From Hydrogenophilales bacterium 16-61-112 (GTDB taxonomy: Bacteria > Pseudomonadota > Gammaproteobacteria > Burkholderiales > Thiobacillaceae), in contig NCHD01000004.1 in NCBI GenBank assembly GCA_002257045.1, positions 1 to 64,000 on the forward strand: a stretch of 64,000 nucleotides of DNA, read 5' to 3'. The position numbers and the translations under genes were made by a program. Below the pieces are notes generated by a model. The model made no database searches, was not told the DNA's origin, and was given only the letters and a program-made list of their open reading frames with translations. Positions 1-64,000 of this stretch are shown one piece after another; the stretch's first letter is position 1, and each line of letters starts with the position of its first letter.

Positions 1-251
1 TCGACGGCGGGCGCGATGGCCTGAAAGGCGGCACGGCGGTCGGTTTCGGTCGCGACGTCTTCGCGCAGGCGCTGATAGACCTCCTGCGCATGCGCCATCG
101 GGCTGACGCCGGCCGTATCGACTGCCTGCATGGTGGCAATCAGGTCGAAAATGTTGTTGAGCTGGGTTTGCGTGGCCTGCGCCTCGGCATCGCTTGTTTC
201 GATGCGGGCAAGGCGGGCGATGCGCTTGACGTCGTCCGTTGAAAGGGACAT
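1..251 (-). CDS. gatC: GatC, aspartyl/glutamyl-tRNA amidotransferase subunit C (partial)
   Basis: Subunit C of the GatCAB amidotransferase, which converts misacylated Glu-tRNA(Gln) and Asp-tRNA(Asn) to the correct aminoacyl-tRNA in the cytoplasm. The reverse-strand reading begins with ATG at 251 and gives 83 codons ([18 protein letters not shown]...) before running off the left edge. The family is about 95 residues, so only the last dozen or so are missing. The N-terminal helix with the V-x-x-I-A-x-L-A-R-I pattern and the following Q-L-N-N-I-F-D-L-I stretch are typical of GatC. It is divergent from mreB, the common betaproteobacterial arrangement, with gatA and gatB expected to the left. Confidence 0.93.
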
Positions 252-263
252 GAAAACACCTGG

Positions 264-1393
<1,130 letters not shown>

Positions 1394-1430
1394 ACCCGGC
1401 AAGGCGCAGCCACCCTGACGGCAGACGTTG

Positions 1431-2303
1431 ATGGCAACGTCGAATCAGCTCATGTTCGCCCGCCAGCTGGGCGCGACTGCCCGCCTGTTGATCTGGTTGC
1501 TGGTGGGGCTGGCCTGCGTGATCGCCGATTCCCGTTATCACGCGCTCGAAGGCTTGCGCAGCGGGTTTTCGCTGCTGCTGCAACCGGTGCGCGAAACCTT
1601 GCGTGTTCCGGCCGATGTCGCCACCGAACTGGGGGGCTTCTTTACCCGTCACCGCCTGTTGCAAAACGAACGCGATGCCTTGCGCATTGAACGTGCAAGC
1701 CTGCTGGCGAGCGTCCATGCCGGGCGCGAGATCAGCCGCGAAAACGCCGAGTTGCGCGCCTTGCTGAAGTTACAGACGCGTCCCGGCCAGCAGCTGGTGC
1801 ATGCGGCCATGCTCTATCGGGGGCATGACTGGTTTGCCCAGCAACTGGTGCTGGATCAGGGCGGGCGCGCAAAACTCCGCCCCGGCTTGCCGGTGGTCGA
1901 TGCCAGTGGCCTGGTGGGGCAGTTGAGCCAGGTCTACGCGAGTAGCAGCGAGGTCACGCTGGTGAGCAGCCCCAATCAGTTAACCCCGGTGTTCATTGAA
2001 CGCACCGGCCAGCGTGGCCTGGTGGAGGGCAGTGGACGCGGTGTTCTCGAACTCAAATACATGCCGGGCAATGCCGATGTGCGGGTCAATGACCGCTTGA
2101 TGACCTCTGGTATCGACCGGGTATATCCGGCCGGGATACCGGTGGCGCGCGTCACCCGCGTGACGCATTCGCAATCGGGGCCCTATTTGCGGGTGGCCTG
2201 CGCGCCGTTGGCCGGCCTGGACCGCGCGCGCGCCGTGCTGGTGTTGCGCGCCGACCCGCCGGTCGTGCAAACGCCGTTGCCGCCAAAGGACAAGAAACCA
2301 TGA
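1431..2303 (+). CDS. mreC: MreC, rod-shape-determining protein
   Basis: Bitopic inner-membrane protein of the elongasome that links cytoplasmic MreB to periplasmic PBP2. The protein is 290 residues. A single membrane segment lies at about residues 17-36 (ARLLIWLLVGLACVIA), followed by a periplasmic coiled coil at about 65-105 and two beta-domains containing the conserved V-x-D-x-x-G-L-V-G-Q stretch. The C-terminus is proline- and lysine-rich. The start is ATG 1431; a TTG one codon earlier is also possible. It follows mreB by 37 bases and overlaps mreD by 4 (ATGA), indicating translational coupling. Confidence 0.95.
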   Translation: MATSNQLMFARQLGATARLLIWLLVGLACVIADSRYHALEGLRSGFSLLLQPVRETLRVPADVATELGGFFTRHRLLQNERDALRIERASLLASVHAGREISRENAELRALLKLQTRPGQQLVHAAMLYRGHDWFAQQLVLDQGGRAKLRPGLPVVDASGLVGQLSQVYASSSEVTLVSSPNQLTPVFIERTGQRGLVEGSGRGVLELKYMPGNADVRVNDRLMTSGIDRVYPAGIPVARVTRVTHSQSGPYLRVACAPLAGLDRARAVLVLRADPPVVQTPLPPKDKKP

Positions 2304-2797
2304 GCGCGGCACCTACGAGCGGCAGCTGGCGACGCATTCTGGGCAGCCTGACCCTGGCCTTGCTGCTGGAGCAGCTGCCGTGGTCGGGTTGGGCGCTGGC
2401 GCTGCGGCCGGATTTTTTGCTGATCGGCGTGTTGTTCTGGACGTTGCATCAGCCTGCGCGCATCAGTTTTGGCGCGGCGTTTCTGGCCGGTTTGCTGGCT
2501 GATTTCCAGAATGGCGGCGTGTTCGGCCAGCATGCCATGCCGTATGTGGTCGGCGTCTATCTGGTGCTGATTTTTCGCCTGCGCTTGCTGCAGTTCGACC
2601 CGCTGCGCCAGGCCGCCCAGCTGCTGCCCATGTTCCTGCTGGTGCAGTTGCTGTTGCTGCTGATCGGCTGGCTGGCCGGCAACCCGCCTTCTGACTGGAG
2701 CGTCATGTTGCCGGTTGCGAGCAATAGCATGATGTGGCTGGTGCTGGTGGGCGTGCTGCGGCTATGGCACGGCAAGGGCATGCAGGACCGGGCATGA
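2300..2797 (+). CDS. mreD: MreD, rod-shape-determining membrane protein
   Basis: Small polytopic inner-membrane protein of the elongasome, 165 residues, with about five hydrophobic segments (for example LTLALLLEQLPWSGWALAL and LLPMFLLVQLLLLLIGWLAG). Family identity rests on size, hydrophobicity, the conserved RPDFLLIGVLFW stretch after the first helix, and its place between mreC and mrdA. ATGA overlaps join it to both neighbours, so all three are probably co-translated. Confidence 0.93.
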   Translation: MSAAPTSGSWRRILGSLTLALLLEQLPWSGWALALRPDFLLIGVLFWTLHQPARISFGAAFLAGLLADFQNGGVFGQHAMPYVVGVYLVLIFRLRLLQFDPLRQAAQLLPMFLLVQLLLLLIGWLAGNPPSDWSVMLPVASNSMMWLVLVGVLRLWHGKGMQDRA

Positions 2798-4686
2798 GGC
2801 GGCCTACTCCGCTCAAGAATCTGGATCGTGAACTGGCGGGTTTTCACGGACGCCTGAAAGTCGGTGCGGTTTTCGTGGCGATACTGGCGACCCTGTTGCT
2901 GGCGCGGGGCTTTTATCTGCAGATCACGCAGCACGATTACTACACCGGGCGTGCCGAAAGCAATCGCATTTCGCAGGTGCCGATCGCACCCAATCGCGGG
3001 CTGATACTCGACAGCAAAGGCCGTGTGCTGGCAGAAAATTATTCCGCCTATACGCTGGAAGTCACCCGTGGGCATATCGGGAACCTGGAGACCACCCTGA
3101 CCAAGGTGGGTAAGCTGATCGAGATTACGCCGGGCCAGTTGCGCCGGTTTCGCCGCCTGCTCGCCGAATCGCACGAGTTCGAGACGGTGCCGTTGAAAAG
3201 CAAGCTGAGCGACGAGGAAGTGGCGATTCTGGCAGCCAACCGCTATCGCCTGCCGGGGATCGAGGTCAAGGCGCGTCTGTTCCGCAATTATCAGGCGGGC
3301 CACGGGATGGCGCACGTGGTGGGCTTTATCGGCCGCATCAATGACCGCGACCTGAAGCGGCTGCGCGAGGCCGGGCGTGAGGAGAACTATCAGGGCGGCG
3401 CGCATATCGGCAAGACCGGGCTCGAGCAGAGTTACGAAACCCTGCTGCACGGCCGTACCGGCTTCGACCAGATGGAGACCGATTCAAGCGGCCGCGCAGT
3501 CCGCGTGTTGTCGCGCATTCCGCCGGTCCCGGGCAAGGATTTGCGGCTGTATCTTGACCGCGACCTGCAGGAAGTGGCCGAACACGTATTCGGTGAGTAT
3601 CTGGGCGGCCTGGTTGCGCTCGACCCGAATACCGGCGGGGTGCTGGCGCTGGTGAGCAAGCCGGGCTTCGACCCCAACCTGTTCGTCGACGGCATCGACC
3701 CGGAAACCTGGAAATCGCTCAACGAATCGCCCGATCGGCCGATGGTCAACCGCGTGCTGCGCGGAATTTATCCGCCCGGTTCGACGATCAAGCCCTTCAT
3801 GGCGCTGGCGGGTCTGGAGCTGGGCTTGCGCAAGCCGTCCGACGCGATCAACGACCCGGGTTATTACAGCCTGCCGCGCAGCAGCCACCAGTACCGCGAC
3901 TGGAAAAAAGGCGGCCATGGCGTGGTCGACCTGAGCAAATCGATCGCCCAGTCGTGCGACGTCTACTACTACCGGCTGGCGGTCGACATGGGGATTGACC
4001 GCATGCACGACTATCTTGCGCAGTTTGGGCTGGGTGAAAAATCCGGCATCGATCTCGACGGCGAATCGGCGGGCCTGCTGCCTTCGCGCGAGTGGAAGCA
4101 GCGGCGCTTCAAGCAGCCCTGGTATCCCGGCGAAACGGTGATCGCAGGGATTGGCCAGGGTTTTCATCTCACCACGCCGCTGCAGCTGGCCGTGGCGACC
4201 GCCATGATCGCCAACGGCGGCAAGCGTATCGAGCCCCGGCTGGTGCAGTCGGTGCGCGACCCGCTGACGCGCGCGTGGCAGGCCCAGCCTGTTGCAACCC
4301 GGAAGCAGCTGGCCATCGATCCCGACAATCTGGCAGCGGTGCGCGCAGGCATGATGGCCGTGATGCAGCCCGGCGGCACGGCATCGCGCGCCGCCGCCGG
4401 CGCCGCCTACACGATCGCCGGCAAGACAGGTACCGCGCAGGTGGTGGGAATCAAGCAGGGCGCGCGTTACGACGCAGGCAGTCTGGCGCGCAAGCATCGT
4501 GACCACGCCTTGTTCATCGCCTATGCGCCGGTCGAAAACCCCACCATCGCGATCGCGGTCATGGTGGAAAACGGCGAGCATGGCGGCTCCACTGCTGCGC
4601 CCATGGCCCGCGCGGTGATGGATTACTACCTGACCGGAAAACGCCCCGGTAACATGAATCTGGGAGCAATCGATGCCACAGAATAG
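2794..4686 (+). CDS. mrdA: MrdA, penicillin-binding protein 2 (transpeptidase)
   Basis: Class B penicillin-binding protein that cross-links peptidoglycan during side-wall elongation with RodA. The protein has 630 residues: a short cytoplasmic tail, one membrane segment at about residues 24-45, a dimerisation domain and a transpeptidase domain. The three active-site motifs are intact: S330-T-I-K, the SCD motif of PBP2 enzymes (SQSCDVYYY), and K544-T-G. Ser330 and Lys544 fall at the same numbers as in Escherichia coli PBP2. The start ATG 2794 overlaps the mreD stop as ATGA. The end overlaps mrdB by 14 bases. Confidence 0.97.
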   Translation: MRRPTPLKNLDRELAGFHGRLKVGAVFVAILATLLLARGFYLQITQHDYYTGRAESNRISQVPIAPNRGLILDSKGRVLAENYSAYTLEVTRGHIGNLETTLTKVGKLIEITPGQLRRFRRLLAESHEFETVPLKSKLSDEEVAILAANRYRLPGIEVKARLFRNYQAGHGMAHVVGFIGRINDRDLKRLREAGREENYQGGAHIGKTGLEQSYETLLHGRTGFDQMETDSSGRAVRVLSRIPPVPGKDLRLYLDRDLQEVAEHVFGEYLGGLVALDPNTGGVLALVSKPGFDPNLFVDGIDPETWKSLNESPDRPMVNRVLRGIYPPGSTIKPFMALAGLELGLRKPSDAINDPGYYSLPRSSHQYRDWKKGGHGVVDLSKSIAQSCDVYYYRLAVDMGIDRMHDYLAQFGLGEKSGIDLDGESAGLLPSREWKQRRFKQPWYPGETVIAGIGQGFHLTTPLQLAVATAMIANGGKRIEPRLVQSVRDPLTRAWQAQPVATRKQLAIDPDNLAAVRAGMMAVMQPGGTASRAAAGAAYTIAGKTGTAQVVGIKQGARYDAGSLARKHRDHALFIAYAPVENPTIAIAVMVENGEHGGSTAAPMARAVMDYYLTGKRPGNMNLGAIDATE

Positions 4687-5770
4687 CCATTGGATTCTGC
4701 GCCGGCTGGGTCATCTCGACGGCATTCTGCTGACCCTGGTGGTGGTGCTGCTGGGGGTGAGCCTGGCGATGGTGGCGAGCGCGTCAGGCCAGAGCCCCGC
4801 GCGCATCAGCGGCCATCTCATCAATATCGGCCTCGCGCTGTCAGTGATGGTGGTGATGGCCAACGTGCCGCCGCACATCCTGTCCAAAGTGGGACCGCCG
4901 CTCTATGTGGCTGGCGTGACCTTGCTCATCGGCGTGGCCTTGTTCGGCGAAATCCGCAACGGCGCGCGGCGCTGGCTCAACCTTGGCTTTGCGTTCCAGC
5001 CGTCCGAACTGCTGAAGCTGGCGCTGCCGCTGATGCTGGCCTGGTACTTCCAGCGCAACGAAGGCGGCTTGCGCGGCAAGCATTTTTGGGTGGGCGGGGC
5101 GTTGCTGCTGGTGCCCTTCCTCCTGATTCTGCGTCAGCCGGACCTGGGCACTGCGCTGATGATCGGTGCGTCAGGTTTTTACCTGCTGTTTTTTGCCGGC
5201 TTGTCGTGGAAGGTGATTGCCGGCGGTGGCGCGCTGGCCGGCGCGAGCCTGCCTCTGGTGTGGATCCTGATGCACGACTACCAGCAGCGTCGCGTGCTGA
5301 CCTTGCTCGACCCGACCTCCGATCCGCTGGGCGATGGTTACCACATCATTCAATCGACCATTGCGATCGGTTCGGGTGGCTTGTTCGGCAAGGGCTGGAT
5401 GCAGGGCACGCAAAACCAACTCGACTTCGTTCCCGAGCGCACGACGGATTTCATCTATGCTGTATTTGGCGAGGAATTCGGCTATGTCGGCACGATCCTG
5501 CTGGTCGGGCTTTATCTCGCCATCGTCGCGCGCGGGCTGGTTATTGCGGCGCGCGCCCCCACATTGTTTGGACGCTTGATGGCCGCAACGCTGAGCCTGA
5601 ACCTGTTCACCTATGCCTTCGTCAACATGGGCATGGTTTCGGGCATTTTGCCGGTGGTCGGCGTCCCGTTGCCGCTGATGAGCTATGGTGGCACGGCGTT
5701 CATCACCCTGCTGCTGGGCGTGGGCATCATCATGAGCGTGGCGACACATCGCCAGCTCAACAAAACCTGA
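4673..5770 (+). CDS. mrdB: RodA (MrdB), SEDS peptidoglycan glycosyltransferase
   Basis: SEDS-family polytopic membrane enzyme that polymerises glycan strands from lipid II as partner of PBP2. The protein is 365 residues with about ten membrane segments. Family hallmarks are visible: the ARRWLNLG-x-x-x-QPSELLKLALPL region, RQPDLGTA, the FVPERTTDFIYAVFGEEFG loop and a C-terminal LPLMSYGGT. It starts inside the last codons of mrdA (14-base overlap), so synthesis of the two partners is coupled. There are 17 bases to rlpA. Confidence 0.96.
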   Translation: MPQNSHWILRRLGHLDGILLTLVVVLLGVSLAMVASASGQSPARISGHLINIGLALSVMVVMANVPPHILSKVGPPLYVAGVTLLIGVALFGEIRNGARRWLNLGFAFQPSELLKLALPLMLAWYFQRNEGGLRGKHFWVGGALLLVPFLLILRQPDLGTALMIGASGFYLLFFAGLSWKVIAGGGALAGASLPLVWILMHDYQQRRVLTLLDPTSDPLGDGYHIIQSTIAIGSGGLFGKGWMQGTQNQLDFVPERTTDFIYAVFGEEFGYVGTILLVGLYLAIVARGLVIAARAPTLFGRLMAATLSLNLFTYAFVNMGMVSGILPVVGVPLPLMSYGGTAFITLLLGVGIIMSVATHRQLNKT

Positions 5771-5787
5771 CGAGGTAAAATGACCCG

Positions 5788-6621
5788 ATGAAAACGATCC
5801 TGATTTCTGCTTCGGTCGCAATCACCCTGGTGCTGGCCGGTTGCAGCAGCGGCCCAACGGTCGGCGACAAAAAAAACCCGGACCCAGCCAAGAGCGCCAA
5901 GAAAGGCGGCTATTACCTCGACGACGGCCCCGATGCCTCGCCACCGCCCGACCTCGCCGCCATTCCGGACGCAGTGCCGCGTGCCGAGCCGTTGCACCGT
6001 TTTGCCAACCGCCCCTACGAAGTGATGGGCAGTCGTTATGTGCCTCAGAGCGAGCGCCGCGCGCACAGCGAAGAAGGCGTTGCATCGTGGTATGGCAAGC
6101 GGTTTCACGGCAGAAAAACCGCCTCGGGCGAACGCTACGACATGTATGCGATGACTGCGGCACATCCGACCTTGCCGATCCCGAGTTACGTGCGGGTCAC
6201 CTCGCTCGCCAATGGCAAAAGCGTGGTGGTGCGGATCAACGACCGCGGGCCGTTTCACAGCAAGCGCATTATCGATCTGTCGTATGTCGCCGCGAGCAAG
6301 CTCGGCTACATCGGCAAGGGCAGCACCCGGGTGCGGGTGGAAAGTCTCGATTCGGCGGCCTACGACACGACGGGCGAAGCCATCGAACAAGGCCTTTATT
6401 TGCAGGTAGGGGCTTTTTCCAGCCCCGGCAACGCCCAGCAATTGCTGGCGCGCCTGACGCGTGAGCTCGAGCTCGACGACCAGCAGACGCGCGTCGTCCT
6501 GACCGGCAAGCTGCACCGTGTGCAGCTCGGTCCGTATCCCAGCGATGACGCCGCCCAAGCGGAACGCGGCCGGGTGCAGGACCGCCTTGCCTTGAATGCC
6601 ATTCTGGTCCGGCGCGATTGA
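5788..6621 (+). CDS. rlpA: RlpA, septal-ring lytic transglycosylase lipoprotein
   Basis: Outer-membrane lipoprotein; in Pseudomonas RlpA cleaves denuded (stem-peptide-free) glycan at septa. The protein is 277 residues. A lipoprotein signal peptide ends in LVLAGC with Cys19 as the lipidated residue. A proline-rich linker follows, then the double-psi beta-barrel domain at about residues 92-175 (EEGVASWYG, ASGERYDMYAMTAAHPTLP, V-x-INDRGPF) and a C-terminal SPOR domain at about 200-275 that should bind denuded peptidoglycan. It lies between mrdB and the DacC-like gene, as in many betaproteobacteria. Confidence 0.95.
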   Translation: MKTILISASVAITLVLAGCSSGPTVGDKKNPDPAKSAKKGGYYLDDGPDASPPPDLAAIPDAVPRAEPLHRFANRPYEVMGSRYVPQSERRAHSEEGVASWYGKRFHGRKTASGERYDMYAMTAAHPTLPIPSYVRVTSLANGKSVVVRINDRGPFHSKRIIDLSYVAASKLGYIGKGSTRVRVESLDSAAYDTTGEAIEQGLYLQVGAFSSPGNAQQLLARLTRELELDDQQTRVVLTGKLHRVQLGPYPSDDAAQAERGRVQDRLALNAILVRRD

Positions 6622-6628
6622 GCCGGCC

Positions 6629-7750
6629 ATGTTGAGCGCACGTTTTTACCTTGTCTTGATCGGGCTTTTTTTTGCGCTTACGGCATGGGCTGCGCCCACC
6701 GGCATGACTGCGCGGGCCTGGGTGTCGATCGATGCGGTAACCGGCCGCGAGCTGGCGGCGCATCAAGCCGATTTGCCCCTGGCTCCGGCTTCCCTGACCC
6801 AGTTGATGACGGCTTATGTACTGCTGGGCGACATCAGGAAAAACAAGCTGAGCCTCGGCGAAATGCTCAGCGTGCCGCCCGCGGCCGAACAGGTGGACGG
6901 CGCGCGCGTCTTCCTCAAGGCGGGCGAGCAGATCAGCGTCGACACCCTGCTGCAGGCGATGCTGGTGCACTCTGCCAGCGACGCCACGTTGACGCTGGTG
7001 ACGGCAGTCGACGGCAGCGAAGCGGCGTTTGTGGAGCGCATGAATAGTGAAGCAAAACGCCTTGGCATGAGCAAGACCCGCTTCATGAATGCCACCGGCC
7101 TGACCGAGCCGGGGCACGAGTCGAGTGCACGTGACCTGGCGATACTGGGGCGGGCGTTGGGTCGCGACTTTGCCAATCGCCAGACGTTTTTCACGCAGAA
7201 GGAACTGGTTTTCAAGGGCGTCACCTATTACAACGCCAATCGCCTGCTGTGGCGCGACCCTGCGGTGAATGGCCTGAAGGTCGGCCGCACCGCGCAGGCG
7301 GGATATTGCAGCGTGGCCTCGGCGCAACGCGGAGACCAGCAACGCATCGCGGTGGTGCTGGGCGCGCGCAGCGACGCGCTGCGTACCCAGGACGCGCTGA
7401 AGCTTCTGAACGATGGCTTCGAGAACTTCGACAGTGTGCTGCTGTATCGCGCCCGGCAGCCGGTCAAGGTGGTCAAGTTGTACCGCGGCATCAGCGATTC
7501 GGTGGCGCTGGGATTTGCGCAGGACTTGCACGTGTTGATCCCGCACGGCAGCGCTGCGCGGATCAAGGCGCAGGTCATCACCCAGCAGCCGGTACTGGCG
7601 CCGCTGCGCAAGGGGCAGCGCATGGGCAGCCTGCGCCTGACACTCGATGGCAAGCCGCTGGGAGAATTTGCGCTGGTGGCGCTGCAGGGCGTGAGCGTGT
7701 CCGGCATTTTTGGTCGGGCCTGGGATTCGATCCGGCTGATGGTGGAGTGA
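6629..7750 (+). CDS. DacC/PBP5-like D-Ala-D-Ala carboxypeptidase homologue with altered catalytic motifs
   Basis: Low-molecular-weight penicillin-binding protein fold with a signal peptide (MLSARFYLVLIGLFFALTAWA), 373 residues. Active members trim the terminal D-Ala of peptidoglycan stem peptides in the periplasm. All three catalytic motifs differ from the active pattern: SxxK reads S55-L-T-Q58 (general-base Lys replaced by Gln), SxN reads S115-A-S117, and KTG reads K217-V-G219. Surrounding sequence is well conserved (PASLTQLMTAYVLL, MNATGLTEPGHESSARDLAI, NGLKVGRT) and the PBP5-type C-terminal beta domain is present, so the frame is intact. It is probably a catalytically dead regulator or binding protein, which is my inference. 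The start ATG 6629 fits the signal peptide; an earlier ATG at 6596 overlaps rlpA. The stop overlaps dat by one base (TGATG). Confidence 0.88.
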   Translation: MLSARFYLVLIGLFFALTAWAAPTGMTARAWVSIDAVTGRELAAHQADLPLAPASLTQLMTAYVLLGDIRKNKLSLGEMLSVPPAAEQVDGARVFLKAGEQISVDTLLQAMLVHSASDATLTLVTAVDGSEAAFVERMNSEAKRLGMSKTRFMNATGLTEPGHESSARDLAILGRALGRDFANRQTFFTQKELVFKGVTYYNANRLLWRDPAVNGLKVGRTAQAGYCSVASAQRGDQQRIAVVLGARSDALRTQDALKLLNDGFENFDSVLLYRARQPVKVVKLYRGISDSVALGFAQDLHVLIPHGSAARIKAQVITQQPVLAPLRKGQRMGSLRLTLDGKPLGEFALVALQGVSVSGIFGRAWDSIRLMVE

Positions 7751-8598
7751 TGAACGTCTATCTGGATGGGCAATTCCTGCCCCTGGCCGACGCGAAAGTG
7801 TCACCACTCGACCGCGGCTTTGTGTTCGGCGATGGCGTGTACGAACTGGTTCCGGTGTATTCGCGCAAGCCGTTCCGTCTGGAGGAACACCTGCGCCGCC
7901 TGCAGGGCAGCCTCGACGGCATCCGTCTGGCCAACCCGCATGGTGTGGCGCGATGGCGCGAGCTGGTCGAGCAGTTGATAGCGCTGCAGGATTTCAACGA
8001 CCAGTCGGTTTACCTGCAGATCACGCGCGGCGTGGCGCCGCGCGATCAGGCTTTTCCGCTTGGCGTGGCGCCGACCGTGTTCATGTTCTCCCAGCCGCTG
8101 GTGAGCGCAACGCAGGCGCAGAAAGAGGCCGGCGTGTGTGCGATCACGGCGCGGGACATCCGTTGGGGGCGCTGCGATATCAAGGCCGTCTCGCTGCTCG
8201 CCAATGTGCTGGCACGCCAGCAGGCGGTGGAAGCCGGGTGTGCCGAAACCGTGATGCTGCGCGACGGCTTTTTGAGCGAAGGCGCGGCGAGCAATATTTT
8301 TGCGGTGAAAAACGGCGTGTTGCTGGCACCGCAGCCCTCCCCGCTGATTCTGACCGGCATCACCTACGACGTGGTGCTCGAACTCGCTGCCGCGCATGGC
8401 ATTCCGTCCGAACTGCGGGCGATCAGCGAAGCCGAACTGCGCGGCGTGGACGAATTGTGGATGACGTCGTCTACCAAGGAAATCATGCCGATCGTGCGTC
8501 TCGATGGCGCGCCGGTCGGCGACGGCAAACAAGGGCCGATGGCGCGGCAGATGGATGCGCTGTACCAGCAATTCAAACAACAGGTGATGCGCGCATGA
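7750..8598 (+). CDS. dat: D-amino-acid aminotransferase (fold-type IV PLP enzyme)
   Basis: PLP-dependent transaminase that interconverts D-alanine or D-glutamate and 2-oxoacids in the cytoplasm, supplying D-amino acids for peptidoglycan. The protein is 282 residues. The PLP lysine is K145 in CDIKAVSLLANVLA, and E177 lies in LSEGAASNIF; both numbers coincide with the characterised bacillary enzyme. The N-terminal LDRGFVFGDGVYE is the standard fold-type IV signature. A branched-chain or aminodeoxychorismate lyase activity cannot be fully excluded. It is coupled to the upstream gene (TGATG) and to ybeD (ATGA). Confidence 0.88.
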   Translation: MNVYLDGQFLPLADAKVSPLDRGFVFGDGVYELVPVYSRKPFRLEEHLRRLQGSLDGIRLANPHGVARWRELVEQLIALQDFNDQSVYLQITRGVAPRDQAFPLGVAPTVFMFSQPLVSATQAQKEAGVCAITARDIRWGRCDIKAVSLLANVLARQQAVEAGCAETVMLRDGFLSEGAASNIFAVKNGVLLAPQPSPLILTGITYDVVLELAAAHGIPSELRAISEAELRGVDELWMTSSTKEIMPIVRLDGAPVGDGKQGPMARQMDALYQQFKQQVMRA

Positions 8599-8876
8599 GC
8601 GAGGAAACCCTGCTCGAGTTTCCGACCGATTTTCCGGTCAAGATCATGGGTGAGCGGCGCGTGTCTCCCAGCGGAGGCGAAGAATTCGCGCAGACCATGA
8701 TCGAACTGGTGCAGCGCCATGCGCCCGATTTCGATCCTGATACCGCCGAAATTCGCGTATCGAGCAAAGGCCATTACCTGAGCGTGACCTGTGTCGTTCG
8801 TGCCACGTCCAAAGCTCAGCTTGATTCGCTGTATCTCGAGATCACCGCGCATCCGTGGGTGAAGATGGCGCTGTGA
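8595..8876 (+). CDS. ybeD: YbeD/DUF493 family protein
   Basis: Small cytoplasmic protein (93 residues) of the YbeD family, an ACT-like fold of unclear biochemical role, regularly encoded beside lipB. The pattern L-x-FPTDFP-x-KIMG near the start, the SSKGHYLS-x-T central strand and the terminal H-P-x-V-K-M-x-L are typical. The start ATG 8595 overlaps the dat stop (ATGA). Regulation of lipoylation has been suggested for the family on the basis of gene neighbourhood only. Confidence 0.92.
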
Positions 8877-8880
8877 GGAG

Positions 8881-8901
8881 TCAGAGGTCAGTGGTCAGGG
8901 G
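8881..8901 (+). repeat. Short heptanucleotide tandem repeat upstream of lipB
   Basis: Three tandem heptamers of pattern TCAGNGG (TCAGAGG, TCAGTGG, TCAGGGG) sit directly after the ybeD stop and are followed by a degenerate fourth (GCAGGGA, 8902-8908). They run into the lipB ribosome-binding site. Degenerate 7-mer repeats of this kind occur between genes in some betaproteobacteria; no function is visible here. Confidence 0.6.
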
Positions 8902-8920
8902 GCAGGGAGGTGAGGCGATC

Positions 8921-9517
8921 GTGCGCAGCCTGGGGCGGGTCGAGTACGAACCGACCTGGCGGGCGATGCAGGAATTCACGGCGCGGCGTACGCCTGACAC
9001 GGCGGACGAGATATGGCTGCTGGAGCATCCGCCGGTTTACACCCAGGGCCAGGCGGGCAAGCCCGAGCACCTGATCGCCGCCACCGCCATCCCTGTCGTG
9101 CCGATTGATCGCGGTGGGCAGATCACCTATCACGGCCCGGGACAGATCGTCGCCTATGTGCTGGTCGATCTGCGGCGGCGTGGTTATGGCATCCGTGAAC
9201 TGGTCACGCGGATGGAGCAGGCCGTGATCGATGTGCTGACCGGAGTGGCAGTGGCCGCCACCCGGCAGGCAGGCGCGCCGGGGGTGTACGTGGCGGGCGC
9301 AAAAATTGCCGCGCTGGGACTGCGCGTCAAGCAGGGTTGCACCTATCACGGCCTGGCACTGAATGTGGACATGGACTTGCAGCCGTTTTCCGCAATCAAT
9401 CCCTGCGGGTATGCCGGCATGCAGGTCACGCAATGCCGCGACCTTGGCGTCAGCGAGTCGCTGCCGGCTTTGGCGCAAGCTGTCGAACTCGCCTTGCGCC
9501 GAACGATCTATTCTTGA
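8921..9517 (+). CDS. lipB: LipB, octanoyl-[ACP]:protein octanoyltransferase
   Basis: Transfers octanoate from acyl carrier protein to lipoyl domains of 2-oxoacid dehydrogenases and GcvH, the first step of endogenous lipoylation. The protein is 198 residues. Catalytic K128 ([13 protein letters not shown]) and the C162 acyl-thioester residue (NPCGYAGM) are present, as are the RGGQ-x-TYHGPGQ and TYHGLALNV signatures. I chose GTG 8921 because GGGAGG lies ten bases upstream and it gives the normal N-terminus; a GTG at 8855 would overlap ybeD and add untypical residues. lipA lies 2.6 kb downstream. Confidence 0.94.
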
Positions 9518-9566
9518 CTGATTTAGTCGGTTATTAGTATTCTTGCGGCTTCTATTGGAGTTATTT

Positions 9567-10682
9567 ATGACCACCGACACCCTGCCGTCCGATCCCAAGC
9601 TGCTGATGCGTTCGATCATCCAGCGCATCGCCACCGGTCCCGACCTGTCGAAAGACATCAGCCGCACCGAGGCGCACCTGGGTACCAAGGCCATCATCGA
9701 CAACATGATCGATCCGGTTCAGGTCGGGATTTATTTCATTGCCTTGCGGATGAAGCGCGAGACCATGGACGAAAACCGCGGCGTGCTCGATGCCGTGCTG
9801 GATACTACGCTCCGCGTGACGGCCGAGGTGGACGAGGTGGTCGATATCGGTGATCCGTACGACGGCTATACCCGCTGCCTGCCTGCTGCACCGTTTCTCG
9901 GTCCGTTACTGGCAGAGCTGGGCGTGCATGTGGTGTCGCATGGTCTCGACAAGGTGGGGCCCAAGTTCGGCGTGACGGTGCGCCATGTGCTGGAAGCCGC
10001 GGGGGTGCCGGTGAACCTGACGCCGGTCGAAGCCGCCGCGCGTCTGAGCGACCCGGCCCTCGGCTGGAGTTATGTCGACCAGGCGCAATCCAACCCCGGC
10101 ATGCACAAGCTGATTCCGCTGCGCACGCAGATGATCAAGCGTCAGGTGCTGACCACGGTGGAAGTGTTGTCGAAGCCGATCGCCGGCAAGAAGCTGACCC
10201 ATTTCATCACCGGCTACGTGCACAAGCCCTATCCGCCAGTGTATGCCGATCTTGCCCGGGTGGCCGGATTCGACACTGCCTGCATCGTGCGCGGCGTCGA
10301 GGGCGGGGTGATCCCGTCGCTGCGCCAGACCGGCAAATATTTCCACTATCACGACCGTGCCGAGGAAATCGAGGCCAGCATCGATCCGGTTGCGCTCGGC
10401 ATCGACCAGCCAGTACGCGCTGTGCCGCTGCCCGGCAGTGTGGCGGGCGAAGCGGGCGAGGACGAAATTGTCGCTGCCATCGACATCAAGGCCACGGCAC
10501 GCGCTGCCGCCGAGGCCGGGATTCTGGCGCTCAAGGGCGACAAGGGCGCGACCTACGACTCGCTGGTGCTGGCCGGCTCGATCGTCCTGCTCCACGTCGG
10601 CAAAGCCGCCAGCGTGGCCGATGCGGCGCTGCAGATTCGCGCAGTGCTGGATTCCGGCCGCGCCGTGGCACGGGTGAAGTGA
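9567..10682 (+). CDS. TrpD2/YbiB-like anthranilate phosphoribosyltransferase homologue
   Basis: Protein of 371 residues with the two-domain nucleoside-phosphorylase-III/TrpD fold, of the divergent TrpD2 (YbiB) branch. It has the N-terminal helical domain, a KVGPKFGVTVRHVLEA region where true TrpD has its glycine-rich substrate loop, and C-terminal repeats. Escherichia coli YbiB binds nucleic acid and lacks TrpD activity, so involvement in tryptophan synthesis is unlikely; no other trp gene is nearby. TTGGAG at 9555-9560 is a good ribosome-binding site for ATG 9567. The stop overlaps the Rieske gene start by one base (TGATG), so the two are co-translated. Confidence 0.75.
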   Translation: MTTDTLPSDPKLLMRSIIQRIATGPDLSKDISRTEAHLGTKAIIDNMIDPVQVGIYFIALRMKRETMDENRGVLDAVLDTTLRVTAEVDEVVDIGDPYDGYTRCLPAAPFLGPLLAELGVHVVSHGLDKVGPKFGVTVRHVLEAAGVPVNLTPVEAAARLSDPALGWSYVDQAQSNPGMHKLIPLRTQMIKRQVLTTVEVLSKPIAGKKLTHFITGYVHKPYPPVYADLARVAGFDTACIVRGVEGGVIPSLRQTGKYFHYHDRAEEIEASIDPVALGIDQPVRAVPLPGSVAGEAGEDEIVAAIDIKATARAAAEAGILALKGDKGATYDSLVLAGSIVLLHVGKAASVADAALQIRAVLDSGRAVARVK

Positions 10683-10990
10683 TGGCTGAATATGTCGCTA
10701 TTGCCGCCGCCGATGAGCTCAAGCCGGCGCAGATGAAGCGCGTTGTCGTCGACGGCAAAAAGTTGCTGCTGTGCAACTCGAACGGCACGCATTATGTCGT
10801 CGATGAAATGTGCACTCACGAGGATTACTCGCTATATCTGGGCTGCATCAAGGACGGCAAGATCAAGTGTTCGCTGCATGGCAGCTACTTCGATCTGACC
10901 ACCGGCCAGCCTACCTGCGATCCGGCGGACGAACCGATCAAGACCTATCCGGTGAAGCTCGAAGCCGGTCAGGTGTGGGTACAGGTCTGA
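10682..10990 (+). CDS. Rieske [2Fe-2S] ferredoxin (NirD-like)
   Basis: Small soluble Rieske protein of 102 residues. The cluster ligands are C44-T-H46 and C63-S-L-H66, matching CxH...CxxH. There is no signal peptide or membrane anchor, so it is a cytoplasmic electron-transfer protein like the small subunit of nitrite reductase or the ferredoxin of ring-hydroxylating dioxygenases. No reductase or oxygenase is adjacent, so the partner is unknown. It is translationally coupled to the TrpD2-like gene and convergent with the TlpA-like gene, whose last base is immediately adjacent. Confidence 0.9.
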   Translation: MAEYVAIAAADELKPAQMKRVVVDGKKLLLCNSNGTHYVVDEMCTHEDYSLYLGCIKDGKIKCSLHGSYFDLTTGQPTCDPADEPIKTYPVKLEAGQVWVQV

Positions 10991-11539
10991 TTACTTCTTG
11001 AGCAGGTCGCGGATCGCCTGCTCGATCTGCGGGTGATCGAATTCGCGACCGCCGATGGCACTGGCGACAATGCGCCCCCGCTGGTCGATCAGATAGGTGG
11101 TCGGTAGCCCCGACACTTTCCAGACTTGCAAGCTGCGGCTCTGGCTGTCGAGCAGGATGGGAAAGTTCAGCGTGGCGTCGAGTTGGCTGGCGAAACTGTT
11201 GATGGTGTCTGCGTCCTCGCCGACATTGATCGCTAATACGCTAAAGGCTTCGTTTTTGAGCGCTTGCGACAAGCGTTCCATTGACGGCATTTCGCGTCGG
11301 CAGGGCGGACACCAGGTGGCCCAGAAGTTGACAAGCACCACGCGTCCCTTCAGTTGCGCCAGGTCGTGCGGTTTGCCGTCGAGGTCTTTTAACTTCAATG
11401 CCGGGGCGGGCTGGGGCGCTTGACGGGTCAAGCTGTGTGACAAGGCCGGCGGGGCGGCTGAACAAGGGTTTGCCGCGGCCATGCCCAGCGAAAAAACCAT
11501 GACCAGCGCCTGCAAGTGCATTCGATTACGACTCTTCAT
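10991..11539 (-). CDS. TlpA/ResA-family periplasmic thioredoxin-like protein
   Basis: Thioredoxin-fold disulfide reductase of the TlpA/ResA type, 182 residues, exported by an N-terminal signal (hydrophobic residues 9-23). The redox motif is W-A-T-W-C77-P-P-C80, and the cis-proline region reads VSGLPTTYLIDQRG. Such proteins reduce cysteines of cytochrome c or oxidase subunits; the target here is unknown. ATG 11539 was chosen because GAGG lies at suitable distance; a GTG two codons earlier is possible. The gene overlaps the end of the upstream gene by 14 bases, so the two form an operon. Confidence 0.88.
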   Translation of the reverse strand: MKSRNRMHLQALVMVFSLGMAAANPCSAAPPALSHSLTRQAPQPAPALKLKDLDGKPHDLAQLKGRVVLVNFWATWCPPCRREMPSMERLSQALKNEAFSVLAINVGEDADTINSFASQLDATLNFPILLDSQSRSLQVWKVSGLPTTYLIDQRGRIVASAIGGREFDHPQIEQAIRDLLKK

Positions 11540-12086
11540 CTGCACACCTCACTTGTTTAAGGCTGTCTGAATGGTGCTTTCCGTCAGTGCGCCAGGCAAA
11601 GTGGAGATCGAAACTTGCGCCGCGCGCCACACGGTAGGCGGTCATCCCCTGGTTCCAGTCGCCCGGTGAAAAAGTCTGCGTGGCGGGGAACTGTGCCCAG
11701 GCGAAGGCGATGCGAGCAGGCTCGGCAACGCCGTGTTGTTTCCAGATGCGTTCCCATGCGGCCTTGCTGCGAATGGGGCGCGGAGCCTGGCCTGCAACGA
11801 CATAGCGCCAGTCGGCCAGACGGTGCTGGATCGGCGTGTTGCCGAGGTTGCGCACCACAGTCATGAAGACGCATTCGGCGGCGTAGCGTTCTGACATCGC
11901 AGCAGAAAACCCGCGTGCCTGGTAAAAGGCACGCGCCTGATCCGGGCTGATCTGGGTCAGCTGCAACTGGATGCCGCCGGTTTCGATTTGCCAGGTGGCC
12001 AGTCCGGTTTCCGCGTCCACACTAAAGTCGGCAGCGCTCGCTGCCACACTCCACACAGCCAAAAGGGTCAGGGCGGCGAATCGCAT
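11526..12086 (-). CDS. Periplasmic protein of unknown function, coupled to the TlpA-like gene
   Basis: I do not recognise the family. It is a 186-residue protein with a clear Sec signal peptide ([18 protein letters not shown], cleavage before ADF). The mature part is rich in W, Q and R, with an immunoglobulin-like beta pattern ([21 protein letters not shown][18 protein letters not shown]) and a single Cys in AECVFMTVV plus one near the C-terminus. The overlap with the downstream thioredoxin gene suggests that it is either a substrate or a partner of that redox protein. It is divergent from lipA. Confidence 0.8.
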
Positions 12087-12090
12087 AGGC

Positions 12091-12096
12091 TAAAAT
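12091..12096 (+). promoter_or_regulatory. Possible lipA -10 box
   Basis: TAAAAT at 12091-12096 lies 38 bases before the lipA ATG in the short divergent region; no convincing -35 box is seen 16-18 bases upstream. Support is limited to the -10 resemblance and position. Confidence 0.25.
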
Positions 12097-12134
12097 CCCC
12101 AGAGTTGAATTCCCAACGTTGTCCCGAGCAGATT

Positions 12135-13061
12135 ATGGCAGACCCCATTCAACACAAGGGTGCGGCAAAAACCGCGCGCATCCCGATCAAGATCGTGCCG
12201 CAGGAGCGCATGCGTCTGCCGCCGTGGATTCGCGCCAAGGCGCCGAGCCTGCCAAATGTCGCACGGCTGAAGGGCATTCTGCGCGAGGCGAAGCTGCACA
12301 CCGTGTGCGAAGAAGCCTCCTGTCCCAATCTGGGCGAATGCTTTGGCCACGGCACTGCGACCTTCATGATCCTGGGCGACCTGTGTACCCGGCGCTGCCC
12401 GTTCTGCGATGTCGGCCACGGCACGCCGCTGCCACCGGACGTCGACGAGCCGCGCCACCTGGGCGAAACCATTGCGATGATGGCGCTGAAATATGTGGTG
12501 ATCACCAGCGTCGATCGCGACGATCTGCGCGACGGCGGAGCGCAGCATTTCATCGACTGCATCCGCGCCGTGCGCGAGTTGTCGCCGGCGACGCGGATCG
12601 AAATCCTGACGCCGGACTTTCGCGGTCGTCACGACCGTGCGCTCGATATTTTTGACGCCGCGCCACCCGACGTGATGAACCACAATCTTGAAACCGTGCC
12701 GCGCCTGTACAAGGCGGCGCGCCCGGGCGCCGATTACGCGCATTCGCTCAAATTATTGAAAGACTTCAAGGCGCGCCATCCCTCTGTGCCGACCAAGTCT
12801 GGTCTGATGCTGGGACTGGGTGAGGAAGACGACGAGATCCTGCAGGTGATGCGCGATCTGCGCGCCCATGAGGTCGACATGCTGACGCTGGGGCAATACC
12901 TGCAGCCCTCGCAACACCATTTGCCAGTATTGCGCTTCGTGACGCCGGAACGCTTTGCCCAGTTCGAGCAGGAAGCGCTGACGATGGGTTTCAAGCACGC
13001 CGCGTGCGGCCCAATGGTGCGATCGAGTTACCACGCCGACCAGCAGGCGGCGGGGGTGTAA
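12135..13061 (+). CDS. lipA: LipA, lipoyl synthase (radical SAM)
   Basis: Inserts two sulfurs into octanoyl groups on lipoyl domains, completing lipoate synthesis begun by LipB. The protein has 308 residues. The auxiliary [4Fe-4S] cluster motif is C58-x4-C63-x5-C69 and the radical-SAM cluster motif is C84-x3-C88-x2-C91. The conserved [10 protein letters not shown] and TLGQYLQPS-x-HH-x-PV segments and a terminal RSSYHADQQ are present. ATG 12135 gives the normal N-terminus; in-frame sequence upstream of it is not lipA-like. The gene ends one base from the convergent PEP-CTERM gene. Confidence 0.97.
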
Positions 13062-13062
13062 C

Positions 13063-14196
13063 TTACTTGGCGCGTTGCGTGGGGATGGGCCGATTGCGCC
13101 CCGTCCAGACCAATGCGACCAAACCCAGAAGCATCAGGTAGATCATTGAAGGTTCGGGTACGGCAGCTCTGGTTAAGCCAACCGTTCGCGACGGCGGCTG
13201 ACTGGCGCCCGGCTCCGCTAGCACTTCAGGCAGGGCCGAGGGCAGGATGAACTGGCTGATTGGCGCGTCCGGTCCAGATGGAAACGCCAATATGAGTGGT
13301 TCGAACTGAGCCGGCGGGTTGCCGGGCAAGGCCTCAGGCTGTTCATTTCGCGGTACTTCCGATGGAGGCGATGCCGGTGCGCCTGCCTCGCCAGGGCCGT
13401 TCTGGTCGGCCGGCGTGTCGGTGCTCGGACGCGCCGCCTGTTCGGGCAGAGCCGTCACGTTTTCAGGGGAGGGGTTTTGCGGCACGTTTCGTGGATCGCC
13501 CGGGGGAAGTGTCGTCGGCAAGCCGGCGTCGTTCGGGTTTTTATGGTCGATAGGATCAACGGGCTTCGCGAGGTGTGTCGGACAAGGACTCCCCCCCGGC
13601 AGCAACGCATTGGGTGATTCGCTATCGGGTGCGGAGACCGCGGCGGGTGTGCAATTGAGCTGTTCGCCGGGGGTACGCGGTAGCAGTGGGATATGGCCGT
13701 TCGTGGGCGGAGAGGTTGGATTGCCATCCGGCAGCGAAGCTTTGGGTGGAAGTCCGCCGTGACTAGGGCCAGGCAGAACGGGTGAACCGTGGCGAGGACC
13801 GAAGTGTGGCGACGAACCCGCTCCCGGCCCGCGCCCGCCGTCGCCAGACAGGTCGAGAGACGGCGAGGCAGATGCCGATCCGCGCCCGACTGCGCGGCTG
13901 TCAGCCGCCGGAAATTCGGCCAGCACCACTTGTAGCAGGTGTCCTTCGACCTCGATGTGGGCGATGTCCAGTGCAGATGCGCTATTGTGAGCCAGGCGGG
14001 TGGGGGCCATCGCCACAGTGGCTGCCTTGAGGGCGGGCGAAGCGGGAGAGGGCAGTTGCGTGACGAGCCCGCCAACCAGTACGGAGGCAGCAGCGGCACT
14101 GGAAATGATTTTTCCAGACGGGCTGAGCAAGGCGGAAAGCGTGAGTCCCAACGCGCCGATTTTGCGTGCACGAGGATAGGGGGAGGGTGGAGTCAT
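13063..14196 (-). CDS. Proline-rich PEP-CTERM sorted protein
   Basis: Exported protein of 377 residues ending in a PEP-CTERM tripartite signal: the motif V-P-E-P-S, a hydrophobic segment (MIYLMLLGLVALVW) and a basic tail (TGRNRPIPTQRAK). Exosortase A, encoded at 27921-29468, would cleave at this signal. The N-terminal region has a hydrophobic stretch after a basic start (ARKIGALGLTLSALL). Residues from about 110 to 320 are low-complexity, rich in Pro, Gly, Ser, Asn and Asp, and probably an extended surface spacer; there is no recognisable enzymatic domain. The gene stands alone, convergent with lipA, with its own sigma-54-like promoter upstream. Confidence 0.85.
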   Translation of the reverse strand: MTPPSPYPRARKIGALGLTLSALLSPSGKIISSAAAASVLVGGLVTQLPSPASPALKAATVAMAPTRLAHNSASALDIAHIEVEGHLLQVVLAEFPAADSRAVGRGSASASPSLDLSGDGGRGPGAGSSPHFGPRHGSPVLPGPSHGGLPPKASLPDGNPTSPPTNGHIPLLPRTPGEQLNCTPAAVSAPDSESPNALLPGGSPCPTHLAKPVDPIDHKNPNDAGLPTTLPPGDPRNVPQNPSPENVTALPEQAARPSTDTPADQNGPGEAGAPASPPSEVPRNEQPEALPGNPPAQFEPLILAFPSGPDAPISQFILPSALPEVLAEPGASQPPSRTVGLTRAAVPEPSMIYLMLLGLVALVWTGRNRPIPTQRAK

Positions 14197-14342
14197 GGTC
14201 GGGTGCCTTGATTATCAGTATTGATGGCAGCTTCGAGCCATTACGCAAGAGTTGCATTTGTTCCGTCAATGTACTGATGCAACCCAATGATCCGGATTTC
14301 GTACCTGGACGAGACACACGGTCAACCCGATAGCCTGATAAC

Positions 14343-14357
14343 AGCAAGGCCTATGCC
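14343..14357 (-). promoter_or_regulatory. Sigma-54-like (-24/-12) promoter for the PEP-CTERM gene
   Basis: Read on the reverse strand the site is GGCATAGGCCTTGCT. The -24 GG and -12 GC dinucleotides are exactly ten bases apart, and GGCA and TTGCT match the core of the sigma-54 consensus. The expected transcription start near 14332 would leave a leader of about 135 bases before the ATG at 14196. PEP-CTERM genes of XrtA systems are known to be controlled by the sigma-54 activator PrsR, which makes the match plausible. PrsK/PrsR are not in this window. Confidence 0.5.
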
Positions 14358-14376
14358 GTGAATTAAATTTGTCATT

Positions 14377-14389
14377 CATGGCATTGATT
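14377..14389 (-). promoter_or_regulatory. Possible IHF site upstream of the sigma-54-like promoter
   Basis: On the reverse strand AATCAATGCCATG matches WATCAANNNNTTR except for one base in the last triplet. It lies in an AT-rich tract 20-35 bases upstream of the -24 element, where IHF typically bends DNA for sigma-54 activators. Short motif, low specificity. Confidence 0.3.
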
Positions 14390-14591
14390 TGTTAAGGATT
14401 TAAATTAATAACGCTGCGAAGTAGCAGTCGTCAAATCGAAAAGTGTAAAGTTCTTCGACATTTGAGCGGCATAACGGGCTGGTTTGCCTTGATCGCACCT
14501 GGCTGCCCTTCCCTTTGCGGGTGTCTGCGCTCACTCAGGGGGTAAAACCGGTCCCGAATAGATCCATCGTGCTGAGCGACGGGCTGTAAGC

Positions 14592-15377
14592 CTACTTCAG
14601 AAGCCGCTTGCGCGTCAGTGCCAGCGCAATGACATAACCCAGACTGCCGTAGATCAATAAGGCAGTCACGTGCAGCGCAACGCTGTCGGGCATGCGTCCG
14701 ACCACCAGCGGCCGCGCCAGATCGATGGCGTGGCTGAGCGGCAGCCAGGCGGAGACGCTTTGCAGCAGCGGCGGCAGTTGTGACACAGGGAAGAATACGC
14801 CGCACAGCAACACCATCGGCGTGATCACCAGGGTGAAGTAATAGAGAAAAAAGTCGTAGCTCGGTGACACCGCATTCATTACCAGACCCATGCCGCCGAA
14901 GCAGAAGCCGACCAGTGCGACGACCGGAATGATCCACAGCGTCATCCAGAAATTGCCGAACAGCCCCAAGCCCCAGATCACCGCAAGGATCGCCACGCCG
15001 GAGAGCAGGCTCTTCGACGTCGCCCAGGTCAGTTCCCCCAGCATCACGTCGTCAAGCGTCATCGGTGCGTTGAGGATGGCGTCCCAGGTGCGCTGCACGT
15101 GCATGCGCGAAAAACTCGAATACAACACCTCAAAGGTGGCGGCATTCATCGTGCTGTAAGCCACCGTTCCCGCAGCAAGAAAATTCAGATAAGGCATGCC
15201 GCCGACATCCGGCAGCAGGCTGCCGAGGCCGAAACCGAGGCCGAGCATGTACAGCATCGGGTCGGCCAGATTGCCGAGGATGGACGGGATGGCGAGCTTT
15301 TTCCACACCAGATAGTTGCGCTGCCACACCGGAATGAAGCGCCACGATAGCTGGGGAAAACGCAGGTGTTTAATCAC
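14592..15377 (-). CDS. ABC-2 type exporter permease (NodJ-like)
   Basis: Inner-membrane permease of 261 residues with six predicted membrane segments and the ABC-2 family layout. It contains the conserved [14 protein letters not shown] region after helix 1 and [14 protein letters not shown] before the last helices. Together with the downstream-listed ATPase it forms a NodI/NodJ-type exporter, possibly of a lipid or glycolipid. The start is GTG at 15377 ([12 protein letters not shown]), overlapping the ATPase stop by 8 bases; no better ATG is near. The substrate is not predictable from sequence. Confidence 0.9.
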
Positions 15378-16275
15378 GCAGGTCTCTCCCCGTCAGTTTG
15401 AGGAAAACATCCTCGAGGTTGGAGGGGCGGTGGATGTAGCGCAAGGCGGGTACCCGTTTCAGCGCGTCGATCACGCTGTCGGGGGTGCCGGTGTAGCAGA
15501 AAAGGGTTTCACCGACGGTTTCGTGGCGCAGGCACAGCGTTGCAGCATGCGTGCGGGTCCAGTTGGCGAGCCCATCGCCAAAGACTTCGACCACTGCGGG
15601 TTCGATATGCGCTTCGATCAGCGCGCGTGGCGCGCCTTCGACCACCATGCGGCCATGATCGAGGATGGCCAGACGGTCGGCCAGTCGTTCGGCTTCGTCC
15701 ATGAAATGCGTGGTCAGCACGATGGTCTTGCCTTCGGCGATCAGCCGACGCAAGCCCTGCCAGATGAGATGGCGCGCCTGCGGGTCGAGGCCGGTGGTGG
15801 GCTCGTCGAGAAACAGGATGTCGGGATCGTGCACCAGCGCGCGAGCCAGCGTCAGCCGCCGTTTCATGCCGCCGGAAAGCTGCGTAATCTGAGCGTCGGC
15901 CTTGCTTGCCAGGCCGGCAAAGTCGAGCAGCATGGGCACCCGCGCGGTGACGGCGGCGCGGCTCATGCCGAAATAGCGGCCATAGGCGAGCAGGTTTTCG
16001 CGCACCGAGAAATCCGGGTCCAGGTTGTCCATTTGCGGCACGATGCCGACTTTCATCCGGGCTGCGCGGGCCTGTTGCGGCACCGCGATACCGGCAATTT
16101 CGATGCTGCCACTGTCCGGCTCGGTCAGCCCGAGCAGCAGGCGCAAGGTGGTGGTTTTGCCCGCGCCATTGGGGCCCAGCAGGCCAAAGCATTCACCGCG
16201 CCGGACGCTCAGGTCGAGGCCGCGCACCACTTCGGTGTCGCCGTACTTTTTGGTGAGGCCGCGCACTTTCAGCAT
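15370..16275 (-). CDS. ABC transporter ATP-binding protein (NodI-like)
   Basis: Cytoplasmic ATPase of 301 residues that would power the NodJ-like permease. Walker A is GPNGAGKTT, the ABC signature is LSGGMKRR, and Walker B is [13 protein letters not shown], followed by an H-loop at [16 protein letters not shown]-terminal regulatory extension of about 80 residues is typical of NodI/DrrA-type subunits. ATG 16275 ([12 protein letters not shown]) is the natural start and overlaps the upstream hydrolase gene by 7 bases. Confidence 0.94.
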
Positions 16276-16871
16276 GGACAGGACTCCGTGAAAGCCTGTC
16301 TCAACTCGCTGAGTTTGCCGTGAAAAAAGTGTCCGGCATTGGGGATGACCTTGACCGTTATCTGCTGTTGTTCGGCCCAGTGCAGCATCGCAGCAGGCGG
16401 GATCAGTTCGTCGGCGTCGCCATAAATCAGCACGCTGTCGGGCGGCACCGGGTCGAATGCATACATCGTGACGGCCGGTGCGACAAGAATCAGGCGACGC
16501 GCATCGAGTTGCTGGCGCAGGCGATGCTGCACGAAGGCGCCGAACGAAAAACCCGCCAGCGCCCAAGGCAGGTTCGGATAGCTGGCTTCGACAAAGCGGG
16601 CGACCGCTAGCAGGTCTTCGGTTTCACCCATCCCCGCATCGTAGATGCCGTCGCTCATGCCGACGCCGCGAAAGTTCGGCCGCACGCTGACCCAGCCCGC
16701 TTCGTTGGCCGCCTTGGCCAGCGTGGTCACCACCTTGTTGTCGAGCGTGCCGCCGTGCAGTGGGTGAGGGTGGGCCACCAGCAGCAGGCCGCGGCGTTCG
16801 CCCTCCGGGTCGTCGATGACGGTTTCCAGCTTGCCGACGGCAACGGGGATGCGGAGTTTGTAGCGCTTCAC
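16269..16871 (-). CDS. Alpha/beta hydrolase (COG2945-like)
   Basis: Cytoplasmic serine hydrolase of 200 residues. The nucleophile elbow is G-F-S-F-G, the acid is in [10 protein letters not shown] and the histidine in NAGHFFHG, giving a complete triad. The N-terminal [19 protein letters not shown] is characteristic of the small uncharacterised esterase-like family often seen in proteobacteria. The substrate is unknown. The start is GTG 16871 ([13 protein letters not shown]). It sits in an operon with the ABC exporter and the ferredoxin. Confidence 0.85.
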
Positions 16872-16881
16872 GGGGTGCGGA

Positions 16882-17199
16882 TCATTTCAACTGCAGGCGT
16901 TCGACGATGCGTCCCTGTTTGAGGTGCACCTCGAATATTTCGTCGATATCGGACTCGTCCACATAGGTGTACCAGATTGCTTCGGGGTAGATCACGATCA
17001 CTGGGCCTTCGTTGCAGCGATCGAGGCAGCCTGCGCTGTTGATGCGACATTTGCCGACACCCGTGAGATGGGCATGCTTGGCTTTTTTCTTCAGGTAGTC
17101 GCGCATCCGCTGTCCGCCGGATGCGCCGCAGCAGGCGGCACCGTCGTCGCGCTGGTTGGTGCAGAAAAACACGTGATGGGAGAAATACGGCTTAGTCAT
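16882..17199 (-). CDS. Thioredoxin-like [2Fe-2S] ferredoxin
   Basis: Protein of 105 residues related to the NuoE-type thioredoxin-like ferredoxins. Cysteines at 13, 23, 24, 51, 58 and 62 include the four expected cluster ligands (FFCTNQR, KCRINSAGCLDRCNEGP). The C-terminal half (VIVIYPEAIWYTYV, DEIFEVHLKQG) matches the family. ATG 17199 was chosen, giving MTKPYFSHHVFFC as expected; upstream in-frame residues are not conserved-looking. It overlaps the MazG-like gene by 8 bases. Electron partners are unknown. Confidence 0.9.
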   Translation of the reverse strand: MTKPYFSHHVFFCTNQRDDGAACCGASGGQRMRDYLKKKAKHAHLTGVGKCRINSAGCLDRCNEGPVIVIYPEAIWYTYVDESDIDEIFEVHLKQGRIVERLQLK

Positions 17200-17563
17200 C
17201 TGTTCGTTCCATATATTGAGTAGCATTTTCATGCGCCTGGTCTGCCGGATATTTGCGGGCGTTGATCACCAGCTTGTCGGCTGCGGCGTCCAGCAAATCG
17301 ATGTCGAGCAGATCGGCCAGTCGCGTCAGATAGATCAACACATCGGCGATTTCCTGGCGTACCGCTTCGTGCTGTGCCGGGCTCAGGTTCTGGCTTTGTT
17401 CTGCCGTCAGCCATTGAAACGGCTCCAGCAGTTCCGCGGCTTCGACGCTCAGCGCCATCACCAGGTTTTTGGGCGTGTGAAAGATTTCCCAGGCGCGCGC
17501 CTCGGCAAAGGCACGTATCTGTTGACGCAAGGTTTCGAGCGAGTCGATGGCAGGTCGATTCAT
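17192..17563 (-). CDS. MazG-like nucleotide pyrophosphohydrolase
   Basis: Cytoplasmic all-alpha NTP pyrophosphatase of 123 residues, resembling the RS21-C6/dCTPase type. The metal-binding helices are visible: E-A-A-E-L-L-E-PFQW and E-I-A-D-V-L-I-Y-L-T, with the conserved K-N-L-V-M-A-L-S-V preceding. Its likely role is hydrolysing non-canonical dNTPs such as modified dCTP. The start ATG 17563 gives MNRPAIDSLETLRQQIRAF; an ATG three codons earlier is also possible. It is the first gene of the reverse operon. Confidence 0.88.
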   Translation of the reverse strand: MNRPAIDSLETLRQQIRAFAEARAWEIFHTPKNLVMALSVEAAELLEPFQWLTAEQSQNLSPAQHEAVRQEIADVLIYLTRLADLLDIDLLDAAADKLVINARKYPADQAHENATQYMERTDD

Positions 17564-17735
17564 GAGCCGCATGATACCCCGGCAGGGGGCGAGCTTTTGA
17601 CGCTTTTGGCGAGCAATCGTCATGACCCTGCTGGCATAAGCGATCACTGGGTGGGCGGGGCTCATGGTAACGCCACTTTGGGTATCTGGTGCGGGCCTTG
17701 CTTACTGTGAACCCTGATGGCTTTGCAGCATGAAG

Positions 17736-17763
17736 TCGAAATTTCAATTCGCTCAGGCATAAT
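17736..17763 (+). promoter_or_regulatory. Likely sigma-70 promoter of the exopolysaccharide operon
   Basis: TCGAAA at 17736-17741 and CATAAT at 17758-17763 are 16 bases apart. They match the -35 and -10 boxes in four and five of six positions. The ATG of the first gene is 40 bases downstream with a strong GGAGG at 17791-17795. The bases after the -10 box (CGCGG) are the same as those after the -10 of the PfkB gene at 62828. Confidence 0.5.
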
Positions 17764-17803
17764 CGCGGCGGATAGCTTGCTTAATTAGAGGGAGGGTGGA
17801 CGC

Positions 17804-18430
17804 ATGCATACAATCAATACACTCATCGCACGCATCGGCGTTGTGTTTGCAATCGTGGCCATGGCGGGCTGCTCCAGCACCCCGACTTACCCGCCCGCGC
17901 CTGCGCAGGTCACTGAGCGTGACTGGAACTATCAGCTGGGGCCGGGCGATTCGGTGAGCGTGTTCGTGTGGCGTAATCCAGAAGTGTCGGGCAGTTTTCC
18001 GATTCGCCCGGACGGCAAGATGACCATGAACCTGATCGAGGACCTGCAGGCTTCCGGCAAGACGCCCAGCCAGCTGGCGCGCGATATCGAGAAGGCGCTG
18101 TCGAAATACATCCAGGAGCCCATTGCGACCGTGATCGTAGGCGGCGGCATCGGTCCCTATGACCAGCAGATCCGGGTCGTTGGCGAAGCCAGCAAGCCGC
18201 AGGCGCTGGGCTATCGCGAAAACATGAGTCTGATCGATCTGATGATTGCCGTAGGCGGGCTGACCGACTTCGCGGACGGCAACAAGGCTTACCTGCAACG
18301 GATCGCGCCTGATGGTAAGCGCATCCAGCTGGGCGTGCGTCTCGAGGACCTCATCCGCAATGGCGATATCACGGCCAATGCCGACGTTCGTCCGGGCGAT
18401 GTCCTGGTCATTCCCGAAAGCCTGTTCTGA
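17804..18430 (+). CDS. XrtA-system polysaccharide export lipoprotein (Wza/EpsA-like)
   Basis: Outer-membrane polysaccharide export protein of 208 residues, the XrtA-associated type. The lipoprotein signal ends AIVAMAGC with the lipidated Cys at about residue 23. The Poly_export domain starts at YQLGPGDSVSVFVWRNPE, followed by one SLBB-like domain (IRVVGEASKPQALGYRENMSLIDLM). It would form the outer-membrane exit channel with the beta-barrel protein at 20953. It lacks the long C-terminal helix of capsule Wza. First gene of the operon. Confidence 0.93.
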   Translation: MHTINTLIARIGVVFAIVAMAGCSSTPTYPPAPAQVTERDWNYQLGPGDSVSVFVWRNPEVSGSFPIRPDGKMTMNLIEDLQASGKTPSQLARDIEKALSKYIQEPIATVIVGGGIGPYDQQIRVVGEASKPQALGYRENMSLIDLMIAVGGLTDFADGNKAYLQRIAPDGKRIQLGVRLEDLIRNGDITANADVRPGDVLVIPESLF

Positions 18431-18435
18431 TCGTC

Positions 18436-18467
18436 AACACACCGTCAGCTGGCGGTGTGTTTGTTTT
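18436..18467 (+). terminator. Hairpin followed by T-rich tract between the first two EPS genes
   Basis: AACACACCG (18436-18444) and CGGTGTGTT (18453-18461) form a perfect 9-bp stem with an 8-base loop, followed by TGTTTT. This resembles an intrinsic terminator. Because the operon continues 20 bases later, it may act as a partial terminator that lowers expression of the downstream genes relative to the export lipoprotein. Confidence 0.6.
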
Positions 18468-18486
18468 GGTGGGATAGAGACTCTGC

Positions 18487-20019
18487 ATGGATCAAGTACT
18501 GCAACAAATTTTAGGGTACGCCAAAGCCACCTGGCAGCGGCGTTGGTGGGGCGTGGCGGTAGCCTGGCTGACGTGCATCGTTGGCTGGACCTGGGTCATG
18601 ACGATTCCTGATCGCTATGAGGCGTCGTCGCGGGTGTATGTCGACACGCAGACCCTGCTCAAGCCGCTGCTGCAAGGCCTGACGGCCGAGCCCAACGTGG
18701 AGCAGCAGATCAAGCTGATGACGCGTCAGCTGGTCAGTCGGCCCACCCTGGAAAAAGTCGCCCGCATGACTGACCTGGATGTCAAGGCGAAAACCCCCGA
18801 ACAAACCGAAGCCATGCTCAACAGCCTGGCAAGCAAGATCGCGATTGGTGATGCCGGGCAGGAAAATCTTTACACCATCAAGTTTCAGGACGCGAATGCC
18901 GATCTGGCCAAAAAAGTCGTGCAGTCGTTGCTGACCATTTTTGTCGAAACCAGTCTCGGTAAAACCCGCCAGGATATTTCCAGTTCGCAGCGTTTTATTG
19001 AGGATCAGCTGCAGCAATACCAGCAGAAACTGACCGATTCGGAAAACGCACTCAAGGAATTCAAGCAAAAGCACATTGGCATGATGCCGGGGCAGGGCGG
19101 AGACTATTACGCCAAGCTGGCCGAAGTGTCGGCCCAGTTGCGCCAGGCCCAGCTGGATCAACAGGAGGCGATCAATCGCCGCAATCAGCTCAAGCAGCAG
19201 CTGGCCGACGAGGAGCCGGAACTGGTGGCAGCAGCGGCCGCCACAACGGACGGCGAGATTGATAGCCGCATCCAGGCCTTGCAGAAGCAGATGGATCAAT
19301 TGCGCCTGCAGTACACCGATCTGCATCCGGATATCCAGGCCAACAAGCGTCTGGTCGAGCGGCTGGAAGCACAGAAGAAAATCGATATGGCTGCCCGCAA
19401 GGCAGATCCGGCGGGTTCCAAAATCCAGAACCCGGTTTATCAGCAGCTGACCATCGCCATTGCCGAGGCTGACGCAACGGTCGCTTCCCTGCAGGCGCGC
19501 GTGGGCGAGTATCAGCGACGCTATAACGAGTTGCGTAGTGCGTCCAACATGGTTCCGCAGGTCGAGCAGGAATACACCCAGCTGATGCGCGACTACGAAG
19601 TCTATCGCCAGAATTACGATGCGCTGTTGAAGCGTCGTGAGTCGGTCACCATGTCGGGCGAGGTTGAAAGCAAGACCGATACCGTCGACTTCCGCGTGAT
19701 CGACCCGCCCTTCGTCCCGAGCCAGCCCGCCTGGCCAAACCGCCCCATGCTGCTCTCCCTTGTGACGCTGGGCGGGCTGGGTGCTGGCGTGGTGGTCGCG
19801 TTCCTGCTCAGCCAGTTGCGTCGCACCGTAACGGATCGCCGTGTGCTGCGCGAGTTGACCGGCTTGCCCTTGCTGGGTGCGGTATCGCGGGTGGAAACGG
19901 ATGAAACCCGTCGCCGCAAACGCAAGGGCTTGCTGACTTATCTGGCCGCCCTCGGTAGTTTGATCGCCGCGTATGGCGGAGTCATGATCCTGCAATTGGT
20001 CATGTCGCGTGCCGGTTAG
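18487..20019 (+). CDS. XrtA-system chain-length determinant (Wzc N-terminal/PCP type)
   Basis: Polysaccharide co-polymerase of 510 residues in the inner membrane that controls chain length and export. A membrane segment lies at about residues 20-41, followed by the Wzz domain (YEASSRVYVDTQTLLKPLL), a long periplasmic coiled coil (residues about 160-400, rich in Q, E and K), the Pro-rich PPFVPSQPAWPNRP motif and a second membrane segment at about 420-440. Unusually for a PCP, a third hydrophobic segment ends the protein (YLAALGSLIAAYGGVMILQLVM); this is regular in the XrtA-associated family. The kinase is the separate next gene. Confidence 0.93.
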   Translation: MDQVLQQILGYAKATWQRRWWGVAVAWLTCIVGWTWVMTIPDRYEASSRVYVDTQTLLKPLLQGLTAEPNVEQQIKLMTRQLVSRPTLEKVARMTDLDVKAKTPEQTEAMLNSLASKIAIGDAGQENLYTIKFQDANADLAKKVVQSLLTIFVETSLGKTRQDISSSQRFIEDQLQQYQQKLTDSENALKEFKQKHIGMMPGQGGDYYAKLAEVSAQLRQAQLDQQEAINRRNQLKQQLADEEPELVAAAAATTDGEIDSRIQALQKQMDQLRLQYTDLHPDIQANKRLVERLEAQKKIDMAARKADPAGSKIQNPVYQQLTIAIAEADATVASLQARVGEYQRRYNELRSASNMVPQVEQEYTQLMRDYEVYRQNYDALLKRRESVTMSGEVESKTDTVDFRVIDPPFVPSQPAWPNRPMLLSLVTLGGLGAGVVVAFLLSQLRRTVTDRRVLRELTGLPLLGAVSRVETDETRRRKRKGLLTYLAALGSLIAAYGGVMILQLVMSRAG

Positions 20020-20027
20020 GAGAAACC

Positions 20028-20972
20028 ATGAGCATTATTGAAAAAGCGGCAGGAAAAATCGGCACCGGCGCGCCCAAGCCGGGTGTTGTGGCCAATCCGG
20101 CCGAGACGGCGCGAGACGCCAGCCTGATCGAGAGCGCGCTCAGCAAGCAAGGCAGTAGTTCACACGCCTCGCCTTTCATCGCGACAACGGTCGAGCCGAT
20201 TTTCAGCGACCCCGATGCCTCGGTGATGGAGGGCAACAGCCAGGTGCAATCGATCAATCTGGCGCGCCTGCATCGCATGGGCGTGGTGTCGCCGGATGCC
20301 GAGAAGAGCAAAATTGCAGAAGAGTTCCGCATCATCAAGCGGCCCTTGATCGCCAACGCTTTTGGACAAGGCGCGGCGCGGGTCAAGAATGGCAACCTTA
20401 TCATGGTCACCAGTTCGCTGCCGGGCGAAGGCAAAAGCTTCTGCGCCATCAACCTGGCCATCTCGATGGCGATGGAAATGGATCGCACCGTGCTGCTGAT
20501 CGACGCCGACGTCGCCAAGCCCCGGGTCCCGGAGTACCTCGGCATCCATGCCGACAAGGGCCTGTTGGATGTGCTGCAGGACAAAAATCTCAAGCTGTCC
20601 GATGTGATGATCAAGACCGACATCGCCAAGCTGACTATTTTGCCGGCCGGCCGCACCTACAAGCGCGCAACCGAATTGTTGGCGAGCGCCGCGATGACCC
20701 GTTTGATCGAGGATATCGGCAATCGGTATCCTGACCGGATCATTTTGTTCGACTCCCCACCGTTGCTGGCGACCAGCGAGTCCAGCGTGCTGGCGACTCA
20801 CATGGGGCAGATTGTCATGGTGGTGGAGGCCGAAAAAACCTCTCAGGATGCGGTGCGCGAAGCACTCAGCCACATTCAGTCGTGCGAAGTCGTGGGCATG
20901 TTACTGAATAAAACCACGCCGACCCCGGGTGCAGATTATTACTATGGTCACTATGGCAGTTACGGAAAATAA
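20028..20972 (+). CDS. XrtA-associated tyrosine autokinase (BY-kinase)
   Basis: Cytoplasmic bacterial tyrosine kinase of 314 residues, partner of the chain-length protein. Walker A is S-S-L-P-G-E-G-K-S, Walker A' is VLLIDADVAKPRVP, and Walker B lies near RIILFDSPPLL. The C-terminus ends in a tyrosine cluster (ADYYYGHYGSYGK), the expected autophosphorylation site. Residues 1-100 are a variable linker. TAGGAG precedes the ATG. The end overlaps the beta-barrel gene by 20 bases, an unusually long coupling. Confidence 0.94.
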   Translation: MSIIEKAAGKIGTGAPKPGVVANPAETARDASLIESALSKQGSSSHASPFIATTVEPIFSDPDASVMEGNSQVQSINLARLHRMGVVSPDAEKSKIAEEFRIIKRPLIANAFGQGAARVKNGNLIMVTSSLPGEGKSFCAINLAISMAMEMDRTVLLIDADVAKPRVPEYLGIHADKGLLDVLQDKNLKLSDVMIKTDIAKLTILPAGRTYKRATELLASAAMTRLIEDIGNRYPDRIILFDSPPLLATSESSVLATHMGQIVMVVEAEKTSQDAVREALSHIQSCEVVGMLLNKTTPTPGADYYYGHYGSYGK

Positions 20973-22542
20973 GGCTCATCCGCGCAAGGTGAAGCGGGTC
21001 TTGTCGCGGTGCATACCGTTGGCCCTCCTTGCGGCTGGGGTCGCGCTGCTTGCCCGTCCGGCATGGGCACTGGATTGGCGGTTTGAGCCCTCGTTGGGCG
21101 GCACGGCGACCTATACCGATAACGCCAACCAGAGTAACGTCAGCCCGGAAGACGCGATGATCTTTACCGTGAGGCCGGGCTTCAGTCTGCGCTCTGAAGG
21201 CTCGCGTCGCATTCAGGCCAATCTGAACTATGGCCTGTCGGGGGTGGCGCGTTATGGCGAGGACCAAAGCACAGACCTCAAACACAATCTGGGCGCGCTC
21301 GGCAAAGCGGAACTGATCGAGGACTTCCTGTTTGTGGACGGAACCGCAAGCGTTTCGCAGGAGCTGATTTCGCTGACGGGTTCGCCGGCCGACGCCAACA
21401 CCAACGACAGCAACCGCGCCACCGTCGGCACCTATTCGCTCAGCCCCTACATTCAGAAACGTCTCGGTACATTCGCCAATGCGCAAGCGCGCTACACCTC
21501 CGGTGGTGCGATTTTCGAGAATGATGCGGCCTCCAATTCCAACGTGAATGCCTTTACAGCCGGTCTGACCAACGGTAGCCGCTTCAAGAATTTAAGCTGT
21601 GGAATCAACTACTCCTTACGCAAGGCGAACAACAGCACCACCGCAGATACGACATTCGAGCGTGTCAGTGCGAGCGCAGGCTATGCGCTCACCCGCAAAT
21701 TCCGGGTGTTTGGTACCGTGGGTCAGGACTGGAACGACTACCTCAGCACCAGCGGAACCGATGGCTCGTCGTGGAGCGTGGGGGGGGGCTGGTCACCCAC
21801 CCGCCGCACCAGTGTTGAGGCTTCGTTTGGCAAACGCTATTTCGGCAATACCTACAGTCTGTCCGCGAGTCATCGCACCCGGATATCACGATGGACGGCC
21901 AGTTATTCAGAGAATGTCAGCGATATCACGCAACAGTTTCTGGAGCAGAGCAGCCGTGTTTTCTGGGTGTGCAACACAGGAGAAGCTGTGAGGGATACCC
22001 AGGACGTTACAAATCCCGATGCGGCAAGCTGCGTGGGGCCGTATAGTTCAGGCGAACTGACCCAGTTGGTGCTCAACAGCACTCCTGGCGTCACGATTGC
22101 CGATCTGGTGGCGGCCAATCTGCTGGATATCTCGATTGCCAATGGCGTTTACGTTATCAAGAGCTTTACTGCGGGTGTGTCTTGGGATATCGGGCGCCTG
22201 GGCTTCGGGCTGTCGGCACGCGATACCCGTCGCCTCTATCAGGCGCTTGATGATGCGCAGGACCATGTGCAGAGCCTGACCGGTTCTGTTAATTATCGGT
22301 TGTCTCCCCGAACCAGCGCCTACAGCAGCCTGTCGCTCACACGTACCAATATTGATGCGCTACTATCCGGCGGCACGGCGCGGGAGGATGACTTGCTCAG
22401 CCTTAATCTGGGCCTGAGTCATCGTTTTTCCGAGAAGCTCAACGGCGCGTTGACTTTACGCCATACCCAACGGGATTCGAACGACGCCAATTCCGACTAC
22501 GACGAAAACAGTCTCACTGCCTCGGTCAACAAGCGTTTCTGA
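20953..22542 (+). CDS. XrtA-associated outer-membrane beta-barrel protein
   Basis: Exported protein of 529 residues of the PEP-CTERM-associated outer-membrane family (pepcterm_hypo_1 type). The signal peptide (IPLALLAAGVALLARPAWA) is followed by repeated amphipathic strands such as FEPSLGGTATYTDNANQS and a C-terminus ending ...LTASVNKRF, with a terminal Phe as in outer-membrane barrels. It probably provides the outer-membrane pore for the polysaccharide. I chose ATG 20953; ATG 20944 is equally possible. Both lie inside the kinase gene. Confidence 0.85.
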   Translation: MAVTENKAHPRKVKRVLSRCIPLALLAAGVALLARPAWALDWRFEPSLGGTATYTDNANQSNVSPEDAMIFTVRPGFSLRSEGSRRIQANLNYGLSGVARYGEDQSTDLKHNLGALGKAELIEDFLFVDGTASVSQELISLTGSPADANTNDSNRATVGTYSLSPYIQKRLGTFANAQARYTSGGAIFENDAASNSNVNAFTAGLTNGSRFKNLSCGINYSLRKANNSTTADTTFERVSASAGYALTRKFRVFGTVGQDWNDYLSTSGTDGSSWSVGGGWSPTRRTSVEASFGKRYFGNTYSLSASHRTRISRWTASYSENVSDITQQFLEQSSRVFWVCNTGEAVRDTQDVTNPDAASCVGPYSSGELTQLVLNSTPGVTIADLVAANLLDISIANGVYVIKSFTAGVSWDIGRLGFGLSARDTRRLYQALDDAQDHVQSLTGSVNYRLSPRTSAYSSLSLTRTNIDALLSGGTAREDDLLSLNLGLSHRFSEKLNGALTLRHTQRDSNDANSDYDENSLTASVNKRF

Positions 22543-22624
22543 CCGATCGGGCGGGTTGGCATGTCCCTTGCGTAGTTGTAGACGGGGCAAGCCAATCCGG
22601 CCGCCAACCTCCAACGGATCGTTC

Positions 22625-23659
22625 ATGTACGAAGACTATTACCGCTTTAGCGCCAAACCGTTTCAGCTCAACCCCGACCCGCGCTTCTTTTTCGGGTCCA
22701 AGGGTCACAAGCGGGCGATGGCTTATCTCGACTATGGGCTGTCGCTGGGCGAGGGCTTTATCGTCATCACCGGCGAAGTTGGCGCGGGCAAAACCACGCT
22801 GGTGCGCAATCTGTTTCGCCAGCTCGAATCGCACAATCTGATTGCGGCGCAACTGGTCTCCACCCAGCTCGATGCCGAGGACACGCTGCGCAGCGTGGCC
22901 GCTTCGTTCGGTCTGGAGCACGAAGGCCTGACCAAATCGGCCCTGCTGAAAAATATCGAGGATTTTTTCATCGCCGCGACGCGCCAGGGCAAGCGGGTGC
23001 TGCTGGTGGTGGACGAGGCGCAAAATTTGACACCGCGCGCAGTGGAAGAACTGCGCATGCTGTCCAATTTCCAGAACGACGAACGTTCGCTGATCCAGAC
23101 CTTCCTGCTCGGGCAGCCCGAGTTTCGCGGCATCCTGCAAAGTCCCAACATGCAGCAGCTGCGCCAGCGCGTCGTGGCCTCCTACCATCTGGGCCCGCTC
23201 GGTGCGGACGAAACGCGTGGGTATATCGAGCACCGTTTGCGTACCGTCGGCTGGCAGGGGGTTCCCGGGTTTGACGACGAGGCGTTTGCCGAACTGCATC
23301 GTTTTACCGGCGGTATCCCGCGGCGTCTCAACACAACCTGCGACCGCCTGCTGCTGTTTGGTTTTCTGGAAGAAAAAAGTCATTTTGGTATCGATGAAGT
23401 CAACGAAGTGATCGCCGACCTCAAAAATGAAATCGCACATCAGGATTTCAGGGGTGATGGCGGCCTCAACGGCCAGCCTGCAACGGAGGGAAGGGTTTCC
23501 AGTGAAGAGACTGCACGACTGGTGCAGCGCGTCGAGCAAATGGAGCGTTCGGTGAACCGCATCCTGCCCATCGTGCGCAAGATTCTGTTTACCGTGAGCG
23601 AACGCAATGCAGCGGCCGAAGGCGAAACGCTGCCCGATAATCCCGAAATCACTCACTAG
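22625..23659 (+). CDS. XrtA-associated AAA ATPase (ExeA-like)
   Basis: ATPase of 344 residues, the GspA/ExeA-like type encoded in XrtA loci. The N-terminus MYEDYYRFSAKPFQLNPDP is characteristic. Walker A is GEVGAGKTT and Walker B is VLLVVDEAQNL; sensor and arginine residues follow in GGIPRRLNTTCDRLLL. The C-terminal 60 residues are a linker with a hydrophobic-charged helix. Unlike ExeA there is no obvious peptidoglycan-binding domain. Its role in assembly or secretion is inferred from neighbourhood. The ATG at 22625 fits family starts. Confidence 0.9.
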   Translation: MYEDYYRFSAKPFQLNPDPRFFFGSKGHKRAMAYLDYGLSLGEGFIVITGEVGAGKTTLVRNLFRQLESHNLIAAQLVSTQLDAEDTLRSVAASFGLEHEGLTKSALLKNIEDFFIAATRQGKRVLLVVDEAQNLTPRAVEELRMLSNFQNDERSLIQTFLLGQPEFRGILQSPNMQQLRQRVVASYHLGPLGADETRGYIEHRLRTVGWQGVPGFDDEAFAELHRFTGGIPRRLNTTCDRLLLFGFLEEKSHFGIDEVNEVIADLKNEIAHQDFRGDGGLNGQPATEGRVSSEETARLVQRVEQMERSVNRILPIVRKILFTVSERNAAAEGETLPDNPEITH

Positions 23660-23675
23660 CCCACACGGAATGAAC

Positions 23676-24779
23676 ATGACTCAAGTTTTGTGTGTTGCAG
23701 GAGCGCGTCCCAATTTCATGAAAATCGCACCGGTCATGGCCGCACTGGCCGAGACCGGCATCACAGCGCAGTTGCTGCATACCGGCCAGCATTACGATGC
23801 GGCGATGAGCGACGGCTTTTTTGCCGACCTCGGCATTCCGCGCCCGGATCATCATCTTGAAGTCGGCTCCGGCAGCCACGCGGTGCAGACGGCGGAGGTG
23901 ATGAAGCGCTTTGAGCCGGTGCTCGACAGCGTGCAACCGCAAGCCGTGCTGGTGGTGGGAGATGTCAACTCCACTATTGCCTGCGCACTGGTGGCGGCCA
24001 AGCGCGGCGTGCGCGTGATCCATGTCGAAGCCGGATTGCGCAGCTACGACCGCAGCATGCCCGAAGAAATCAACCGCGTTCTGACCGACCAGATTTCCGA
24101 TTTGCTGTTCACTACCGAAAAAAGCGCGCTGGCCAATTTGCAGCGCGAGGGCATCGACCCCGCACGCGTTGAGTTCGTCGGCAACGTGATGATCGATACC
24201 CTGTACCGCAATCTCGAACGGGCCGTGCCCAGCAGCCAGACGCTGGGGGCGGCGCTGCCGGCCTATGCCGTGCTGACGCTGCACCGGCCGTCCAACGTCG
24301 ACGACCCGGCCACGCTGGCCGCACTGCTCGATGTGATCGGTGAAATCAACGCCGTCTTGCCGGTGGTGCTGCCCCTGCATCCACGCACGCGCGGCAATAT
24401 CAAAAAATTCGGCCTGTCCGCCAGGCTAGAGCCGCTGCGCATCCTGCCGCCGCTGGGCTACCTTGAGATGCTCGGGCTGATGCGCGATGCAAAACTGGTG
24501 TTGACTGATTCGGGCGGCATCCAGGAAGAAACCACCGCGCTCGGCGTTGCGTGCCTCACGCTGCGCGACAATACCGAGCGCCCAATCACGCTGACCGAAG
24601 GCACGAATACCCTGGTCGGTGCCGATCCCGCTGCGATCCGGGCTGCATTTGAAACCGTGATGACGAGTGGCGGCCGCGCCGGTTGCATCCCGGAATACTG
24701 GGATGGCCGTGCAGCGATGCGCATCGCGCATACGCTGAAAGGCTGGTTGCCGCAACCGGCCGGCGTCAGGGGGATGTAA
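23676..24779 (+). CDS. wecB: UDP-N-acetylglucosamine 2-epimerase (WecB)
   Basis: Non-hydrolysing epimerase that makes UDP-ManNAc from UDP-GlcNAc, a precursor for the polysaccharide. The protein is 367 residues, the normal length. Motifs include GARPNFMKIAPV, HTGQHYDAAMS, EAGLRSYDRSMPEEINR, HPRTRGN and TDSGGIQEETTALGV. ATG 23676 has CGGA seven bases upstream; ATG 23670 is an alternative. No UDP-ManNAc dehydrogenase (WecC) is in the window, so ManNAc rather than ManNAcA may be incorporated. It abuts the deacetylase gene. Confidence 0.95.
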   Translation: MTQVLCVAGARPNFMKIAPVMAALAETGITAQLLHTGQHYDAAMSDGFFADLGIPRPDHHLEVGSGSHAVQTAEVMKRFEPVLDSVQPQAVLVVGDVNSTIACALVAAKRGVRVIHVEAGLRSYDRSMPEEINRVLTDQISDLLFTTEKSALANLQREGIDPARVEFVGNVMIDTLYRNLERAVPSSQTLGAALPAYAVLTLHRPSNVDDPATLAALLDVIGEINAVLPVVLPLHPRTRGNIKKFGLSARLEPLRILPPLGYLEMLGLMRDAKLVLTDSGGIQEETTALGVACLTLRDNTERPITLTEGTNTLVGADPAAIRAAFETVMTSGGRAGCIPEYWDGRAAMRIAHTLKGWLPQPAGVRGM

Positions 24780-25622
24780 ATGGCCCGCATGAAAAATGCG
24801 ATGTCGATCGACGTCGAAGACTATTTTCAGGTATCAGCGTTTGCCTCGACTATCCGGCGCGAAGACTGGGACAGCATGCCGTGCCGGGTGGAACGCAACA
24901 TCGACGTGATCCTGCAACTGCTGGACGAGGCGGGCTCCAGCGCAACTTTCTTTACCCTTGGCTGGATTGCCGAGCGCTACCCGCAGGTCGTGCGGCGGAT
25001 CGTCGACGGGGGTCACGAACTCGCCAGTCATGGCTACGGCCACCAGCGCGTATCGGATCTCACGCCGGAACAGTTTCGGCATGACATTACCCACGCCAAG
25101 CGCATCCTCGAAGACCTTGGCGGGATCGCGGTTCGCGGCTACCGCGCGCCGAGTTTTTCCATCAACCAGAACAACTGGTGGGCGGTCGAGGAACTGCAAA
25201 ATGCCGGCTACGTCTACAGTTCGAGCATTTATCCAGTCAAGCACGATCACTACGGCATGCCGGATGCGCCACGTTTTCCCAATCGCCCCAATGGCGTCGA
25301 CGGCATACTGGAACTGCCGCCCACCACGCTTGAATTGCTGGGCCGCAACCTACCGGCGGCAGGCGGCGGCTGGTTCAGGCTGTTGCCCTATTCGATGTCG
25401 CGCTGGATGCTGCGTCGCGTGAACGCGCAGGATCAGGCACCCTGCATGTTCTATTTCCACCCGTGGGAAATGGACGCCGAGCAGCCGCGCCAGCCCGGCT
25501 TGTCGGCCAAAACGCGTTTTCGGCATTACGTCAATTTGCAACGTATGCCGGGCAGAATGAAAAAACTCCTGAACGATTTTGAATGGGATCGCGTCGACCG
25601 CGTGTTCCTTCCAGCGCTTTGA
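24780..25622 (+). CDS. XrtA-associated polysaccharide deacetylase
   Basis: NodB-fold deacetylase of 280 residues (the PEP-CTERM locus type). The metal site is visible as S-I-D-V-E-D near the N-terminus and S-H-x-Y-x-H at about residues 83-88, and the catalytic segment is RGYRAPSFSI. There is no signal peptide, as usual for this group, so it may act on lipid-linked or nucleotide-linked intermediates in the cytoplasm. It starts directly after the wecB stop codon. Confidence 0.93.
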   Translation: MARMKNAMSIDVEDYFQVSAFASTIRREDWDSMPCRVERNIDVILQLLDEAGSSATFFTLGWIAERYPQVVRRIVDGGHELASHGYGHQRVSDLTPEQFRHDITHAKRILEDLGGIAVRGYRAPSFSINQNNWWAVEELQNAGYVYSSSIYPVKHDHYGMPDAPRFPNRPNGVDGILELPPTTLELLGRNLPAAGGGWFRLLPYSMSRWMLRRVNAQDQAPCMFYFHPWEMDAEQPRQPGLSAKTRFRHYVNLQRMPGRMKKLLNDFEWDRVDRVFLPAL

Positions 25623-25624
25623 AC

Positions 25625-26701
25625 ATGCCAGCTGAACTTCCACAAGGGCACGCGACTATCGCGGTGTCCGCGTCCCCTGTGACCGTGCGTGCAGCGTCGG
25701 CAAACGACGTGTCGCGCTGGGATGCCTTTGTGCTGACGCATCCGGAAGCCACGTTTTTTCATCGCATCGGCTGGAAGCGGGTGATCGAACAGGCATTTGG
25801 CCATCGAACCCATTTTTTGCTGGCAGAACGGGACGGCTCCATCGTCGGCGTGCTGCCGCTGGCCGAAATCAAAAGCCGGCTGTTCGGCCATAGCCTGGGT
25901 TCATTGCCGTTTTGCGCCTATGGCGGCATCGTCGCCAGCGACGATGCGGCGTGGCGCGGACTCGATCTTGCCGCGCAGGCGCTAGCCCGCACGCTCAAGG
26001 TGGGCGCGCTCGAATACCGCAATCAGGTCGCGCAGCATGTCGACTGGCCGGCCAAGGATCTCTACGTCACCTTCAAGAAAGCCATCGAACCCGAAACCGA
26101 AGCCAACATGAACGCCATTCCGCGCAAGCAGCGCGCGATGGTTAGAAAGGGCATCAAGGCCGGACTCACGGGCGAGATCGATCACGACACCACGCGTTTC
26201 TTTCAGGCCTATTCGGCCAGCGTGCACCGGCTCGGCACGCCGGTTTTTTCGCGCAAGTTTTTCCAGTTGCTCAAGGACGAGTTTGGCGATCATTGCGAAG
26301 TGCTGACCATCGTGCTCGGCGAGCAGGTGATCGCCAGCGTGATGTCGTTCTATTACCGCGACGAAGTGCTGCCGTATTACGGCGGCGGCGTCGATGCGGC
26401 GCGCGCCGTGGCAGGCAACGATTTCATGTATTGGGAGCTGATGCGGCGTGCCTGCGAGCGAGGCATCAAGGTGTTCGACTTCGGCCGCAGCAAGCGTGGC
26501 ACCGGCTCGTTTGATTTTAAGAAGAACTGGGGCTTCGAGCCGACGCCGCTGCACTATGAATATTTTCTGGTGAACGACAGCGACGTGCCTGAAATCAACC
26601 CGCTCAATCCGAAATACCGCCTGTTCATTCAGGCCTGGAAGAAGATGCCGCTGGCGGTTGCCAATGTGATCGGGCCGCACATCGTCAAGAATCTGGGCTG
26701 A
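25625..26701 (+). CDS. XrtA-associated FemAB-like acyltransferase
   Basis: GNAT-fold protein of 358 residues of the FemAB/MprF-like group found in XrtA loci. It contains two GNAT-like halves; typical segments are TFFHRIGWKRVIEQAFGH, MNAIPRKQRAMVRKGIKAG and FDFGRSKRGTGSFDFKKNWGFEP. FemAB proteins use aminoacyl-tRNA to attach amino acids; here an amino acid could be added to the polysaccharide, but this is inferred. ATG 25625 lies 2 bases after the deacetylase stop. Confidence 0.88.
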   Translation: MPAELPQGHATIAVSASPVTVRAASANDVSRWDAFVLTHPEATFFHRIGWKRVIEQAFGHRTHFLLAERDGSIVGVLPLAEIKSRLFGHSLGSLPFCAYGGIVASDDAAWRGLDLAAQALARTLKVGALEYRNQVAQHVDWPAKDLYVTFKKAIEPETEANMNAIPRKQRAMVRKGIKAGLTGEIDHDTTRFFQAYSASVHRLGTPVFSRKFFQLLKDEFGDHCEVLTIVLGEQVIASVMSFYYRDEVLPYYGGGVDAARAVAGNDFMYWELMRRACERGIKVFDFGRSKRGTGSFDFKKNWGFEPTPLHYEYFLVNDSDVPEINPLNPKYRLFIQAWKKMPLAVANVIGPHIVKNLG

Positions 26702-26704
26702 CGC

Positions 26705-27937
26705 ATGGACGGACTGCTGTTCCTCGCGCATCGCATTCCGTTCCCCCCCAACAAGGGCGACAAGATTCGCTCGTTCCACTTGTTGCGCCACTTGAGCACG
26801 CGCTATGTCATCCACCTCGGCGCCTTCGTCGACGATGCGGACGACTGGCAGTTTCAGGATGCGCTCAAACCCTATTGCGCGTCGATCAAGTTGCTGCCGT
26901 TGAATCCGCGCCGGGCCAGGCTGGCGAGCCTGACGGGATTGTTCAGCGGCGAAGCGCTGACACTGCCGTACTACCGCAACCGCGAATTGACGCAATGGGC
27001 GGCCGGGCTGGCGGCGAGCGGCACGGTGACGCGCGGTCTGGCGTATTCGTCGGCGATGGCGATGTTCATGCCGCCCATGCTGGCGCGGCGGGTGATCGAC
27101 ATGGTCGACGTGGATTCCGACAAATGGACGCAATACGCGTCGACCCAGCGCTGGCCGATGTCCTGGGTGTACGCGCGCGAAGGCCGCAAGCTGGCGGACT
27201 GGGAGGCGCGGGTGGCACAGGATTTCGATGCCACCCTGCTGGTGTCGCCTGATGAAGCGGCGCTGCTGCAGCAGCGCGTGCCGCAGGCGCGGGACCAAAT
27301 CGGGGCCTTTGAAAACGGCGTCGATGCGGATTATTTTTCGCCCGCGCGCGACTACCCGAACCCGTATTCACCCGAGGTGCAGGGCGTCGTTTTCACCGGT
27401 GCGATGGACTACTGGCCCAATGTCGATGCTGTCAGCTGGTTTGCCGAGCGGATTTTTCCGGCGATTCGCGATGCGGCCCCGGCCGCGCAGTTCGCCATCG
27501 TCGGCAGCCGCCCCAGCGCGGCGGTGCTTGCGCTGGGGCGCCAGCCGGGGGTGATCGTCACCGGCAGCGTGCCTGATGTGCGCCCCTGGCTTGCGCATGC
27601 AAAGTGCGCCGTGGCGCCTTTGCGCATCGCGCGCGGCGTGCAGAACAAGGTGCTTGAGGCGATGGCCATGGCGCGTCCGGTCGTCGTCAGCGCCCAGGCC
27701 GCCGAAGGCATCCGCGCCGAAGCCGGGCGCGATTTCATTCTGGCGCATGGCGAGGCGGAATTTGCCCAGGCCGTGGTCAAGCAGTTGCAGGGTGCGTCGT
27801 CCGCCGCACCCGCACGCGCGTGCATCCTGGCGCATTACGACTGGGCGGCCAGTTTGCGCCGCATCGACCCCCTGTTTGAACCGGTCGCGGTTCAGCCCCC
27901 TGTACTGGAGACGTACCCGCATGTCACGCCCGCCTGA
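26705..27937 (+). CDS. XrtA-associated glycosyltransferase (stp1 type)
   Basis: GT-B fold glycosyltransferase of 410 residues. N-terminal signature FLAHRIPFPPNKGDKIRSF is the hallmark of the sugar transferase 1 family tied to XrtA loci. The C-terminal nucleotide-binding half contains MVDVDSDKW, FTGAMDYWPNVDAV and RGVQNKVLEAMAMARPVVVS. It probably adds a sugar to the lipid-linked repeat unit. It overlaps xrtA by 17 bases. Confidence 0.92.
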   Translation: MDGLLFLAHRIPFPPNKGDKIRSFHLLRHLSTRYVIHLGAFVDDADDWQFQDALKPYCASIKLLPLNPRRARLASLTGLFSGEALTLPYYRNRELTQWAAGLAASGTVTRGLAYSSAMAMFMPPMLARRVIDMVDVDSDKWTQYASTQRWPMSWVYAREGRKLADWEARVAQDFDATLLVSPDEAALLQQRVPQARDQIGAFENGVDADYFSPARDYPNPYSPEVQGVVFTGAMDYWPNVDAVSWFAERIFPAIRDAAPAAQFAIVGSRPSAAVLALGRQPGVIVTGSVPDVRPWLAHAKCAVAPLRIARGVQNKVLEAMAMARPVVVSAQAAEGIRAEAGRDFILAHGEAEFAQAVVKQLQGASSAAPARACILAHYDWAASLRRIDPLFEPVAVQPPVLETYPHVTPA

Positions 27938-29468
27938 TTCCCTGCCTGCTGCCCCGCGCAGCTGGTTGTTGCCCGCCGGTCTGACGGTCGGGGTGTTGTT
28001 GCTGCTGATCGCGGTGTTCTGGCCAACGTTTTATTCGATGGCCGCAGTGTGGGAGCGCTCGGAAACCTTTGCGCACGGCTACCTGATCTTTCCGATCAGC
28101 GCCTGGCTGGTGTGGCGGATGCGCGACGAACTGGCGCAGCTGCAGCCACAGCCCGATTTGCGTGGCTTGCTCGTGATGGCACTGGCCGGGCTGGGCTGGT
28201 TGCTGGCGGACGCCGGCAGTGTCAATGTGGCGGCGCAGTTTGCCTTCATCACCCTGCTGATCGCAGCGGTGTGGACGCTGCTGGGCTGGCAGGTGTTCCG
28301 CGCGTTGCTGTTTCCGCTGATGTTCCTGTTCTTCGCCGTGCCGGTGGGCGAGTTCCTGATCCAGCCGCTGATGGGCGTGACGGCCGATTTCACCGTGGCG
28401 ATGCTGCAGTTCACCGGGATTCCGGTGTATCGCGAAGGCACTTTCTTCAGCATTCCGAGCGGCGACTGGTCGGTGGTCGAAGGCTGCTCGGGGCTGCGCT
28501 ACCTGATCGCGTCGATCACGCTGGGCGTGCTGTACGCCTACCTGACCTATCGTTCATGGCAGCGCCGGCTGCTGTTCACCCTCGCCGCGATGGTCGTCCC
28601 GGTGTTCGCCAACAGTGGGCGTGCCTACATGATCGTGATGATCGCCCACCTGTCCGACATGAAGCTGGCGCTGGGGGTCGATCACTATATTTATGGCTGG
28701 GTATTCTTCGGCATCGTCATGCTGCTGCTGTTCTGGATCGGCAGCTTCTGGCGCGAGGACGAAGCGCCGCAATCGACGCGTCCCGCTGCCGCGCCGCATG
28801 CCGCTGCCGGCAGCGCGCGCGGGCGTCCCCTCTGGCTGGCCGGCATGGCGGTGATGCTGGTTGCCAGCCTGTGGCCGGTGTACGCGATCTGGCTCAATGA
28901 CCGGCCATTGCCCGAGATGACTGCTTTGCAGGTCGAACCGAGCGGCGGCTGGCAGCCTGCTGCGGCCTTTACCCGCTGGACACCGCACTGGGTCGGTGCC
29001 GATCGCCAGCTGCGCCAGTCGTTTGCCCAGGCAGGCAACAACGTGTTGCTGGAACTCAACTACTACGTGACCCAGCGCCAGGATGCCGAACTGATCAATT
29101 CGCAGAATTTCATGATTCGGCAGAAGGACCCGGCCTGGTCGAACATCGGCGAAAAGATTGCTGACGTGACGATCGGCGGCGCGTCGCGCCGGGTGCGCGA
29201 GGCCCGGTTGCGCGGCAGCAATGGCCAGCGCCTGCTGGTGTGGCAGTGGAATCTGATCGACCAGCGCCCGGTCGTGAACGACCAGATCGCCAAGCTGGTT
29301 CTGGCGGCCGACCGGGTGCAGCTGAAGCGCGACGATGGCCTGTCGGTGCTGATAGCCACGCCTTATCTGGAAAGCGAGATGGATGCTGCAACCGCGACGC
29401 TGGCGCGTTTTGCGGCCGACATGCAGAAGCCAATCGGCCGCGCACTCGATCAGGTCAATGGGCAGTGA
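27921..29468 (+). CDS. xrtA: Exosortase A with fused EpsI domain
   Basis: Integral-membrane cysteine transpeptidase/protease that processes PEP-CTERM proteins. The protein has 515 residues with about eight membrane segments in the first 290. The catalytic triad is C189 (VVEGCSGLRYL), R234 (ANSGRAYM) and H255 (DHYIYGW). The soluble C-terminal 200 residues form an EpsI/DUF3485 domain (ALQVEPSGGWQP, LELNYYVTQRQDAELINSQN) as usual for XrtA. The start ATG 27921 overlaps the previous gene by 17 bases. A target is encoded at 13063-14196. Confidence 0.96.
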   Translation: MSRPPDSLPAAPRSWLLPAGLTVGVLLLLIAVFWPTFYSMAAVWERSETFAHGYLIFPISAWLVWRMRDELAQLQPQPDLRGLLVMALAGLGWLLADAGSVNVAAQFAFITLLIAAVWTLLGWQVFRALLFPLMFLFFAVPVGEFLIQPLMGVTADFTVAMLQFTGIPVYREGTFFSIPSGDWSVVEGCSGLRYLIASITLGVLYAYLTYRSWQRRLLFTLAAMVVPVFANSGRAYMIVMIAHLSDMKLALGVDHYIYGWVFFGIVMLLLFWIGSFWREDEAPQSTRPAAAPHAAAGSARGRPLWLAGMAVMLVASLWPVYAIWLNDRPLPEMTALQVEPSGGWQPAAAFTRWTPHWVGADRQLRQSFAQAGNNVLLELNYYVTQRQDAELINSQNFMIRQKDPAWSNIGEKIADVTIGGASRRVREARLRGSNGQRLLVWQWNLIDQRPVVNDQIAKLVLAADRVQLKRDDGLSVLIATPYLESEMDAATATLARFAADMQKPIGRALDQVNGQ

Positions 29469-30594
29469 CGTGATTCCGCACATCGTGCATGTCGTTCACC
29501 GCTTCGATACCGGCGGTATGGAAAACGGCATGGTCAACCTGTTCAACACCCTGCCGCCCGAGCGCTACCGGCACACGGTGGTTGCGCTGACCGATTTCAG
29601 CGACTTCCGTCGCCGCATCACCGCGCAGCCGGTCGGCTTCTATGCCCTGCATCGCCCGCCGGGCCGAGGCCTCGGCTGGATGCTGCGCTTGCGCAGGCTG
29701 TTGCGCCAGCTGCAACCCGATCTGGTGCACACGCGCAACCTGGCCGCGCTGGAAGCGCAGCTGGTGGCGGCCGCGTCCGGCATCCGCGCCACGGTGCATG
29801 GCGAACATGGACGCGATGTGTTCGACCTCTACGGGCAGAATCGCAAGTACAACCTGATTCGGCGTGCTATCCGGCCGTTTGTCTCGAACTACATTGCGGT
29901 GAGCCAGGATCTTGAAAACTGGCTGCGCGAGACCATTCATGTGCCGCCTCGCCGGCTGCACCAGATCTACAACGGCGTCGACAGCGTGAAATTCCATCCG
30001 CGTGTCGGCGCGCGCCCCGATTTTGCACACCCCAACAGCATCGTGTACGGCTCGGTGGGGCGCATGGTCGAGGTCAAGGATTATCCGACCCTGACGCGCG
30101 CCTTCATCCAGATGGTGCGCCAGCAGCCCGAGCGCGACGAGCGGGCGCGTCTGGTGCTGGTCGGCGAAGGGCCGGCGCGCGCCACCTGCCAGACCTTGCT
30201 GCAGCAGGCCGGGCTGGCGCATCTGGCCTGGCTGCCGGGCGAGCGCCACGATATTGCAGATATCATGCAGGCCTTCGATGTGTTCGTCCTGCCATCCAGA
30301 AACGAGGGCATCTCCAATACCCTGCTCGAGGCCATGGCGAGCGGGTTGCCGGTGATTGCCACCGCGGTCGGCGGCAATGTCGAACTGGTGCAGACGGGGG
30401 TCAACGGCATGCTGGTGCAGCCGGGCGATGTCTCCGGCATGGCACAGGCCTTGCTGGGGTATCTGGACGCGCCGGCACGGATTGCCGAGCAGGGCCATGC
30501 CGCGCGGCGGCAGGCCGTTCAGCGCTACAGCATCCCTGCGATGGCCGAGGCGTATGCGGCGGTTTACGACCTGACGCTGCAGCGCAAGTGCTGA
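29458..30594 (+). CDS. XrtA-associated glycosyltransferase family 4 (stp2 type)
   Basis: GT4-family retaining glycosyltransferase of 378 residues. The N-terminus IPHIVHVVHRFDTGGMENGMVNL is the XrtA-associated sugar transferase 2 signature. The C-terminal half has GRMVEVKDYPTL, LPGERHDIADI and the E-x7-E motif in SRNEGISNTLLEAMASGLPV. ATG 29458 overlaps the xrtA stop by 11 bases. It is the last gene of the tightly packed core before the amidotransferase. Confidence 0.92.
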   Translation: MGSDVIPHIVHVVHRFDTGGMENGMVNLFNTLPPERYRHTVVALTDFSDFRRRITAQPVGFYALHRPPGRGLGWMLRLRRLLRQLQPDLVHTRNLAALEAQLVAAASGIRATVHGEHGRDVFDLYGQNRKYNLIRRAIRPFVSNYIAVSQDLENWLRETIHVPPRRLHQIYNGVDSVKFHPRVGARPDFAHPNSIVYGSVGRMVEVKDYPTLTRAFIQMVRQQPERDERARLVLVGEGPARATCQTLLQQAGLAHLAWLPGERHDIADIMQAFDVFVLPSRNEGISNTLLEAMASGLPVIATAVGGNVELVQTGVNGMLVQPGDVSGMAQALLGYLDAPARIAEQGHAARRQAVQRYSIPAMAEAYAAVYDLTLQRKC

Positions 30595-30646
30595 AGCCCC
30601 GTCAGACCGCGCGAAAACTTGACACGAACCGAGACCCAATAAGCGT

Positions 30647-32566
30647 ATGTGTGGCATTACCGGCATTTTCGATACCCGTGGCGCGAGCGAGATTTCCTGC
30701 GAACTGCTGCACACGATGAACGAAACCCAGTTCCATCGCGGTCCCGACGAAGGCGGCCTGCATCTGGAACCCGGCGTCGGGCTGGGCCACAGGCGGCTGT
30801 CGATCATCGACCTCTCTTCCGGCCAGCAGCCGCTGTTCAACGAAGACGGCTCGGTGGTGGTGGTGTTCAACGGCGAAATCTACAACTTTCAGGAACTGGT
30901 GCCCGAGCTCGAAGCGCTGGGTCATGTGTTCCGCACCCATTCTGACACCGAAGTCATCGTACATGCCTGGGAGGCCTGGGGCGAAGCCTGCGTGGCTCGC
31001 TTTCGCGGCATGTTTGCGTTTGCCTTGTGGGACCGCAATCTGGGCACGCTGTTCGTGGTGCGCGACCGCTTCGGGGTCAAGCCGCTGTACTACGCGTTTC
31101 TCGACAGCGGCGAATTCATTTTCGGCTCCGAGCTGAAGGCACTGATGGCGCACCCCGGCTTGGGCCGCGCCATCGATCCGTGCGCCGTCGAGGAGTATTT
31201 CGCCTACGGCTACGTGCCGGAGCCGCGCACGATTTTCAAGGGCTGCCACAAGCTGCCGCCCGGCTTTACCCTCACCCTCAAACGCGGCCAGACAGCGGCC
31301 GCTCCGAAGCAGTATTGGGACATGCCGTTCACTCCGGTGCAGGTGACCGACGAGGCCGGCGCGATGGACGAACTGGTCGAGCGGCTCAAGGATTCGGTGC
31401 GCCTGCGCATGATTGCCGATGTGCCGCTGGGCGCCTTCCTGTCGGGCGGGGTCGATTCCAGCGCGGTGGTCGCCATGATGGCGACGCAATCCGACACGCC
31501 GGTGAATACCTGCTCGATCGGCTTCGACGATCCGGCGTTCAACGAAATCGAGTTCGCCCAGCAGGTGGCGGACCGCTACAAGACCACTCACCATGTCGAG
31601 ACCGTCGCCGTCGACGACTTCGGCCTGGTCGACAAGCTGGCCAACGTGTACGACGAGCCTTATGCCGACTCGTCCGCGCTGCCGACTTACCGGGTCTGCG
31701 AACTGGCGCGCAAGCACGTGAAAGTGGCGCTGTCGGGCGACGGCGGCGACGAGCATTTTGCCGGCTACCGGCGCTATCGCTGGTTCCGCTACGAAGAGCG
31801 GATGCGCGCAGTGATGCCGCTGGCCTTGCGCCGCCCGCTGTTCGGCGTGCTCGGCAAGCTCTATCCCAAGGCCGACTGGGCGCCCAAGGTGTTCCGCGCC
31901 AAAACCACGTTCGAGGCGCTGGCGCGCGACACCGTCGAAGGCTATTTTCATGGCGTGTCGCTGCTGTCCGACGCCCAGCGCAAGCAGCTGTTTTCGCCCT
32001 CTTTCAAACGCGAGCTGCAAGGCTATGAGGCGGTCGACGTGCTGCGTCGCCACGCTGCCGCTTCACCCACCGACAACCCTTTGTCGCTGGTGCAATACCT
32101 CGACATGAAGACGTATCTGGTGGGCGACATCCTGACCAAGGTGGACCGCGCCAGCATGGCGCATGCGCTGGAAGTGCGCGAGCCGCTGCTCGACCACGAG
32201 CTGATGGGCTGGGTGTCGGGGCTGCCGACAGACCTCAAGCTGCGCGGCACCGAAGGCAAATATCTGCTGAAAAAATCGATGGAACCCTACTTGCCGAATG
32301 ATGTGCTGTACCGCAAGAAAATGGGCTTTTCGGTGCCGTTGGCTGCATGGTTCCGCGGTCCGCTGGCGGCCACCATCCGCAGCGTGATGCTGGGCGAACG
32401 GCTGGCTTCGACCGGGCTGTTCAACCAGAGCTTCCTGCGTGACGTCGTCGAGGCGCACCAGAGCGGGCGGCGCGATTATTCGGTGATCCTGTGGACGGTC
32501 TTGATGTTTGATGCCTTCCTCGCGCAGGTGCTCGGCATGGATGCCGGCGATCGGGCGGCGGTATGA
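30647..32566 (+). CDS. XrtA-associated asparagine synthetase-like amidotransferase
   Basis: Glutamine-dependent amidotransferase of 639 residues (eps_aminotran_1 type). The N-terminal class II glutaminase domain has Cys2 (MCGITG), the HRGPDEG and FNGEIYNF motifs. The synthetase domain has the PPi loop LSGGVDSS and LSGDGGDEHFAGYR. It would amidate a uronic acid of the repeat unit or adenylate another acid; the substrate is unknown. It is followed by the next glycosyltransferase with an ATGA overlap. A second, degenerate paralogue is at 40992-42818. Confidence 0.93.
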   Translation: MCGITGIFDTRGASEISCELLHTMNETQFHRGPDEGGLHLEPGVGLGHRRLSIIDLSSGQQPLFNEDGSVVVVFNGEIYNFQELVPELEALGHVFRTHSDTEVIVHAWEAWGEACVARFRGMFAFALWDRNLGTLFVVRDRFGVKPLYYAFLDSGEFIFGSELKALMAHPGLGRAIDPCAVEEYFAYGYVPEPRTIFKGCHKLPPGFTLTLKRGQTAAAPKQYWDMPFTPVQVTDEAGAMDELVERLKDSVRLRMIADVPLGAFLSGGVDSSAVVAMMATQSDTPVNTCSIGFDDPAFNEIEFAQQVADRYKTTHHVETVAVDDFGLVDKLANVYDEPYADSSALPTYRVCELARKHVKVALSGDGGDEHFAGYRRYRWFRYEERMRAVMPLALRRPLFGVLGKLYPKADWAPKVFRAKTTFEALARDTVEGYFHGVSLLSDAQRKQLFSPSFKRELQGYEAVDVLRRHAAASPTDNPLSLVQYLDMKTYLVGDILTKVDRASMAHALEVREPLLDHELMGWVSGLPTDLKLRGTEGKYLLKKSMEPYLPNDVLYRKKMGFSVPLAAWFRGPLAATIRSVMLGERLASTGLFNQSFLRDVVEAHQSGRRDYSVILWTVLMFDAFLAQVLGMDAGDRAAV

Positions 32567-33780
32567 AGATCCTGCACGTTTTCGACCATACCCTGCCGCT
32601 GCATTCCGGCTATACCTTCCGGAGCGCCGCGATCCTGCGCGAACAGCGCAAGCTGGGCTGGGACACCCATCACCTGTCGGGCCCCAAGCAGATCAATTGC
32701 AGCGTGACCGAAGAAGACGCCGACGGCCTGCATTTTTACCGCACGCCGCAACCGACCGGATTGCTGGCGAAACTGCCGGGCGCCGATCCGTTTGCGGTGA
32801 TGGGCGCAATTGAATCCCGCCTGCTTGAGCTGGCCACAACCCTGCGCCCCGATGTGATCCACGCCCATTCGCCGGTGCTCGATGCGGTGCCGGCGATTCG
32901 CGTCGGCCGCAAGCTGGGGATCCCGGTGGTATACGAAATCCGTGCCTTCTGGGAAGACGCGGCGGTGGATCACGGCTCGACCCGCGAAGGCAGCCTGCGC
33001 TACAAGCTGACCCGCGCACTGGAAACCTGGGCGGTGAAAAATGTCGATGCGGTCACCGTCATCTGCGATGGCCTGCGGCAGGATCTGGCGGCGCGCGGCA
33101 TCGCGCCCGATAAGATCACGGTGATTCCAAACGCGGTCGATATCGACAAATTCGCCGTTGGTGGCCGACCCGACCCCGAGCTGAAAATGAAGCTGGGTCT
33201 CGGCACCAGCCGCGTGCTGGGTTTCATCGGCTCGTTCTATGCCTACGAGGGCCTCGACCTGTTGCTCGATGCGCTGCCGGTGATTCTCAAACAGATGCCG
33301 GATGTAAAGGTGCTGCTGGTGGGCGGCGGGCCGCAGGAAGCTGCACTGAAAAAGCAGGTCATGGCGCTCGACTTGAAAGAGCGCGTGATTTTTACCGGGC
33401 GTGTGCCGCACGGCGACGTGAACCGCTATTACGACCTGATCGATGTGCTGGTGTATGCGCGCCACCCGATGCGCCTGACCGAGCTGGTGACGCCTTTGAA
33501 GCCGCTGGAAGCGATGGCGCAGGAGCGGCTGATGGTGGCGTCGGACGTTGGCGGCCACAAGGAACTGATTGAGGATGGCAAGACCGGCGTGCTGTTCCGC
33601 GCCGGCGAAGCGGACGACCTCGCCGCCAAGGTGGTCGACCTGCTGAAAAACGAGGCAGGCTGGGCGGCGATGAAGCGCAACGGCCGTGCCTTCGTCGAAT
33701 CCGAGCGCAACTGGACCGCCAGCGTGGCGCGTTATCGCGGTGTGTATGGCCGGTTGATTGGGGGCGCGCGCCTTGGCTGA
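32563..33780 (+). CDS. XrtA-associated glycosyltransferase family 4
   Basis: GT4 enzyme of 405 residues. The N-terminus MKILHVFDHTLPLHSGYTFRS and the segment YEIRAFWEDAAVDHG are typical of the exosortase A-associated group. The C-terminal domain has IGSFYAYEGLDLLLDA and the sugar-nucleotide motif in ELVTPLKPLEAMAQERLMVASDVGGHKELI. ATGA overlap with the amidotransferase gene; its last 8 bases overlap the next, frameshifted, GT gene. Confidence 0.93.
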   Translation: MKILHVFDHTLPLHSGYTFRSAAILREQRKLGWDTHHLSGPKQINCSVTEEDADGLHFYRTPQPTGLLAKLPGADPFAVMGAIESRLLELATTLRPDVIHAHSPVLDAVPAIRVGRKLGIPVVYEIRAFWEDAAVDHGSTREGSLRYKLTRALETWAVKNVDAVTVICDGLRQDLAARGIAPDKITVIPNAVDIDKFAVGGRPDPELKMKLGLGTSRVLGFIGSFYAYEGLDLLLDALPVILKQMPDVKVLLVGGGPQEAALKKQVMALDLKERVIFTGRVPHGDVNRYYDLIDVLVYARHPMRLTELVTPLKPLEAMAQERLMVASDVGGHKELIEDGKTGVLFRAGEADDLAAKVVDLLKNEAGWAAMKRNGRAFVESERNWTASVARYRGVYGRLIGGARLG

Positions 33781-34980
33781 GTCGACGGCGGCGGATCGCA
33801 TCGACCTCGTCGTATTCAGCGCGCTGTTTCCTAGCGCCGTGCGGCCGGGCGCGGGGCTGTTCATCCGCGAGCGCATGTTCCGCGTCGCCCGCCAGCGGCC
33901 GCTCGCCGTGGTGTCGCCGCAGCCGTGGTTTCTGCCCCCGTGCTGGAAGTGCAGCAGGGCATTCGGGTCTACCACCCGCGCTTTCTGTCTTTTCCCGGCG
34001 TACTGCGTGGACTCGACGGCTGGTCGATGGCCCTCTGCAGCTACTGGCTGGTGCGGCGGCTGAAACAGCAGGGCGCGCGCCTGATCGACGCGCATTTTGC
34101 CTATCCCGACGGCGAAGCCGCTACCCGGCTCGGCCGCTGGCTCGGTCTGCCGGTGACGGTCACGTTGCGTGGCACTGAAGTGCCGCACAGTCGCAATCCG
34201 GCGCTGCGCCCCCGTCTGGTGCGTGCCTTGCGCGGCGCGACGCGGGTGTTTGCCGTATCGGATTCGCTGCGGCGGCTGGCGCTGGAGCTGGGTACGCCGG
34301 CCGAGCGCACCGAAGTTGTCGGCAACGGCGTCGATGTGGCGCGCTTCCATCCGGTCGACCGGATGGAAGCGCGTGCGCGTTTCAATTTGCCAGCGGATGC
34401 GCAGGTGCTGATTTCGGTGGGCGGGCTGGTCGAGCGCAAGGGCATGCACCGCGTGATCGATTGCCTGCCTGCATTGCTGGCGAACCATCCCGCTTTGCAC
34501 TACCTCATTGTCGGTGGCGGCAGTCCGGAAGGGGACATGCGCCCCGAACTGGAGGCCCAGGTCAGGCGACTGGGCCTGGCCGGGCAGGTGCATTTTCTCG
34601 GCGCAGTGGTACCGGACGACCTCAAATGGCCGCTGTCGGCAGCGGACGTGTTCGTGCTGTCCACGCGGAACGAAGGCTGGGCGAACGTGTTTCTTGAAGC
34701 GATGGCGTGCGGCCTGCCGGTCGTCGCCACCGATGTCGGGGGCAATGCCGAAGTGGTGTGTCGCGCCGAACTCGGCAGCATCGTACCGTTCGGCGATGCA
34801 GCCGCCCTGACTACCGCTCTCGACACCGCGCTGGACAAGCCATGGGATCGCGCCGCGATCCTCGCGTATGCCGAGGCCAATCAGTGGGACAAGCGGGTGG
34901 CGCAGTTGCTGCACGCGTTCGCGTCCATGCTGGCGAAACCGGATGTCACGCCGGAACCGACGGCAGCGGCCAAATCATGA
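33773..34980 (+). pseudogene. Frameshifted glycosyltransferase family 4 gene
   Basis: A GT4 gene split between two frames. From TTG 33773 the first 53 codons or so read LAESTAADRIDLVVFSALFP...VVSPQPWF. The reading then shifts at about 33930 and continues to 34980 as PVLEVQQGIRVYHPRFLSF...FVLSTRNEGWANVFLEAMACG. Both parts look like one enzyme. Inserting one C in the run CCCCC at 33933-33937 would restore the frame. However, homologues known to me have about 20 further residues between QPWF and EVQ-G, so a short deletion is also likely. The junction shows no programmed-frameshift signal. Either a sequencing or assembly fault, or an inactive gene. Confidence 0.8.
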
Positions 34981-35837
34981 CAGCCGCCCCACTCGCTTCG
35001 CCCCAACCCGCTACCGGCCACGATGCCCGCAGCCTGTCGTTGCGTCTGCGGCACGCGCTGTGGCGAAAAGCCAAGGCTTGGCGGCAGCGTGTATTGCCGC
35101 GCCCGCTGGCGCAGCATGTGTTCGTTGCCGGCATGCAGCGTTCCGGCACCAATTTGCTGATGGACGTGCTGGACGCCAGCGCCGCCACCCAGGTGTTTCA
35201 CGAGACCGATGCGCGCGCGTTCGAGCGCTACGAGATGCGCGATGTGGCCGTGATCTGGCAGCTCGCCCGCCAGTGCCCGGCGCCGGTGTTCGTGGTGAAG
35301 GCGCTGTGCGAGCTGGACCGTATCAAGTTCCTGATGGAGACGTTCACGCCGGCACACACCCTGTGGGTGGTGCGCGACTGGCGCGACAGCGTGAATTCGG
35401 CGGTCAAGTCATTTGGCAACTTTGTGCCGCAGTGGCAGCGCCTGGCCGAAGGCGACGCCGATGACTGGCGCGGACGCGGGATGTCGGCCGCCACCCGCGA
35501 ACTGCTTGCTGCCCTGTACCACCCGGACGCGAGTGAAGCCGAAGGCGCAGCCATCATGTGGTTCTACCGCAATGTGCTGTTTTTCGAGCAGCAACTGGCG
35601 GCCGATCCGCGCGTGCGCGTGGTGTTTTACGAGGATCTGGTGCAGCAGCCGATGCGTGAAGTCGCTGCGGTGTATGCCTTCCTGGGGCTGCCCGGATTCA
35701 ATGCAGCCAAGGCCCGCCGCATTCACGCACATTCGGTGAAACGCAGGAGTCCGCCCGACATCGCCCCAGCGGTGACGGCTTTGTGCGACGAATTGCTGGC
35801 GCGCTTCGCGGCGTTGCCTGCGCGAAAGCCGGCATGA
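34977..35837 (+). CDS. PAPS-dependent sulfotransferase family protein
   Basis: Sulfotransferase-fold protein of 286 residues. The 5'-phosphosulfate loop is G-M-Q-R-S-G-T-N (residues 52-59) and the 3'-phosphate motif is VVRDWRDSVNSAVKSFG. The catalytic-region ordering and the FYEDLVQQPMREVAAVYAFLGLP segment are typical. It may transfer sulfate from PAPS to a sugar of the polysaccharide, though some members have other acceptors. ATGA overlaps link it to both neighbours. No PAPS-synthesis genes are in the window. Confidence 0.85.
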   Translation: MTAAPLASPQPATGHDARSLSLRLRHALWRKAKAWRQRVLPRPLAQHVFVAGMQRSGTNLLMDVLDASAATQVFHETDARAFERYEMRDVAVIWQLARQCPAPVFVVKALCELDRIKFLMETFTPAHTLWVVRDWRDSVNSAVKSFGNFVPQWQRLAEGDADDWRGRGMSAATRELLAALYHPDASEAEGAAIMWFYRNVLFFEQQLAADPRVRVVFYEDLVQQPMREVAAVYAFLGLPGFNAAKARRIHAHSVKRRSPPDIAPAVTALCDELLARFAALPARKPA

Positions 35838-37225
35838 GCGTTCCGGTCTGGTTTGCCCGCACGGTGTTTCGCGCGCAGGAAGCCGCGATGAAACGCCCTA
35901 CCTTTGCAGTGCTGACCGGACTGGAGCGCAGCCAATGGCTGTCGCCCGAAGCCATGCAGGTCGAACAGACTCTGCGCCTCAATCAGCTGTTGCACACCGC
36001 CTTGCTGCATAGTCCATGGCATGCCGCGCGTCTGCGCGAGGCGGGACTGGATGGTCGGGTGCGGGCAGGCGCGGCCACGCTGGCGGATCTGACGTTGCTG
36101 CCGACCATGAACAAACGCGATGCGCGCGAACACGTCGAGCAGCTGGTCTGGCGCGGTGTGCCGGGTGGGGTGTTCAAGTACACCACGGGCGGATCCAGCG
36201 GCGAGCCGCTGATTTTCTATTTCGGCCGCGCGCGTCAGGCAGCCGATGCTGCCGGGCGCCTGCGCGCGCGCCGCTGGTGGGGCGTCGAGCCAGGTGCGCG
36301 CGAGGTCTATCTGTGGGGCGCGCCGGTGGAACTGAACAAGACCGACCGCATCAAGACGCTGCGCGACCGTCTGGTCAACCAGCTGTTGCTCAACGCCTTC
36401 GAGATGTCGCCCGCACGGATGGATGAGTATCTGGGCGCACTTCAAGTCTGGAATCCACTGGCGATTTATGGCTATGCCAGCAGCTTGGCCTTGCTGGCTA
36501 GCCACGCTGTGGCGCGTGGTGTCGGACTGAAACTGCCCGCGTTGCGCGTGGTCAGCGCCACCGGCGAGCCCTTGTTCCCGCACCAGCGTGAGTTGATTGA
36601 GCGCGTGTTCGGGGTGCCGGTGTCCGTGGAATATGGTGCGCGCGATGCCGGGTTGATGGCACTGGAGTCGCCCGACGGCGTGCTGCTGCAAATGAGCGAG
36701 ACCCACCTGATCGAAGTGCTCGACGCCGCCGGGCAGCCGGTGGCGGACGGCGAGGAGGGTGAAGCGGTGGTCACCAGTCTGGTGTCTGAAGCGCAGCCCT
36801 TCATCCGCTATCGCACCGGCGACGTCGTGCGGCGTTCGACCCGAAATGACCCCAGCGGCCGCGCCCTTGCGGTGCTCGATGCCGTGGTGGGGCGGCAGAC
36901 CGACTTCATCGTCGCCGCCGATGGCCGCGTCATGCACGCGCTGGCGGTGATTTACGTGCTGCGCGCGATTGCCGGCGTCGACCAGTTCAAGTTGATCCAG
37001 CACGCGCTGGATCGCCTGGAAGTGCAGGTGGTCCCGGATGCGCGCTGGAACGAGGCCGCACGCGCCGCCGTGATCGAAGGCCTGCGCGCGCGGCTGGGAC
37101 CGGCGCTGGCGGTGGAGTTGAAACTACTGGATGCGATCGCCCCCGAAGCCTCGGGCAAACACCGTTATGTCGTCAGCCACGTGCCGCTTCCCGGCGCGCT
37201 GGCGCAGAAAGCTGAAGCCGCATGA
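35834..37225 (+). CDS. CapK/PaaK-like adenylate-forming ligase
   Basis: ANL-superfamily protein of 463 residues, closest in layout to phenylacetate-CoA ligase and the capsule protein CapK. The phosphate-binding loop reads YTTGGSSGEPLIFY, and later motifs are VSATGEPLFPHQ, EYGARDAG and IRYRTGDVV; the C-terminal lid domain is present. In capsule loci such proteins may activate acids for transfer onto the sugar. The substrate is unknown. ATGA overlaps on both sides show that it belongs to the operon. Confidence 0.85.
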   Translation: MSVPVWFARTVFRAQEAAMKRPTFAVLTGLERSQWLSPEAMQVEQTLRLNQLLHTALLHSPWHAARLREAGLDGRVRAGAATLADLTLLPTMNKRDAREHVEQLVWRGVPGGVFKYTTGGSSGEPLIFYFGRARQAADAAGRLRARRWWGVEPGAREVYLWGAPVELNKTDRIKTLRDRLVNQLLLNAFEMSPARMDEYLGALQVWNPLAIYGYASSLALLASHAVARGVGLKLPALRVVSATGEPLFPHQRELIERVFGVPVSVEYGARDAGLMALESPDGVLLQMSETHLIEVLDAAGQPVADGEEGEAVVTSLVSEAQPFIRYRTGDVVRRSTRNDPSGRALAVLDAVVGRQTDFIVAADGRVMHALAVIYVLRAIAGVDQFKLIQHALDRLEVQVVPDARWNEAARAAVIEGLRARLGPALAVELKLLDAIAPEASGKHRYVVSHVPLPGALAQKAEAA

Positions 37226-38517
37226 GAGACATCTTCATTACCGCCGTCATCTTCGGCCTGCTGCCGTTTGTCTTTAAACGCCCGTGGCTGGGCATCCTGC
37301 TCTGGTCGTGGCTGGGTTACATGAGCCCGCACCGGCTGGCGTGGGGCTTTGCCTACAGCCTGCCGTTTTCGATGATCGTCGGTCTGGTGACCATCGTTGC
37401 CTTTATGGCGTCTAAGGAAAAGAAAGAGATGCCGTGGACGCGCGAGACCATTCTCCTGCTGGTCTTTGTAGGCTGGATGCTGTTCACCACCTTCTTTGCG
37501 TTTTATCCCGACCTGGCCTGGATGCAATGGGACAAGGTATGGAAAATCCAGCTCATGGTGTTCCTGACGGCGCTCATCATCACCGACCGCCATAAACTGC
37601 ATTGGCTCATCTGGGTGATTGCCCTGTCATTCGGGTTCTATGGGGTCAAAGGCGGAATCTTCACCATCATCAACGGTGGCGCCTACCGGGTGCAGGGGCC
37701 TCCAGGCACCTTTATTGGGGGCAACAACGAAATGGCGCTGGCGTTGGTAATGACGATTCCGCTGATCCGTTATCTGCACCTTCAGGAAACTCGTCATTTG
37801 TTCAAAATGGGTCTTGCCAGCGCCATGGTGCTGACCGGGGTGGCGGCGATCGGCAGCCAGTCGCGCGGTGGCCTGGTGGCAATGGTGGCGATGGGCCTGT
37901 TCCTGTGGCTGAAGAGCCGCAACAAGATTGTCACGGGGTTATACATGGCGATCGCGGTTTTGATCATGGCCTCGGTGATGCCGCAGGCCTGGTACGACCG
38001 CATGAACACGATCAATACCTACGAGCAGGATCAGTCGACCCAGGGACGCTTCAATGCCTGGCATACCGCATTCAATCTGGCGAAAGACCGCATCACGGGC
38101 GGTGGCTTCGAGACGTTTCAGGGGCCCACCTTCCGCCAATATGCGCCTGACCCGTGGAACGTGCGCGACGTGCACAGCATCTATTTCGAGCAGATGGGCG
38201 AGCATGGCTTCATCGGCCTGGCGTTATTCCTGCTGCTGGGCCTGCTGGCCTGGATCCGCGCGCAGCAGATCATCAACCGATGCAAGAACGATCCGGAGCG
38301 GAAATGGGCGGCCGATCTGGCGGCGATGATCCAGGTCAGCCTCATCGGCTTTGCCGCAGGCGGCACCTTTCTTGGCATGAGCTACTTTGACCTGCCCTAT
38401 CACCTGATGGTCATTCTGGTGCTGGTCGCCAAATTCACCGGGCTGCTGGAGAAGCAGGTGGTTCCGCTTGCACGCTTTGGCAATGTGCCCGACGCCGCCC
38501 CCCGGCCATTTATTTAA
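37222..38517 (+). CDS. XrtA-associated O-antigen-ligase/polymerase-like protein
   Basis: Inner-membrane protein of 431 residues with about ten to twelve membrane segments (Wzy/WaaL-like fold), the probable O-glycosylation ligase of exosortase A loci. Typical elements are PWLGILLWSWLGYMSPHRL at the start, GPPGTFIGGNNEMALAL, a SQSRGG motif, and the large periplasmic loop after helix 9 containing VRDVHSIYFEQMGEHG. It would polymerise repeat units or transfer the glycan in the periplasm. ATG 37222 overlaps the ligase stop (ATGA). Confidence 0.92.
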   Translation: MRDIFITAVIFGLLPFVFKRPWLGILLWSWLGYMSPHRLAWGFAYSLPFSMIVGLVTIVAFMASKEKKEMPWTRETILLLVFVGWMLFTTFFAFYPDLAWMQWDKVWKIQLMVFLTALIITDRHKLHWLIWVIALSFGFYGVKGGIFTIINGGAYRVQGPPGTFIGGNNEMALALVMTIPLIRYLHLQETRHLFKMGLASAMVLTGVAAIGSQSRGGLVAMVAMGLFLWLKSRNKIVTGLYMAIAVLIMASVMPQAWYDRMNTINTYEQDQSTQGRFNAWHTAFNLAKDRITGGGFETFQGPTFRQYAPDPWNVRDVHSIYFEQMGEHGFIGLALFLLLGLLAWIRAQQIINRCKNDPERKWAADLAAMIQVSLIGFAAGGTFLGMSYFDLPYHLMVILVLVAKFTGLLEKQVVPLARFGNVPDAAPRPFI

Positions 38518-38529
38518 TAGGCACGCATC

Positions 38530-39519
38530 GTGGCTGGATTGAGTTTGCCGCCCGGCTTGGGGCGATCGTTCTGGTTTGCCGTACTGCTACTGCTCGGGAT
38601 GGAATTCGCGCTCCACAGCGATGCCGTGCTGCTACGCTATCGTTCGGTGTTCGCGGTGGGGCGCGCGGTAGACAAGCTGCAACTCGTCGAAACCCGGCCG
38701 CCGCACGTGCTCTTCATTGGCAACAGCCGGACCGACAATGGCATCGACCCGCGCACGGTCAGTCGTGTTTTGAGTCAGCCTGCGGCCACCAGTTTCAACC
38801 TCGGGTTGCCGGGCACCAATGTGCTGACCTGGCACGGCATGGTCGAACGACTGAACGCCCGGGGCTTGCTGGGTTCCCGGGGCATCCATACGGTGGTGCT
38901 GGGGCTGGATGAAAGCGCGCTGCAGGACGACAACTCGCTGGGTTATGTGAGTTTTTTTGCCGACCGCGCCGCACTATGGCAAGCCGGGCGTTATCAGGAC
39001 TGGCTGGGCAGCGTGGTTCGCCTGTGGTCGTACAGCGGCAACCTGCGGCAACTGCGCGAGCCGGAAAAGGGGCTGCGTTTTCTTGCCGCGAGCACCCGAC
39101 AGATCGACCCGGTGGGCGGTGCGGCGGCGGCGTACCTGGGCTACCGCGCGGGTTTCGGTGCGGCACAGGACCAGGCACAGGTCGCGCAGCAGGAACGCGC
39201 GGCCCACCAGCCGCCCGCCCCGGTCGCCCTCGATTTTTTGTGGAGCATGCTAGACCGACTGCAGGGGCAGGGGGTGCGCGTCTTTGTCACCATCCCGCCG
39301 CTGCGTGACCGCGAGTCGGCCTTCTACGATTCCGGCGCAAGCGCTGCGCCCTACCGCGTCCTGCTTGCCCGGCTGCAACAGCACGGGGTGACGGTGTTGC
39401 CCGCGCCGACCGGCTTTGTGCCGGCAGACTTCATCAACGCCGGCCATCTGCGTGATGCAGGAGCGCAACGCTACAGCGCGGATGTGGGGCGACTATTGCG
39501 CGCGTCAGGGGTGAAATAA
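38530..39519 (+). CDS. SGNH/AlgJ-like protein paired with MBOAT
   Basis: Protein of 329 residues with one N-terminal membrane segment (SFWFAVLLLLGMEFAL) and a periplasmic SGNH-hydrolase-like domain. The block I serine is in IGNSRTDNGI, block II-like Gly in FNLGLPGTN, and a C-terminal D-x-x-H-type pair near FINAGHLRDAG. It resembles the AlgJ/AlgX-like acyltransferases that work with MBOAT proteins. GTG start at 38530; the MBOAT gene follows after 3 bases. No large deletions seen. Confidence 0.78.
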   Translation: MAGLSLPPGLGRSFWFAVLLLLGMEFALHSDAVLLRYRSVFAVGRAVDKLQLVETRPPHVLFIGNSRTDNGIDPRTVSRVLSQPAATSFNLGLPGTNVLTWHGMVERLNARGLLGSRGIHTVVLGLDESALQDDNSLGYVSFFADRAALWQAGRYQDWLGSVVRLWSYSGNLRQLREPEKGLRFLAASTRQIDPVGGAAAAYLGYRAGFGAAQDQAQVAQQERAAHQPPAPVALDFLWSMLDRLQGQGVRVFVTIPPLRDRESAFYDSGASAAPYRVLLARLQQHGVTVLPAPTGFVPADFINAGHLRDAGAQRYSADVGRLLRASGVK

Positions 39520-39522
39520 GTC

Positions 39523-40956
39523 ATGGTTTTCAGTTCGCCTTCCTTCCTGCTGTTCTTTGCGGTGCTGCTGCTTTTTTACGCGGGTGCGCGCACCTACCGT
39601 GAACGCGCGGCCGTGATTCTGGTGGGTAGTCTGATTTTTTATGCGTCGTGGAAACCGGCCTACCTGATCCTGCTGGCGGTGTCGGTCAGTTTCAACTATC
39701 TGATCTATTCGGGGCTGACGGCGACCCGCAGCAAACGCCTGCTGACTTTCGGGCTGGTGCTGAACCTGGGCTTTCTCGGCATCGTCAAATATCTCGGCAT
39801 GGCGCTGGAAAGCCTGCTGGGTTTGAGCGCCTGGCTCGACATGCCGCTGTTCGGTGCGCCGCCTGCTTGGAGCCACTGGGCGCTGCCGCTGGGCATCAGC
39901 TTCTACACCTTCCACATGCTGTCGGTCATGATCGACGTCTATCGCGGCGAGTGGACGCACCGCATTTCCTTCCGCGCCTGGTGGCTGTATGTAACCTTCT
40001 TCCCGCACATGATTGCCGGCCCCATCCTGCGCGCCTCCGAACTCGTCGAGCAGCTGGAAAACCTGCAGCCGCTCAAGGCCGCCCAACTCAAGCTGGGCGC
40101 GCTGATTTTCATGGCGGGGCTGATCAAGAAGGTGCTGTTTGCCGACAACCTGGCGCCGCTGGCCGATGAGCTGTTCAGCCGTCCCGAGGCGCTGGATTTT
40201 TATACCGCGTGGCTGGCGGCCACCGTATTCGCACTGCAGATCTATTTCGATTTTTCCGGCTACAGCGAAATGGCCATCGGCCTCGCGCTGGCCTTTGGCG
40301 TGGTGCTGCCGCGCAATTTTCTGTACCCCTACACCAGTCGCAGCGTGCGCGAATTCTGGCAGCGCTGGCATATCACGCTGTCGCGCTGGCTGCGCGACTA
40401 CCTCTACATTTCGTTGGGCGGCAACCGGCGCGGCGTGCCGCGCAACTTTGCCAATCTGATGATCACCATGCTGCTGGGCGGCCTGTGGCATGGCGCCGCC
40501 TGGACCTTCGTGTTCTGGGGCTTATTGCACGGCAGCTATCTGGTGCTGCACCGCATGCTGCTCGACGGTTACACGCGGCTGGGCGTGGTGAACGGCTCGA
40601 CGGTGTCACGCGCCCTGTCCTGGCTGGGCTGGCCGCTGACGCTGGCGCTGGTGTGGGTGACCTGGGTGTTCTTTCGTGCGCCTTCGTTTCATGACGCCTG
40701 GATCATTACTGCGGCGATGCTGGGCCTGGCCGATGCGATGAACGCCCCGTATGTGCGCACCTACGTGCAGGCTCTGGTATGGGGCAGTCTGCTGCTGGTG
40801 CTGCTGGAACCCCGGATCGAGCGCGGCCTGACGCAGGGTTTACAGGCCTGGGGGCGGTTGCACTTTGCGCTGCGCGGCAGTGCCTACGCCGGGCTGGTGC
40901 TGGCGGTCATCGTGCTGGGAGGAAGCAGCCAGAAGTTCATCTACTTCGACTTCTAG
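39523..40956 (+). CDS. MBOAT-family membrane O-acyltransferase (AlgI/DltB-like)
   Basis: Polytopic membrane protein of 477 residues. The catalytic histidine lies in LLGGLWHGAAWTF, and the conserved segments LPLGISFYTFHMLSVMIDVYRGE, FPHMIAGPILR, QIYFDFSGYSEMAIG and EFWQRWHITLSRWLRDYLYI are all present. It would move acyl (probably acetyl) groups across the membrane for transfer to the polysaccharide by the neighbouring SGNH protein. Last gene of the first forward operon. Confidence 0.95.
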   Translation: MVFSSPSFLLFFAVLLLFYAGARTYRERAAVILVGSLIFYASWKPAYLILLAVSVSFNYLIYSGLTATRSKRLLTFGLVLNLGFLGIVKYLGMALESLLGLSAWLDMPLFGAPPAWSHWALPLGISFYTFHMLSVMIDVYRGEWTHRISFRAWWLYVTFFPHMIAGPILRASELVEQLENLQPLKAAQLKLGALIFMAGLIKKVLFADNLAPLADELFSRPEALDFYTAWLAATVFALQIYFDFSGYSEMAIGLALAFGVVLPRNFLYPYTSRSVREFWQRWHITLSRWLRDYLYISLGGNRRGVPRNFANLMITMLLGGLWHGAAWTFVFWGLLHGSYLVLHRMLLDGYTRLGVVNGSTVSRALSWLGWPLTLALVWVTWVFFRAPSFHDAWIITAAMLGLADAMNAPYVRTYVQALVWGSLLLVLLEPRIERGLTQGLQAWGRLHFALRGSAYAGLVLAVIVLGGSSQKFIYFDF

Positions 40957-40991
40957 GTGAACCGTATGGCGTCTGACGCGCTGTGTGTGGC

Positions 40992-42818
40992 TCAGTGATC
41001 GTTCGCCTGCAGCCACTGCTCCAGCATCATCACCACCCAGATCATCACGCCGTAATAACTGGCATGCTGGCCGCGCTGCATGGCCAGCATGTGGTCGAGG
41101 TAGGCAGGCTGGATCCAGCCGCGCTGTTTGAAGCTGGCGAGGCTGTCGCCGACAAGTTCGCCGAGCGGCGCGTATTGCATGCTCCACACGCCGAACGGCA
41201 GGCCGAAGCCGTGCTTGCTCTTGTTGATGATTTTTTCCGGCAACAGGTCGGACAGCGCTTCCTTGAAAAACCAGCGCAACTTCTGGCCGCGCACCTGGTA
41301 ATCCACCGGCAGATGGTTGGCGAAGGCGACCATGCGGTCGTCGAGCAGCGGGTAGCGCACCTCGATACCCGCTGCCTCGGTCATGCTGTTGACCTTGCGC
41401 AGATCGCTGTCGGCCAGAGTGAACTTCATGTCCAGATGCATCATGCGGTTTATGTAGTGATCCGAACTGGTGCGTTCATAGACTTCGATCAGCGCGGCAT
41501 CGGCAGTCGATGGATCCACCGCGTGGATGAAATCCGTGGTCAGCAGCTGGTCGAGCGGGGTGCGATGCAGGAAATTGTAGCTTTCCAGCCGTAGCGGCAA
41601 GCCGATGTTGGCCTGCTGCACGTAGCTCTTGAGTTTGGACAGCGGGAAGCGATTCGACAGCCCCGGCAGGTAGGCAAGCGGCTCGACCACGTTCTGGCGC
41701 AGCGCAACAGGCAGGCGGAAGTAGCTTTCGAACAGTTTCTGTTTGGCATAACGCGCATTGCCGCCGAAGATTTCGTCGCCGCCGTCGCCCGCCAGCATGC
41801 GCTCGAACCCGGCGGCGCGCGCGGCCTGGGCGCAAAAGTAGGTGGGCACGGCGGAAGCGTTGCCGAACGGTTCGTCGTAGGCCTGGGCAATCACCGGAAC
41901 GGCGGTGACGATGTCGGCGGGCTTCAGGTAGTACTCGTGCGGGCGGCTGCCGAAGCGTTCGACGGCGCAGCGCGCGTATTCCATTTCGTCGAAGCCGGCG
42001 GCGTCAAAGCCGATGGAAAAGGTATCGACCGGCGCGCCGCGCGCAGCGGTCAGTGCACCGACGATGGTGGAGCTATCGGTGCCGCCGGAAAGGAATGCGG
42101 CGGTAGCCGGGCCATCGGCATCGCGCACTGACTGATCGAGCACGCTGCGGAAATGTTCGCGGTGGGTGCGGAAGGGGGCGTCGACCGGAGTGTAATCGGC
42201 CTGCCAGTAATAGCGCGATTGAATTTGCCCGTTTTTCAGGGTGACCATCTGTCCGGGTAGCAGTTTGCGCACGCCCTGATAGAGGCTGCGCGGCGCGGGA
42301 ATGGAATGGAAGTACAGGTAATCGTAAATCGCCTGCGGGTCGATGACGCGGCCGACGGCGGGATGCGCGGCCACGCTCTGGATGCTGCTGCCAAACACCA
42401 GCTGGCCGCCATGCTTGGCATAGCACAGGCGTTCGGCGCCGATGCGGTCGAGCACCAGGCAGGCCTGTTGCTTGTGGGGTTCGAGCACGGCAAACGCAAA
42501 ATTGCCGCGCATCAGGGTCGGCAGTTTTTCGCCGTGGCGCAGCCAGCCGTGCGCAACGGCCACCGCCGGGTGTCGGTCCTGAGCCAGCGCGGCCAGTTCG
42601 GCGTCAAGAAAAACCGGGCGTCCAGTCAGGCTGGCGGCGAGGCCATTTTCGACATGGAGGTCGGCCTTGCCAAAGCGCGAACACGCAGCCACGCCGAATG
42701 CGGGGCTGCTGTGTTCTTTCAGGGGACTATCCGGGGGAAGACGGGCGGCCATCCCCATCTGTTTGATCAAATCCTGATGCGCGCCGTGGTCGCCCAGCCA
42801 GCCAAATATGCCATCCAT
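40992..42818 (-). CDS. Asparagine synthetase-like protein with degenerate glutaminase domain
   Basis: AsnB homologue of 608 residues. The start ATG 42818 gives M-D-G-I-F-G-W where active enzymes have M-C-G-I: the catalytic Cys2 is Asp, and the NGE-IYN substrate motif is missing (AASLTGRPVFLDAEL). The synthetase domain keeps the PPi loop FLSGGTDSS and LAGDGGDEIFGG. It probably uses free ammonia or another amine rather than glutamine, or acts as an adenylating enzyme; this is inference. It is alone on the reverse strand between two forward operons. A longer GTG start at 42884 would not restore a Cys. Confidence 0.88.
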   Translation of the reverse strand: MDGIFGWLGDHGAHQDLIKQMGMAARLPPDSPLKEHSSPAFGVAACSRFGKADLHVENGLAASLTGRPVFLDAELAALAQDRHPAVAVAHGWLRHGEKLPTLMRGNFAFAVLEPHKQQACLVLDRIGAERLCYAKHGGQLVFGSSIQSVAAHPAVGRVIDPQAIYDYLYFHSIPAPRSLYQGVRKLLPGQMVTLKNGQIQSRYYWQADYTPVDAPFRTHREHFRSVLDQSVRDADGPATAAFLSGGTDSSTIVGALTAARGAPVDTFSIGFDAAGFDEMEYARCAVERFGSRPHEYYLKPADIVTAVPVIAQAYDEPFGNASAVPTYFCAQAARAAGFERMLAGDGGDEIFGGNARYAKQKLFESYFRLPVALRQNVVEPLAYLPGLSNRFPLSKLKSYVQQANIGLPLRLESYNFLHRTPLDQLLTTDFIHAVDPSTADAALIEVYERTSSDHYINRMMHLDMKFTLADSDLRKVNSMTEAAGIEVRYPLLDDRMVAFANHLPVDYQVRGQKLRWFFKEALSDLLPEKIINKSKHGFGLPFGVWSMQYAPLGELVGDSLASFKQRGWIQPAYLDHMLAMQRGQHASYYGVMIWVVMMLEQWLQANDH

Positions 42819-42959
42819 GGTGTGTTGTGTCGGAGTGATGCGGGATAATGCCCGCCAATATATAACGAGCCGGTGATCAGGCACGAATTCTGCTCATCGA
42901 TTTACGGATTCCATCCCTGTGCAGCCGTGCCGGTTCGCGAACAATGAAAGCCCACGAGT

Positions 42960-43776
42960 TTGAATGAATTTTTCGACAAAGTAGCCAAAACGCTGGCCTA
43001 CCACGCGCAACGACTGCTGCGCGGCGTGCGCGGCGTGCGCTGGAACCTGTCGCGCCGGCCTGCCCGTCGCCCGATCATCGTGGTGGGCTGCGCTGTCGGA
43101 TAAAAACTGGGACACCCATGCACTGGATGCGGCCGATGTCAGCCCGGCGGACCGCGACACCGTCAGCCGCTATTTTTACCGCTGGACGGGGAAGCATCGC
43201 TGGGTCGACAAGAACAACCAGAACGGCCTGTGCGTCCCCTATTTGACCACCCTGTTCCCGGACGCGGTACTCGTGTTCGTCAAGCGCAGCCCGGGCGACA
43301 ACCTCAATTCCCTGATCGAAGGCTGGCGCAAGCCCGACGAATTCGCGACCTGGTCCAAGGATTTGCCGGCGACGGTGGCGGTGGAAAACGGCCAGTTGAA
43401 GGAATGGTGTTTTTTTCTTGCCAATGGCTGGCGTGACTATGTGAACGCACCGGTTGAGGACGTGGCCGCATTTCAATATCGGGCGATCAATCAGGCGATT
43501 CTTGAGGCCCGTGCGACGTTGCCCGGGGCGCAGTGGGTCGAGGTGTTTTACGAAGACTTCCTGCGTGACCCCGCCACCACCTTCCGCCAGGTGTTCGAAG
43601 GCTGTGGCCTGAAGTTTGATGCCGCGCTGCAGGCGCGTTGCGCCGAGGTGCTCGATACGCCGTTCAATGCGTTTTCCGAAATCCGTCTCGACAAATGGAA
43701 GGACGGCCGCAACCGTGAAAAAATCGAGCGCGTGTTGCCGCAGGTGGCGGACGTGGCCGGGCGGATGGGCTATTGA
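42960..43776 (+). pseudogene. Broken sulfotransferase gene
   Basis: A sulfotransferase gene split between frames. From TTG 42960 it reads LNEFFDKVAKTLAY...RRPIIVVGC, the strand that precedes the phosphosulfate loop, then hits TAA at 43101. From about 43085 another frame continues ALSDKNWDTHALDAADVSP...VFVKRSPGDNLNSLIEGW and ends at 43776 with VFYEDFLRDPATTFRQVF. The RSGTT-type PAPS-binding loop and roughly 40 residues after it are absent. Deleted length is 3n+2 bases, by frame. The 3' end overlaps the next gene (TGATG). It is inactive as read; the remainder is too well preserved for old decay. Confidence 0.78.
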
Positions 43777-44969
43777 TGAGCGTGCCGGTCCTGCTGCTCG
43801 CGCTGTGCCTGCTGTTGTGGGGCGGCGTGTTGCTGGCGTTCGCCGCGCCACTGGTGGCGCGCTGGCGCGAGCCGGTGCTGCGGTGCCCGGTGCTCATCAT
43901 TGAAAGCGATGACTGGGGCGCGGGATCGCTGGCCCAGGCTGCGGCGCTGGTTCGTTTGTCGGGATTGCTGAAAGGGGTGCGCGATTCGCATGGCCGGGCG
44001 GCGGTGATGACGCTGGGGGTGGTGCTGGAGGTGCCGGACGGCGCGCGCATCGCGGCGAGCGGGGGCGAGGTGTATCACGCGTTGCCGCTGGCCGATGCGC
44101 GTTTCGACGCTGTGCGCCAGGCGATGCTGGCGGGGATTCGGGCGGGGGTGTTCGTTCCGCAATTGCATGGCCAGTGCCACTACTGGCCGGAGGCGGTGAT
44201 GGCGGTCGCGCAAACCGATGGCGCGGTGCGCGATTGGCTCTGCGCGGCCGAGCCTGCGGCAACCGAAGACCTGCCGTCGTACCTGCAAAGTCGCTGGATC
44301 GATGCGGGCAGCCTGCCGTCGCGCGCCTTGCCGGTTGACGCGATCCAGCGCGCCGTCGCTGCCGAAGCGCGGGCGTATCAAGCCGTGTTTGGCGAGCAGC
44401 CGCAGGTGGCCGTCGCCACCACTTTTGTCTGGAACGAGGCGGTTGAAGCGGCCTGGCGCGAGGCGGGCGTGAACGTCATCATCACCCCGGGTCGTCGCGC
44501 GACCTGCCGCAATGCAAGCGGGCAGCCGGCATGTGTCGATGCACGGATGTTGACAGGCGAGCGTTCAGGTGCCGGACAAATCTATCTGGTGCGCGACGTG
44601 TATTTTGAACCGGCGCTGGGCCACGTTCCGCAACGCGTGGTGGATGGCCTGCAATTGCGCACCTTGCAGGGGCGTGGCTGCCTGGTCGAAACCCATCGCT
44701 TCAACTTCCTGCGCGCACCTGAAGCGAGCTGCGTGGCGCTTGAGTCTGCCTTGCGCCAGGCGCTGGCCGCCTGTCCCGCATTGCGTTTCACCTCGCCGCT
44801 GGAACTGGCAAACGCGCTTCAGGCACGCGATGCGGAATGGGTTGAAACCCGGCTGCAGCCCCGCTTGCGGGCATGGCGTGCGCGGCTCGACGAGATCCCG
44901 CGCTTTCGCCGCATCGCGCAACTCAGCGGGCTGGCGCTGCCGCTGCGTCTGCTGGGAGGCGCAGCATGA
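43776..44969 (+). CDS. Membrane-anchored polysaccharide-deacetylase-like protein
   Basis: Protein of 397 residues with an N-terminal membrane segment (VLLLALCLLLWGGVLLAFAAPLVA). The domain that follows looks like a divergent NodB-type (beta/alpha)-barrel: an acidic pair in IIESDDWGAGSL, a histidine pair in QLHGQCHYWPE, and ETHRFNFL near the C-terminus. I cannot assign the substrate. It differs strongly from the other two deacetylases in the window. The ATG 43776 overlaps the upstream stop; the end overlaps the GT2 gene (ATGA). Confidence 0.65.
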   Translation: MSVPVLLLALCLLLWGGVLLAFAAPLVARWREPVLRCPVLIIESDDWGAGSLAQAAALVRLSGLLKGVRDSHGRAAVMTLGVVLEVPDGARIAASGGEVYHALPLADARFDAVRQAMLAGIRAGVFVPQLHGQCHYWPEAVMAVAQTDGAVRDWLCAAEPAATEDLPSYLQSRWIDAGSLPSRALPVDAIQRAVAAEARAYQAVFGEQPQVAVATTFVWNEAVEAAWREAGVNVIITPGRRATCRNASGQPACVDARMLTGERSGAGQIYLVRDVYFEPALGHVPQRVVDGLQLRTLQGRGCLVETHRFNFLRAPEASCVALESALRQALAACPALRFTSPLELANALQARDAEWVETRLQPRLRAWRARLDEIPRFRRIAQLSGLALPLRLLGGAA

Positions 44970-45895
44970 AGCCGCGTTTTTCCGTGGTCATTCCCGCTTA
45001 CAACAGCGCGGCCACGCTGGTGCGCGCGATCGAGTCGGTGCGGGCCCAAAGCTGGCCCGCGCATGAAATCATCGTGGTGGATGACGGCTCGCGTGACGCC
45101 ACCGCCGAGGTGGCGCGCCAGTTTGGCGACGCTGTGCGCCTGATCCAGCAGGCCAACAGCGGGGTGTCGGTGGCGCGCAACGCCGGGGCGGCAGCGGCCA
45201 GCGGCAACTGGCTGGCGTTTCTCGATGCGGATGACTGGTATGCGCCGGATCGCATCAAGCTGCACGCCGAATGGATTGCCGAAGACCCCGGCCTGGATTT
45301 TCTGACCGGCGATTACGAATACCGCGATGCGGCGAACACGTTGCTCGGCACTTCGATGGCGCAGCACGCATCGGGACAGGCGATGCTGGCGAAATGCGGT
45401 GGCGCGCAGCGCGGGGTGATGGACACCCCCGCCGAGATCGCCGCCTTCGTCGCCGACCACTTTGGCGACACCCATACCCTGTCAGTTCCGCGTGCGCGTT
45501 TTATCCAGCTCGGCGGCTATCCCACCGGTTTCAAGGTGTGCGAAGACGTGCATTTTCTGACCCGGCTGGTGGCGCAGAGCCGCCGCATCGGCGTGGTGTG
45601 CCAGAGCCTGGGCGTGTATGCCATTCACGGCGGCAGCGCCACGCGCCGCGACCCGGTGGCGGCGCAGCGCGAAAACGTACGTACCCTGAATGATCTGGTG
45701 CGGCTGGCGACGCGGTTTCCGCTGCCGGTTCGCGAGGGGGTGGCTGCCCGCATGCAAAGCGCACGCTACAACCTGGCGTGCGCCCTGAGCAAAAGCGGCC
45801 AGCGCGGCGCAGCGGTTCGCGCCGTGTTGCCGTCGCTGGCCGCCGCCCCTGGCTGGACCAGCGTGCGCCAGGTGTTGTCGATGTTGAAAGGATGA
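44966..45895 (+). CDS. Glycosyltransferase family 2
   Basis: GT-A fold glycosyltransferase of 309 residues. N-terminal SVVIPAYNSAATL, IIVVDDGSRD and the metal-binding FLDADDWY motif are present, followed by the acceptor-binding half with FKVCEDVHFLTRL. No membrane segment. ATG 44966 overlaps the previous gene (ATGA); four bases separate it from the next GT. It would add one residue to the repeat unit. Confidence 0.9.
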   Translation: MKPRFSVVIPAYNSAATLVRAIESVRAQSWPAHEIIVVDDGSRDATAEVARQFGDAVRLIQQANSGVSVARNAGAAAASGNWLAFLDADDWYAPDRIKLHAEWIAEDPGLDFLTGDYEYRDAANTLLGTSMAQHASGQAMLAKCGGAQRGVMDTPAEIAAFVADHFGDTHTLSVPRARFIQLGGYPTGFKVCEDVHFLTRLVAQSRRIGVVCQSLGVYAIHGGSATRRDPVAAQRENVRTLNDLVRLATRFPLPVREGVAARMQSARYNLACALSKSGQRGAAVRAVLPSLAAAPGWTSVRQVLSMLKG

Positions 45896-45899
45896 AGTG

Positions 45900-47051
45900 G
45901 TGAATCGTTTTCTGGTGCTGACCGAGCTGTTCTTGCCGACCCGGGGTGGCACGGCCGTGTGGGCAGCGGAGGTGTACAAACGCCTCGGCGGCAAGGCCAT
46001 CCATATCGTCACCGCCGATGTGCCGGGGGCGGCGGCGATCGATGCCGTCCACCCCAACCGCATCCATCGACTGAGCCTCAAGCGCGTGGCGTGGCTGCGC
46101 CCCGAGTCGCTGGCGATGTATGCGCGCTTCTTTTTCAGGTCGCTGGGCCTCGCGCTCACCCATCGCTTCGATGCCGTCCACGCGTTTCGCGCCCTGCCCG
46201 AAGGCCTGGTGGCGTGGGCCGTGGCGCGTCTGACATTTCGACCCGTCGTGATCTATGCCCATGGCGAAGAACTCACCACCTGGGGGCGTGGCGGAAAATA
46301 CAAGGCGATGTGCTTCGCCCTGCGCCATGCCGACCGCGTGGTCGCCAACAGCGACCACACGCGCGCGACTCTGCTTGAGATGGCGGTTGACCCCGCGCGC
46401 ATCACGATCATTTATCCTGGCGTCGATGTGGCCGTGTTTCGGCCGGGGTTGGAGGCGAATGATCTGCGCGAGAAACTGGGCATTCATGCCGACGAAAAAC
46501 TGGTGTTCTCGGTGGGTCGCCTGTCGCGCCGCAAAGGCTTCGACCAGATGATCCGCGCGGTGGCGCAATTGCGCGCCGAAAGGGTTGTGTTGCACTACGT
46601 GATTGCCGGGATAGGCGAGGATGCGGACTATCTTGATCAGTTGATCGCCGAGCATCAATTACAAGGCGCGGTGCATCGTGTCGGCGCCGTGGGCGAGACC
46701 GATTTGCCGCGCTGGCTGAATGCCTGCGACCTGTTCGCCATGCCCAACCGCGACATCAACGGCGACAACGAAGGCTTCGGCATGGTGTTCATCGAAGCGG
46801 CCGCCTGCGGCAAACCCAGCCTGGCCGGCGAGGCGGGAGGCACCGGCTCGGCAGTGCTGCATCAGCAGACCGGATTGCGAGTGGATGGTCATTCGGTCGA
46901 CGCGGTGGCGGCAGGCCTGCACATTTTTCTGACCCGGCCGGAACAGACGCGCGAGTGGGGGCAGCAGGCCCTCTTGCGGGTGCAGCGCGAATTTTCCTGG
47001 GAACGCGTGGCGGAAAAAACCCGGCAATTGAATCTGAGCCAACCTGATTGA
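45900..47051 (+). CDS. Glycosyltransferase family 4
   Basis: GT-B fold enzyme of 383 residues. The N-terminal half has LTELFLPTRGGTAVWAAEVY, and the C-terminal half has FSVGRLSRRKGFDQMI and the E-x7-E motif in NEGFGMVFIEAAACGKPSLAGEAGG. It resembles PimB-like mannosyltransferases in layout, but donor specificity is not predictable. The start is GTG 45900 with GAAAGGA seven bases upstream; GTG 45897 is possible. Confidence 0.9.
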   Translation: MNRFLVLTELFLPTRGGTAVWAAEVYKRLGGKAIHIVTADVPGAAAIDAVHPNRIHRLSLKRVAWLRPESLAMYARFFFRSLGLALTHRFDAVHAFRALPEGLVAWAVARLTFRPVVIYAHGEELTTWGRGGKYKAMCFALRHADRVVANSDHTRATLLEMAVDPARITIIYPGVDVAVFRPGLEANDLREKLGIHADEKLVFSVGRLSRRKGFDQMIRAVAQLRAERVVLHYVIAGIGEDADYLDQLIAEHQLQGAVHRVGAVGETDLPRWLNACDLFAMPNRDINGDNEGFGMVFIEAAACGKPSLAGEAGGTGSAVLHQQTGLRVDGHSVDAVAAGLHIFLTRPEQTREWGQQALLRVQREFSWERVAEKTRQLNLSQPD

Positions 47052-47056
47052 CGCCC

Positions 47057-47923
47057 ATGACTGAAACTTCGCTCCCCTGGCCGGTCGCCGTATTCGCCCA
47101 CAACGAAGCGCGCAACATCATCGCCTGCCTCGATAGTTTGCAAGCTGCTTCCAAGCACCCGATTAAATGCCATGTTCTGGCCAATGCCTGCACCGACCGC
47201 ACTGAAGCGCTGGTGCGTGAATATGCTGTCCACCACCCTAATGTCCATTTGCTGTCGATCGCGCTGGGCGACAAGGCCAACGCCTGGAATGTGTTTGTGC
47301 ACGAAGCAGCACCGCGTGGCGCATCGCATTATTTTTTCACCGACGGCGACGTACGTGCCACCCCGGGTGCGCTCGACGTGATGGCACAAGTATTGATGCT
47401 GCACCCGGAAGCCAACTGTGCGTCTGCTCTGCCAAAAAGCGGGCGCAACGTGGCGGCATTTCAGCGTGACATCCTGAAAAACCATGGCGTGGCTGGTGGT
47501 TTATATGGTTTGCGTGGCGCTTTTGTTGAACGCATCCGTGTCCAGGCGATCCATATGCCGATTGGCACCATCGGCGATGATGCACTGATAGGTGCGATGC
47601 TGAAATGGGATTTGCGCGGCGACACCCGCTGGGATGACAGTAAGGTCGTGGTGGCGCGGGATGCAGGGTTTGAGTTCGATTCGGTATCCCCCTGGCTGCC
47701 GCGTGAATGGAAAAAATATTATCGACGGCGCGTGCGCTACAGTGTGCGTGGCTACCAAAACAAGATGTTGGGGCGAGCAATTCAACCGGATGGTTTTGAG
47801 GCGCTGCCCAGGCAAGTGGCTGCGTTGTATCTTCGTTATCCTGAATTACTGAAAATCAGGTGGCGTGAGCTGGATACGCTATTTGACTGGTTGGCGATCC
47901 GGGAAATCAAGGCCACGTACTAA
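47057..47923 (+). CDS. Glycosyltransferase family 2 (divergent)
   Basis: GT2-like protein of 288 residues. The N-terminal strand reads AVFAHNEARNIIACLDSL, with the nucleotide site at VLANACTDRTEALV and a D-x-D-type motif in YFFTDGDVRATP. The C-terminal part has a basic region (REWKKYYRRRVRYSVRG) and no membrane segment. Its 3' half is visibly less GC-rich than upstream genes, marking the start of the AT-richer stretch to 49.8 kb. Confidence 0.82.
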   Translation: MTETSLPWPVAVFAHNEARNIIACLDSLQAASKHPIKCHVLANACTDRTEALVREYAVHHPNVHLLSIALGDKANAWNVFVHEAAPRGASHYFFTDGDVRATPGALDVMAQVLMLHPEANCASALPKSGRNVAAFQRDILKNHGVAGGLYGLRGAFVERIRVQAIHMPIGTIGDDALIGAMLKWDLRGDTRWDDSKVVVARDAGFEFDSVSPWLPREWKKYYRRRVRYSVRGYQNKMLGRAIQPDGFEALPRQVAALYLRYPELLKIRWRELDTLFDWLAIREIKATY

Positions 47924-47959
47924 TCGAGATGCTTGTTTCAATCTAGAAGGAATCGATCT

Positions 47960-48736
47960 ATGAACCATTCTCTAAAAATTGTGATGGCATGTTTTGCTTT
48001 GTTTTTGCCAGTTGCGCCTGCGATGGCAGAATATGGGCCCAGTAAGGCTGAATTGGCAGCCTTGCCCGCTTATTGCGCGGCGCGCCTCGATGAAAAATCC
48101 GCTGCATTTAAAAGCTGGCAAGCGTCAATGGGACGCGATTTTCTCCACATCCACCATTACTGTTTCGCACTCAATTCTATGAACCGGGCGCGCGGCATGG
48201 CATCAGGTAAAGACCGACTTGGCGCGCTTGGCGATGCCAATATCAATTTCAATTATGTGTTGAAGAACACCTTACCCGACTTTTACTTGCGTTCCGAAAT
48301 GCTGATGAATCGCGGTATCACCATGTCTATGATGAATAGAGACGGGGAGGCCATTGGCGATCTGCTCAGGTCCATCGAAATAAACCCGAAGCAACCGCGT
48401 GCCTATACGACACTGGCTGATATGTACGAAAAACAGAATAACCGCAAAAAGGCACTTGAAACAGTGATCGCGGGTCTGCGTTATAACCCCGACTCCAAGG
48501 GTTTGCAGCGCCGCTATTCCAGGTTAGGCGGCAAGTTGCCCTATCCAGCACCGATCGAGCCTATCCCGGTTGAAACTCAGGGAGCCAAGACTGACGCGCC
48601 GGTTTCTGTACCTGAAAATTCAGTTTCCGAGGCAGACTCGGATGCATCGGCGACTGATGCCTCGGCAGATAAACCGATCGCCCCTCCCCAAATCGGGTCA
48701 CCGACTAACCCTTATTGTCGTTTTTGCCCGAACTAA
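47960..48736 (+). CDS. Periplasmic TPR-repeat protein of unknown function
   Basis: Protein of 258 residues with a signal peptide (IVMACFALFLPVAPAMA, cleavage before EYG). Two TPR-like repeats lie at about residues 120-185 (SEMLMNRGITMSMMNRDGEAIGDLLRSI, RAYTTLADMYEKQNNRKKALETV). The C-terminal 60 residues are acidic, Ala-, Ser- and Pro-rich and end in a C-x-x-C motif (NPYCRFCPN). AGAAGG precedes the ATG by nine bases. Sequence is less GC-rich than the neighbours, suggesting transfer. It may be a scaffold for polysaccharide export; this is a guess from position. Confidence 0.78.
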   Translation: MNHSLKIVMACFALFLPVAPAMAEYGPSKAELAALPAYCAARLDEKSAAFKSWQASMGRDFLHIHHYCFALNSMNRARGMASGKDRLGALGDANINFNYVLKNTLPDFYLRSEMLMNRGITMSMMNRDGEAIGDLLRSIEINPKQPRAYTTLADMYEKQNNRKKALETVIAGLRYNPDSKGLQRRYSRLGGKLPYPAPIEPIPVETQGAKTDAPVSVPENSVSEADSDASATDASADKPIAPPQIGSPTNPYCRFCPN

Positions 48737-48779
48737 GAAAAGATTATGTTTTGATGAAAAACAAGGCTGGGGCGGTACG

Positions 48780-49799
48780 GTGAGAGTTCCATGGAAAATA
48801 AGGAATGCATCCAGACTGACAGGTAATTACCTTGCTTTTGTGCAAAATAAAATGCTTGGTCTGTTCAAGGCGGAGATGGCCGGAAAACACATCGTTTTTG
48901 CTTGCGATTTTCATGGCATCACAGGCGCGACGATTGCCATCGCGAGAATCGCCAATTTATTGGCGAACAAGTACAGGGTGAGTTTTGCTGCAGATCCGTT
49001 TAGCGATTACAACGTCATGCTTGAAAAAAAGGTTGTCATCATTCCCTTCAAATCGCTCAAAAAAAACAAGTTCGATTTGTATGTTTGTGATGGTCACATG
49101 GGCCTCTCTTTCTTTTCCTGGCTGGCCGAACGCAACAGAAAATCCCTGCTGACCATCCACGGTGTGCTGCGCAAGGAAAATAGGCTGGAGAAAGTGCATT
49201 TGGCGAGTAAATCGCATCTGGTTGGCGAAACCCAGTTCATGAATCATGAAGTTGATCAATCTCGGTACTTCGTCATCCCGAATTATTGTGAAAAAATCAT
49301 CAAGAAACGTCATGCCAACAATGTCGGGATTGTCGGTCGCTTGGACGATCCAAACAAGAATGTCCCGGAGGCGTTATCCATTGCAAAGCTATCTGATGCC
49401 AAGGAGATTCATTTATGGGGCGGAACTGATAGTCGACTTCCTGAAGGCAGGGTGAAGTACCACGCATGGACTCGCAACAAAAACAGAATTTACGATTCCT
49501 TCGATGTGCTGATTTCGATGTCCAAGGAGGAATCGATGGGGCTGACAGTTATTGAAGCAATGTCGTGCGGAATACCATGTGTCCTGGCGGACATTCCCGG
49601 GTTCCAGGTTTACAAGAATTGTCCGGGGGTGGCGCTCGTGCAGATGGGCGATTGGGAGGCGGCAATTGGGCATGTCAATCGTTTCCTGAAAAAAAAAGCC
49701 GAATTGAAAACTGGGTTGGTTAACCATTGGGACGGGCATTATTCCCGGCATGCAGTTGCTGAAATGTGGTTCAGGGAAATTGAAAAACTCACATCCTGA
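48780..49799 (+). CDS. Glycosyltransferase (GT4/GT1-like), low-GC
   Basis: GT-B fold protein of 339 residues. The C-terminal donor domain is clear: VGIVGRLDDPNKNVPEALSIA, YHAWTRNKNRIYDSFDVLISMS and the E-x7-E motif in KEESMGLTVIEAMSCGIPCVLA. The N-terminal half reads HIVFACDFHGITGATIAIARIANLL. I chose GTG 48780, the first start after the TPR gene; ATG 48852 is an alternative. Base composition is clearly more AT-rich, with many AAA and AAT codons, unlike most of the window, so it is probably acquired. Confidence 0.8.
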   Translation: MRVPWKIRNASRLTGNYLAFVQNKMLGLFKAEMAGKHIVFACDFHGITGATIAIARIANLLANKYRVSFAADPFSDYNVMLEKKVVIIPFKSLKKNKFDLYVCDGHMGLSFFSWLAERNRKSLLTIHGVLRKENRLEKVHLASKSHLVGETQFMNHEVDQSRYFVIPNYCEKIIKKRHANNVGIVGRLDDPNKNVPEALSIAKLSDAKEIHLWGGTDSRLPEGRVKYHAWTRNKNRIYDSFDVLISMSKEESMGLTVIEAMSCGIPCVLADIPGFQVYKNCPGVALVQMGDWEAAIGHVNRFLKKKAELKTGLVNHWDGHYSRHAVAEMWFREIEKLTS

Positions 49800-49850
49800 A
49801 TTGAGTCGCCAGGCAGTGGTCTGTTCAAATGGGCGCAAGTTATTTACAGA

Positions 49851-52800
49851 TTAGGCTTCGGTGCTCAAAAACTCTTGCAGACCTACCCAGAGCTCCGCGT
49901 TGACATCCGGGTGCGCTTCTGAAACATCGTGCTGGCAGGCGGGGTCGCTTTCCAGATCGAACAGGCGCAGCAGATGGCCAGATTCCAGCGGCTGATACAC
50001 CAGTTTCCAGCGGCCATGCCGGATCATGCGGTCTTTCGCACGCAGGATGGCATCGCAGTATTCAGGCTTGATCGCCAGGGTGCCACTGGCGCGGTTGGGG
50101 ACTTCCAGCAGTTCCAGCAGATCCGGGTAGCGCAGATGGTTTTCGGGCAAACCGGGTATGTCGGCGATCCAGATGCCGGTTTCGTTGAAGGCGTCGAGTT
50201 CGGGGCAGGCGCCGTCCGTGCTCAGGCACGCCACCAGCGACACACCGTCAATGCCGGGTGCAGGTGCCGCGTCGATCAGCTCGAGCAGGGTGGGCACCAG
50301 GTCGATTGAGCGCACCACCTGGTCGATCCGGCCACGTGCCGGGCGGCGCGGATCACGGATCAGTAGCGGGATGCGGGGGCTGAAGTCGCCGACAGCCGAG
50401 TTGCCCTGCCCCCAGGTGTCGTGCTCGAAAAACTCCATGCCGTGGTCGGAGTACACCACGACAATCGTATTGTCGGCGAGCCCGCAGGCGTCGAGATGCG
50501 TCAGCATTTTGCCGACTTCGTCGTCGAACTCCGCTACGCAGCCATCATATAAATCAATGATTTGATCGAGGTCGAACTCCTCTTTGGGCGCACCCTGGCG
50601 GCGAATGATTTCGAACGGATCGGTGAGCCGCGCCATGGCGAACTTGGATTCGCCTGCATGCGCTGGATCAGAGAAGCGTCCATACCACGGCCATTCAGAA
50701 GCAAACGGCGGGTGGGTGGTGGAATAGAACAGGTTGAGAAAAAACGGCTGGGTATCTCCCGCGAGGCGCGACACCAGGCGCCGCGCGCGCTTGCCCAGCG
50801 GTTGCGTCAGCGGCACGCCACCCAAGTAGTACAGCTCGGGCAACAGCAGCCGCCCCAACCGGTTGTGGGTGAACAGGGAGACGAACAGGCGCAAGTCCTT
50901 GGGGCCCTGGCGGATCAGATATTTCAGGTTCCACTGGTCTTCCGGCAGGTCAGTGTAGTCGAAGCCGAACGAATATTTGCCGAGGTCGGCGCCGCACCAG
51001 TCGGAAATGGCCGCAGTGCGATAGCCCGATTGCTTTAGCAGGGTGGGCAGCGCATCGATTTTCAGTCGGGTATTCTCATCGTCGGCGAAGTTGTCGCGGA
51101 TGCCATGGGTGTGCGGCCAGGTGCCGGTCAGCATCGAGATGAGGCTGGGTGCGGTGCGCGCGCAGGGTACGTAACAGTTGCTGAACAGCGCGCCGGATGC
51201 CGCCAGCCGGTCGATGTGCGGGGTCAGCGCACGGTGATAGCCGAGCGCGCCCAGACGGTCGGCCCGCAGCGTGTCGGAGCCGATCATCAGGATGTTGGGT
51301 GCGGCCTTGGGATCGCGTAGCGTTTGCCTGCGTGGTGCACGCGGCTGCGGCTGCCAGCTTGCCCAGATCAGGGTGCCGCTGAAAAAAAGTGTGGTCGTCC
51401 ACAGCGCAACCAGGTCGCCCAGGCGGTTTTCCTTCGCCATCTGCCAGGTGGCGGTGATCAGCAACAGACCGCTGATCGCCATCCCGCCCCGTTGAATCAG
51501 CGTAATGCGGGCTGGCGTCATCCACTGCCACAGCGGGTACAGCCGACTCATGCGGTAATGCATCGACGCCACCAGCAGGCCGGGGTTGAAGCGCAATTTG
51601 CGGATGAATTGCAGGGCAAAGCTGCCCACGATGCCGAGGGCGGCAGAGCCGAGCGCGATGCCGGTCGACCAGCCGATGCCTGTCGCGGTGGCCAGCATGA
51701 AGGCCAGCAGCATGCCGATGCCTCCAGTGAACAGCATCAGGCCGAATGCCCACAGCGAAAGCCGTGCCAGCGCGAACAGAGTGTAGCGCTGGTAGTGGGT
51801 GAGCACTTCTTCGCGGATGCGCGGCCCGGTTTGCGAAAAATCGAGCAGCGACTTGGTAAGCAGAGCGGCTGTGCCCACGCCTGCCACGCCTGCCGCAGGC
51901 AGCAGCCCGGCCCAGCGGGCATCGCCGCTGGCGAACCAGGCGATCAGACCGCAGGCCGCGGTGGCGATAGCCAGCGCCTCGACACGCAGGATGCCGGCAT
52001 CGGGCGGCAAGTTCAGCCGCTTGCCGCGAAACCCGGACTCGCGGTGGCCCTGGATTTCGCCCAGCGCCGCTGCCGTGCGCACCCAGAAAAAACGCCGCTT
52101 CGCCCACGACAGGCTGAACACACTGTGAAAACCGTATTCCGCCAGCTTGCGCCACATATAAAGCGGAACCGAGCCGCCGCCATGAATGCGTGCGGTCGAG
52201 CGGGTGCGCTGGTAGCTCTTTTTGAGCAGGTAGCCAAGCTGCAACCGCTCGGTGTCGACGTAGTGGTGTTGCACGATGTCCGGCGCATATTGGCAGCGTT
52301 CGCCGCGCGTCATCGCGCGCAGCACGTATTCACTGTCTTCGCCGCCGCCCAGATCATGGCCGACGGGTCCCAACTCAGTGGAAAACTGCCCCGCCAGCTC
52401 GAATACGCGCCGCCGCACCACCAGGTTGCCGCCGCCCGGGATGGGGCCAACTTCGGCGCTGATGGTTTTCGGCGTCATCCCCTGGTCATAACGTGGAACC
52501 GGCAGCGGATAGATGCGGTACGCGCCTTCTTCATGCACCCACGTGGGCTCGTTGCCGTCCCAGTCCGGCAGGATGCGGCCGCAGTAAAGCCCGGCATCGG
52601 GCCAGGTGGTGACGGCACGTTCGATCGCCGTCAGATAATCGTCGTCTACGCGGTGATCGTCGTCCACAAAAGCGGTCAGTTCGGTTTCGATCTGCGGAAT
52701 CGCCTCGTTCAGCGCGTGCGATTTTCCTGGCGTCGGCACCGTGATCACGCGCAGCGGCAGCCAGTTGTTGGCAGCTTGCTGTGCCTGGTACGCCTGCATC

Positions 52801-52949
52801 TGCGCCACGGTGTCGTCGCTGCAGGCATTGGCCGCCACCAGGATGCGCACCGGCATCGCGGGACGCCCGGCGCGGTTGATCGAGGCCAGGGCCTTGTGCA
52901 GCAGGTCTGCCCGGTTGTGGGTGCAGATGAGGAGGGTAAGTTCGGTCAC
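49851..52949 (-). CDS. Fusion: glycosyltransferase family 2 - membrane domain - sulfatase-like hydrolase
   Basis: Protein of 1032 residues in one frame with three parts. Residues 1-300 are a GT2 domain: TLLICTHNRADLLHKAL, D-x-D-type site in FVDDDHRVDDDY (about 93-104), and GGGEDSEYVLRA. Residues about 320-530 contain five to seven hydrophobic segments. Residues about 545-1030 form an alkaline-phosphatase-superfamily sulfatase domain: ILMIGSDTLRADRLGALG, the nucleophile region CARTAPSLISMLTG and the metal site VVYSDHGMEFFEHDTWGQGN. The nucleophile position holds T599 (T-A-P-S), not Cys or Ser in C-x-P-x-R, so formylglycine formation is not expected. The hydrolase may instead be a phosphodiesterase or transferase. 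GTG start at 52949 overlaps the previous gene by 4 (GTGA). Confidence 0.88.
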   Translation of the reverse strand: MTELTLLICTHNRADLLHKALASINRAGRPAMPVRILVAANACSDDTVAQMQAYQAQQAANNWLPLRVITVPTPGKSHALNEAIPQIETELTAFVDDDHRVDDDYLTAIERAVTTWPDAGLYCGRILPDWDGNEPTWVHEEGAYRIYPLPVPRYDQGMTPKTISAEVGPIPGGGNLVVRRRVFELAGQFSTELGPVGHDLGGGEDSEYVLRAMTRGERCQYAPDIVQHHYVDTERLQLGYLLKKSYQRTRSTARIHGGGSVPLYMWRKLAEYGFHSVFSLSWAKRRFFWVRTAAALGEIQGHRESGFRGKRLNLPPDAGILRVEALAIATAACGLIAWFASGDARWAGLLPAAGVAGVGTAALLTKSLLDFSQTGPRIREEVLTHYQRYTLFALARLSLWAFGLMLFTGGIGMLLAFMLATATGIGWSTGIALGSAALGIVGSFALQFIRKLRFNPGLLVASMHYRMSRLYPLWQWMTPARITLIQRGGMAISGLLLITATWQMAKENRLGDLVALWTTTLFFSGTLIWASWQPQPRAPRRQTLRDPKAAPNILMIGSDTLRADRLGALGYHRALTPHIDRLAASGALFSNCYVPCARTAPSLISMLTGTWPHTHGIRDNFADDENTRLKIDALPTLLKQSGYRTAAISDWCGADLGKYSFGFDYTDLPEDQWNLKYLIRQGPKDLRLFVSLFTHNRLGRLLLPELYYLGGVPLTQPLGKRARRLVSRLAGDTQPFFLNLFYSTTHPPFASEWPWYGRFSDPAHAGESKFAMARLTDPFEIIRRQGAPKEEFDLDQIIDLYDGCVAEFDDEVGKMLTHLDACGLADNTIVVVYSDHGMEFFEHDTWGQGNSAVGDFSPRIPLLIRDPRRPARGRIDQVVRSIDLVPTLLELIDAAPAPGIDGVSLVACLSTDGACPELDAFNETGIWIADIPGLPENHLRYPDLLELLEVPNRASGTLAIKPEYCDAILRAKDRMIRHGRWKLVYQPLESGHLLRLFDLESDPACQHDVSEAHPDVNAELWVGLQEFLSTEA

Positions 52950-53881
52950 GTAAGCCTTTTGGCGGAGCGCTGGCGGTAGCCCTGCAGATAGCCCAGCGCG
53001 TGGGCGGCGTTCATGGCCTGCCGAATCTGGCCGGGCTTGCGAGCCAGGAACAGGGCGAGCGTCTTGGCACCACGGCTGAAAAACTGGCGCAGCAGGAAAG
53101 GCGGAATGCCCAGCCAGCCGGCCGGAAAATGGGGTGCGCTGAGCTGCGCCTGGCGCAGCCCTGCCCGGTAATGCAGTTTCAGGAAATAGCGGCGATGCAG
53201 TTTCCAGGCGTCGACCGAGTGCTGCACCACCATGTCCGGGCGGTAGCGGATTCTGGCCTGTCGCGCCAGCAGGGCGCGCAGCATGATGGCGTCCTCGCCG
53301 CCGCCGACATCCGCCCCCTCGCGGTTGTAGCGGGGGTCGAAACGCAAGGCGGGGTCATCGCGGAAGAGCCGCATGTCGTAGGCCACATTGGCGGTCCAGA
53401 TGGGCGTACTGCTGTCCTTGATCCAGAAGTGCTGCGAACCGTGATCGACAGCGGCCAGAAAGCCGAGCAGGTCGTCTTCAAGCCAGGACGGACGGATGTG
53501 CGTGACGAAATCCATTTCCACGCAGCCACCGACGCATTGCGCGCCTTCGTTGACGATGGCGTCACAGGCGGCGGCGAGAAAGCCGGGATGCGGCAGTTCG
53601 TCGTCATCAATGAACACCAGGATGTCGCGGTCGAGCGATTCTTCGAGGGCACGATTGCGCGCGGGCACGATACCGGGCGCGGTTTCGGTGACCACGCGCA
53701 GCTCCGCGCCGGATTGTTGTTGCAGCGCGTTCAGCACCGCCAGCGTGTCGTCGGGACTGTTGTTGTTGATCGCGAGAATATCGAATGGGATCGGGCAGTT
53801 TTGCGCACGCAGCGCGGCGACCAGTTTGTCCAGCCGGTCGGCGCGTTTGAACGTGCAAAAAGCGACAGTGAGCGTGGTCAT
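52946..53881 (-). CDS. Glycosyltransferase family 2
   Basis: GT-A enzyme of 311 residues: VAFCTFKRADRLDKLV, DILAINNNSPDDT, APGIVPARNRALEES, and the metal-binding FIDDDELP. The C-terminal half has the N-terminal-like GGGEDAIMLRALLA, shared with the GT2 domain of the downstream fusion protein, suggesting common ancestry. No membrane anchor is obvious apart from a weakly hydrophobic C-terminal stretch. Coupled to the fusion gene. Confidence 0.9.
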   Translation of the reverse strand: MTTLTVAFCTFKRADRLDKLVAALRAQNCPIPFDILAINNNSPDDTLAVLNALQQQSGAELRVVTETAPGIVPARNRALEESLDRDILVFIDDDELPHPGFLAAACDAIVNEGAQCVGGCVEMDFVTHIRPSWLEDDLLGFLAAVDHGSQHFWIKDSSTPIWTANVAYDMRLFRDDPALRFDPRYNREGADVGGGEDAIMLRALLARQARIRYRPDMVVQHSVDAWKLHRRYFLKLHYRAGLRQAQLSAPHFPAGWLGIPPFLLRQFFSRGAKTLALFLARKPGQIRQAMNAAHALGYLQGYRQRSAKRLT

Positions 53882-53894
53882 GCAATACGTGCCG

Positions 53895-54863
53895 TCAGAT
53901 GTGGTTGCGCGCGCTGCGGCGGTTGTCTACCAGGCGAATCAGCGAGTCGAACAGCGGCGCCGGCAGAAAGCTTGCAAAGATGTATTTGGCGTCGCGCGCT
54001 TTCCAGTCAGCCTTGCGGAAGGCATGGCGGAACAGTCGGCGCGACGAGTCGGTATCGCGGCGCCAGTGGCAGCGATAGGCTTCGGGCAGCAGGGAACCGT
54101 AGACCAGCGCATCGCGCGTTTCGCGGCCGAGATGGGCAACTTGCGTGGGATGGTGGCGGACGAAGGTTTCGCGCACGGCAACCGCGTCGAATACTTGCCG
54201 CCAGCGCGGAATGTGCGCGTCGCCGCGCGGATAGCGGCGATAAAACGCCAGCACCTGGGGGACGCGCACCACGGTGGGCTGGGTGGGCAGCATGCGCAGC
54301 CACAGGTCGTAATCCATGGCCGTGGGCAGGCGTTCCGAAAATCCGCGCAAGCGGTCGATCAGCTGGCGTCGCACCAGCACGCCATTGATCGGCCACGGAC
54401 AGGACTGCAGGAACAGGGCGGCCGCGTCGGATTCGACGTAATCGGGGGGTATGTAGGGTTGCGTGTCAGCAGCCGCCTCGCCCACGTTTTGCCAGCCGCA
54501 ATAGGCGACATCGGCCAGCGTGTCGGTCATGGCAGCGTGCAGTTGCTGGAGCGCATCGGGATGCCAGGTGTCGTCGGCGTCCAGAAAGGCGATGAAGTTG
54601 CCGTGCGCATGATCCAGCCCGTGATTGCGTGCGGTATAGGGGCCGCTGTTGGTCTGGTGCAGCACCGTGATGCGGTCGGGATGCGCTGCGGCCAGGCGGG
54701 CAATGATCCGGGTCGAGGCATCGGTCGAGCCGTCGTCCACGATGATCAGTTCAATCGAGGGATAGCGCTGTTGCAGCACGCTCTCGATCGCCTCCTCCAC
54801 AAACAGGGCGGCGTTGTAGCAGGGCATGACAACGGAAATCAGCGCGGGGTCAAAGTGGTCCAT
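53895..54863 (-). CDS. Glycosyltransferase family 2 (tandem paralogue A)
   Basis: GT-A enzyme of 322 residues: ISVVMPCYNAALFVEEAIESVL, IIVDDGSTDAST, and FLDADDTWHPDAL. The acceptor half shares several stretches with the neighbouring gene at 54877: AYCGWQN, PPDY, CPWPINGVLVRR and a YDLWLRM motif. The two are evidently duplicates. There are 13 bases to each neighbouring gene in the reverse operon. Confidence 0.92.
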   Translation of the reverse strand: MDHFDPALISVVMPCYNAALFVEEAIESVLQQRYPSIELIIVDDGSTDASTRIIARLAAAHPDRITVLHQTNSGPYTARNHGLDHAHGNFIAFLDADDTWHPDALQQLHAAMTDTLADVAYCGWQNVGEAAADTQPYIPPDYVESDAAALFLQSCPWPINGVLVRRQLIDRLRGFSERLPTAMDYDLWLRMLPTQPTVVRVPQVLAFYRRYPRGDAHIPRWRQVFDAVAVRETFVRHHPTQVAHLGRETRDALVYGSLLPEAYRCHWRRDTDSSRRLFRHAFRKADWKARDAKYIFASFLPAPLFDSLIRLVDNRRSARNHI

Positions 54864-54876
54864 CGGATAAGTGGGT

Positions 54877-55800
54877 TTATTGGTCTCGTCGGCCGATCAG
54901 CCCGCGGTGCCAGGATTCTGGCAGCCAGGCGGGCAGCATGTACTTCCAGTCGCTGAGTGTGCCATAGCCTTGTTGCATGACGGCACGAAAAATGCGCCGC
55001 GCGGCAGGCAGGTCGCGTTGCCAGTAGCAGGCGTAGCCACGCTTGAGCAGTTCGCCGGTGGTCAGGGCACGCAGGCGGTCGCGGCCGAGCTGGTGCTGAA
55101 AGGCCAGGTGTGCGGCGAGGTAGTGCTGTTGCGCCTGCCAGAATTGGAGCGCGGCAAGGGCGTGATCGGCCGAGGCCTGCGCAGCGCCATGAAAATGATA
55201 GAAGGCCAGGACCTCGGGCACCCGTACGATCGGTGCGGTGGTGGCCACGTTCAGCCACAGCGCGTAATCCTCGGCATTTTTCAGCGTCGGGTCGAAGCCG
55301 TTTGCAGCCAGCACCGCCTCACGTTTGACCAGCGCGGCGTGGATCGGCCAGCGGCAGCCGGCAAACAGCGTTTCGATCTTTTCGGCAGTTTCATAGTCGG
55401 GCGGCACGAAGGGCTCGCCGCGGCCGCCCGATATCCCCAGATTTTGCCAGCCGCAGTAGGCCAGCACCGCCTCCGGATGGCCTTCGAGTGCGGCCGACAA
55501 CTGCGCCAGACATCGGGTGTCCCAGGAGTCATCTGCATCCAGAAAGGCGATGTAGCGCCCTTGCGCCAGCGCAAGCCCGGCGTTGCGAGCGGCGCTGACG
55601 CCCTGGTTGGGCTGGGCGTGGATGCGGACGCGCGGGTCGGTTTGCGTGCGCAGCCAGGCCAGGGTCGAGTCGCTGGAACCATCGTCAATAGTGATGAGTT
55701 CCCAGTCAGAATAGGTCTGTGCCAGCACGCTGCCCACGCTGGACGGCAAATGTACCGCTGCGTTATGGCAGGGCATGATGATGGAAATGACCGGCGGCAT
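54877..55800 (-). CDS. Glycosyltransferase family 2 (tandem paralogue B)
   Basis: GT-A enzyme of 307 residues: ISIIMPCHNAAVHLPSSVGSVL, ITIDDGSSDST, GVSAARNAGLALAQG and FLDADDSWDT. It is a paralogue of the adjacent gene (shared AYCGWQN, FVPPDY, CRWPIHAALVKR, YALWLNV). The C-terminal region (CYWQRDLPAARRIFRAVMQQG) is likewise duplicated (CHWRRDTDSSRRLFRHAF). Substrate or linkage presumably differs from the partner. Confidence 0.92.
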   Translation of the reverse strand: MPPVISIIMPCHNAAVHLPSSVGSVLAQTYSDWELITIDDGSSDSTLAWLRTQTDPRVRIHAQPNQGVSAARNAGLALAQGRYIAFLDADDSWDTRCLAQLSAALEGHPEAVLAYCGWQNLGISGGRGEPFVPPDYETAEKIETLFAGCRWPIHAALVKREAVLAANGFDPTLKNAEDYALWLNVATTAPIVRVPEVLAFYHFHGAAQASADHALAALQFWQAQQHYLAAHLAFQHQLGRDRLRALTTGELLKRGYACYWQRDLPAARRIFRAVMQQGYGTLSDWKYMLPAWLPESWHRGLIGRRDQ

Positions 55801-55809
55801 CGGCTTGGC

Positions 55810-56610
55810 TCAGACGCGTCGCAAGCGACGCAACGCGTAGGCTGCGATGTCCCGCCAGCGCACATCGTGGCTGCCGAAATAGAGCTTTCGCGTAAAGCTG
55901 CCGAGCGTATCGGTATTGAAAACGGTCAGGCGCCGCAAGCGATAGGGATCCTTGTCGCGCAATGCCCAGCCTGTTCGGGTGGTGCAGGCGGCGGCATAAC
56001 CGGCCTGTTCAACCGCCTCGGCGCAACGAACGTCCCAGGCACCGTATGGGTAGGCGAAACTGTTGACCGCGTTACCAAGGATATCTTCAAGCGTGGCCTT
56101 GGAGTCAGTCAATTCCTGCATCAGGCGCACATCATCGGTTTCTGGCAGGCGCACATGATTCACCGTGTGGGAACCGATTTCCATGCCGTTTTCTTGCATG
56201 TCGCGCAGCTCGGCTACGTTGAGCAACCGCCCTGCGGGACGGCCGTCGTCGGGCCACAGCGGCGATTGGCCGACCGAGCCCGACACGATGAACCAGGTCG
56301 CACGCATGCCGCGTTTCATGAGTTCTTGGCAGGCGTCGAGGTTGTCTATATAGCCGTCGTCAAAGGTGATGACAGCCGTTCGCCCCCTCCAGGTTTTTGC
56401 GGGAGCCGCAACCAGCTCGCCCATGGTCGGCGTGGCATAGCCTTCGGTGGCCAGAAAGTCGAGTTGGTCGCGGAAGCGTTGCATGGAGACGGACCATGGC
56501 CATGCTGATATGGCTTTACCTGGCGTGATGGCGTGGTACATGAGCATGATTGGTCCATGTTGGCCAGCCTGGCGGTGTAGTGAGCGTGAGATGGGATCGA
56601 TCCAGGTCAT
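55810..56610 (-). CDS. Polysaccharide deacetylase family protein
   Basis: NodB-domain protein of 266 residues. The metal- and base-containing motifs are VITFDDGYIDN (TFDDGY) and GSHTVNHVRL (S-H-T-x-N-H), followed by FAYPYGAWD. The N-terminus has MLMYHAITPGK, typical of PgaB/IcaB-like deacetylases. There is no signal peptide. ATG 56610 overlaps the flippase stop (ATGA). Third deacetylase-type gene of the locus. Confidence 0.92.
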   Translation of the reverse strand: MTWIDPISRSLHRQAGQHGPIMLMYHAITPGKAISAWPWSVSMQRFRDQLDFLATEGYATPTMGELVAAPAKTWRGRTAVITFDDGYIDNLDACQELMKRGMRATWFIVSGSVGQSPLWPDDGRPAGRLLNVAELRDMQENGMEIGSHTVNHVRLPETDDVRLMQELTDSKATLEDILGNAVNSFAYPYGAWDVRCAEAVEQAGYAAACTTRTGWALRDKDPYRLRRLTVFNTDTLGSFTRKLYFGSHDVRWRDIAAYALRRLRRV

Positions 56611-58091
56611 GCGATGGCTTTGGCAAGTTTAAGTTTGACCTTCCAGCGTGTGGTTTCTGTGGCAAGTGCCGGAATGGGTAGATATAAAAAACAGAGGGCA
56701 TAAACCAGTCCACCCACAATAGCCATCAGCAACACATACAATGCATCGACCGATCGGATGGAGGGCGGGATGATATGCTCGGCCAGCCATAAGGCGGCAA
56801 GCAGTGCGGTATTGAGGAGCACTGCAGGCATAAAAGCGCGCGCAAGGTCAGCCCAGCGTGCATTGAGAGACAGTTTGGCAAGCCAGAACATGTGAATGGA
56901 CATATAGAGTAGGGCAATGACCATGCCGGTTGCCACACCAACCATCCCGTAAGGCAGACCGACCAGAATGGCGGCAGCGGCCACAGCAATCATGATGATC
57001 TGCGCGACCAGTTCTCTGTCCAACCAGTTGCGCGCGGCCAGTACGGCACCGGACAGGTTTTCGATCATCATCAGCGGTGCGGCGAAGCTGAGAATGATCA
57101 GGGGAAAGGCCGAATCGGCCCATCGATGACCAAAGAGCGTGACGACCAGCGGTTTGGCCAGCCATAGAAATCCGATATAGAAAGGCAGGGCATACACGGC
57201 CACCAGCGTCAGGCTGCGAAAAAACAGATAGCGGGATTTGTCGAGGTTGTCCTGTTCCTTCGCCAGTGCGCGGAACAGGACTTCGTACACCGAGCCGGTA
57301 ATGAAGCCATGCGGGCGTGCAGCCAGACTTTCTGCCTTGTTGTACAAGCCCACTCCGGCAGGGCCCATGCTGCGCGACAGGATGAAGGTGGGAAGCTGGC
57401 TGCGTATGTAGTAAACGATGTTGTTACTGGAGGCCAGTAGGCCATAACGCATGAGCTCGCCAGCGCGAGCAAAATCGAAGTTGATACCCGGACGCCAGCG
57501 CGCGTGCCAGGAAAGTTGCAGTGCACCCGATACTGAACCCAAAAGTCCGGCGAGGATCAGGCTCCATGGGCCGTGACCCAGATAGGCGAGGCTCAGCGCG
57601 ATGCTGTTGTAGACCACCAAGTTGATCAGCTGAACCGCCGTTTTGGCCTTGAAACGCATGTCTCGGTGGAGCATGTTGCTGGGTACGTTAAAAAATGGTC
57701 GAATCAAAAAAGATAGTGAAGACACGCGCAGCAAGTCGGCATACACGGGGTTGCCATACCAGCGGCCAAACCAGGGCGCGATTGCAAAAAAGAAACCAAC
57801 GATCACTAATCCGATCAGGAATTGCAGCGTGAATAGCAAATCGTAGTCACGCTTGCTGGCCTCTTTCGCACGGACCAGGGCTTGCCCCATCCCACCGCCT
57901 GCAACAAAACCCGCAAGATTGGTGAAGATCAGGATTGTCGCCACCATGCCGAATTCGGCCGGCATCATCAGGCGGGCAAGAATCAGCCCCAAGGCGAAGT
58001 TGATAATCTGGCTTCCGGTATTGCCGATAAATACCCATTTGGCGCCGTGGCGGATATTGTTTCCGATACTCAATGGCTTCTCCCCATACAT
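56607..58091 (-). CDS. Wzx-like polysaccharide flippase (MOP/PST family)
   Basis: Inner-membrane protein of 494 residues with about twelve to fourteen membrane segments, of the WzxC/RfbX-like PST branch. Typical elements are NNIRHGAKWVFIGNTGSQIINF at the start, ARLMMPAEFGMVA after helix 1, FNVPSNMLHRDMRFK and GLYNKAESLAARP. It would flip lipid-linked repeat units to the periplasm for the polymerase at 37222. No other flippase is in the window. Confidence 0.93.
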   Translation of the reverse strand: MYGEKPLSIGNNIRHGAKWVFIGNTGSQIINFALGLILARLMMPAEFGMVATILIFTNLAGFVAGGGMGQALVRAKEASKRDYDLLFTLQFLIGLVIVGFFFAIAPWFGRWYGNPVYADLLRVSSLSFLIRPFFNVPSNMLHRDMRFKAKTAVQLINLVVYNSIALSLAYLGHGPWSLILAGLLGSVSGALQLSWHARWRPGINFDFARAGELMRYGLLASSNNIVYYIRSQLPTFILSRSMGPAGVGLYNKAESLAARPHGFITGSVYEVLFRALAKEQDNLDKSRYLFFRSLTLVAVYALPFYIGFLWLAKPLVVTLFGHRWADSAFPLIILSFAAPLMMIENLSGAVLAARNWLDRELVAQIIMIAVAAAAILVGLPYGMVGVATGMVIALLYMSIHMFWLAKLSLNARWADLARAFMPAVLLNTALLAALWLAEHIIPPSIRSVDALYVLLMAIVGGLVYALCFLYLPIPALATETTRWKVKLKLAKAIA

Positions 58092-58430
58092 CGTTTGATT
58101 GGGAAGGTAGGTGAAGCGACGTTTTTCAGGTGCCTTTGTTTTCGTGAAAGCGGGCCATTAATAATATGGGCGCCAGGGTAGAAACGGTTGCGCTCAAGTT
58201 GTGCAAACTGACTGTTCGCGGGGAGGGGAGGGTGTGGTCGCATACGTTGGTGGCGGTTGGGTGTTAGTCAGTTTTACGTTCGAGGTGGTCGATTTGCCTG
58301 CTTCGGGCAATATCGTTGTCAATCCGGAATGTAAGCGGAGTGTCGTTTACGTGTTGTATCCGAAAACCATTAACGGCACCAGCGCAATGAATATTAGGTA
58401 ATTGAAACGGTGGCCTGATTAGTCAGGAGT
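58092..58430. other. 339-base intergenic region upstream of the flippase operon
   Basis: Nothing coding is supported. A 66-codon open frame at 58201-58401 has no ribosome-binding site and no family resemblance. On the reverse strand TATTAT (58161-58166) could be a -10 box for the flippase gene, but I found no -35 partner. Composition is lower in GC than the surroundings. Confidence 0.5.
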
Positions 58431-59237
58431 TCATCCTTGTGGTTTATCGGTCTGCTGGCGGATGAGGGTTTGATCCTTGTTACGCAGAGAGCCCATCCGA
58501 TAAACGGCAAATAATGCTATGGGCATCACCATCAACTTATGGCTGGCCAGCTTGAGTTTCCATGAAACTAAAGGCTCTTTGGAAAAGACATGCAATCGCC
58601 CAAGTGGGAAGTAGTGCATATCCAGTCTCTTTGCCAGCAGCGACAAACCTTTGCGCGAGAAAAAAGCAATGTGCTGACCAGTGCCGAACGCGTAATACCC
58701 CCATTTGCCAGCAGCGGGCGGAGCATTGTCTGGAAAGGTTTCGGTTGTGAAAATCAGAGTGTTAGTCTGATGGGTAGCCAAGATTTGTTCAATGAATTCA
58801 AGAGGGTTGAGCGTGTGCTCTAACACTTCTATAGCGCTGATGGCGAGGCAGGCGCCTTGGTTGGCATCGTATTCAAAGCCCCGGGCAAACAGATTTTTTG
58901 AATAAGGGTCGGACCAGTAATATTTGAATCCCAGATCGCGCATCAGTCGGGTCAGCAAGCCGTATCCACCAGCCACATCAACATATTGACCGTGTCCACG
59001 GTCACCCAAAACCAGATAGTTGATTGCTGCGAGCCGCAGCGCGGTGAAGATGTTTCGTGCCGCTATATCCGTGTCCTCCCGAGCGATGGACTCGGAGTAG
59101 GCTTCATCCAGCCACGTGGGTTGGTCAACGAAGATGTGGTCGCACGCCGCGCAATAGCGATAGAGCGCCGCATGTTTTTTGAGGACGGTGGCGGTGAAAA
59201 TTGTTTGGGTTTCTGCGCCGCAAATATGGCAATCCAT
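58431..59237 (-). CDS. Class I SAM-dependent methyltransferase with zinc ribbon
   Basis: Protein of 268 residues. An N-terminal zinc-ribbon-like pair (C-H-I-C ... C-A-A-C) is followed by a SAM-binding fold: YVDVAGGYGLLTRLMRDLG as motif I and AISAIEVLEHTLNPLEFIEQI as the acidic motif. This architecture occurs in sugar methyltransferases of polysaccharide loci. It probably methylates a sugar or lipid-linked precursor. The nucleotide composition is somewhat AT-richer than the core. Confidence 0.82.
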   Translation of the reverse strand: MDCHICGAETQTIFTATVLKKHAALYRYCAACDHIFVDQPTWLDEAYSESIAREDTDIAARNIFTALRLAAINYLVLGDRGHGQYVDVAGGYGLLTRLMRDLGFKYYWSDPYSKNLFARGFEYDANQGACLAISAIEVLEHTLNPLEFIEQILATHQTNTLIFTTETFPDNAPPAAGKWGYYAFGTGQHIAFFSRKGLSLLAKRLDMHYFPLGRLHVFSKEPLVSWKLKLASHKLMVMPIALFAVYRMGSLRNKDQTLIRQQTDKPQG

Positions 59238-59280
59238 GCGTCATTTATCTATTTGATGGGTTTATATGGCTTGCGTCCAT

Positions 59281-60393
59281 TTACGGAGCGGGCGTAAGTG
59301 AGCATTGTTCGGCGACCCGATTGGCAAATAACTCACGCGTGTAGTGCTTTGAAATTTGCGCATAACCCAGTTCAGCATCTAGGCACCGATCAACCGGATC
59401 GTCTAACCAAGCGAGACACAAATTGGTAAATTCGGCATCACTTTGAGCGACGCCCAAGCCTGCGTTTGCAAGGTTGAGCTTGAACGCTTCGGCACCTTGT
59501 GGAGTGGTTACACACGCGCGGCCAAATGCCAGCGATTCCAGAATCTTGATATTGGTGCCGCCACCGGAATAAATCGGAGCAATGGTCAATGCCGCGTTGC
59601 AGTAGGCCGCGCCAAGATCATCAACAAACCCTGGAGCCGAGACATCCGGATGCCGCTCCCAGGCCTGCCGCATTGCGGGTGGGGCGGCACCCACGAGCAG
59701 CAGCCGGGTGTCCGGCCGGGCCGCCTTGATGGAAGGCCAGCAGCGGGCAAGGAAACGGTCGATCCCCTCGCGATTGGGCGCATACCAGAGTGAGCCGACA
59801 AACAGCAGGGTGGTGCTGTCCGTTTGGGGAAAAGGCTCGGCAGGCGGGCTAAACGGGATATTAGGCAACAGAGTCGATTGCAGTTCGGAATGGCGTGCCT
59901 GGTCGCGCGGGCTGACGAAAAAGAAGGCGTCAAATCGCTTGAGCTGCCGCTGCGCCAGTCGGGCGGCGTAGGCTGATTTTAGTCGCGCGGCCAGCGCCAG
60001 CATACCGGGTGCGTAGTGGTAGCCCCAATCGTCGAGATCGACCACGGTGCGCACGCTGGACGGAATCAAGAGTTTGCAGATGGGATTGAGGTAACGGCTG
60101 ACGATCAGTCGGTATGCCCCCAAATTCACGCCGTTTTCACGCAGGACCTGGTTAAGGATGGGGTCAGGTTGAAATTTTCTGATGCCAAGTGGGCGCTGAT
60201 GCCACAGACCGTGCGCCAGAATACCTGACTTGGGCGGCGTCAATCGGCTGGCACCGGGGGTCGGTTCGAGCAGCAATACGTCCACTTCCCCCAAGTTTTG
60301 TAGCGCGGAATAGAGCAAAGCGGTGCGCTGTTGTGCACCGGATTGGGGCGCAAATGGCGAAGCAGGCGAAACCAGCAGGATAGGCTTGGACAT
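59281..60393 (-). CDS. Glycosyltransferase (GT4-like)
   Basis: GT-B fold protein of 370 residues. N-terminal VSPASPFAPQSGAQQRTALLYSAL, central VDLDDWGYHYAPG, and C-terminal LFVGSLWYAPNREGIDRFL, IAPIYSGGGTNIKILESLAFGRACVTTPQGAE match the same group as the stp1-type GT at 26705. ATG 60393 (MSKPILLVSPASP) is the natural start; the frame is open further upstream without family resemblance. First gene of its reverse operon, divergent from aroB. Confidence 0.88.
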   Translation of the reverse strand: MSKPILLVSPASPFAPQSGAQQRTALLYSALQNLGEVDVLLLEPTPGASRLTPPKSGILAHGLWHQRPLGIRKFQPDPILNQVLRENGVNLGAYRLIVSRYLNPICKLLIPSSVRTVVDLDDWGYHYAPGMLALAARLKSAYAARLAQRQLKRFDAFFFVSPRDQARHSELQSTLLPNIPFSPPAEPFPQTDSTTLLFVGSLWYAPNREGIDRFLARCWPSIKAARPDTRLLLVGAAPPAMRQAWERHPDVSAPGFVDDLGAAYCNAALTIAPIYSGGGTNIKILESLAFGRACVTTPQGAEAFKLNLANAGLGVAQSDAEFTNLCLAWLDDPVDRCLDAELGYAQISKHYTRELFANRVAEQCSLTPAP

Positions 60394-60459
60394 GGCCGTT
60401 AGATTGTAAGCGGAGTCTGCTTGCTGTGTGTGGCCGCAGGGACGGTTGGCTGTGAGCGT

Positions 60460-60468
60460 TGCTACAAT
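60460..60468 (+). promoter_or_regulatory. Extended -10 promoter of aroB
   Basis: TGCTACAAT at 60460-60468 is an extended -10 element (TGn plus TACAAT, five of six). Transcription would start near 60475, leaving a leader of about 28 bases before the ATG at 60503. No good -35 box is seen, as usual for extended -10 promoters. Confidence 0.5.
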
Positions 60469-60502
60469 GCGCCGTCCGCCTTTAACTGTCCGTTCCGTCT
60501 GT

Positions 60503-61538
60503 ATGCAAACCCTCACCGTCGATCTCGGCGACCGCTCCTACCCCATCCATATCGGCCCCGGTCTGCTCGACCAGCCCGAACTGATCCTGCCGCATCTGGC
60601 GCAGAAGCGCGTGATGGTCGTGACCAACACGACGGTGGCGCCGCTGTATCTGGCGCGGCTGACGGCGACGCTGGCGCGCGGCGGGGTGGCGGCAACCAGC
60701 GTGGTGCTGCCCGACGGCGAAGCCTACAAGAACTGGGAAACGCTGAACCTGATTTTCGATGCGCTGCTGACCCAGCGGGCCGAGCGCAAGACCACGTTGA
60801 TCGCGCTCGGCGGCGGGGTGATCGGCGACATGACCGGGTTTGCCGCGGCGTGTTACCAGCGCGGCATGCCGTTCATCCAGATTCCGACCACCCTGCTGTC
60901 GCAGGTCGATTCGTCGGTGGGCGGCAAGACCGGCATCAACCATCCGCTCGGCAAGAACATGATCGGCGCGTTCTATCAGCCGCAGGTGGTGCTGGCCGAT
61001 ACCGATACGCTTGATCTGGGACGTGGAATTTCTCGGCTGGCTCGAAGCCAACATGGACAAGTTGCGTGCGCTGGATGCGCAAGCGATCGCCCACGCCATT
61101 CACCGTTCGTGCGAGATCAAGGCGCAGGTGGTGAGCCAGGACGAGCGCGAAGGCGGCATCCGCGCCATTCTCAATCTGGGCCACACCTTTGGCCACGCCA
61201 TCGAAACCGGCATGGGCTATGGCAACTGGCTGCATGGCGAAGCCGTGGGTGCAGGCATGGTGATGGCGGCGGAAGCTTCGCGTCGCATGGGCTGGTTGAG
61301 CGAAGCGGACGTGGAACGCAGCCGCGCCCTGATCCGCGCCGCCGGCCTGCCGGACGTGGCGCCCGATCTGGGCGCGGACACCTGGCTCGATTACATGGGG
61401 CACGACAAGAAGGTCGAGTTCGGCAAGCTGCGGTTTGTGCTGCTGAAGCGCCTGGGTGAAGCGGTGGTGACGGGCGACCTGCCCGAGGCTACGTTGCGCG
61501 CCACGCTGGCGGCGTGTGTCGCACCCGGCTGCGACTAG
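60503..61538 (+). pseudogene. aroB: 3-dehydroquinate synthase gene with frame-shifting internal deletion
   Basis: AroB makes 3-dehydroquinate from DAHP with NAD and Zn, step two of the shikimate pathway. From ATG 60503 the reading is normal for about 170 codons ([79 protein letters not shown]). At about 61014 it shifts frame; the rest continues [17 protein letters not shown]...[10 protein letters not shown]...GMVMAAEAS to 61538. Missing between the parts is the ~20-residue conserved block containing the E-L-S-A-G-x-A-E-x-x-K-Y-G motif. By frame the deleted length is 3n+2, so about 59 or 62 bases. A working shikimate pathway is normally essential, so an assembly fault is likely. Confidence 0.92.
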
Positions 61539-61642
61539 CTGCTGGATGCACGGTTGCGGCCATCTCCGGCGTGCCGCACACTGGGGCCGACTGCTTCGTC
61601 ACTGATTCCGCTTGCCGTGCCACACCAGGACTGACTCCGCCC

Positions 61643-62770
61643 ATGACCGAACTCGCCCCTTACGCCGCCCATTCCAGCCAGACCCGCGGTCGCACGCATC
61701 CTGAAGCTCCGGCTGCACCCCGCTCCGAATTCCAGCGCGACCGCGACCGCATCATCCATTCCACCGGGTTCCGGCGACTGGAATACAAGACCCAGGTGTT
61801 CGTCAACCATGAAGGCGACCTGTTCCGCACCCGCCTCACCCACAGCCTCGAAGTCGCGCAGATCGGCCGCACCATTGCCCGTCTGCTGGGCCTCAACGAG
61901 GACCTGGTCGAAGCCGTCGCGCTGGCGCATGACCTTGGTCATACGCCGTTTGGCCATGCCGGACAGGATGCGTTGAACGCCTGCATGAAGGAGCACGGCG
62001 GCTTCGAACACAACCTGCAGTCCTTGCGCGTGGTCGATCTGCTGGAGGAGCGCTACGCCGAGTTCGATGGCCTGAACCTCACCTTCGAAGCCCGCGAAGG
62101 CATCCTCAAGCACTGCGCGCTTGGCAACGCCGAAAAGCTCGGCGCGGTCGGCGCGCGTTTTCTCGCCAGAACCCAGCCCTCGCTCGAAGCCCAGATTACC
62201 AATCTGGCCGATGAAATTGCCTACAACAATCACGACGTCGATGACGGATTGCGTTCCGGGCTCATCAACATCGAGCAACTGATGGAGGTGCGGCTGTTCG
62301 CCCGCCATCACGACGAAGTGAAGGCCCGATATCCCGCGCTGAATGGCCGCCGCATCGTGACCGAAACGGTACGGCGCATCATCAATACGCTGATTCTCGA
62401 TCTGGTGGCCACCACCCGCAGCAACATCGAAACCAGCGCTGTCGGCAGTATTGACGACGTGCGTGCTACCGCGCCGCTGGCGGCGTTCAGCGAAGTGCTG
62501 CTGGACGAACACCGTGAACTGAAACGCTTTTTGCACCGGCACCTGTACCGCCACTACAAGGTTGCGCGCATGAGTGCCAAAGCCAGCCGCATCATCAGCG
62601 ATCTCTACACGGCCTTCATCGGTGATGCGCGTTTGTTGCCGCCTGAACACCAGGCGCGCGAGTCGCTTGAAGGCGCGCGCGCGGTCGCCGATTACATTGC
62701 CGGAATGACCGACCGCTACGCCATGCGCGAGCATCGGCGCATTTTTGCGGTGGAAGAGATTTGCAGCTGA
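61643..62770 (+). CDS. dgt: dGTPase/deoxyguanosinetriphosphate triphosphohydrolase-like protein
   Basis: HD-domain phosphohydrolase of 375 residues that cleaves dNTPs to deoxynucleoside and triphosphate. The metal-binding residues are visible in [15 protein letters not shown] and [15 protein letters not shown], with the conserved [26 protein letters not shown] upstream and [14 protein letters not shown] downstream. Length matches the short type 2 family common in betaproteobacteria beside aroB. ATG 61643 gives [13 protein letters not shown]; upstream in-frame sequence is not family-like. Confidence 0.94.
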
Positions 62771-62803
62771 CTCCCGGGCGCGCCTCGCGTTCGCAAAGCG
62801 GCG

Positions 62804-62833
62804 TTAAGCCCGGCGCACCCGCCTGCGTATAAT
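62804..62833 (+). promoter_or_regulatory. Promoter of the PfkB-family kinase gene
   Basis: A perfect TATAAT at 62828-62833 lies 30 bases before the ATG at 62864. TTAAGC at 62804-62809 is a weak -35 box with 18-base spacing (three of six matches). The bases after the -10 (CGCGG) repeat those at the exopolysaccharide promoter. Confidence 0.6.
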
Positions 62834-62863
62834 CGCGGCTCCCGTTTTCAATACGATTTCCCC

Positions 62864-63796
62864 ATGCGCACCCTTATTTGCGGCTCCCTCGCCTTCGACT
62901 CGATCATGGTGTTTCAGGATCATTTCAAGAATCACATCCTGCCCGACAAGATCCACATGTTGAACGTGTCATTTCTGGTGCCTGAAATGCGCCGCGAGTT
63001 TGGCGGCTGTGCGGGGAATATCGCCTACAACCTCAAGTTGCTGGGTGGCGAACCGGTCATCATGGCGACCGTGGGCGACGATTTTGGCGTCTATGCCGAC
63101 CGTCTCGACCACTACGGCATCACCCGCGAAGCCATCCGCCAGATGCCCGGCAGCTTTACCGCGCAGGCCTTCATTACCACCGACCTGGCGGACAACCAGA
63201 TCACTGCGTTCCACCCGGGCGCGATGAATTATTCGCACCAGAACGATGCATCGCTTGGACGCGAAATCGGCCTCGGCATCGTTTCGCCCGACGGCCGCGA
63301 CGGCATGCTCAACCATTGCCGCCAGTTCCATGCGGCAGGGATTCCCTTCGCGTTCGATCCCGGTCAGGGGATGCCGCTGTTTTCCGGCGCAGAGTTGCTG
63401 GAGATGGTCGAACTGGCGGATTACGTCACCCTCAACGACTACGAAGCCGAACTGCTGCTGGCGCGCACCGAACTGTCGGTTGAGGCGCTGGCGGCCAGGG
63501 TGAAATGCCTGGTCATTACGCGCGGCGAAAAGGGGTCGAGCCTGTATGCCGACGGCCGCGTGATCGATATTCCGGTGGTACCGGCCGGGCAGGTGCTTGA
63601 TCCCACCGGCTGTGGCGATGCCTTCCGCGCCGGCCTGCTCTACGGTATCGCGCAGGGGTTCGACTGGGAAACCAGCGGCCAGCTGGCCAGCGTGATGGGC
63701 GCGATCAAGATCGAGCACCGCGGCGGGCAGAATCACCAGCAGGCGCGCGAAGACATCGCCGCGCGCCTGCTGCAGGCCTTTGGCAAGACGCTCTGA
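62864..63796 (+). CDS. PfkB-family carbohydrate/adenosine kinase
   Basis: Ribokinase-fold sugar or nucleoside kinase of 310 residues. The N-terminus TLICGSLAFDSIM with FGGCAGNIAYNLKLLGG (substrate site) and the C-terminal VLDPTGCGDAFRAGLLYG (catalytic Asp in the anion-hole motif) are typical. The short form with DKIHMLNVSFLVPEMRREFGG resembles the adenosine-kinase-like group of betaproteobacteria. The substrate is not certain. Confidence 0.9.
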   Translation: MRTLICGSLAFDSIMVFQDHFKNHILPDKIHMLNVSFLVPEMRREFGGCAGNIAYNLKLLGGEPVIMATVGDDFGVYADRLDHYGITREAIRQMPGSFTAQAFITTDLADNQITAFHPGAMNYSHQNDASLGREIGLGIVSPDGRDGMLNHCRQFHAAGIPFAFDPGQGMPLFSGAELLEMVELADYVTLNDYEAELLLARTELSVEALAARVKCLVITRGEKGSSLYADGRVIDIPVVPAGQVLDPTGCGDAFRAGLLYGIAQGFDWETSGQLASVMGAIKIEHRGGQNHQQAREDIAARLLQAFGKTL

Positions 63797-63864
63797 ATTG
63801 TCCCGCTGAACTTTGCCGGTTTGGCGCAGCCTATCGTGCAACTTGAACCGCCAGGAGAACTGCC

Positions 63865-64000
63865 ATGCTGAAAAATCGCCCACGCTTGTGCCTTGTCCTC
63901 GTTGCTGCTGCGGTCGTCGCGCTGGGGGGCTGCGCCAGTGGAACCGGCGGCAAGGACTATTCGCGCGAGCAGGCCCGCACCGTCCAGGAAGTACAGATGG
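63865..64000 (+). CDS. Small outer-membrane lipoprotein (partial)
   Basis: The first 45 codons are present before the right edge: a basic start, a hydrophobic stretch and a lipobox (VVALGGC) with lipidated Cys at about residue 23, followed by ASGTGGKDYSREQARTVQEVQM. AGGAGA precedes the ATG by six bases. The start resembles glycine-zipper SlyB/Pcp-type lipoproteins, but the diagnostic glycine repeat lies beyond the window. Confidence 0.75.
   Translation, partial: MLKNRPRLCLVLVAAAVVALGGCASGTGGKDYSREQARTVQEVQM

Follow-up and report, generated by a model that had tools for sequence, protein, structure and literature searches.

A glycosyltransferase-membrane-sulfatase-fold fusion protein with a conserved threonine at the nucleophile position

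Introduction

What reaction might a protein carry out that joins, in one chain, a family 2 glycosyltransferase (GT2) domain, a multi-pass membrane region and a sulfatase-like domain having a Thr in place of the Cys or Ser of formylglycine sulfatases, and on which side of the membrane would it do so? The question is raised by a gene in a stretch of 64,000 nucleotides from Hydrogenophilales bacterium 16-61-112 (contig NCHD01000004.1), hereafter the window, which lies on a contig of a 2.9 Mb assembly. According to PMC5066984, 30 of the 59 Pfam sulfatase seed proteins have Thr at the nucleophile position, and oxidation of a Thr would yield a ketone, not formylglycine. LtaS, EptA and MCR-1, all acting on phospho-groups, use a Thr as nucleophile, and a Thr is described as a key active-site residue of YejM, for which a phosphatase activity in vitro is reported (PMC7576196, PMC5031297). 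Proteins of the sulfatase fold with such a Thr are routinely misnamed.

The fusion gene and its domains

The gene is organized as follows.

49851..52949, minus strand: whole fusion gene, 1032 aa; GTG start at 52949, stop at 49851-49853
52035..52949, minus strand: GT2 domain, residues 1-305; Pfam PF00535/PF13641, with Asp96-98 and Glu204-Asp205 of catalytic type
51357..51998, minus strand: membrane region with six predicted helices (AlphaFold secondary structure, hydropathy and charge)
49854..51305, minus strand: domain of sulfatase/phosphonate monoester hydrolase fold, residues 549-1032; PF00884, structural matches over 549-1032 with Z 34-37
51144..51158, minus strand: R598-T-A-P-S602, with T599 at the nucleophile position (codon 51153-51155)
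50442..50447, minus strand: D835-H836, predicted metal ligands together with D559 (51273-51275); aligned with sulfatase SDHG

Translation of the 1032-codon frame gives no internal stop, and a Pfam scan of the protein returns GT2 at residues 6-151 (PF00535, E 5.6e-14) and Sulfatase at residues 551-893 (PF00884, E 6.5e-47). Pfam and hydropathy thus confirm what a sequence-only reading of this DNA had described, namely one 1032-residue frame holding a GT2, a multi-pass membrane and a complete sulfatase domain. Its placement of T599 of T-A-P-S at the nucleophile position likewise holds, within the context R-T-A-P-S-L, and a stop between residues 300 and 545, which it had named as a sign of two merged genes, was looked for and is absent.

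The N-terminal domain shows the Asp-rich motif and the Glu-Asp pair of GT2 enzymes. D96, E204 and D205 are kept in all 65 fused rows and D97 and D98 in 60 of them, and the domain can be considered a putative sugar transferase with its catalytic residues retained. It also matches the NCBIfam model HpsE over residues 3-243 (E 1.2e-23), at 83.6 bits against a curated cut-off of 300, while a comparison with the PDB gave 0 matches at 0.001.

Relatives and history of the fusion

Near full-length matches without internal stop, at 54-96% identity, are found in 36 other genomes of the family, and some match to the fusion protein, weak GT-only ones included, in 82 of 117 family genomes. The closest named relatives are Hydrogenophilales and Thiobacillus, L053 being 98% identical over the GT and 95% over the sulfatase part. 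The possibility raised by the sequence-only reading that the domains are always separate in homologues therefore fails. Its view of the domain order as non-standard stands for textbook families but not within the protein's own family, where this order is common. The membrane-sulfatase part was matched in 19 of 399 genomes of an order sample, 21 of 369 of a class sample and 1 of 299 of a phylum sample, the source genome being counted in each.

That two genes were merged through a sequencing or assembly error has a negligible probability in our estimation, and this explanation was rejected on the homologues with the same fusion. The source assembly is indeed split into 206 contigs, unfused neighbours do exist and one such pair overlaps by 4 bp (L175), but the same near full-length frame recurs without stops in the 36 other family genomes, and the fused isolates include Thiobacillus thioparus DSM 505 (L068) and Aromatoleum anaerobium (L112).

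Labelled by longest open frame and BLAST, the 113 distinct relatives comprise 71 with the same fusion, 5 with another N-terminal part, 29 with separate genes and 8 without assignment, L033, L170 and L171 being counted as separate although some additional length at their N-termini is unexplained. Record titles are available for 80 loci, which divide into 61 fused to a similar GT, 5 with another N-terminal part, 9 separate and 5 cut at the 5' end; the first-model alignment left out L074, L077 and five cut loci, with L088 trimmed before its fourth domain. Pfam assigns the alternative N-terminal part to GT2 in all three cases scanned (L039, L040 and L042). On a tree of 113 rows, of which 8 are without assignment and whose root is weakly supported, fused and separate states account for 6 changes. 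Two loci display the parts side by side: L175 encodes GT and membrane-sulfatase as separate genes, GT first, with the 4-bp overlap, and L179 has consecutive genes for a GT, a membrane-sulfatase and a sulfotransferase. Such adjoining genes are plausible as the step preceding fusion.

The GT module itself varies. L057 shares 92% identity with the fusion protein in the sulfatase part and only 38% in the GT; GT identities of 38-44% accompany sulfatase identities of 80-92% in 9 relatives, and in 5 further ones the sulfatase part is 77-84% identical while the GT has no BLAST match. From these sequences the GT seems to have been swapped at a boundary near residue 305, with the sulfatase-like part retained. 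Exchange of the GT beside an unchanged remainder suggests a constant target for the sulfatase-like domain and variation in the added sugar. A search of the open-licence literature found no paper on a GT2-membrane-sulfatase fusion, and the family can be described as a so far unstudied variant built from known parts.

Fold and active site of the sulfatase-like domain

Residues 549-1032 have the S1 fold, with structural Z up to 36.8. Among the matches listed, Foldseek and VIA group the domain with sulfatases and phosphonate monoester hydrolases, as illustrated by 6hr5 (Z 36.8, rmsd 2.4, 354 aligned), 4upl_C (Z 36.0, rmsd 3.3, 402 aligned) and 4uph_A (Z 34.5, rmsd 3.6, 399 aligned). Chains of LtaS, EptA and MCR-1 are not among the best 50 fold matches listed, which is no evidence of a different fold.

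All 113 distinct relatives have a Thr at position 599, within RTAPS in 110 of them and within RTAPC, RTSPS or RTAAS in one each, and D559, T599, N620, H746, D835 and H836 are present in 74 of 74 sequences. Equally invariant (74/74) is D650, found where sulfatases carry an anion-binding Lys and accounted for by none of our models. In profile alignments, the sulfatase Gly-Lys-Trp-His falls on S649-D650-W651-C652 (Lys-x-His corresponding to D650-W-C652), the Arg of C-x-P-S-R on L603 and, in comparison with SpAS2, the second sulfatase Lys on N850, the roles of the sulfatase residues being those described in PMC5066984 and PMC5870055. Neither the nucleophile-loop signature PS00523 ([CS]-x-P-x-R) nor PS00149 (G-K and H) occurs in any of the 113 relatives; PS00523 is a strict pattern, yet the letters that fail are the catalytic ones. 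A formylglycine sulfatase was rejected on these two signatures. The Thr nucleophile together with the lost sulfatase Arg and Lys residues argues against such an enzyme and makes phospho-chemistry or transfer likelier, in support of the earlier proposal that Thr in place of Cys/Ser points to phospho-chemistry or a transferase.

Membrane topology

AlphaFold models the full protein with a mean pLDDT of 86.7 and a pTM of 0.79, and places six membrane helices (318-340, 344-369, 380-423, 429-454, 479-506 and 510-531) as three tight hairpins. By hydropathy, a simple method that missed one expected helix in an LtaS-like control protein, the six segments between the GT2 and sulfatase domains are hydrophobic family-wide, and the first of them attains KD 1.2 in 64 of 65 fused proteins versus 3 of 9 separate ones. 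The N-side, b-c, d-e and C-side loops contain on average 4.7, 3.9, 6.3 and 3.9 K/R residues, and the a-b, c-d and e-f loops 0.8, 0.2 and 1.3; K/R density is greater in the predicted inner than in the outer loops of all 65 fused and all 9 separate sequences. For L123, a relative with separate genes, the model has five helices and lacks the first one (pLDDT 87.8, pTM 0.91). If the catalytic C-terminal domain remains inside, one would expect just such an extra helix where a cytoplasmic GT2 is attached.

The C-terminal end offers a further indication. In L088 (Candidatus Nitrotoga), a fourth domain, PF04464 and CDP-glycerol glycerophosphotransferase-like, follows the sulfatase-like one, and in L114 the next gene encodes a 55% homologue of that domain; the source genome itself lacks a PF04464 gene, which counts on the opposite side. 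The donor of the CDP-glycerol glycerophosphotransferase family is cytoplasmic.

A location of both the GT2 and the sulfatase-like domain on the cytoplasmic side is thus well supported by prediction. The sequence-only reading had instead put the GT in the cytoplasm and the hydrolase in the periplasm, with coupling across the membrane. This arrangement has its precedents, since membrane phosphotransferases and YejM bear such a domain outside after five helices (PMC7576196, PMC5031297), and the five helices of the unfused form alone would permit the YejM/MCR topology with an outside catalytic domain, the counter-evidence there being the charge pattern only. For the fused protein, on the other hand, the predicted six helices in three hairpins, the charges of the loops, the first segment that distinguishes fused from unfused proteins as if the C-terminal side were fixed inside, and the PF04464 domain at the C-terminus of L088 all speak against it. 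The five-helix N-terminal region with an extracytoplasmic catalytic domain, of LtaS/EptA type, gives way in the model to six helices and a domain predicted inside; we therefore hold a periplasmic hydrolase to be unsupported and cross-membrane coupling to be very improbable.

Gene neighbourhood and sulfotransferases

The minus-strand run of genes ends with the fusion gene, and an HpsE-like GT2 gene lies directly upstream of it.

52946..53881, minus strand: GT2 gene (HpsE-like), with a 4-bp overlap (GTGA) with the fusion gene
53895..54863, minus strand: GT2 gene
54877..55800, minus strand: GT2 gene
55810..56610, minus strand: polysaccharide deacetylase (PF01522)
56607..58091, minus strand: MOP-family (Wzx-type) flippase, under the curated cut-off of the best model
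58431..59237, minus strand: methyltransferase (PF13489)
59281..60516, minus strand: group 1 glycosyltransferase (PF13692)
34707..35837, plus strand: sulfotransferase (PF13469, E 1.1e-17)
43114..43620, plus strand: second sulfotransferase match, in a gene seemingly damaged at its 5' end
30647..38517, plus strand: XrtA-type exopolysaccharide genes (amidotransferase TIGR03108, glycosyltransferase TIGR04063, ligase TIGR03097)

In many genomes of the genus to which the window belongs, the fusion gene is on the same contig as the XrtA genes, at a distance of some 15-25 kb. The fusion gene was nevertheless rejected as an XrtA core gene because the XrtA amidotransferase is on other contigs in several genus-g7 genomes, so that linkage with the XrtA exopolysaccharide genes is not constant. 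A 309-aa gene beside some relatives (L072) has no Pfam match, and its PDB matches do not go beyond chance.

A PF13469 sulfotransferase lies within 10 kb of the membrane-sulfatase gene in at least 46 of 65 genomes, as compared with 4 (G014, G018, G020 and G097) of the XrtA loci of 17 control genomes without the membrane-sulfatase part, several of these control pieces ending at contig edges and two being shorter than 8 kb (p 6e-4). Models of our own, built from these loci, place a sulfotransferase within about 7 kb in 55 of the 67 loci with at least 3 kb of upstream sequence, leaving 12 without one, and in 62 of 80 when all loci are counted; the same holds for 10 of 14 additional loci from the family and for 10 of 12 at class level. 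The same models found only 2 of 17 controls (55/67 versus 2/17, Fisher p 1.1e-7), a biased comparison because models made from the sulfotransferases of these very loci missed another subfamily; this control was rejected and that of 4/17 with PF13469 was kept. The sulfotransferase immediately precedes the fusion in many loci, with a 4-bp overlap (e.g. L069). Anywhere in the genome, PF13469 is found in 93 of 117 family genomes, which, like the 12 loci without a neighbouring sulfotransferase, cautions against overstating the link; the source genome, which has an APS kinase, contains only two genes matching it, both within the window. Sulfotransferase genes beside the membrane-sulfatase gene are a new observation. 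The exopolysaccharide of the cluster is possibly sulfated, and the neighbourhood speaks for sulfate over phosphate.

Proposed mechanism and alternative explanations

In the explanation that we rank best, and to which we give an even chance, the protein is an inner-membrane enzyme with two functions that faces the cytoplasm and takes part in the assembly of exopolysaccharide repeat units, its Thr domain most likely hydrolysing or transferring a phospho-group. At the inner membrane face, the GT2 domain would attach a sugar to what is presumably a lipid-linked intermediate, and the three helical hairpins would tether the GT2 and sulfatase-fold domains to this same cytoplasmic face. The latter domain would hold a one-metal site of the alkaline phosphatase superfamily (D559, D835 and H836) with N620, H746 and T599, the direct nucleophile, and Thr599 would form a covalent intermediate in hydrolysis or transfer of a phospho-group situated on or near the glycan made by the GT2 and the neighbouring sulfotransferases. 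Sequence or prediction shows the fusion, the conservation, the fold, the number of helices, the charge pattern and the neighbourhood, whereas we infer the phospho-chemistry, the activity, the substrate and the actual sidedness. A one-metal site with Thr599, N620 and H746 remains while the sulfatase Arg, Lys-x-His and Lys are gone, and covalent-Thr phospho-chemistry is therefore most likely. This explanation does not account for the invariant D650, for the grouping of the fold with sulfatases among the matches listed or for the sulfotransferase neighbours, which lend sulfo-chemistry some probability.

Under sulfo-chemistry, the Thr domain would remove or move a glycan sulfate, by editing or transfer, in the cytoplasm alongside the PAPS-dependent sulfotransferases nearby. 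No Thr-dependent sulfatase is known to us. Sulfatases are the closest folds among the matches listed, and the PF13469 enrichment over the control XrtA loci, the APS kinase and the confinement of both PF13469 genes of the source genome to the window all favour it, but the missing PS00523 and PS00149 signatures and the replacements at L603, D650-W-C652 and N850 make it rather unlikely, as does the Thr itself, from which, PMC5066984 argues, no formylglycine can arise. We regard as unlikely, too, that the sulfatase-like domain is a non-catalytic scaffold that positions the GT2 or senses a ligand. The loss of several sulfatase catalytic residues would agree with a pseudoenzyme, and regulatory members of the alkaline phosphatase superfamily exist, such as YejM (PMC7773988); nucleophile, metal ligands, Asn and His are, however, invariant in 74 of 74 sequences, more strictly than a scaffold requires. 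A bolder proposal, and a distinctly speculative one, makes the Thr domain the first sulfatase-fold enzyme to act in biosynthesis: on the cytoplasmic side of the membrane it would use a Thr intermediate to edit or transfer sulfate, or else a sulfated or phosphorylated group, on a lipid-linked glycan, physically joined to the GT2 producing the acceptor and in concert with the adjacent sulfotransferases.

Whichever group is handled by the domain, a Thr-type enzyme of sulfatase fold can in this family be linked to a pathway, to a partner domain and to a predicted membrane side, so that its reaction becomes testable. The family also points to exopolysaccharide clusters bearing sulfotransferases in Thiobacillus, Thauera, Aromatoleum and others.

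Comparison with known systems

The GT2 domain resembles the HpsE/EpsD-type GT2 glycosyltransferases of exopolysaccharide loci through its HpsE match, and differs from them by a score under the curated cut-off and by the C-terminal fusion. At the level of the cluster, a parallel is that of synechan, in which Wzx-type exopolysaccharide genes are accompanied by PF13469-type sulfotransferases, as here. The synechan cluster is cyanobacterial, and the accessible text of PMC8205485 mentions no glycosyltransferase-sulfatase protein; this 2021 paper states that no such bacterial cluster was known outside its own group, although PMC11641403 reported a cluster for a sulfated Vibrio capsule in 2024.

With the S1 formylglycine sulfatases (SulfAtlas; arylsulfatases, choline sulfatase), the domain shares the whole fold, its C-terminal part not excepted, at Z 34-37 and 20-27% identity, as well as the metal Asp, the Asp-His pair and the active-site Asn and His. 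It is set apart from them by Thr for Cys/Ser, Leu for Arg, Asp-Trp-Cys for Lys-x-His and Asn at the second Lys, and by the attached GT2 and membrane region. The phosphonate monoester hydrolases/phosphodiesterases (S1_0) are among the best structural matches listed (4uph_A, Z 34.5; 2w8s_A, Z 34.0; 2vqr, Z 31.9), but are soluble oligomers relying on formylglycine, whereas the fusion protein has a Thr and is membrane-bound.

The source genome also encodes an LtaS-like protein (L182). LtaS, EptA, MCR-1 and YejM have in common with the fusion protein the Thr nucleophile, the Asp-His metal site and membrane helices ahead of the catalytic domain; they have five helices and a catalytic domain outside, whereas the fusion protein has six and a domain predicted inside.

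Relatives of the fusion protein

The sulfatase part of the relative encoded at L057:6050-9190 is 92% identical to that of the window protein, while the GT modules share only 38% identity, and this disparity points to a recent exchange of the GT module.

A single 1454-aa frame in Candidatus Nitrotoga sp. 1052 (L088:6071-10435) comprises four parts, in the order GT2, membrane, sulfatase-like and CDP-glycerol glycerophosphotransferase-like (PF04464). In several relatives, a 309-aa gene adjoins the fusion on its upstream side (L072:5113-6039 and related genes, 12 loci); for the L072-type gene, no match was found in Pfam and none above chance in the PDB.

Other genes of the window genome

The same polysaccharide region of the window also holds:

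39523-40956, MBOAT acyltransferase (PF03062)
40992-42884, asparagine-synthase-like amidotransferase, the second one

A second PF13469 sulfotransferase match lies in plus-strand frames at 43075-43851; its 5' end is not intact and its P-loop region is split over different frames. The gene thus appears damaged in the present assembly.

Besides the fusion, the sole PF00884 protein of this genome (L182:1201-3174; 657 aa, several membrane segments) looks LtaS-like.
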